IMG/VR virus record: IMGVR_UViG_3300033153_003869
Coordinates: 1-24,226 of that record
DNA length: 24,226 nt
Direction: 5' to 3' (one strand)
Source of the DNA: a virus
Part shown: piece after piece, positions 1 through 24,226 of the stretch
Layout: each line of letters starts with the position of its first letter
Numbering within the stretch: the first letter of the stretch is position 1
Program-made: the position numbers and the translations under genes
Notes under the pieces: generated by a model
Databases searched by the model: none
Seen by the model: the letters and a program-made list of their open reading frames with translations, nothing else
What the model was told of the DNA's origin: nothing

Positions 1-510
1 CGCCCCGTCGACGAGTCCGGTTAGGTCGATGGATTTTGACGCACTCGCCCCGACAAGAAACAGCCGAACGGTGTTTGCGGACGCTCGGTAGAGCACCCAA
101 CCAGTCCCAGTCCCACCAGACCAGTAGGTGCCCAATATGTAGGTAACCCGCGTCTCCGACCACTTGAGCGCAACCTCCAGGGCCATGTCCTCCGTGGTCA
201 CGTTTCCAATTGGGCCAGCCGATTGCAGGAACTTGCCGCTCTCGCCCTTTGCCGCGCGTTCCCCGAGGTGCGGCCCGTAGGCTGCGAGGTCTGGGCTGCT
301 CCCTGCCCCCGCCTCGGGCAGCACCGTCCCCGTCTGCCGACACGTCCACGTCTTGGCCGTGTCATCGAGACCGGTGCCGTCGAACCAGAACGTGGGCTCC
401 ACCGTCACCCCGGTGATAACCAGGTTCCTGTTGGCCCACAGGCGCTCCACCCCAGCTTTCATGGGCGAAGTGATAAGGCCTAGCCCCGCGTTCCGATACT
501 GGATGCTCAT
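1..510 (-). CDS. LamG/concanavalin-like tail or adhesin protein, N-terminal part (cut by window edge)
   Basis: An open frame of 170 codons runs from an ATG at 510 to the left edge with no stop, so the C-terminus is missing. The ATG overlaps the stop of the upstream gene as TGATG, and a GGTGAG ribosome-site match lies about 5 bases upstream. The protein starts MSIQYRNAGLGLITSP. Residues 40-100 contain Trp/Gly-rich strands and the motif AGAGSSPDLAAYGPHLG. From about residue 100 the strand pattern (SGKFLQSA, DMALEVALKW, YILGTYWSGG, WVLYRASANTVRLFLVG) resembles a LamG or concanavalin-type jelly roll, a fold common in phage receptor-binding and tail-surface proteins. The gene at 14350-15459 has a comparable C-terminal domain. 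The fold call is by eye. An adhesin or tail-surface role is inferred from fold and position. Confidence 0.7.
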   Translation of the reverse strand, partial: MSIQYRNAGLGLITSPMKAGVERLWANRNLVITGVTVEPTFWFDGTGLDDTAKTWTCRQTGTVLPEAGAGSSPDLAAYGPHLGERAAKGESGKFLQSAGPIGNVTTEDMALEVALKWSETRVTYILGTYWSGGTGTGWVLYRASANTVRLFLVGASASKSIDLTGLVDGA

Positions 511-1379
511 CAGCTCACCGAGATGTTAGCCGTGATTGTGTCGTCGGCCCCGCCGCTTGTGAAGTTGTAGAACAGCGCAATATGGCTATACGCCGTCTCC
601 AACTCCAGCTTGACTGCCCCAATCACAGAGACCGTCCATGTCGGAACAGGCAGCGCGTCTGCCTCCAGAAGCGATGCGTCGTTACCTACGAGCACCAGGA
701 TTTCCCCGACCGCATCAAACGCCCCCGCGCCCTTGGCCAAGAGGATATCGATGGCTACCAGGTTCCGGCCGCTCTTGTCCACGACAGTGCTCAGCCGGTC
801 TGCGTCGAGCACAACCGCAGCATACACTGCCGTCACTGCCGCATCCGCCTGGACCACCGGGGTAGACGCTGCCGCCAGGGCTTGTCCAAGGGCCGGGGCC
901 TTGGCGTCCAGGCTGGTGGTGTCGCCTGCGATGGTGTCAAGGTTTCCACCTGACTCCAGGGCGCCGCCACCACCGACCGCGGTGCTTGACTGAACCCCAC
1001 CGCCGCGCTTGACAACTGCCGTCACGAGCATGGTGTCGTCCGCGCCGCCGCTGGTGTAGTCGTAGAACACTTCGAGGTAGCGCATCGCGATGCCGGTCAG
1101 CAAAAGCGCCCCTTGCCTCGCGGCACCAGTCGCGATGGCGGTTTCGTAGGCGAGCAACTCTGTCGGCGTGTAGCTCGGGTCGTTTGTGACCCTGAACCGC
1201 AGCACGCCGACATGGTCAGGCGCCGCCACGCCCTGCGTCGTCTTGTACTCGATGCCAACAGTAGTGTTGTCGCCGAGATCAATGAGCTTGCTGCCCGCGT
1301 TCGCGTAGGTCAGGTCAGCCCCGAGAGTTGCGCCGTCGATGACGGTCCCACCGTTGGGAAGAGTCTGCTTCGCAGCCAT
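510..1379 (-). CDS. Phage structural protein with an internally duplicated domain
   Basis: 289 residues, with ATG at 1379 behind a strong AGGAGG ribosome site. The protein has two similar lobes joined by a linker. Lobe 1 (about residues 40-126) ends FYDYTSGGADDT; lobe 2 (about 186-289) ends FYNFTSGGADDT. The shared TSGGADDT and the preceding aromatic strand point to an internal duplication, also visible in DNA (539-575 against 1032-1068). The linker (about 140-185) is Gly/Ala-rich and includes LGQALAAASTPVVQAD, a pattern I associate with phage head or tail surface proteins. There is no catalytic motif, signal peptide or membrane segment. It sits between the enzyme cassette and the partial LamG-like gene, so a tail-surface or appendage role is likely but unproven. 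Confidence 0.75.
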   Translation of the reverse strand: MAAKQTLPNGGTVIDGATLGADLTYANAGSKLIDLGDNTTVGIEYKTTQGVAAPDHVGVLRFRVTNDPSYTPTELLAYETAIATGAARQGALLLTGIAMRYLEVFYDYTSGGADDTMLVTAVVKRGGGVQSSTAVGGGGALESGGNLDTIAGDTTSLDAKAPALGQALAAASTPVVQADAAVTAVYAAVVLDADRLSTVVDKSGRNLVAIDILLAKGAGAFDAVGEILVLVGNDASLLEADALPVPTWTVSVIGAVKLELETAYSHIALFYNFTSGGADDTITANISVS

Positions 1380-1380
1380 T

Positions 1381-2370
1381 TCAAATCCTCCTGGAGCAGC
1401 GATAGATTGCGCGCCCCTCTGTTGTTCCTACGTGGTGGACTTCATGCGTTGACCGGGCCAACTCCTGGAGCCATTCCTGATATTGGGCCTGGGGCCAAGC
1501 CGTCCCACCCCCATACTCCCGGCCCGGCACGTCCCCGTCAGTGATGAGCACCTTGCACCGGTCCAGCAGCCGCCGGAGCTTCTCGCCCACACCGTCGCGG
1601 TCGCCCCCCGTGTGGAATCCATGGAGCACCGACAGGCACACGATGACGTCCCACCCGAATCCACCCTTCAGGACCGGGTCCCATTCGCGCGTGCAGGAGT
1701 AGCTGACGGTGGTCCTGAACACGGTGTTCAGGTACTCCGCGACGGCAACCACTCGAGGGTCCAGGTCGATGCCAAACACCCTCCAGCCGCGCCGCGCAAA
1801 CTCACGGCAGAACCGGCCGGTACAGCTCCCAATCTCCAGAACTCCGGTGCCCGTCCGTGCCGCCGCTTCAATCCCGATGTCAGCCAGTGCCTTGAATACG
1901 AGGTCGATTCGATCTGGGGAGCGTGACACCTCCCAGCAGTCAAAGTAGGGGTGCTCGATCTCCTGGTAGAGCTTCTGCGGCTTACCCTGATAGATGCCAG
2001 CGAGGCTATCCACCATCTGCTGCCACAGCGGGGAGACCGACGTCAACGCAACGCGACCGAAGGCAGCCCCGTCGTGGGCCAGCCGCGCTGCCCGGTGGTG
2101 CCCGTCCAGTAGCTCGAACTCGCCCTCGCAGTTGAGCACGCATGGCATGGGCTCGGTGCTGGGAGGACCAGACTGCAGTTCGCGGAGGCGGGCGATAGCG
2201 TCCCTCATCTGCTCAGGGGTCTTGCCCATGGACAGCAGCAAGTCAGCGTACCGCCCGGTCAGTCCGTCCTCGCCACGGGCGAACGCCTCGTAGAGCCCCC
2301 GGTGCGTCGTCAGCTTGCACACCTGACCAGCCCCCTGGGCGACTATCCACATGAGCGGAGACAGCAGCAT
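1381..2370 (-). CDS. ParB-like domain fused to a SAM-dependent methyltransferase
   Basis: About 329 residues. An ATG at 2370 overlaps the upstream stop as TGATG; a GTG at 2373 is an equally possible start. The N-terminal part (about residues 15-110) resembles a ParB/sulfiredoxin-like fold, with the signature FELLDGHHRAARLA near residues 86-97. The C-terminal part (about 150-329) is a class I methyltransferase: motif I VLEIGSCTGRF at about 177-187, the SAM-ribose acidic loop FGIDLDP at about 199-205, and a motif IV-like strand DVIVCLSVLHGF. It lacks the DPPY-type motif of N6-adenine or N4-cytosine DNA methylases, so a small-molecule, sugar or protein substrate is more likely. It is the third gene of the cassette with the glycosyltransferase/radical SAM fusion and the zinc-ribbon methyltransferase. 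The role of the ParB-like part and the substrate are unknown. Confidence 0.8.
   Translation of the reverse strand: MLLSPLMWIVAQGAGQVCKLTTHRGLYEAFARGEDGLTGRYADLLLSMGKTPEQMRDAIARLRELQSGPPSTEPMPCVLNCEGEFELLDGHHRAARLAHDGAAFGRVALTSVSPLWQQMVDSLAGIYQGKPQKLYQEIEHPYFDCWEVSRSPDRIDLVFKALADIGIEAAARTGTGVLEIGSCTGRFCREFARRGWRVFGIDLDPRVVAVAEYLNTVFRTTVSYSCTREWDPVLKGGFGWDVIVCLSVLHGFHTGGDRDGVGEKLRRLLDRCKVLITDGDVPGREYGGGTAWPQAQYQEWLQELARSTHEVHHVGTTEGRAIYRCSRRI
1386..1392 (-). promoter_or_regulatory. Strong Shine-Dalgarno site for the gene starting at 1379
   Basis: The minus strand reads AGGAGGA, with its core 7 bases upstream of the ATG at 1379. It lies inside the last codons of the upstream methyltransferase gene (the AGG AGG codons for Arg-Arg). 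This gene therefore initiates on its own strong site, unlike the tightly overlapped genes upstream of it. Confidence 0.75.
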
Positions 2371-3188
2371 CACGGCTTCACCCCGTACATCTCCACCTGA
2401 CCACAGGTCTCGTGGGGTACGACCAGCGAGATGCCGAACCCGGCACCCTCAATGGCGTTGCGTAGCGCCTCGGTGGTGAAGTGGTGAATGTGGCTGCGCC
2501 CGAAATATCCAGCCTTGAGGTAGTTGTCGATGTCGGGCAACCCACTAGGGGCCGGCTTGCTCAGGTCGATGTCCGCCGTGTCGTGCCACTCATCGTAGAA
2601 GGTCTTGACCACGATGCCGCCACCAGGTCGCAGGACCTCAAAGGCGCGCGCAAGGTCGGCGCCGGGGGTCTCCGTGTGCTCGATCACGTCAAGGCTCACG
2701 ACGGCGTCGAGGGCGTCGGGGACCGTCGCGTCCAGGAAGGGGCTGTGCTCAACATGGCCATCGGCCAGCTCCGCAGCGCGTCGGCTCATGTCGCAGCCTG
2801 TCGCCTCGATGCCTCGAGCATGGGCAACCTTCAGGAACAGCCCCCAGGAGGCGCCAGCCTCGTAGAGCCTCGTGAGGGTTCCGACTGCCCGCTCCAGCTT
2901 GTCGAGGATGCCCTCGTAGACACCGCCCCGGATGCGTTCGTAGTACTCCCGCTTCTCCGGGGTGTTCATGAACGGTGAACCGTTCTCGACGTGGCGGTCG
3001 ATGTAGGCGTCGTATGCCGGCGCGTTGTAGAACGCAGCGGCGGCGAGGTGCATTAGCTTCGGCTGGTCATAGAAGCGGACGCCGCAGTCGGCGCACTCGA
3101 CCAGGTTCGCCCCGGTGTCAAGGACGTTGGTCCACCTCGTAGGGACAGTCTTGTCCCCGAATCCGCATGCTCCGCAGTGAGTCATCAT
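2370..3188 (-). CDS. Class I SAM methyltransferase with N-terminal zinc ribbon
   Basis: 272 residues from ATG 3188; the next codon is also ATG (3185). Both overlap the stop of the upstream fusion gene, giving translational coupling. The N-terminus carries two CxxC pairs, CGAC (C5, C8) and CADC (C32, C35), which predict a zinc ribbon. The methyltransferase core follows: motif I LYEAGASWGLFL (about 108-119), the acidic loop ATGCDMS (about 129-135), and SLDVIEHTETPGADLARAF (about 165-183) with VLRPGGGIVVK after it, the pattern of the Methyltransf_23 group. Zinc-binding N-termini with this core occur in NDP-sugar C-methyltransferases, but those are near 400 residues and have a further C-terminal domain that is absent here. 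A sugar or peptide methyl transfer in concert with the neighbouring glycosyltransferases is inference. Confidence 0.85.
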   Translation of the reverse strand: MMTHCGACGFGDKTVPTRWTNVLDTGANLVECADCGVRFYDQPKLMHLAAAAFYNAPAYDAYIDRHVENGSPFMNTPEKREYYERIRGGVYEGILDKLERAVGTLTRLYEAGASWGLFLKVAHARGIEATGCDMSRRAAELADGHVEHSPFLDATVPDALDAVVSLDVIEHTETPGADLARAFEVLRPGGGIVVKTFYDEWHDTADIDLSKPAPSGLPDIDNYLKAGYFGRSHIHHFTTEALRNAIEGAGFGISLVVPHETCGQVEMYGVKP

Positions 3189-5992
3189 TGCGACCACGCC
3201 CCGAAGCAGCGCGTGCACTCCTGCGGCAGTGGGCGGTCACGCAACATGGCGGCGCGCAACTCGGAGTACGTTTTCGAAATCCAGGTCACCTCGTGTAGCC
3301 GCCCAAAGAAGTCCGATGGTGGCAGCACGCGCCGGCAGGGGGTGATGAAGTTGGCCCCGTCGAGACCGAGGAAAACGAACGGGCTCTCGCAGGTCCCCGG
3401 GCAGTGCTCCAGGTCAATCGGGACAGGCCAGGAGGCGACGAGCTCGGAGCCCGGGAGGGTCTTGGCCTGCGCGATGACCTCGAGCGTCTCCTCGCTGTCG
3501 GTGGTCACGACCTCGCTCAGAAAGCCTGGGTCATCCGGGGGTCCGTGGGGCAGTAGGTTGTGGAGGTGGACGTGGTGCACGTCAAGGTCCAGTGCCAAGG
3601 CCAAGAACGCTTCGATGTCCTTCGCCGTGCTGTTCGTCACCACCGCCGACACCCCAGTGGGCAGCAGCGGGACGGACTCGGCGATGCCCTTCATCACCAG
3701 GTCCCAGGTGTCGACCTGAGTGATCGCCAGGTGTCGCTCAGCGTCCGGCGCGTTCAGACTGACCGTCACTTTCTTGCAGCCCCAGCCCGCAAGGTTCTGC
3801 GCCAGCTGTGACAGGCGCACGCCGTTGGTGATGATGGTCGAGTGGCAGCCGTGATTCTGGAGCACCCGGAACACGCCGTCGAGTTCACGGTGCAAGAGCG
3901 GCTCGCCGAAACCGGCGAGGCACACGGACCTGATGGTCGGGTAGGTGAAGAGTGCGCGGTCGACCTGCGCCGGTGAGATATCCGGCACCTGGTAGTCCTT
4001 CTGGTCATCCTCGACCTGTCTACACCAGGTGCAGCGGTGATTGCACCGGCTGGTCATGTAGAGGGTCAGCTCCTGGGGCCCGCCGGCCGACTTCCCAAGC
4101 AGCCAGTTGAGCCTGCGAACCACGGGGTCAGGCGCCGAGGCGTCCAGCTCCCGGTCTTCAACGACGGGCCTGGCCAGGCCTGCGACCATCCCCTCGTAGA
4201 TGGCGAGGTTCATAGGTGTCGGGTCGACGATCATCCGCTGCCTCATCTTCTCTGGGTATGGCGTCAGCCACCCCATGTACTCGGGGCGGGCGCGGAACTT
4301 CTCCATCAGCCGGCGCCATCGCTGGTGAGCCATCGCCGGGGTCTGGAGGCTGTAGTGTAGGCCAGCACACTCTTCTTCGGTGCGCGGTGCCGGGCCAAAC
4401 GTCGAGGTGAAGCCGTCGCTCTCCAGCGCCTCGAACTGGTCCTGGTCGCAGCTGACCGAGTCCGTGTAGGGGTAGCTGACCACCACGTCGGTCCTGTAGA
4501 TTTTCACCCCGGTGATGGCACGCTCCTCTGCGTCTCCCCACAGCCAGGCACAGTAGATAGCGCACTTCGCGCCGTGCTCCTGAATCTTTGTCAACAGGTC
4601 AGCGATGGCGGTCGGGCCAAGGAGCATGTCCGCGTCCACCTGGCAGAAGTACGGGGTCTCGGCGCGGAGGTGCATCTCCTGGAAAGCCTTCCACATCGGG
4701 GTGAACCCGGTTATCTCCTCCAGCTGGAACTCGACGCTCTGGCGTTCCAAGCGCTCTCGGCACTCCGCGGCTGATGGCTCGCCTGAAGAGATGAGGAACA
4801 CTGTCAGCAGGTCGGACAGGTCGGTCTTCGGCGCGGGCGTCATAAGCTCCTGAATCTCCTCGATGTAGCTCTCGACCATCCGATCCTCGCCAAGTTCCTC
4901 GACGGCGTAGGCGCGGGCCTGGGCGGCTATCAGGGCCCCCTCGTCAGGACGCTCAGAGAGCCGCGTGACGGCTGCGGCGATTGAGAAGGGTGTCGGGTCG
5001 ACCGCCACGCCCCTGATGCCGTCTGGGAACTGCTGGGGCAGGTCTCCGAGGTGTCTGGCGTACACCACGGGTACCCGCGCCAGCGCCGCCTCCACTGCCA
5101 CCAGCGGGTGCCCCTCAAACTCCGAGCAGAGCAGCAGGCAATCGAACTCCCGCAGCGCCATCTGCGCCGGCACCACCCCGCCGAGGTCGACCCGGTCCTG
5201 CAGGTTGAGCCGCCTGGCCAGGTCCATCAGCTTGGAGCGCTGGAAGCCCGCACCGTAGCAACGGAGCCTGACGTGTGGGGGGAGGTGCTCCAGCGCCTCG
5301 ATGGCCACCCCGAGGTTCTTCTCGGTGGCGTACCTGCCCAGGAAGCCGATGACGAACAGCTCGTCGTGCTCGACCTTTACCGTCCTCGCGGCGAACCTCT
5401 CGGGGTCCACCCCGTTCGGGATGACCTTGGCCACGAGCTCGGTGCGCTCCAGCACCCTGTCGGCCACCTGCTGGGAGACGGCGATGACCCGGTCAACCTT
5501 GTCACCCAGGGTCTCCAGCGGCTCAAGGACGTGCTCGCCCGGGCTGTGGGCAATCCAGATTGACCCCGGAATGTGGTCCTGGTGATCGAGGCTCTTGCCC
5601 CACCAGATGGTGGCCGCGCCTGTAAGTACTGGTCTTTCCGCCTCTGTGTAGCCGCAACCGGCCTCTTCCAGCCTCTCGAGCAGATCGGGCAACCGGGGGA
5701 AGGTGTACCCGGTGTTGACCACCCTGACCCGGTATCCCCTCCTGGCCAGCCCGCAGGCGAGGGCAACCCCGACCCGCTCAGCCCCGCCCAGAGACAGGCA
5801 GGTGCAAACGACGTCGATGGGGGCGCCTTCGGTGGTCGGGGAGAAGACGACATGCTCTGGATCAGCGCCCTGAAACGGCTCCTGTGGCGTCTCCCGTGGT
5901 GGTGCCGGCCTTTTGGGCTCCGGTAGATCCGATACCCGCAGGTGCCCGTCCCCGATGATGGGCGGCAGCACTTCCTGTTCGACCCACTGCAT
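3185..5992 (-). CDS. GT4 glycosyltransferase + GT2-like domain + radical SAM/SPASM-like fusion
   Basis: 935 residues in one open frame, with the ATG overlapping the upstream stop as TGATG. Residues 1-57 are a Pro-rich leader. Residues about 58-385 form a GT-B, GT4-type glycosyltransferase: LSLGGAERVGVALA near 66-79, IPNGVDPERF at 191-200, FLGRYATEKNLGVAIEAL near 217-234, and the E-x7-E pair E293/E301 within CSEFEGHPLVAVEA. Residues about 392-600 look like a GT2-like domain with a D-x-D (D453-A-D455 in QVDADMLLGP). Residues about 640-935 are a radical SAM enzyme: C650-x3-C654-x2-C657 (CNHRCTWC), the glycine-rich AGFGEPLL near 693-700, and C-terminal cysteines C864, C868, C886, C926 and C929 that suggest an auxiliary Fe-S (SPASM or twitch) cluster. 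The product and substrate are unknown. Position between an ejection-protein gene and tail genes suggests late expression and modification of a virion or surface component. Confidence 0.85.
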   Translation of the reverse strand: MQWVEQEVLPPIIGDGHLRVSDLPEPKRPAPPRETPQEPFQGADPEHVVFSPTTEGAPIDVVCTCLSLGGAERVGVALACGLARRGYRVRVVNTGYTFPRLPDLLERLEEAGCGYTEAERPVLTGAATIWWGKSLDHQDHIPGSIWIAHSPGEHVLEPLETLGDKVDRVIAVSQQVADRVLERTELVAKVIPNGVDPERFAARTVKVEHDELFVIGFLGRYATEKNLGVAIEALEHLPPHVRLRCYGAGFQRSKLMDLARRLNLQDRVDLGGVVPAQMALREFDCLLLCSEFEGHPLVAVEAALARVPVVYARHLGDLPQQFPDGIRGVAVDPTPFSIAAAVTRLSERPDEGALIAAQARAYAVEELGEDRMVESYIEEIQELMTPAPKTDLSDLLTVFLISSGEPSAAECRERLERQSVEFQLEEITGFTPMWKAFQEMHLRAETPYFCQVDADMLLGPTAIADLLTKIQEHGAKCAIYCAWLWGDAEERAITGVKIYRTDVVVSYPYTDSVSCDQDQFEALESDGFTSTFGPAPRTEEECAGLHYSLQTPAMAHQRWRRLMEKFRARPEYMGWLTPYPEKMRQRMIVDPTPMNLAIYEGMVAGLARPVVEDRELDASAPDPVVRRLNWLLGKSAGGPQELTLYMTSRCNHRCTWCRQVEDDQKDYQVPDISPAQVDRALFTYPTIRSVCLAGFGEPLLHRELDGVFRVLQNHGCHSTIITNGVRLSQLAQNLAGWGCKKVTVSLNAPDAERHLAITQVDTWDLVMKGIAESVPLLPTGVSAVVTNSTAKDIEAFLALALDLDVHHVHLHNLLPHGPPDDPGFLSEVVTTDSEETLEVIAQAKTLPGSELVASWPVPIDLEHCPGTCESPFVFLGLDGANFITPCRRVLPPSDFFGRLHEVTWISKTYSELRAAMLRDRPLPQECTRCFGAWSQ

Positions 5993-8004
5993 CAGCCCAC
6001 CCCCTCGGAGATGCGTTGGCTCATGGTTTCGCTGCTCGAGGCAATCTTGAACTTCTGGTCACGCTTCGGGGGCTCCTGCTTTTCGCGAGAAGCCGCGTGC
6101 ATCTCCTGGAACATGCGGATGGTCGCCGGGTCGTACATCAGCGGCGCCATCTTGCCGTCCCCCAGGAGCAGGGCAATCTGCTGGGCGTGGCTGCGTTCGA
6201 AGCGGTGCCCGTCGGCCTTGGCGTGCTCCACCTCGGCGCGGACGATGTCGCGCCACTGCTCCAGCGCCTCGGGGTAGACCGCCCCGAAGGCCTGCACCTG
6301 AACGTCGGCGAGCTTGCCGTCCTTGAACGCCTCGGCCACCGTGTCGGGGTCAAGGGCTGCACGGATGGCCCGCATGGGAGTCTGGGGCAGCTCGTCCTCC
6401 TTCTCGCTGCCAGTCGGCAGCCGGTCCTCTCGCGGGTCCACCCACTGCTGCAAGTAGCCCGTCAGGCGACCGAGCGAGGCCGTGACCTCCTGTCGGACGT
6501 TCTGCGGAACCACCGTTGGGTAGTGCAGCGCGAGCGCTTCCTCCTGCTCCTCGGGGGTGGTGTCGACCACCGCCCTGACCACCGTGGTCAACTCCTTGTC
6601 GGACATCTCCGCGATGGCCCCGACCTTCGCCCCGGGGGCAATCTTATTGACCAACGCCGAGACCAGGGGGATGCCGCCCGACCTGGTCCCGCGGCCAAGA
6701 GTGGCCACCCACGAGCCCGCACGGCGACCGATGGGGGCGAGTGCAGCCGCGAACATCTTGGTGCCACGGAGGCTCAGTGTGTTCCCGAGGAACCCACCCG
6801 GCAACGCGCCCATTGCAGAGCCGTTGAGCCCATACGACACCGCCGCCGCGCCTATCTCGGACAGCATCCCGGCCCGGCGCAACTGCGTCTTGGAGCCGAG
6901 GTTCGCGAGCTGAGCCTCCAGCTTCGCAATTTTGGTCTGGTCGGCAGGGGTGATGGTGGGCTCTTTGGTGAGCGTGGCCTGCTTGTTCCGAAGCTTCCCT
7001 AGCCGGTCCTGCGCCCTGTCGAGTCGGAGCTCTGCGCGGTCCAGTGCCTCACTTCGTCCCCAGCGGCTTCCTGCTGGAGCTGCTCGTCGAGGAGGTAGAC
7101 GCCGCGGGCCATGAACGCCAGGCCCCGACCTGGCTTTCGCGGTAGCGGACAGCCCCTGTCGGGCGACGTTTATCTCATCGTAGATGATCGCAACGTCCGC
7201 CTCGCCCTTGGCGATGTCGTCTTTTAGGCTCCCGGCCTTCCCTTTCTGTGCCGCCGCACGCTCCTCGGGGGCCCACTTCGCCGCCTTCAGATCGGCCTCC
7301 AGCGCCCTCTTCTGCGCGAGCCCGGCCTCCAACTGCTTCGCCATCTTGGCGCTGGCCACCTGGCGCATCTTGCGGCCCACCGCCATGACGCCCCGCGCGC
7401 CCGCCCCAATGAGCCCCCCGGTCAAGCCGCCAGTCACGGTGTGCTCGAGGAAGTTCTGCGCGGCGTCACCGGGTGTCATCTCCGGGGTGAGGGCGATGTC
7501 GCTCACGCTCTGCCCTGCCCCGATAGCCCCGCCAGCCATCAGGTCCTCTGCCGCCCCGCCGGCCACACGCGCGCCGAGGCCAGCGCCGAGGCCTCCCCTG
7601 ACCCCCCTGCCGAGCGCTGCAGCTCCCCGGCCCGCCAGCTGCAGCGGCATGCCCGGCAGGAACGCGCTGCCGATGGTGCCGCCGATCTCTGACACCCCCG
7701 ACGTGATGGGGTGAGCTTCGCCGAGCGCTGTCAGCATCTCAGGGTTTACGCCCATCCCCTTGTAGAGCACGTCGGAGAGCCCGAGCGTCAGTCCCCTGCC
7801 TGCCCCAGCCACGCCAGCGGCAATCTGGGCCCCAGGGTCCTGGAGGCTCTCGACCAGCGCCGCCCGGCCGGATTGCTCCCCTCCGAGCGGCACGAGCCCG
7901 CCGGCCAGCGCCTGCGGAATCTTGTCCCGCGGGATGCTGACCCGCTCCCCTGTGTCGGGGTCGAGGAAGTAGGCGGTGTCGCCCTTGACGAAGACCTTGG
8001 CCAT
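5992..8004 (-). CDS. Large internal virion / DNA-ejection-type protein, with a suspected out-of-frame segment
   Basis: 670 residues, with the ATG overlapping the upstream stop as TGATG. The N-terminal 15 residues (FVKGDTAYFLDPDTGERV) look like a small beta hairpin. Long Gly/Ala-rich amphipathic stretches follow (about 60-75, 100-165, 190-215 and again 385-450), the membrane-active composition seen in podovirus ejection proteins. Residues about 220-285 and 320-370 are charged and predicted coiled coil. Residues 294-318 are different: a Pro/Arg-rich stretch (VHGPRRLPPRRAAPAGSRWG) typical of wrong-frame GC-rich DNA. In the neighbouring frame the same bases read GLAFMARG followed by VYLLDEQLQQEAAGDE, and 27 bases match the tail gene exactly. 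No enzyme motif is seen. The role is inferred from composition, size and position. Confidence 0.75.
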   Translation of the reverse strand: MAKVFVKGDTAYFLDPDTGERVSIPRDKIPQALAGGLVPLGGEQSGRAALVESLQDPGAQIAAGVAGAGRGLTLGLSDVLYKGMGVNPEMLTALGEAHPITSGVSEIGGTIGSAFLPGMPLQLAGRGAAALGRGVRGGLGAGLGARVAGGAAEDLMAGGAIGAGQSVSDIALTPEMTPGDAAQNFLEHTVTGGLTGGLIGAGARGVMAVGRKMRQVASAKMAKQLEAGLAQKRALEADLKAAKWAPEERAAAQKGKAGSLKDDIAKGEADVAIIYDEINVARQGLSATAKARSGPGVHGPRRLPPRRAAPAGSRWGRSEALDRAELRLDRAQDRLGKLRNKQATLTKEPTITPADQTKIAKLEAQLANLGSKTQLRRAGMLSEIGAAAVSYGLNGSAMGALPGGFLGNTLSLRGTKMFAAALAPIGRRAGSWVATLGRGTRSGGIPLVSALVNKIAPGAKVGAIAEMSDKELTTVVRAVVDTTPEEQEEALALHYPTVVPQNVRQEVTASLGRLTGYLQQWVDPREDRLPTGSEKEDELPQTPMRAIRAALDPDTVAEAFKDGKLADVQVQAFGAVYPEALEQWRDIVRAEVEHAKADGHRFERSHAQQIALLLGDGKMAPLMYDPATIRMFQEMHAASREKQEPPKRDQKFKIASSSETMSQRISEGVG
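7073..7099. repeat. 27-base exact repeat, copy 1 (inside the ejection-protein gene)
   Basis: Identical base for base to 12034-12060 and in the same orientation. Similarity continues more weakly on both sides, over roughly 7040-7128 against 11993-12088. In this copy the frame matching the other copy is not the frame of the host gene. Confidence 0.9.
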
Positions 8005-9692
8005 CAGTAGCGGCTCGGTTTCTTGCCCATGGCGCTGCGCTTCGCCTTGTGAGCTGCGATGCGCTGCTGCGCGGCGAGTGTCCTGCGCTCAAAGAACGTG
8101 TCGTCCCCCATCATCGCCGCCTGGGTTGCCCTGGCCCGCTTGTAGGCGTTGATTTCCCCCTGGTCGACGGCGTGGAGGAGCCCTTTGATTCTCCGAATGA
8201 TGGCATCTCGAGGCATGAGGCGCCCCGCCTTGATCACGTCGAAGACCTCCATGTCCCTGTCGCTGATGCGCCCCACGTCACCGGCGAGGGCTCGCTGGAT
8301 GGGGGCCATCATCCGAATTGCGATGCTCAGGTCCTGTCCCTGGGCGCCGGGGAGGTCCTTCAGTGAGGTGGGAAACGTGCCCTTTATGCCGTCCAGAATC
8401 TCCAGGGCACGCTCACCCCCAGCCCTCGCGTTAGAGAGCACCTCGTAGGTCTCCCCGAGCTTCTTGGCGACGGACTTGTCCATCTTCCCGCCGCCGCGCC
8501 GGTAGAGCTTGGAGGCGATGACCGGGGCACTCCACTTGTCGGTGCCGGACTTCGTCATCGTCTTCTTGCCGGCGGCTCGCACCACCTCCTGGTGGTAGAA
8601 GTTCTGGTAGCCATCGCGGACCTGCGCGGCCAGGGCGAGCCACTTTGCCTTTGCCTTGGCATCCCTCGACCCCTCCCCGATGGCCTGCAGCTTCAGCTCG
8701 ACCGCCTTGCCGTGGAACATGATGCTCTGACGGGCACGCTCCCCGATGCTGCCTCGCTCCTGGAGCGAATACTGAAGGTTCTCCTTCTTGCCCTTGATCT
8801 GCCGGCCCACCTTGGCCATGTCAGCCCGCTGGGCCTCGATGTCTCGGCGGATGGCGTTGTTGACGATTTCGGCCGCGAAGTTCTTTGTGCCAGACAGCGC
8901 GGCGCCTGCTGCCCCCAGCGCCATCCCGAGGGTGGCTGCGATTTTTTTGACCGTCCCCGCGCCTCCGCGCCAGATGCGGTCGGGGTCTTCCTTCATGGCG
9001 TCCCGCTTCTGCTCGAGTTCGGCCATGCGCTGGCGCTCGCCGGCAACGAACTCGTCCATCTTCTGCTGGCGCTCGCCGGCCTCGCGCATCCGCTCCGTGA
9101 GGTCCGAAACGCCCTCCAGGGCCACGACTCTCTTTTGGGCGCCCTCCACACCCTCCGCAAGTGCGCCAATCTCCCCCGCGTCGACCCTGTCCTGCGCCAA
9201 TTGCTGCTTCTTCTCCAGCACGTCCGTCTGCAGTGGGGCCCCCGTGGTCACCTGCTCCTGTTGCGTGCGCGAGAAGGGGCTCCACTTTCCAGGGCTCACC
9301 ACCCCGGACGGGGCCGGCGGTGGGGGCTGCTTCTGGGCCCTGAGATAGTCAAGCTCCGGGTCACCCGGAAGCGCCGCCGGGGAGATGTCGGGGGTCTCGA
9401 CCATATGCTGTGTGCCCGCGCGCTCGTGAGGCATGGCCCCGGGGGCAGGAGGAAGCTGCATCCCTTCTCGTACTGGACCCCCCTCCCCCGCGGCCAGCGC
9501 TGCGTCTATGGGTCCGAGAGCGACAGGGAGCTTTAGCGTTGGGTCTGGGAGGGTCATTGGCGACTGGGGGATAGTGAGCCCTAGCGGTAGAGGGTCTCCC
9601 GGCATCGGCTGGTTCAGCCCCTGGCCGTAGGGGAGTCCCGTCATCTGCCGTCTCATCAGGTCCCAGAAGTTGGGCTCCTTTGGTGCAACCAT
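8004..9692 (-). CDS. Internal virion / ejection-type protein
   Basis: 562 residues, starting 3 bases after the upstream TAG. Residues 1-150 are Pro/Gly-rich and probably disordered. About 156-236 is a strongly charged coiled coil (KKQQLAQDRVDAGEIGALAE, ERQRMAELEQKRDAMKED). A short hydrophobic Gly/Ala segment, IAATLGMALGAAGAALSG (251-268), is followed by FAAEIVNNAIRRDIEAQ, and then long helical, basic sequence to the C-terminus (AAHKAKRSAMGKKPSRY). Coiled coil plus one small membrane-active patch, and its place between a tail protein and another Gly/Ala-rich protein, fit a protein ejected with the DNA. It overlaps the next gene as TGATG. There is no catalytic signature. A lytic or scaffold role is not excluded. 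Confidence 0.7.
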   Translation of the reverse strand: MVAPKEPNFWDLMRRQMTGLPYGQGLNQPMPGDPLPLGLTIPQSPMTLPDPTLKLPVALGPIDAALAAGEGGPVREGMQLPPAPGAMPHERAGTQHMVETPDISPAALPGDPELDYLRAQKQPPPPAPSGVVSPGKWSPFSRTQQEQVTTGAPLQTDVLEKKQQLAQDRVDAGEIGALAEGVEGAQKRVVALEGVSDLTERMREAGERQQKMDEFVAGERQRMAELEQKRDAMKEDPDRIWRGGAGTVKKIAATLGMALGAAGAALSGTKNFAAEIVNNAIRRDIEAQRADMAKVGRQIKGKKENLQYSLQERGSIGERARQSIMFHGKAVELKLQAIGEGSRDAKAKAKWLALAAQVRDGYQNFYHQEVVRAAGKKTMTKSGTDKWSAPVIASKLYRRGGGKMDKSVAKKLGETYEVLSNARAGGERALEILDGIKGTFPTSLKDLPGAQGQDLSIAIRMMAPIQRALAGDVGRISDRDMEVFDVIKAGRLMPRDAIIRRIKGLLHAVDQGEINAYKRARATQAAMMGDDTFFERRTLAAQQRIAAHKAKRSAMGKKPSRY

Positions 9693-9695
9693 CTT

Positions 9696-11333
9696 CTACC
9701 TCCCGAGCAGGGAGCCGAGGCCCACCTGCGGCTGCTGCTGGGCGCCCGAAGGCAACTGCGGGTTCATCATCAGGGCCTGCGCCTGCGCTGCTTGCGACGG
9801 GCTTGCTAGGCCCATGCGCTCCATGATGTTCAGCCGGCGAAGCTCGTCGGCCTGCGAGTAGTCGGGCACCCCACCCTGCTGGCTGGCCACCTGGCGAGCC
9901 TTCTCGGGCTCCAGTTGATACTCCTCATCGGTCCCCATGATGCCGGGGTCCTGGCGGCGCAGTTGAACCCGCTCCTCTGGTCCAGGGGCGGCAGTCCGCT
10001 GGGGGTTGGAGTCAAACTCGTACATGTCCTGGAACCCCCGGAGAGTGCCCTGTGCTGGGGTCATCGGGGCGACGTCCATATCTATGGCCTTGCCCCCCTG
10101 GCCCTGTTGCTTCTGATGCAGGTGCACGAGCGAGGCGAGGAGGAGCGGGACCGCCTTCTGGTAGTCCACCATCTTGCCGTTGGGACCGTCGATCACCAAC
10201 TGCCGGCCCAGTGCCGACTTCTCGAGGTCCTGGGCCATGACCCCCGTGTGCTGCCCGGGGGCAGCGCCCTGCGCGTTCGGGTCCTTGTACTGGTAGGTCG
10301 ACGGGGAGAGCATCGAGAGGAACTCGTCGATGCCCCCGCTCGCGCCCTGGATGTTCTTCTTGGCGTTGACGTCGGACATGGATGCCGCGACGGTCCCCAC
10401 CGCCTGGAGACCTGCGCCGATGTACGGCTGCAGCTTCTGCCACAACTCCGGGTCGTTCATCTGGATCTGGGCCATCAGGCCGCGGTTGAACTGCAGGTCT
10501 TGCATATTCATGCCCATGTACTTCTGCTTCAGCTCCTGCTCTGCAAGGAAACGGTTGGTGTCCATGCCGTACCGGTCGAGGTCCTGCTGGCCGCGGGCCT
10601 GGTCCTGGCCGCGGATGCCGCCGATCATCCCGACGTTCTGGAAGTCCTGGGTCCGCACGCCGCCGACTCCCGAGAGGTATGCGTCCTGCGCGTCCTGTAT
10701 CTCCTGGGCCCCTGCCGTCATGGCATCCCCGGCAAGCTGCTGCGTGGCCCCTGCCGCCTGCTGCTGGGCGTTGCGGTAGGCCATCGGGTTGTAGCCGCCG
10801 GGCGCCGAGCGAGCGAGCGACTGGCCCTGCGCGGCAAGCCGGCTAGCCATCTGCTTGGCGACCATCTGGGAGATGAGGTCGTCGCCTCCGGCCCGACGCT
10901 TGAGCATGTCGAGCGCGTCGACCTGGCGGTCGCGCATCTGGGCCGGCTGGCCCATGGCGTTGATTTGCCACTGGCGCATGGCATCGCCCATCTGGGTCGA
11001 CTTCTGCCCGTAGTCCTTCCAGCCTGGGCGTCCCTCCCCAAGACCCTTGTAGTGCTGGTCGAGCCACCACTCCATCGAGGCAGGCTGCCCCCCCTGTCCG
11101 AGCCCATACTTCGCGTTGGCCCTCTTCTCGCCCTCGGTCCAGGTGGACTGGTCATCCGGGTCATAGCTCCCGGGGCCGGTTGGCGTGGGAGAGTTCGATG
11201 GCGTGATGTAGGGCTTCCCGGTCGCAGGGTCTATCCCCGCCTTGCTCTGGTCGCTCCAGTGCTGCCGCTCGTCGGCCGGCATGGGCGTGTTGCCGTGGGT
11301 TGCGCTTCCGCCCGTCATTTTCGGTAGGGCCAT
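9696..11333 (-). CDS. Virion protein with an internal S74 (intramolecular chaperone/protease) signature
   Basis: 545 residues, with the ATG overlapping the upstream stop as TGATG. Residues 1-310 are Gln/Met/Ala-rich and mostly helical, unlike a beta-stranded tail spike. Residues about 319-408 carry the S74 signature: S320-D-V-N-A-K325 (the Ser and Lys five apart match the self-cleavage dyad of the endosialidase family), then YQYK, HTGVMAQDLEK (about 362-372) and KMVDYQKAVPLLLASL (387-402). In known proteins this domain sits at the C-terminus of trimeric fibres and is cut off after folding. Here about 140 Gln/Pro-rich residues follow it. Cleavage before S320 would release a 319-residue mature part. 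The gene lies between the tail/stabilisation protein and two ejection-type proteins. Whether it is a fibre, a plug or an internal protein cannot be settled here. Confidence 0.75.
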   Translation of the reverse strand: MALPKMTGGSATHGNTPMPADERQHWSDQSKAGIDPATGKPYITPSNSPTPTGPGSYDPDDQSTWTEGEKRANAKYGLGQGGQPASMEWWLDQHYKGLGEGRPGWKDYGQKSTQMGDAMRQWQINAMGQPAQMRDRQVDALDMLKRRAGGDDLISQMVAKQMASRLAAQGQSLARSAPGGYNPMAYRNAQQQAAGATQQLAGDAMTAGAQEIQDAQDAYLSGVGGVRTQDFQNVGMIGGIRGQDQARGQQDLDRYGMDTNRFLAEQELKQKYMGMNMQDLQFNRGLMAQIQMNDPELWQKLQPYIGAGLQAVGTVAASMSDVNAKKNIQGASGGIDEFLSMLSPSTYQYKDPNAQGAAPGQHTGVMAQDLEKSALGRQLVIDGPNGKMVDYQKAVPLLLASLVHLHQKQQGQGGKAIDMDVAPMTPAQGTLRGFQDMYEFDSNPQRTAAPGPEERVQLRRQDPGIMGTDEEYQLEPEKARQVASQQGGVPDYSQADELRRLNIMERMGLASPSQAAQAQALMMNPQLPSGAQQQPQVGLGSLLGR

Positions 11334-14305
11334 CAGAACCTCCTGGCCGAGCCGATGTCCTTGCGGGCACGTCCCGGTCGTTGCGTGATTTCGAATCCGA
11401 TGGTGCTGAGCGAGTAGCTCTCCACCGGCACCGTCGCCCCCCCGTCATGGCTCTCGTCGATGACTTCCAGCATCATCGCCCGGCACTTCTGTCTGCTCAC
11501 GCCGGCCTCAAGCACCATCGCCTTGTGCGTGTAGCCTGCGGCCAGCCCGGCGCCTTCGTGCTCGTCGCTGTCGAACTGATACCCCAAGGTGTCGAGTGCG
11601 AACGTCTGGTCGTCGACCACGACCGGGTCCAGGTCGTAGAACGTCTTGAGCCGCAGGTCGCAGTCAGCCAGGTTGTGCCCGCCCAGCTGCAGCCGGGAGA
11701 TGCGGAGGCTCGGGGCGAACGTGAACCACCCGGTGCGAATCTTTAGCGCGGCCAGCGTCGTGCCCGCGTCCTTGAAGGTCGTCAAGTCCATAACGTAGAC
11801 GGTGCTGTCGGATTGCCCCTTCCAGTAGAGACTGCTGTCGTAGCTCGTGGCGCAGTCGGTCGCCCGGAAGTTGAGCCAGGTCACCCACACCCCGTGCAGG
11901 TAGTCATAGACCAGCGCTGGCACGCTCGCTGTCGACGACATCCAGACGGCGATGTGCTGCGACGGGACAATCTCCGAGCAGACGTAGGTGTACTGGTCGG
12001 TCCAGAGCTGGACCTCGTTTCCGATGGGCTTCGGCTGGAGCTGCTCGTCGAGGAGGTAGATGCCGTCGCGAGACATGAAGGCCAAGCCCTGAGGCAAGCG
12101 CACGATCGTCTTCTGGTCGCTGCACCCGACGGCCGCGGAGATGAGCTGTGGGGCCTTGTAGTTGGTGTCGCCACCGTTGGGCCCGTACCCGTCGCCGTAG
12201 GTCGCGTAAATGCGGTCCTTCTTGAAGATGATGAGCCGGTCCTGGTAGCTCTCCAGGGCGGTGATGCGCCCACCGTCGGGGGAGCAAACCACCACGAGCC
12301 CCTCGTTGTGCTGCACTCCAGTGTTCGGCAGGAACCCCTTACTGTAGTAAATCCTCGAGTCTTCGAACTCTCGATGGGCGTAGACGTGGCGCTGCTGATG
12401 CACGCAACTGACGCGGTGGCCTGCGGCCGCGATGTCCTGCACCTCGGCCTGGCTGTAGAGCATCTCCTCGGCCACCAGGTCGGCGTCGGTCATGCTGTCG
12501 GTGAGCACCACGGCGACAGCCGTCGTGTCGTTGGCGATGTCCCCTACGCGGTAGTAGTAGGCCCCGGCAGCCTCGGTGCGGTAAACCGCGATTCGAACGC
12601 CACTCTTTGCGCTGCAGGTCAGCGTCGGGAGGGTGATGTCGCACTTCTCGTCAGCCAACGTCACGCTGACCGAATCGCTCGGGGCTGACTGGTGTCGGCG
12701 CCCCTGCGCGTCGTACCACTCGTAGACCGCGATGTAACCGAAGTCCCCGGTGAGCCCGGTGGCAGCGCCGACAGCAGGAGAGATGCCCGTCGGGTACCAG
12801 GGGAAGCCCATTTCGACCACGTCCTTGCCATCGAACTCCTGGGGGCTCGCTGCGGGGATGAGCAGGCTATGCGCCAACTCCCGGCACTTGAGAGAGGTCA
12901 CGGCCAGGTTGCAGTCGAGCACCGAGCAGCCGTAGGTGTCCTCGCTGGACCGGTGGATGCAAGCCACCCTCCACAGGTCGTCTGACACCTGGCAGACAGA
13001 AGAGAGGCACCGGCCGTACCACGTACCGCTCACAGCCCCGTTCGGATGCGCGTAGCCGTGGAGGGCACGACCGAAGAGGTTGCCGTTGCTCTTGAGGATG
13101 AGATAGGTGCGCTGCGTCATGCCGGCGATATCCGAGATGACGCTCATGTAGTGGGCGTTGTTGCCGTCGATGGACGGCTTGCTGTCGAGCATCACCCCCA
13201 TCTGCAGCAAGTTGTCAGAGCCTGCCGTGCACCCGCCCGAAGCGGGACATTCGAAGTCGTTCGACCGCACCCATGCCGAGTGCTCCCCGGCTGCCGCTGT
13301 CGAGTCCACAACGGTGAAGTAAATCGCGCCGGTCGTGTCACTGTCCGCCGCGCCCGAGACCGAGAAGATGAGTTCGTTGGCGCCGATGGTGTAGACGACG
13401 TCGGTGGCGTTCACCAGCGTTGCGGTGTTGCTGTAGCCCGCCGCAGAGAGGTCAGAGCCCACCTCCGTCCAGCAAACCACGCCGATGCCAGTCCTCTGCT
13501 TGTAACAGGCTGTCCTGCGGCAATTGGTCATGACCAGCACCGCGGTATGCTCGGTGTCGTTGCCCTCGATGGTGATGACCCGCAGGTCGCCGGTCGCGCT
13601 GACGTCGTCGGCCCTGCCGGTAATCATCATGTCAGCGCCGCCAAGAGCGCAGACGTCGATGGGGTAGGACGTGTGCATCCATGCGGTGCCGCTGTTCAGG
13701 GCTACGGCGGCAGCGATGGCGCCCGTGTCTTCGTTGATGGTCCGGCGGTAGACCACCCCCGTGGCCAGAACGTAAATGACGAGAAGCCGCGTACCCGTGT
13801 AGACCACCCGAATGCCGCCCTCGCCGCCCGCTGCGACGGTGGCGGTGGCAGCCCGCTCGCCGGACCCCAGAGAGTAGCTGACGATCTTGTAGGAGTAGGT
13901 CGCCGCCTGAGGGTCGTACTCCTGATAGACCACTGCACGGATAGACGCGGACTCCGCGACGTGCGCGTAGTTGCACTGGTTGGCAGTCTCAAGGCGCGTC
14001 AAGCCGATGTCGAGCAGGTTCACCGTCGACAGGCTGTCGAAGCCGCCGGTCTTGTAGGTGCTGCCGTTGTGGACCTTGAGGCTGGTGTCGTCGATCAATA
14101 CCGGCTTGTCCTGGAACGACGTGACGAACTGCTCGGTGTGCGAGCCGGTGAGTGCCGCCGAACCGTAGCGCTTCCGAATCTCGGCCTCGCGGTTGATGCG
14201 GGCGTTCTCGAGGAGCAGCAGCCCCTGCTCGGTGACGTGCGGGCTCTTGCCGCTGCTCACTCCAGCGACGAGCTTGACGGTGACGACCTGCTTCTGCGAC
14301 GGCAT
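11333..14305 (-). CDS. Tail hub / DNA-stabilisation-type protein
   Basis: 990 residues from ATG 14305. I chose this over an in-frame upstream ATG (14380) because it has a strong GGAGGT ribosome site 8 bases away, and the upstream extension (TWLFRIFLWFGRWLS) would overlap the previous gene. The sequence is beta-rich throughout. The start GLLLLENARINREAEIRKRYG (first 20 residues of that motif at about 28-47) and the later run RLIIFKKDRIYATYGDG then GLAFMSRDGIYLLDEQLQ (from residue 740) resemble podovirus tail-tubular or packaged-DNA stabilisation proteins with a propeller-like repeat structure. It would sit below the portal/adaptor and form the tail tube or plug. It overlaps the next gene as TGATG. 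The family call is by pattern only. Confidence 0.75.
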   Translation of the reverse strand: MPSQKQVVTVKLVAGVSSGKSPHVTEQGLLLLENARINREAEIRKRYGSAALTGSHTEQFVTSFQDKPVLIDDTSLKVHNGSTYKTGGFDSLSTVNLLDIGLTRLETANQCNYAHVAESASIRAVVYQEYDPQAATYSYKIVSYSLGSGERAATATVAAGGEGGIRVVYTGTRLLVIYVLATGVVYRRTINEDTGAIAAAVALNSGTAWMHTSYPIDVCALGGADMMITGRADDVSATGDLRVITIEGNDTEHTAVLVMTNCRRTACYKQRTGIGVVCWTEVGSDLSAAGYSNTATLVNATDVVYTIGANELIFSVSGAADSDTTGAIYFTVVDSTAAAGEHSAWVRSNDFECPASGGCTAGSDNLLQMGVMLDSKPSIDGNNAHYMSVISDIAGMTQRTYLILKSNGNLFGRALHGYAHPNGAVSGTWYGRCLSSVCQVSDDLWRVACIHRSSEDTYGCSVLDCNLAVTSLKCRELAHSLLIPAASPQEFDGKDVVEMGFPWYPTGISPAVGAATGLTGDFGYIAVYEWYDAQGRRHQSAPSDSVSVTLADEKCDITLPTLTCSAKSGVRIAVYRTEAAGAYYYRVGDIANDTTAVAVVLTDSMTDADLVAEEMLYSQAEVQDIAAAGHRVSCVHQQRHVYAHREFEDSRIYYSKGFLPNTGVQHNEGLVVVCSPDGGRITALESYQDRLIIFKKDRIYATYGDGYGPNGGDTNYKAPQLISAAVGCSDQKTIVRLPQGLAFMSRDGIYLLDEQLQPKPIGNEVQLWTDQYTYVCSEIVPSQHIAVWMSSTASVPALVYDYLHGVWVTWLNFRATDCATSYDSSLYWKGQSDSTVYVMDLTTFKDAGTTLAALKIRTGWFTFAPSLRISRLQLGGHNLADCDLRLKTFYDLDPVVVDDQTFALDTLGYQFDSDEHEGAGLAAGYTHKAMVLEAGVSRQKCRAMMLEVIDESHDGGATVPVESYSLSTIGFEITQRPGRARKDIGSARRF
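12034..12060. repeat. 27-base exact repeat, copy 2 (inside the tail protein gene)
   Basis: Identical to 7073-7099. Here the minus-strand reading is in frame and encodes part of IYLLDEQLQ, within a stretch that looks native to this protein family. This is therefore the likelier source copy. Confidence 0.9.
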
Positions 14306-14311
14306 GCTAAG

Positions 14312-14320
14312 CCACCTCCC
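14312..14320 (-). promoter_or_regulatory. Shine-Dalgarno site that decides the start at 14305
   Basis: The minus strand reads GGGAGGTGG, with GGAGGT 8 bases before ATG 14305. The 44-base gap to the upstream gene (14306-14349) holds this site and nothing else I can identify. Confidence 0.75.
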
Positions 14321-14349
14321 AAACCAAAGAAAGATACGAAACAGCCATG

Positions 14350-15459
14350 TCACGCAGCCCTCAGCTGTGCGTCGACCCACTGGAGGTGGGGGAGAATCAT
14401 GGGCGCGTTCGAGTAGCGGAGACCGTAAATTTCCCCAAAGTAGTCAGAGCCAGAGTCATAGCCGCCTACCCAAATCCGGCTGTTTGCGCCCCCTGTCGGA
14501 GCATTGGCTGTGCTTCCGGAGTCCATCGAGACCGCGTCAAAAAAGATCTCGTAGTCCTTCCCATTGGCGGCGCGGGTGACCGCGCAATAGATCAAGTCAA
14601 GCTGCGGGAGCGTTACGGCGCTCACCCAAGGGTCATTGAACCCCCCTCCATGCTCGCTAAGCACGCCTACGTTACCAATGTTCTTCAACAGTTGGATGAG
14701 TACCTGCCAGTTGTCGGCCTCTGCCGGGTCCGAAACAACGCCAACGCCGAAGAACGCATCATCGGCCGATGTTGCCCCCGACCACGCCAGCAATGCCTCG
14801 ACGGTAAAAGCGCCCGCATTTACAAGACCAGCGTCAACTGCCGACCTAAACCACCTGTCATACCGTAGGCTCCAGCCGAGCAGCCCGTTGCGGCGCGTGT
14901 GGGTCTTGGCCGCACCGACGGCAGACAAGTCGTGACTGTTCCCTGTGCGATCGACCTGGTCGTCGGCGGTGGCGTCTGGCTGGTACCTGGCAATGTAGTC
15001 CCCCGTGAACCCCGGGGGCTTGTCGCCGCTCAGATAGTTGACGATGGGTGTCCCGGCCCCGCCCCCAACGCCCCCAGTGTGCCCCCTCAAAACTGCCCAC
15101 TGGCTGGGCGCAATGCACACCACGGTCAGCATGTCCCACACGCCGCCGACAGACTTGGACGAGCCCCCGTTGACGGTGTCTCCCACCTGGGCAAGCAGTT
15201 TGATGACGGCCCCCCCGCTCGTCGGGTTGACCACCGTGAACGACTGCCCCACCACGCCGGGCTTCCCGTAGGGGATGAACACGGTTCGGGCAGCCCCACC
15301 GTCCAGACGGTAGAACTTGCCGACGGCGGCGACGATGTCCTCTCGGAGGACGGACTCTGTCGGGACGCCGAACGTCTGCCGAGACCAGTCCTGCTGGTCG
15401 CGCATCCCGGTAACGGCCTCCTGCGGGAGGCCCGGCAGGTTCGGCAGGTCCCTTTTCAC
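14350..15459 (-). CDS. Virion protein with C-terminal LamG-like domain
   Basis: 369 residues from a GTG at 15459, adjacent to the upstream TGA and with GGGAG 5 bases upstream. Residues 1-115 form a beta-rich N-terminal part (VGKFYRLDGGAARTVFIPYG, then VGQSFTVVNPTSGGAVIKLL). A Gly-rich hinge lies near 128-140. Residues about 150-369 look like a LamG/concanavalin jelly roll: AYIARYQPDA-like opening, NAGAFTVEALLAWSG, LIYCAVTRAANGKDYEIFFD and the closing SRIWVGGYDSGSDYFGEIYG, which is the usual last-strand pattern of these domains. It sits between the head-tail adaptor and the tail hub, so a neck appendage or tail-surface sugar-binding protein is plausible. Confidence 0.75.
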   Translation of the reverse strand: MKRDLPNLPGLPQEAVTGMRDQQDWSRQTFGVPTESVLREDIVAAVGKFYRLDGGAARTVFIPYGKPGVVGQSFTVVNPTSGGAVIKLLAQVGDTVNGGSSKSVGGVWDMLTVVCIAPSQWAVLRGHTGGVGGGAGTPIVNYLSGDKPPGFTGDYIARYQPDATADDQVDRTGNSHDLSAVGAAKTHTRRNGLLGWSLRYDRWFRSAVDAGLVNAGAFTVEALLAWSGATSADDAFFGVGVVSDPAEADNWQVLIQLLKNIGNVGVLSEHGGGFNDPWVSAVTLPQLDLIYCAVTRAANGKDYEIFFDAVSMDSGSTANAPTGGANSRIWVGGYDSGSDYFGEIYGLRYSNAPMILPHLQWVDAQLRAA

Positions 15460-16137
15460 TCAGACTCCCAGTGACCGGTAGGTGGGCCAGGCTTCCGCCG
15501 CCTCCGTGCTGCAGTCGCGAATCCTGTTCGGTTCGCCGTCGTCCCTCTCGCTGGCCTCGGAGCGGATGCGCCGGATCTGCGCGTCCTTCAAGGCCATCAG
15601 CTCCTGGATGTCCTCCTCATCCTTCACTCGCGCCTTGATGAGGCAGTCGATAACGACGTACTCCTCCCACCCTGCCATGCCGTCGAAGGTGTCGCCAGGG
15701 TTGACGAGCACCTCGTAGGCGGGAATGAACCAGAGCCGCAGCGTCCCGCTCCATTGCGGCGTCGGCCGCAGTCTCAAGTTTGAGCCCATCGCCCTGTAGC
15801 GGGTGGTGAGCTTGCCGGCGCCGCCCTCCTGGAGCTGGTTGCGCTCAGCCCAGTTGAATCGTCTCAGTTGCCTCCAGTGCGAGCCGTCCTGCACGTCGAC
15901 CCCGAGGACTTTGTAGAAGTCGGCGTCGAGTGCGTATTCGCCCGTCCCGGAGACAACCGAGACGTCGTCGTAGTCCAAGAAGTAGTCCTTGTTGACCTCG
16001 ACGAGAAGGTCGTACAGCTCCGCGATGGATTGGTTGACGTTGCGCGTAAGCTCAACGTCAGTGTGGCGAACTACCATCAGGTCGCCGCGGTTCCGAATCT
16101 CATCGCGGAGCTGCAGAAGGGTGCGGGTGCGGGACAT
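15460..16137 (-). CDS. Head-tail adaptor / connector-type protein
   Basis: 225 residues, starting 3 bases after the upstream TAG. The N-terminal helices (LLQLRDEIRNRGDLM, TRNVNQSIAELYDLLVEVN) are followed by a beta-rich middle containing GEYALDADFYKVLGVDV and a C-terminal helical region (WEEYVVIDCLIKARVKDEED, LKDAQIRRIRSEASERDDG). This helix / DFYKVLGV / helix layout and the length match podovirus head-to-tail adaptors that dock under the portal. Its position between the small decoration-like gene and the tail genes agrees. No enzymatic motif is seen. Confidence 0.7.
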   Translation of the reverse strand: MSRTRTLLQLRDEIRNRGDLMVVRHTDVELTRNVNQSIAELYDLLVEVNKDYFLDYDDVSVVSGTGEYALDADFYKVLGVDVQDGSHWRQLRRFNWAERNQLQEGGAGKLTTRYRAMGSNLRLRPTPQWSGTLRLWFIPAYEVLVNPGDTFDGMAGWEEYVVIDCLIKARVKDEEDIQELMALKDAQIRRIRSEASERDDGEPNRIRDCSTEAAEAWPTYRSLGV

Positions 16138-16140
16138 CGG

Positions 16141-16515
16141 CTAGTCCATCTCGTCGATGTCCAGCTTGATGTAGACCGTCACGTCGGGCGGGTCACGCAG
16201 ATTGCCCGGCGAGGCGGTGTCGTAGAACCACAGGGTGATGGTGGCCGCGGAGCCACTGGCGGCTGCGAACTGATGCACCCGCCCGACCTCTGTGGTGCCT
16301 CCCAGATAGGAGACGTACCCGCCCTTGAACGACACGAACCCTTCGTTCAGGGTGATGAGCCACTTGCCCTCAGAAGACCGCGCCACGCTGGCGACGCCTC
16401 TGCCGTCCGAAGTGAGCGTGGGGGTACCGCTCGAGACCGTGACCTTCATCCAGACGTTGGTCCAGCCGGGCTCCATGTGCTTCTTCCCGATGTCCCCGTA
16501 CCTTCCGTGTGCCAT
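16141..16515 (-). CDS. Small beta-rich head protein, decoration-like
   Basis: 124 residues from ATG 16515, with a strong AAGGAG site 7 bases upstream (16523-16528). The sequence is short beta strands throughout (NVWMKVTVSSGTPTLTSDG, GKWLITLNEGFVSFKGGYVS, ATITLWFYDT, DVTVYIKLDIDEMD), with no membrane segment or Cys. It lies directly after the major capsid gene, behind a hairpin that separates the two. A capsid decoration or head-completion role is inferred from size, fold type and position. I do not recognise the family. Confidence 0.65.
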   Translation of the reverse strand: MAHGRYGDIGKKHMEPGWTNVWMKVTVSSGTPTLTSDGRGVASVARSSEGKWLITLNEGFVSFKGGYVSYLGGTTEVGRVHQFAAASGSAATITLWFYDTASPGNLRDPPDVTVYIKLDIDEMD

Positions 16516-16532
16516 CTTTTTGCTCCTTTCGA

Positions 16533-16557
16533 GCAGGGGGGCATGAGCCCCCCTTGC
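16533..16557 (-). terminator. Strong hairpin just after the capsid gene (terminator-like or RNA-processing element)
   Basis: In the minus-strand RNA, GGGGGGC and GCCCCCC pair perfectly around a 4-base loop (16536-16542 with 16547-16553). Three more pairs extend the stem if one base bulges. It begins 7 bases after the capsid stop. No T-tract follows; instead the next gene's AAGGAG site comes almost at once. It therefore looks more like an attenuator, a 3'-end stabiliser or an RNase site than a full Rho-independent terminator. Confidence 0.65.
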
Positions 16558-16563
16558 ACCGGG

Positions 16564-17793
16564 TTACAGGGTGGTGAAGCCGTTCCAGCCGGGGGCGTCG
16601 GTCTTGGCGTTGCCCAGGACCATCATGCGGATCTCGATGCCGTCCTCGGATGACATGCGGAGCCACTTTTTGCCGTCCAAATCGATGATGAACGGCACCT
16701 CCCGAAGGGAGTGCAGGCACCAGCTGCTCTCGGTCAGCATCCAGCCTCGGTCGTTCTGGCAGTTCTGGTCCGGGAAGACCTGAATCTCTCCCTTGGGACC
16801 GTCGATCTCCACGCCCTTGAAGCCGATCTCCCCGACCTTGAACGACGTGTACCGCTTCTTGGTCCCCAGCTGCATGACCAGCGCGGCGTACTTCTCGAAA
16901 CTCGTAAAGCAGAGGTTGGGCTGTCCACCCTCACGGCCGATGCGAACCGCCACGTCGTAGAGCGCCTGCTCGATCGTCTTGCCCGTGCCGCTCAGCCGAT
17001 GGCCGGCGAGCCGGGTGGCGTCCGAGCTGCGGTCCACGCCGTAGTGGGAATCTCCGGAGGTGGGGGCGGTGGTGGGGAGCCAGCCCTGCAGCCCCATGAT
17101 CTTGCTCTGGCTGCCCGAGGCGTAGTCACCGTCGTTGAAGATGTAGTCCGTGGCGACCCACCCGGCCGGCGTTCCAGCCGCACCGCCAGCCGTCGCGGCC
17201 ACCGTCACGGTGCCACCGTCACGGTCGACCTCGATGACGTAGCCCCTCGTGCCCCGCACCGCGGACGAACGGTTGGTCGCCACCTCCAGCACCTGGTTCT
17301 TCTCGAAATGGGTCACGTCGTTCGAGTTGGACAACGTGATGACGCCCGTCGAGATGGAGGTGATGTAGCCGATGTCACCGTACCCGTCACGGAACAGGGA
17401 GATGGCGGTGGAGCGGATGAGCGAGTGGAGCTTGCGGTCCATTTCGGTCTCGACCGCGCCCAGAAGGGCGTTCTCGTCGCCCTCGCTGGCGAGGATGGTC
17501 TCGGTGTCGACCTTGGCGATGGCGTAGTCCTTCACACGGGTCAACAGGAAGTCCTCCCCGTCTGCGCCCGCGGCGTTGGTCTGCGCCCGCGTGAAGTTGA
17601 CGCTCCTGCCCGGCCCGGTGCCGTAGCAGACCGCGAACGTGACCCCCTTGCCCCCCATGCCCTTCTTCTTCTTGATTCTGGCGAACCAGGGGTTGTCCTT
17701 GTACGCCATGTTTCGAACGATGTCGCGCGAGTAGCGCACCTTCAACGCATAGTCGAAGGTGGTCGTGTTGAGTGTGGTTCCTGCGGCTCCCAT
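16564..17793 (-). CDS. Major capsid protein (HK97-type fold likely)
   Basis: 409 residues from ATG 17793, with an AAAGGAAG site upstream. The N-terminus (TTLNTTTFDYALKVRYSRDI, then NPWFARIKKKKGMGGKGVTF) resembles the N-arm of podovirus major capsid proteins. A long mid helix region (VETEMDRKLHSLIRSTAISL) precedes an insertion-like beta region (about 145-240), then a P-domain-like part (LCFTSFEKYAALVMQLGTKK) and a C-terminal beta section (GWMLTESSWCLHSLREVPFI, SSEDGIEIRMMVLGNAKTDA). Size, TAA stop and position right after the scaffold-like gene support the call. It is the only gene bracketed by RNA hairpins, which fits a need for high expression. The fold assignment is inference from pattern. 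Confidence 0.85.
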   Translation of the reverse strand: MGAAGTTLNTTTFDYALKVRYSRDIVRNMAYKDNPWFARIKKKKGMGGKGVTFAVCYGTGPGRSVNFTRAQTNAAGADGEDFLLTRVKDYAIAKVDTETILASEGDENALLGAVETEMDRKLHSLIRSTAISLFRDGYGDIGYITSISTGVITLSNSNDVTHFEKNQVLEVATNRSSAVRGTRGYVIEVDRDGGTVTVAATAGGAAGTPAGWVATDYIFNDGDYASGSQSKIMGLQGWLPTTAPTSGDSHYGVDRSSDATRLAGHRLSGTGKTIEQALYDVAVRIGREGGQPNLCFTSFEKYAALVMQLGTKKRYTSFKVGEIGFKGVEIDGPKGEIQVFPDQNCQNDRGWMLTESSWCLHSLREVPFIIDLDGKKWLRMSSEDGIEIRMMVLGNAKTDAPGWNGFTTL

Positions 17794-17837
17794 AGGGCTT
17801 CTTCCTTTCGCGGTTGATGTCGCGTTCGGAAGTCGCC

Positions 17838-17864
17838 CCGGCCTTTGGGAGCCTCTTTGGCCGG
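17838..17864 (-). other. Hairpin upstream of the capsid gene (nearer of two)
   Basis: CCGGCC and GGCCGG (17838-17843 and 17859-17864) can pair across a 15-base loop. No T-tract follows. It lies in the 129-base gap between scaffold and capsid genes, 44 bases before the capsid ATG. Confidence 0.5.
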
Positions 17865-17873
17865 CGGGTCCTC

Positions 17874-17921
17874 GTTTAGCGTCTGGGGAGACGCGACTGG
17901 TTCACTTCAGTAGTTTAGCGT
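17874..17921. repeat. Nine-base direct repeat in the scaffold-capsid gap
   Basis: The plus strand carries gtttagcgt at 17874-17882 and again at 17913-17921, 39 bases apart start to start. The function is unknown; a short protein or RNA-binding site is possible. Confidence 0.45.
17879..17894 (-). other. Hairpin upstream of the capsid gene (farther of two)
   Basis: In the minus-strand RNA, GCGTCT and AGACGC pair perfectly around a CCCC loop (16 bases in all). One arm overlaps one copy of a 9-base direct repeat, gtttagcgt on the plus strand, at 17874-17882; the other copy is at 17913-17921. Together with the second hairpin, these fill most of the scaffold-capsid gap. Confidence 0.5.
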
Positions 17922-17922
17922 G

Positions 17923-19023
17923 TCATTCCTTCTTGCCAAGCCCCGCGGCATCGACCAGCGCCTGCGGGATCGGCTCGTCCTCCAAGAACATTGGCTGCGA
18001 CTTCAGAATTTCAAGAGCCATATCGTGGCCTTCCTCCGCGCTCCTTGGGCCTCCAGCGGCCACTTTTGCCGGGGTTGCCTTCATGTCCTGGCGCAACGTC
18101 TGCTGCGCCTGTGGCTTCACTGCGGGCTGCGCTGCCGGCTGCTGCGTCGTCGTTGCCGGCTGTACCTCCACCTTCTTCGCGCCATTCCCACTGAAGCCGA
18201 ACACGTTTGCGATGCGGCTCCTGAACGTTTCGTCGTCCTTGAATTTCCCGAGCGCATCAAAGTACGCCTCGGTGTAACTGGCCTCCATCTCGCCGGCCAC
18301 CGCGCCGATGGCCTCGCCACGCGCTACCCGGGCGGCGATTTGGCCGATGGCCGGACCTCCCTCTGCCGCCATCTGCGACAGTACCGGATAGCTCTCCTTC
18401 GCCCGCTCCAGAGCCAACTCCACGCGGAGCGTCCTGGTCTCCTGGAGAGCCGCGTTCGCGGTCTGCTGGTTCTGCTGCACCTGGGGGTCGACCTGCGGCG
18501 CCTGCTGCACCTGCTGCTCGGGCTCGACGTTTATCAACTGCTGCATCAGCCGGGCGGTGTCCATCCCCATGTGGCGTGCCGCCGCGATGGGGTCCGTCCG
18601 CGCCAGCTCTGACAACTGGCTGAACCCGGCCTGGATGTTCTGCGCCTGGACCAACTGCTCCCGCTGGTGCTGCTCCCGCTGGGTTACCTCTCGGTCCCGT
18701 CGCTCGAGGTCCTGTTCGGCTCGGGCGTTGGGGTCTGCTGCCGTACCCCCCGCAGCATCCTGGCCTTCCTCCGCAGCCACCTCTCCATCTGCTGTGGCAG
18801 CAGGAAGTTCCGAAGCTTCCGTACCGCCCGCCTCGTCTCCAAGCTCCCCGGTACCGGCTGCGGCTGTGACATCTGGGTCCTCCTCCGGCGCGACCTCGAC
18901 CACAGGCGCGGCCTCAGCCTCACCGCCGGACTCTTGAGCGACGAGGTCGTTGTAGGCCTGGGCCAGCCCCGTTGACGGGTTCAGGATGGGTGTGGCTGCT
19001 TCGGTGTCGCTGGGGTCGCTCAT
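17923..19023 (-). CDS. Scaffold-like capsid assembly protein
   Basis: 366 residues, with the ATG overlapping the portal stop as ATGA. The N-terminal 100 residues are very acidic and Ala/Gly-rich (PVVEVAPEEDPDVTAAAGTG, then EVAAEEGQDAAGG). A charged helical region (RAEQDLERRDREVTQREQHQ), a Gln-rich stretch (VEPEQQVQQAPQVDPQVQQN near 170-190), further helices and a basic/mixed C-terminus follow. Low complexity, high helix content and position between portal and capsid are typical of podovirus scaffolds, which are removed or ejected after capsid assembly. I see no protease motif, so no self-cleaving scaffold is suggested. The exact family is not recognised. Confidence 0.8.
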   Translation of the reverse strand: MSDPSDTEAATPILNPSTGLAQAYNDLVAQESGGEAEAAPVVEVAPEEDPDVTAAAGTGELGDEAGGTEASELPAATADGEVAAEEGQDAAGGTAADPNARAEQDLERRDREVTQREQHQREQLVQAQNIQAGFSQLSELARTDPIAAARHMGMDTARLMQQLINVEPEQQVQQAPQVDPQVQQNQQTANAALQETRTLRVELALERAKESYPVLSQMAAEGGPAIGQIAARVARGEAIGAVAGEMEASYTEAYFDALGKFKDDETFRSRIANVFGFSGNGAKKVEVQPATTTQQPAAQPAVKPQAQQTLRQDMKATPAKVAAGGPRSAEEGHDMALEILKSQPMFLEDEPIPQALVDAAGLGKKE

Positions 19024-20900
19024 GGCATCGGCTCCTCAGGGGTTGCAAGTGGCACGTCGGCCTGCGGTCCAGGCGGCGGCATGGGCATCTCGCCTCCGGG
19101 CATGGGCATGGGCGCGGGCGCGGGCGGCACGGGCTGGGCGGTGGTCTTGTACTTCACCGCTTTCTCGATGTAGTCCAGCACGAGCTTCTGCCGCGCTGGC
19201 GGCGCTCCCTGGTGGCGCGCACGAATCAGCGAGGAGGTGGCCCGCGAGATGGCGAGCTCCAGGTCCTGGTAGACCTCGGGCAACTGCGCCTCGCCCTTGG
19301 CGAGCATCAGGCTCAGCTGCTTGTCGATGTCGTCCAGGCTCGCCGTCTCCAGCGAGGCGAACTGCTCCAGGTCCGGCGCGTCCAGCAGGTGGAGCGCCTG
19401 CGTCCGGTCGATGAACCCGGCGTTGAGCATCTCCTCCACTGTCGCCAGTCGGCCGGACGGCGTGTAGGGCAGCAGCGAGGTCGGGAAGACCTGGATTTCG
19501 AACATGTCCCGGTCCATGTCGACGTCCTCCCATTCGACAATCTCCAGGCCCCCGCGGTTCTCGCGGTACTTCGACTTGAGGGACCCGTCCGCGGCCAGGT
19601 CCCTGGCGACGTCGATGGTCAACTCTGCGGCGTCGAGGAAGAAGTCTTCGTAGAAGAGGTTGGTCAGCGCGTGGCGACCGGCCTCCTTCTCCTCGAGCGC
19701 ACGGAGCGCCACCGCGGCCTCGATGCCCGGCGGCTTGACCCCGGCTGCCGAGAGCTGCGATACCCCCGTACCCTCGAAAATCTTCGCGTAGACCTCCCAC
19801 ACGAACTTGTAGGCGTCCGCGGCCAGCGTTCCTGGCATCTCAAACTTGATGCGCCCACCGGACAGTGCACCGGGGTCGCACTCGACCATCGAGCCCGTCA
19901 GGTTGGTAACCTTCGCCGGGTCCAGCGCTCCCTTCTCGTAAAGCAGCCGCAGCGCGGCGCCGATGTGCAGGGCCTCCTGGAACCGTGTCAGCATCTTGTT
20001 GACAAAGAGCTGCGCCGACTCCTGCTGCTCCACCATGCCCTGCGGGTACCAGCCGTGCAGTGGGGTGCTCCAGAAGAAGAACGCGAATGGGAAGCGGGGC
20101 TTCTTGTACTCCTCGTAGAGCAACGTGTCGCCATCGATGGCTATCATGTGCCGCCCGTCGCCCGCCTCGTCGCTCGAGGGCAGGTGCCACGCCTCCACCA
20201 CCTCGACGAGGTCCGTAGTCAGGACCTCGCCCTCAGCGAGGTTGACAAGGCTCGTGCCCTTGCCTGCGGCGTCCCCGATGGCGGTCTTGTGCTTGGGGAA
20301 GTTGGCCATCAGTACTTCCGCCGGGACCTGCATCACCTGGTGCATCACCCGAGGGGCGCAAGACATCGCGGCCCGCTCGTCAATGACAAGCTCCCACGGT
20401 GGGGTGCGCTCGTAGTTGACCTTGCCCTGGCTCCCGTAGACCTTCAGGGCGCCGAGGCCGAACACCGCGCCGTCGAGGAAGCAGACCGGAGCCTTGCGGT
20501 AGACACGCTCGGTCTGCCAGCAGCCCTGGACGAACTTGCTCATGCCCTTGGCCCTGAACCGCAGGTCGAAGGCGCCTTCCGCGTCCGATGAATCGGTCAT
20601 GAACTCAGCGCGTGGGCGCTGCGATGCGATGCGAGCCGCCAGGGCGCTTGCGCAGTTCTCCGTGGCGTTGAGGATGAGCGCACCCTTCTCGGTGTCCATG
20701 GCCTGCTTGTAGATGGCGGGGAGCGACGAGGGCTGGCCCGCGGGGAAGCGCCCGTCCGTGTGCCCCATGAACATCGACAAGAACCGTCCGTAGACGCCGC
20801 ACCGGTCGGTCTGGAACTTGTGCAGTGACAGGAGGTCCTGGAGCAGGAACCGGTGAGCGTCCGTCTCCTGTTTCCACCAGCGTTGGGCTAGCTCAGACAT
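19020..20900 (-). CDS. Portal protein
   Basis: 626 residues, with ATG 20900 lying 8 bases inside the end of the terminase gene. The N-terminal helices (AQRWWKQETDAHRFLLQDLL) lead into a wing-like core with FVQGCWQTERVYRKAPVCFL, DGAVFGLGALKVYG and TPPWELVIDERAA, the helix-strand pattern seen in podovirus portals. Later parts include GWYPQGMVEQQESAQLFVNK and the region GTGVSQLSAAGVKPPGIEAA, typical of the portal clip/stem area. The last 50 residues are Pro/Met-rich (PPAPAPMPMPGGEMPMPPPG) and probably disordered. The portal forms the dodecameric DNA channel and docks the terminase, consistent with the gene order. It ends by overlapping the scaffold start. Confidence 0.85.
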   Translation of the reverse strand: MSELAQRWWKQETDAHRFLLQDLLSLHKFQTDRCGVYGRFLSMFMGHTDGRFPAGQPSSLPAIYKQAMDTEKGALILNATENCASALAARIASQRPRAEFMTDSSDAEGAFDLRFRAKGMSKFVQGCWQTERVYRKAPVCFLDGAVFGLGALKVYGSQGKVNYERTPPWELVIDERAAMSCAPRVMHQVMQVPAEVLMANFPKHKTAIGDAAGKGTSLVNLAEGEVLTTDLVEVVEAWHLPSSDEAGDGRHMIAIDGDTLLYEEYKKPRFPFAFFFWSTPLHGWYPQGMVEQQESAQLFVNKMLTRFQEALHIGAALRLLYEKGALDPAKVTNLTGSMVECDPGALSGGRIKFEMPGTLAADAYKFVWEVYAKIFEGTGVSQLSAAGVKPPGIEAAVALRALEEKEAGRHALTNLFYEDFFLDAAELTIDVARDLAADGSLKSKYRENRGGLEIVEWEDVDMDRDMFEIQVFPTSLLPYTPSGRLATVEEMLNAGFIDRTQALHLLDAPDLEQFASLETASLDDIDKQLSLMLAKGEAQLPEVYQDLELAISRATSSLIRARHQGAPPARQKLVLDYIEKAVKYKTTAQPVPPAPAPMPMPGGEMPMPPPGPQADVPLATPEEPMP

Positions 20901-22401
20901 CGTATGTCCCCTCTGCCTCGTACTGCTCGTCGATCTTTCGTTCCATCTCGTCCTCGATCATCTTGCCGTAGGCCGCTGTCCCGGGCCGCGGCTTCTCTTC
21001 TGGCCTCTCGAAACGGTAGTGGTAGGCCTGGCGGTAGGCCGAGAGCGTTGCATCGCAGCAGTCGTTGGCTGCTCCTGGCTGCTCAATCTTCCTGCCGTCA
21101 CGCTTGGTCAACCACGGAAGCTTGACCATCTCGGCCACCGTCGGGCTTTTCGCTGCGTCCAGGAACTTCACATGACCACCGAGCAGGTCGGCGTTCATGG
21201 TCTGCACCCAGTCGAACTTGTCTATCTTCTCGCCCTCCATCACCGGGAGGCGGTACCGTCGGCGGAACTCTTCGAAGTACTGCTTGTGCGAAGCGTCCCC
21301 GACGAGCTGGATGCCGGGGTACAGGTTCATGTAGTGGCGGACGTAGGATGCGATTTTGTCCATGCGCATCTCTGCCTCGCCGTAGCTTTCGAGCACTACC
21401 AGAAGCGGCGAGGAGCCACGCCACGACACCACCGAAAAAGCGGTCCTGTCGTCCCACCCGAAATCAATACCAAGAACAAACCGGTCCCCCTCTTGGGTCT
21501 TCCACCCCTCGAGAGAGTTCTTTTCCCAGTCGAACGCATAGACCCTCTCCCCGATATCGGTGTACCAGACGCCACACGAGTTCCTGACGAACTTCGGGTC
21601 GTCGGTGACGTTCAGGACCTCCTTCAACCGCTTCTCGCGCTTGGCCACGAACGACGCGCGCATGATGGGGTTGTTCATGGTGGTCCAGCGGTGGCAGCTC
21701 CACTCTGCGGCGCTCGGAGCCTCTAGCAGGTTCTTGACGTGCTCAGCCGAGAAGCAGGCCTGCCAGTTGTCCAGCTTGATGTCGAACTGCTTGGTGATTT
21801 GGTAGAAGAGGCCGTTTGGGAAGTGGCCGGGGATGCTCGTCATGTAGAGCACGCCGTCCTCTTCGCCCTCAGCCCCCAGTAGGCAGTCGTCGAGGTAGTC
21901 GTCGATGAGGTCCTCGAGCGACGCCGTGAAGACCGCCGCCCCGTCCACCGCGGCGCCTGCTAGCTTCTGGCCGTAGAACTTCTTCATCCACCCCGGGCGG
22001 TCGGCACCGTAGAGCCGAATCTGCGAGCGGTTGGGGAACCACATGCGGAGCTTGTGCTCCTGGGCGCGGAGCTTCAGGTCGTACTTGAGCCCGAGCTTCT
22101 CCAGGATGGGCCAGGCGATATCCTCCGCGCTGACCTGAGTCATGGCGACGTAGACGAACTTGCTCCGGGGTCGCGCCATGGCCCTAGAGCAGAAGTCGGC
22201 CAGGATGGTGTGCGTCTTCCCGGCGCGGCGCGTCGTCCACAGCAGCTTCTTGTGCGACGGGTCGAGCACCGCCGCGCGCTGCTCCGGGAACAGGCTGCCC
22301 AGGAGCGCCTTGCGCCGGACGCGCTCCCTGCTGACGGCTGCAGTGTCAACCGCCATGTAGGCCGTCAGGTACAGCAGGAGCAGGAGAAGGCACCGAGTCA
22401 C
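20893..22401 (-). CDS. terL: Terminase large subunit (packaging ATPase/nuclease)
   Basis: 502 residues from GTG 22401, which overlaps the upstream stop as GTGA and has AAGGG about 8 bases before it; ATG 22356 is an alternative without a clear site. The ATPase domain has Walker A TTRRAGKT (56-63), a Walker B position AAVDGA (D153, then G154 where Glu is expected) and the coupling motif SIPG (189-192). The nuclease domain shows the three acidic positions of an RNase H fold: D313 in GIDFGWDD, D369 in VGDAS and D447/D450 in NDCCDATLSAY. Gene order (terminase, portal, scaffold, capsid) confirms the call. The first 15 residues from GTG are strongly hydrophobic (CLLLLLLYLTAY), odd for a terminase. 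The Glu-to-Gly change is also odd; see findings. Confidence 0.92.
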   Translation of the reverse strand: MTRCLLLLLLYLTAYMAVDTAAVSRERVRRKALLGSLFPEQRAAVLDPSHKKLLWTTRRAGKTHTILADFCSRAMARPRSKFVYVAMTQVSAEDIAWPILEKLGLKYDLKLRAQEHKLRMWFPNRSQIRLYGADRPGWMKKFYGQKLAGAAVDGAAVFTASLEDLIDDYLDDCLLGAEGEEDGVLYMTSIPGHFPNGLFYQITKQFDIKLDNWQACFSAEHVKNLLEAPSAAEWSCHRWTTMNNPIMRASFVAKREKRLKEVLNVTDDPKFVRNSCGVWYTDIGERVYAFDWEKNSLEGWKTQEGDRFVLGIDFGWDDRTAFSVVSWRGSSPLLVVLESYGEAEMRMDKIASYVRHYMNLYPGIQLVGDASHKQYFEEFRRRYRLPVMEGEKIDKFDWVQTMNADLLGGHVKFLDAAKSPTVAEMVKLPWLTKRDGRKIEQPGAANDCCDATLSAYRQAYHYRFERPEEKPRPGTAAYGKMIEDEMERKIDEQYEAEGTYDV

Positions 22402-22643
22402 TTCTTGCCCTTCTTCTCCGGCTCGGGCTCCGGCTCCAGCTCAATCCACCGGACGTTGTTCGGCATCACCAGCCAGTCACCGAACCCGTGCCCGTGGTTG
22501 CGCCGCTTGCAGAGGACGATTTTGAAGCACGTCAGTCCGTCGAGGTCGGCCACCTCGATGGAGTCGGCCTCTTCTCCGACACGGACCCCGGTGAACGGCT
22601 CGTTGCCGAGGGACTCCTTGAGCATCATCGCCTTGATTTTCAT
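22398..22643 (-). CDS. Small protein of unknown function with Glu-Pro tail
   Basis: 81 residues from ATG 22643, with GAAAGG 6 bases upstream. I do not use the longer upstream frame because it overlaps the previous gene and is low-quality sequence. The protein is probably beta-rich (ADSIEVADLDGLTCFKIVL, then FGDWLVMPNNVRWIELE) and ends in an EPEPEPE repeat followed by basic KKGKK. It overlaps the terminase start as GTGA, so the two are probably translated together. No family is recognised. Confidence 0.6.
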   Translation of the reverse strand: MKIKAMMLKESLGNEPFTGVRVGEEADSIEVADLDGLTCFKIVLCKRRNHGHGFGDWLVMPNNVRWIELEPEPEPEKKGKK

Positions 22644-22656
22644 GTTGAGCCTTTCT

Positions 22657-22878
22657 TCATGATGCCGTCCTCTGCTGCAGGTCCCACAGCTCCCGAGACG
22701 TCGGAGCCGGGCCTGGGTCGAACAGCGTATCTTTCCCGGCCGCGAACCGCTGATGGCACTGCTTGCACAGGACCATGGACCCGTAGACCAGGAACCGGCC
22801 GGGCTTGCGGCACTCCCTGCTCTGCACTGGCAGCCAGCGGTCGCAGCGACCAACCGTGCTCGGGTGGTGCCGGCTCAT
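22657..22878 (-). CDS. Small Cys-rich protein, possible zinc binder
   Basis: 73 residues from ATG 22878, overlapping the stop of the GNAT gene as ATGA. Cysteines at about 12, 23, 38 and 41, with H42 in LCKQCHQRF, could form one zinc site. It is too short for a full HNH nuclease, and I do not see the usual HNH histidine/asparagine set. The position just ahead of the terminase is where many phages encode HNH or other small packaging helpers, so a helper role is possible. Confidence 0.6.
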   Translation of the reverse strand: MSRHHPSTVGRCDRWLPVQSRECRKPGRFLVYGSMVLCKQCHQRFAAGKDTLFDPGPAPTSRELWDLQQRTAS

Positions 22879-23387
22879 CCCATCACCAGATACGGGTTGT
22901 GAACCAGCTTCCACTTCGACCGCAGGTGCTTCACGCTCCTGCCCGGGTGCGTGTGGTAGATGGCGTGCCGCCCGAACTCCTGGGCGAAGTAGATTCTCAT
23001 CAGCGCAGCACCGATGCCTCGCTGCCGCCAGGTGTTCCGCACCCAGAGCATGTGGAGCACGGGGATGTCCCCCTGGTGCTCGCCGCAAATCCACCCCTTG
23101 ACCTGCGTGTCGTCTTCCGTGCCGCACGCCATGATGGGCATGCAGCGAGCGACCAGCCCCTCCAGCAGCAGCTCGTGCCGCTTCATGGCCTCATGGTCGA
23201 AGTACTTGAAGGGGGCCTGCGAGCGGATGTGGTCCTTCCAAGGGCCGATGACGACACCGCTGTCTGTCGAGGGGTTGTAGGTGCGCAGAGGGTAGGTGGC
23301 GACTGGCATCTCCTGCCCGGTCTCGTGATCGATAGAGAACGCGCCGTCGTCCTTGAGCATGGTGAGGTCTCGCTGGAGCTGGTCCAT
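22875..23387 (-). CDS. GNAT-family acetyltransferase-like protein
   Basis: 170 residues from ATG 23387, which overlaps the upstream stop as TGATG and has an AGG site about 8 bases upstream. An in-frame ATG at 23309 is a weaker alternative. The GNAT core is in the C-terminal half: the beta-4 strand PVLHMLWV (about 109-116), then motif A WRQRGIGAALMRIYFAQEFG (120-139) with the acetyl-CoA pyrophosphate loop R/Q-x-x-G-x-G, and a C-terminal KWKLVHNPYLV that resembles small GNAT proteins common next to phage terminases. Substrate unknown. The Mu Mom DNA-modifying enzyme also has a GNAT fold, but I see no specific Mom signature. Confidence 0.75.
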   Translation of the reverse strand: MDQLQRDLTMLKDDGAFSIDHETGQEMPVATYPLRTYNPSTDSGVVIGPWKDHIRSQAPFKYFDHEAMKRHELLLEGLVARCMPIMACGTEDDTQVKGWICGEHQGDIPVLHMLWVRNTWRQRGIGAALMRIYFAQEFGRHAIYHTHPGRSVKHLRSKWKLVHNPYLVMG

Positions 23388-23527
23388 CAGCTTGACCTGG
23401 CCACCTTCAGCCGCTTGCGATGCTTCTTGCGTGCCCGGTAGATGGCGTACATGTCCAGCCGTCGCTTCGATTGCCGGCTGCCGGGCAACTCGGAGATCGC
23501 CTTGATGAGCCACAGCGGAATCATCAT
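23387..23527 (-). CDS. Very basic 46-residue protein, unknown function
   Basis: ATG 23527 has AGGAG about 10 bases upstream and lies just after the previous stop. The stop overlaps the GNAT start as TGATG. The protein is short, with a hydrophobic start (MMIPLWLIKAISELP) and a basic end (YRARKKHRKRLKVARSS). It could bind nucleic acid or be a small membrane-associated peptide. No family recognised. Confidence 0.5.
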   Translation of the reverse strand: MMIPLWLIKAISELPGSRQSKRRLDMYAIYRARKKHRKRLKVARSS

Positions 23528-23528
23528 T

Positions 23529-23894
23529 TCAATTTGTCTCCTCAGGCTGAGCGGCAGGGTCGGCTGCTTCACCGTTCCCGCCATCCAGAGCATCCAGCTC
23601 CTCGTCCGAGAGGTGTTCCATGTCCTCGGCGCCCAGGTCCTCCACGCCGCCGGTCTTGCCCCAGATCGACTGGCACTGCTTGACGATACGAGTGTAGGTC
23701 TCGGCTCGGTCGGCTGTGATGAGCCCTAGCAGCAGGGAGTCCCCCACCATCGCAAGACGCTCCCCCAGCTCTCTGAGGTTCCGGGGAGGGCGCTGCTCGC
23801 CCTTGTTCCTGCCGAAGGCCTTGGGGGTCAGAACCGAGGGGGGTCTGCCGCCTACGTCTTGCTCCTGGGGCTCCTGGGGCTTTCTTTGTGCCAT
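23529..23894 (-). CDS. Hypothetical protein, candidate terminase small subunit
   Basis: 121 residues from ATG 23894, one base before the upstream TAG. The N-terminus is basic and Pro/Gln-rich (RKPQEPQEQDVGGRPPSVLT), a helical centre follows (LRELGERLAMVGDSLLLGLI, then TYTRIVKQCQSIWGKT), and the tail is acidic (DMEHLSDEELDALDGG). Basic head, helical middle and acidic tail, together with its place upstream of terL, fit a small terminase. I cannot see a clear helix-turn-helix, however, and three genes separate it from terL. The call is by position and composition only. Confidence 0.55.
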   Translation of the reverse strand: MAQRKPQEPQEQDVGGRPPSVLTPKAFGRNKGEQRPPRNLRELGERLAMVGDSLLLGLITADRAETYTRIVKQCQSIWGKTGGVEDLGAEDMEHLSDEELDALDGGNGEAADPAAQPEETN

Positions 23895-24086
23895 CTACTG
23901 GTCGAAGCAGTCGTCGTCGCCGTGAATCTCCTTGCCGCCTCCGACTAGCTCATACCCTGCCTGCTTTTCCATGAACCTGGCGTCTTCCTCCCTGCCTCTC
24001 GCCCTTTCCTGCCTCGCTATTTCCATGAGGCGCTCATACCTCCTGAGACGGTCCGCGGGAAAAGATTTCATGTAGCCGTGTGTCAT
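23895..24086 (-). CDS. Small charged helical protein, unknown function
   Basis: 63 residues from ATG 24086, with a weak GGA site 6 bases upstream. ATG 24071 is an alternative without a site. The middle is a charged helix (DRLRRYERLMEIARQERARG, EEDARFMEKQ) and the end is acidic (GDDDCFDQ). It is the first gene of the visible operon and abuts the next start. No family recognised. Confidence 0.55.
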   Translation of the reverse strand: MTHGYMKSFPADRLRRYERLMEIARQERARGREEDARFMEKQAGYELVGGGKEIHGDDDCFDQ

Positions 24087-24103
24087 TTCGTTCCGAATGG
24101 TGA

Positions 24104-24133
24104 ATTAGTGGCGCAAATTGAGCCGAAATGCAA
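24104..24133 (-). promoter_or_regulatory. Candidate promoter for the leftward operon (weak)
   Basis: On the minus strand TTGCAT (24128-24133) and ACTAAT (24104-24109) are 18 bases apart, giving a weak sigma70-like pair ending 17 bases before the first gene. A second possible -10, TATAGT, lies at 24154-24159 without a good -35. The local sequence is AT-richer than the rest of the window. A phage-specific promoter is equally possible. Confidence 0.25.
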
Positions 24134-24144
24134 GCGAATTGGCA

Positions 24145-24213
24145 CAAAACGGCACTATAAGGAGAAAAGATGGTGATTACGGGGGGTTTCGACCCCTGAA
24201 AAGTGCCATTTTG
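24145..24213. repeat. Nested inverted repeats in the gene-free right edge
   Basis: CAAAACGGCACT (24145-24156) and AGTGCCATTTTG (24202-24213) are inverted repeats with one mismatch. Between them lies a perfect small hairpin, ggggt-ttcg-acccc (24183-24196). An extra GGCAC copy sits at 24141-24145, 10 bases from the one at 24151-24155. The layout could be an operator, a packaging or end signal, or an RNA structure. The rest of 24087-24226 shows no gene I can support. Confidence 0.5.
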
Positions 24214-24226
24214 GTCAGGAACTGGC

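Follow-up and report, generated by a model that had tools for sequence, protein, structure and literature searches.

Why would a phage encode two glycosyltransferases and a radical SAM enzyme in one protein, and what would that protein make? The question is raised by a gene in a 24,226-nt stretch of viral DNA (IMG/VR record IMGVR_UViG_3300033153_003869; hereafter, the window). A first-pass annotation of its sequence had proposed that this gene, lying in a virion operon, fuses a GT4 glycosyltransferase, a GT2-like domain and a radical SAM enzyme, and that the chain may handle one substrate in sequence, perhaps a virion or cell-surface glycan or a glycosylated peptide. A literature search for a glycosyltransferase/radical SAM fusion found, within the library covered, no published description and nothing else of relevance. 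The features of the locus are as follows:

510–1379 (−), downstream gene, possible tail/appendage protein (position only)
1381–2373 (−), N-terminal ParB/SerK-like DGHHR domain followed by a WbdD-type methyltransferase (PF08242, 1.7e-8; WbdD profile, 7e-16)
2370–3188 (−), methyltransferase, N-terminus resembling a Zn ribbon, overlapping the fusion gene at ATGA (PF13489, 5.2e-12)
3185–5992 (−), fusion protein of 935 aa, GT4/GT-A glycosyltransferase/radical SAM with a SPASM-like tail (open reading frame, Pfam, the architecture of loci L038 and L029, model)
3188–4087 (−), domain 3, residues 636–935, radical SAM enzyme predicted to bind one auxiliary cluster (PF04055, 6.6e-16)
3206–3391 (−), four conserved C-terminal cysteines (868, 886, 926, 929), SPASM/twitch-like (11 of 11 relatives)
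4022–4045 (−), CxxxCxxC (650–657), site of the SAM-binding iron-sulfur cluster (11 of 11 radical SAM relatives)
4178–4822 (−), domain 2, residues 391–605, GT-A-fold glycosyltransferase of a new subfamily (23-member alignment, model, Foldseek)
4628–4636 (−), DAD (453–455), the DxD metal/nucleotide-sugar site, followed by the invariant Met456 (DxDM in 12 of 12 members)
4838–5821 (−), domain 1, residues 58–385, GT4-type (GT-B) glycosyltransferase (PF00534, 1.8e-16; PF13692, 4.6e-16)
5090–5116 (−), GT4 E-x7-E motif (E293, E301; both conserved in L038 and L029)
5992–8004 (−), upstream late gene, putative internal/ejection protein (position), TGATG-coupled to the fusion gene

One gene, three enzyme domains

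The fusion gene is a single 935-codon frame, as had been annotated; it starts with ATG and lies on the minus strand, a strand that the annotation did not state, and the positions given earlier for the E-x7-E, DAD and CxxxCxxC motifs were all exact. Third-position GC lies between 0.79 and 0.93 along the entire frame, a uniformly high value of the kind expected for one coding gene. The protein has no membrane segment (maximum Kyte-Doolittle value of 1.47). A Pfam search placed the GT4 and radical SAM domains far above their cut-offs, and overall our data support the three domains, their order and their presence in one chain.

Domain 1 scored 60.6 bits against Glycos_transf_1 (cut-off 26.4) and matched TarM in a sequence search of the PDB (1.4e-7). 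By sequence match and its E-x7-E motif, it belongs to GT4. The GT4 part of the structural model is of low confidence, with residues 3–208 mostly at pLDDT<50 and a thin alignment; despite this, BshA, TarM and HepE were among the fold matches of the model.

Domain 2 alone had no Pfam match and no library name, and it did not match named phages. A profile of its family also found nothing significant among PDB sequences, so a fold search was needed. Its AlphaFold model (pLDDT 93, pTM 0.88) matched WrtF (2e-7) in Foldseek, and also SpsA, TarP, K4CP and a glycosyltransferase of phage Che8 (Q855A2). The DxD, the G-loop Gly495 and the C-His546 are all invariant in the alignment, and these are the core residues described for GT-A enzymes (PMC7185993). 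Residue 516, at the start of helix 515–525, is invariantly acidic (D/E), with no strict xED. On its alignment, modelled fold and core motifs, domain 2 is a GT-A-fold glycosyltransferase, and its subfamily is a candidate new family. The window had no match to the Pfam family Glycos_transf_2 (GT2), and two relatives (L051, 18.8 bits; L032, 16.2 bits) were below its cut-off of 23.3.

Domain 3 reached 59.4 bits against PF04055 (cut-off 29.5), and its PDB profile matches included MoaA (4e-19), BlsE (2e-16) and BtrN (1e-12). This match and the CxxxCxxC motif assign it to the radical SAM superfamily. The five C-terminal cysteines noted previously are present (C864, C868, C886, C926 and C929), but relatives keep only the last four, sufficient for one auxiliary cluster. 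The window itself did not match the SPASM family PF13186, for which relatives in L051, L032 and L036 scored 32.3, 22.6 and 22.1 bits (cut-off 21.5). Membership of the MoaA, W-maturase and ScmF families was rejected, as scores were far below the NCBIfam cut-offs. The substrate of the domain is not readable from sequence because its relatives are generic (MoaA, PqqE, SkfB, SuiB, BlsE). A pattern search with the radical SAM motif found nothing, and a match in Stenotrophomonas TS-12 was dropped, being an ordinary MoaA encoded among nitrate-reductase and molybdenum-cofactor genes.

Neighbours of the fusion gene

The fusion gene does overlap its upstream neighbour at a TGATG. The label of "ejection protein" given to that neighbour is based on position only. 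Its best PHROG match was weak (virion RNA polymerase, E = 0.013), and its N-terminus shares 30% identity with its positional counterpart in L038. Downstream, the next two genes also overlap, at ATGA and GTGA. The nearer, the methyltransferase, probably starts at the ATG at 3188 rather than at the GTG at 3218, and has a 39% identical homologue at the same place in L038.

By its sequence, the gene at 1381–2373 is a relative of WbdD, which caps O-antigen with methyl phosphate. Its H251 is the equivalent of WbdD His132, which is reported to be essential for methylating phosphate (PMC3482155), and is retained in seven of eight relatives, the window included. Residue 252 of the window protein is Gly where WbdD has His133; the seven other family members have a basic residue at this position. 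The DGHHR domain matched SerK/SbnI kinases below significance (E 0.03), and no eukaryotic-type kinase domain was found after the methyltransferase. Homologues of this gene adjoin the module in L029, L031, L032, L033 and L036, and lie near GT-A genes in L040 and L046.

The gene at 510–1379 had no PHROG or Pfam match. Intergenic gaps from 510 to 16515 are at most 48 nt, and no lipid-carrier or flippase gene was recognised in the window. A RiPP-type precursor peptide was rejected, and the free glycosylated peptide suggested earlier is disfavoured, because the genes of this block are packed too tightly to accommodate a precursor-peptide gene.

Recurrence in other phages

The architecture had been called unusual. 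This is apt, yet it is not unique to the window: our genome-neighbourhood survey found the full three-domain fusion in L038 and L029 also. Including the window, GT-A and radical SAM domains are linked at 11 loci. Beyond the three with the full fusion, eight have the pair: it is fused in L030–L035 and L051 and split into two overlapping genes in L036 (i.e., fused in ten of the 11). Relatives were sought with seeds in the GT-A domain only, and despite this a radical SAM domain was present at 9 of 19 viral GT-A loci. The pair extends over ~545 aa at 31–42% identity across unrelated phages, and every module has additional glycosyltransferases in its vicinity. L051 also has a sulfotransferase and a sugar epimerase, and L038 a sulfotransferase-like gene.

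L038 is a distant phage that is collinear with the window over TerL, portal, MCP, tail and module. It has the same fused gene in the same place, with the same type of stop-start overlap and a methyltransferase neighbour, and the position in the virion operon is conserved between the two related phages. L029 has the fusion though it carries a different capsid. In L029, L033, L034 and L036 the module is 1–4 genes after the major capsid gene, and no structural neighbour was seen in L032 and L035. Structural genes within 8 kb are weak evidence of a virion role because they take up a large part of a phage genome, and phages often insert cargo genes behind the capsid gene. When the fusion, capsid and terminase proteins were each scanned singly against viral contigs, no match resulted, and a terminase match to cyanophage S-2L showed no common gene order.

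Proposed function and alternatives

We hypothesize, with slightly more confidence than doubt, that the fusion protein is expressed late, is soluble and carries out several enzymatic steps in making a short modified glycan, whose most likely acceptor is a virion protein. It would act in the cytoplasm of the infected cell. There, the GT4 and GT-A domains would each take a sugar from a nucleotide donor and transfer it, after which the radical SAM domain may bring about a radical change (e.g., epimerisation, oxidation or dehydration) on a sugar of the glycan or on the residue bearing it. The methyltransferase encoded at 2370–3188 would then methylate the product and the 1381–2373 protein would add a methyl-phosphate-like cap, as WbdD does, with its DGHHR domain as the putative kinase. 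Sugar transfer would thus precede the radical change, and methylation and capping would follow. The acceptor would come from the same operon, and the virion is the likely target. Handling of one substrate in sequence is supported by the GT-A/radical SAM link at 11 loci. A glycan product, also suggested in the first-pass annotation, is well supported as a prediction by the glycosyltransferases, methyltransferases, sulfotransferases, sugar-nucleotide epimerase and WbdD-like capping enzyme around the module.

Alternatively, the chain could alter host lipopolysaccharide or capsule, e.g., blocking superinfection, rather than the virion. GT4 enzymes and WbdD do work in surface-polysaccharide pathways, and PHROGs class phage glycosyltransferases largely as moron/host-takeover genes. 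We nevertheless regard this as unlikely, if still a serious contender: the chain is soluble, lipid-carrier and flippase genes were not recognised, and the late virion-operon position and start-stop overlap are conserved in two divergent phages. A surface change at so late a stage would bring few benefits to a lytic phage, other than perhaps easing its release. We give less credence to the radical SAM domain modifying an amino-acid residue in a virion protein (by epimerisation, crosslinking or methylation) that the glycosyltransferases then glycosylate. The peptide modifiers SkfB, SuiB and PqqE are among its SPASM-type PDB relatives, but the sugar-acting BlsE, BtrN and DesII were matched too, and the close spacing of genes leaves no precursor peptide.

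It is very improbable that the fusion is ordinary phage cargo, i.e., unrelated metabolic enzymes joined by chance with no common pathway. Uncultured phages commonly encode several glycosyltransferases fused in one protein (e.g., 1662 aa in L032 and 1211 aa in L042), but conservation of the GT-A/radical SAM pair across unrelated phages, with recurring partners, argues against this. An assembly join, or read-through between separate genes, is hardly credible at all, and we rejected it. L036 splits the GT-A and radical SAM parts, and GT4 is encoded separately in L030 and L051; against this, the same fused chain occurs on other contigs, in L038 and L029, and the coding signature is continuous across the frame.

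Returning to virion decoration, we propose more tentatively that the module is a portable glycan assembly line common to unrelated tailed phages, in which GT/radical SAM editing of a glycan (or its attachment residue) and a WbdD-like methyl-phosphate cap might serve to decorate the virion. Virion glycosylation of bacterial viruses is barely explored, and the module is a concrete, recurring gene set with a predicted chemistry (sugar transfer, radical editing and methyl-phosphate capping) that is testable via cloning of three genes. If our hypothesis is true, the fusion places radical chemistry on glycans in a new setting and is a possible tool for making unusual sugars, and the editing and virion coat are of a kind undescribed in phages.

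Comparison with known systems

WrtF, SpsA, TarP and K4CP share fold and core motifs with domain 2, at only 9–14% identity, and no CAZy family is assigned. MoaA, BlsE, BtrN, DesII and SkfB are the closest solved relatives of domain 3; they share the CxxxCxxC core, and several the C-terminal cluster cysteines, but none is fused to a glycosyltransferase, and domain 3 scores far below all NCBIfam cut-offs. The methyltransferase domain of E. coli O9a WbdD is homologous (7e-16) to that of the 1381–2373 protein, and in both a YQxI-HP element stands before it. In WbdD a eukaryotic-type kinase follows the methyltransferase, whereas here a ParB/SerK-like domain, a putative kinase, precedes it.

Mycobacteriophages Che8 and Rita are reported to have glycans on their major capsid proteins, for which phage-encoded glycosyltransferases are thought responsible (PMC11256854). 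No radical SAM enzyme or multi-enzyme chain is described in that glycosylation, unlike in the fusion protein. A064R of chlorovirus PBCV-1 combines two glycosyltransferases and a methyltransferase in one soluble chain to build the capsid glycan, and a distinct methyltransferase, A061L, assists it (PMC9614988). The fusion protein similarly combines two domains for sugar transfer with a third for modification in a soluble viral polypeptide, and a separate methyltransferase (2370–3188) is encoded alongside. The third domain differs, being a methyltransferase in A064R and a radical SAM enzyme here, and homology of the two proteins is not demonstrated. A064R acts on the capsid N-glycan of an algal virus, whereas the glycan product of the fusion protein is a predicted one.

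Domain composition of the fusion

The motif positions assigned to the 935-aa fusion (3185-5992, minus strand) in the first-pass annotation were all exact, and the TGATG overlap coupling it to the upstream gene 5992-8004 is present. Pfam placed domain 1 (residues 58-385) in GT4 (1.8e-16), with both catalytic-type glutamates present, and domain 3 (636-935) in radical SAM (6.6e-16), with four conserved C-terminal cysteines. The GT4 half was of low confidence in the full-chain model. SPASM was over the cut-off in three relatives and was not recognised above it in domain 3 of the window.

Domain 2 (391-605) had no match in the domain libraries. Its family was recovered by a degenerate pattern around the DAD motif, 23 members were aligned, and domain 2 was then modelled (pLDDT 92.9, pTM 0.88). 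The Foldseek neighbours of the model are GT-A enzymes: the fucosyltransferase WrtF (2e-7), CgT, SpsA, TarP and K4CP. The GT-A core residues, namely DxD, the G-loop glycine and a C-terminal histidine (PMC7185993), are invariant across the fused family. Domain 2 is, as modelled, a GT-A enzyme; of the GT2-like character proposed earlier, the GT-A part stands, but GT2 membership is not established because the domain falls below the Pfam GT2 cut-off.

Genomic context and recurrence

The window record is a linear fragment of 24,226 bases from an uncultured virus, and its minus strand carries every late gene.

Late genes of the window
20893-22401, minus, terminase (phrog_2, 1.8e-16)
19020-20900, minus, portal (phrog_156)
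16564-17793, minus, capsid (phrog_14242)
15460-16137, minus, SU10-type adaptor
14350-15459, minus, gene flanked by those of the adaptor and of the large tail or internal protein; below-cut-off match (PF13385, 1.5e-4) to a laminin-G/concanavalin-like lectin domain
11333-14380, minus, tail or internal protein
9696-11333, minus, protein with an S74 chaperone-of-endosialidase domain, mid-protein (320-372) and not C-terminal
8004-9692, minus, late gene
5992-8004, minus, late gene directly before the fusion
3185-5992, minus, 935-aa fusion, followed by two methyltransferase genes and two further, unassigned genes

Four genes form one chain through stop-start overlaps (TGATG, ATGA, GTGA): 5992-8004, the fusion, and the two methyltransferase genes that follow it. 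Each intergenic gap between 510 and 16515 is at most 14 nt. Upstream of the terminase, 22875-23513 (minus) is GNAT acetyltransferase-like (PF00583, 21.8 bits, just over cut-off).

The neighbourhood survey proposed earlier found the same architecture in two other phage loci, L038 and L029. L038 (IMG/VR 3300022821_000059) is from a distant relative of the window phage with the same gene order; identity is 42% for the terminase, 39% for the portal, 28-31% for the capsid and 29% for the tail protein. Its tail protein is followed by a 5992-8004 homologue, a 1196-aa GT4-GT4-GT-A-radical SAM fusion overlapping that homologue by TAATG, and a methyltransferase 39% identical to its window counterpart; no lectin-like gene lies at the position matching 14350-15459. 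In L029, whose portal and capsid are unrelated to those of the window, an 861-aa GT4-like/GT-A/radical SAM gene comes immediately after the capsid gene. In L030-L035 and L051 the fusion joins GT-A to radical SAM and lacks GT4; L051 is a contig of phage origin that had been binned with a bacterium. L036 has the same set split over two overlapping genes. The shared 545 residues are 31-42% identical among relatives. The three-domain fusion is real and recurrent.

Search seeds were confined to domain 2, yet radical SAM of the fused type was present in 9 of the 19 viral loci having the GT-A family. The pairing is therefore no product of the search itself. Among 84,980 prokaryotic species genomes scanned, the L051 phage contig was the sole fused match, a lower bound because the scan was seed-limited. 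More distant radical SAM-like genes (L047:9643-10785 and L048:9652-10515, E ~1e-4) lie near GT-A genes, one overlapping its GT-A gene, and the link may extend beyond the fused family.

Glycan enzymes and the WbdD-related gene

Further glycosyltransferases were found at each module (the GT-A/radical SAM pair with its surrounding glycan genes): GT4 genes adjoin it in L030, L033 and L051, and others accompany it in L031, L032, L034 and L035. L051 also carries a sulfotransferase and an NAD-dependent sugar epimerase, and L038 a sulfotransferase-like gene (weak match, 0.0029). In L032, from a 203 kb phage, a 1662-aa multi-glycosyltransferase gene (3005-7993) overlaps the GT-A/radical SAM gene; glycosyltransferase fusions are frequent in uncultured phages.

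Homologues of the second methyltransferase gene, 1381-2373 (minus), lie beside the modules of L029, L031, L032, L033 and L036, and in L040 and L046 near GT-A genes without radical SAM. It has two domains, a ParB/SerK-like DGHHR domain and a WbdD-type methyltransferase, of which Pfam detects the methyltransferase part only. The family profile matched WbdD at 7e-16, and a YQxI-HP element ahead of the methyltransferase is common to both. In WbdD, methylation of the capping phosphate on the O9a glycan is reported to require His132 (PMC3482155). This residue has its equivalent in 7 of 8 family members, the window included, whereas the His133 equivalent is Gly in the window and basic in the other seven. 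H93, R94, H141, P142 and F144 are invariant. The N-terminal LLDGHHR domain best resembles the kinases SbnI and SerK (weak match, E 0.03), and a kinase of this kind is a lead, not a result. The gene product appears to be a novel type of enzyme for capping glycans with a phospho-methyl group.

Possible target and route

The module stands downstream of the capsid gene in four loci, at a distance of 1-4 genes (L029, L033, L034 and L036). This placement, together with the coupling kept in two related phages, is no more than suggestive of a virion target. This is because the region behind the capsid gene is a common location of phage cargo genes, L029, L033 and L034 have a distantly related capsid type in common (24-29%), and no structural gene was found near the module in L032 and L035.

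The most likely overall route, as read from sequence, would be sugar transfer, radical change, then methylation and capping. The fusion has no membrane segment, and a soluble chain, made late alongside virion proteins, would transfer two sugars. The radical SAM domain would next make some radical change to the product, and neighbouring enzymes would methylate and cap it. Relatives of the radical SAM domain are mixed, acting on sugars (BlsE, BtrN, DesII) or peptides (SkfB, SuiB), and its substrate is not readable from them.

Capsid glycosylation has been reported for phages Che8 and Rita (PMC11256854). The nearest working parallel is A064R of PBCV-1, helped by A061L: in A064R, two glycosyltransferases and a methyltransferase are joined in a single viral protein that completes the glycan of the capsid (PMC9614988).
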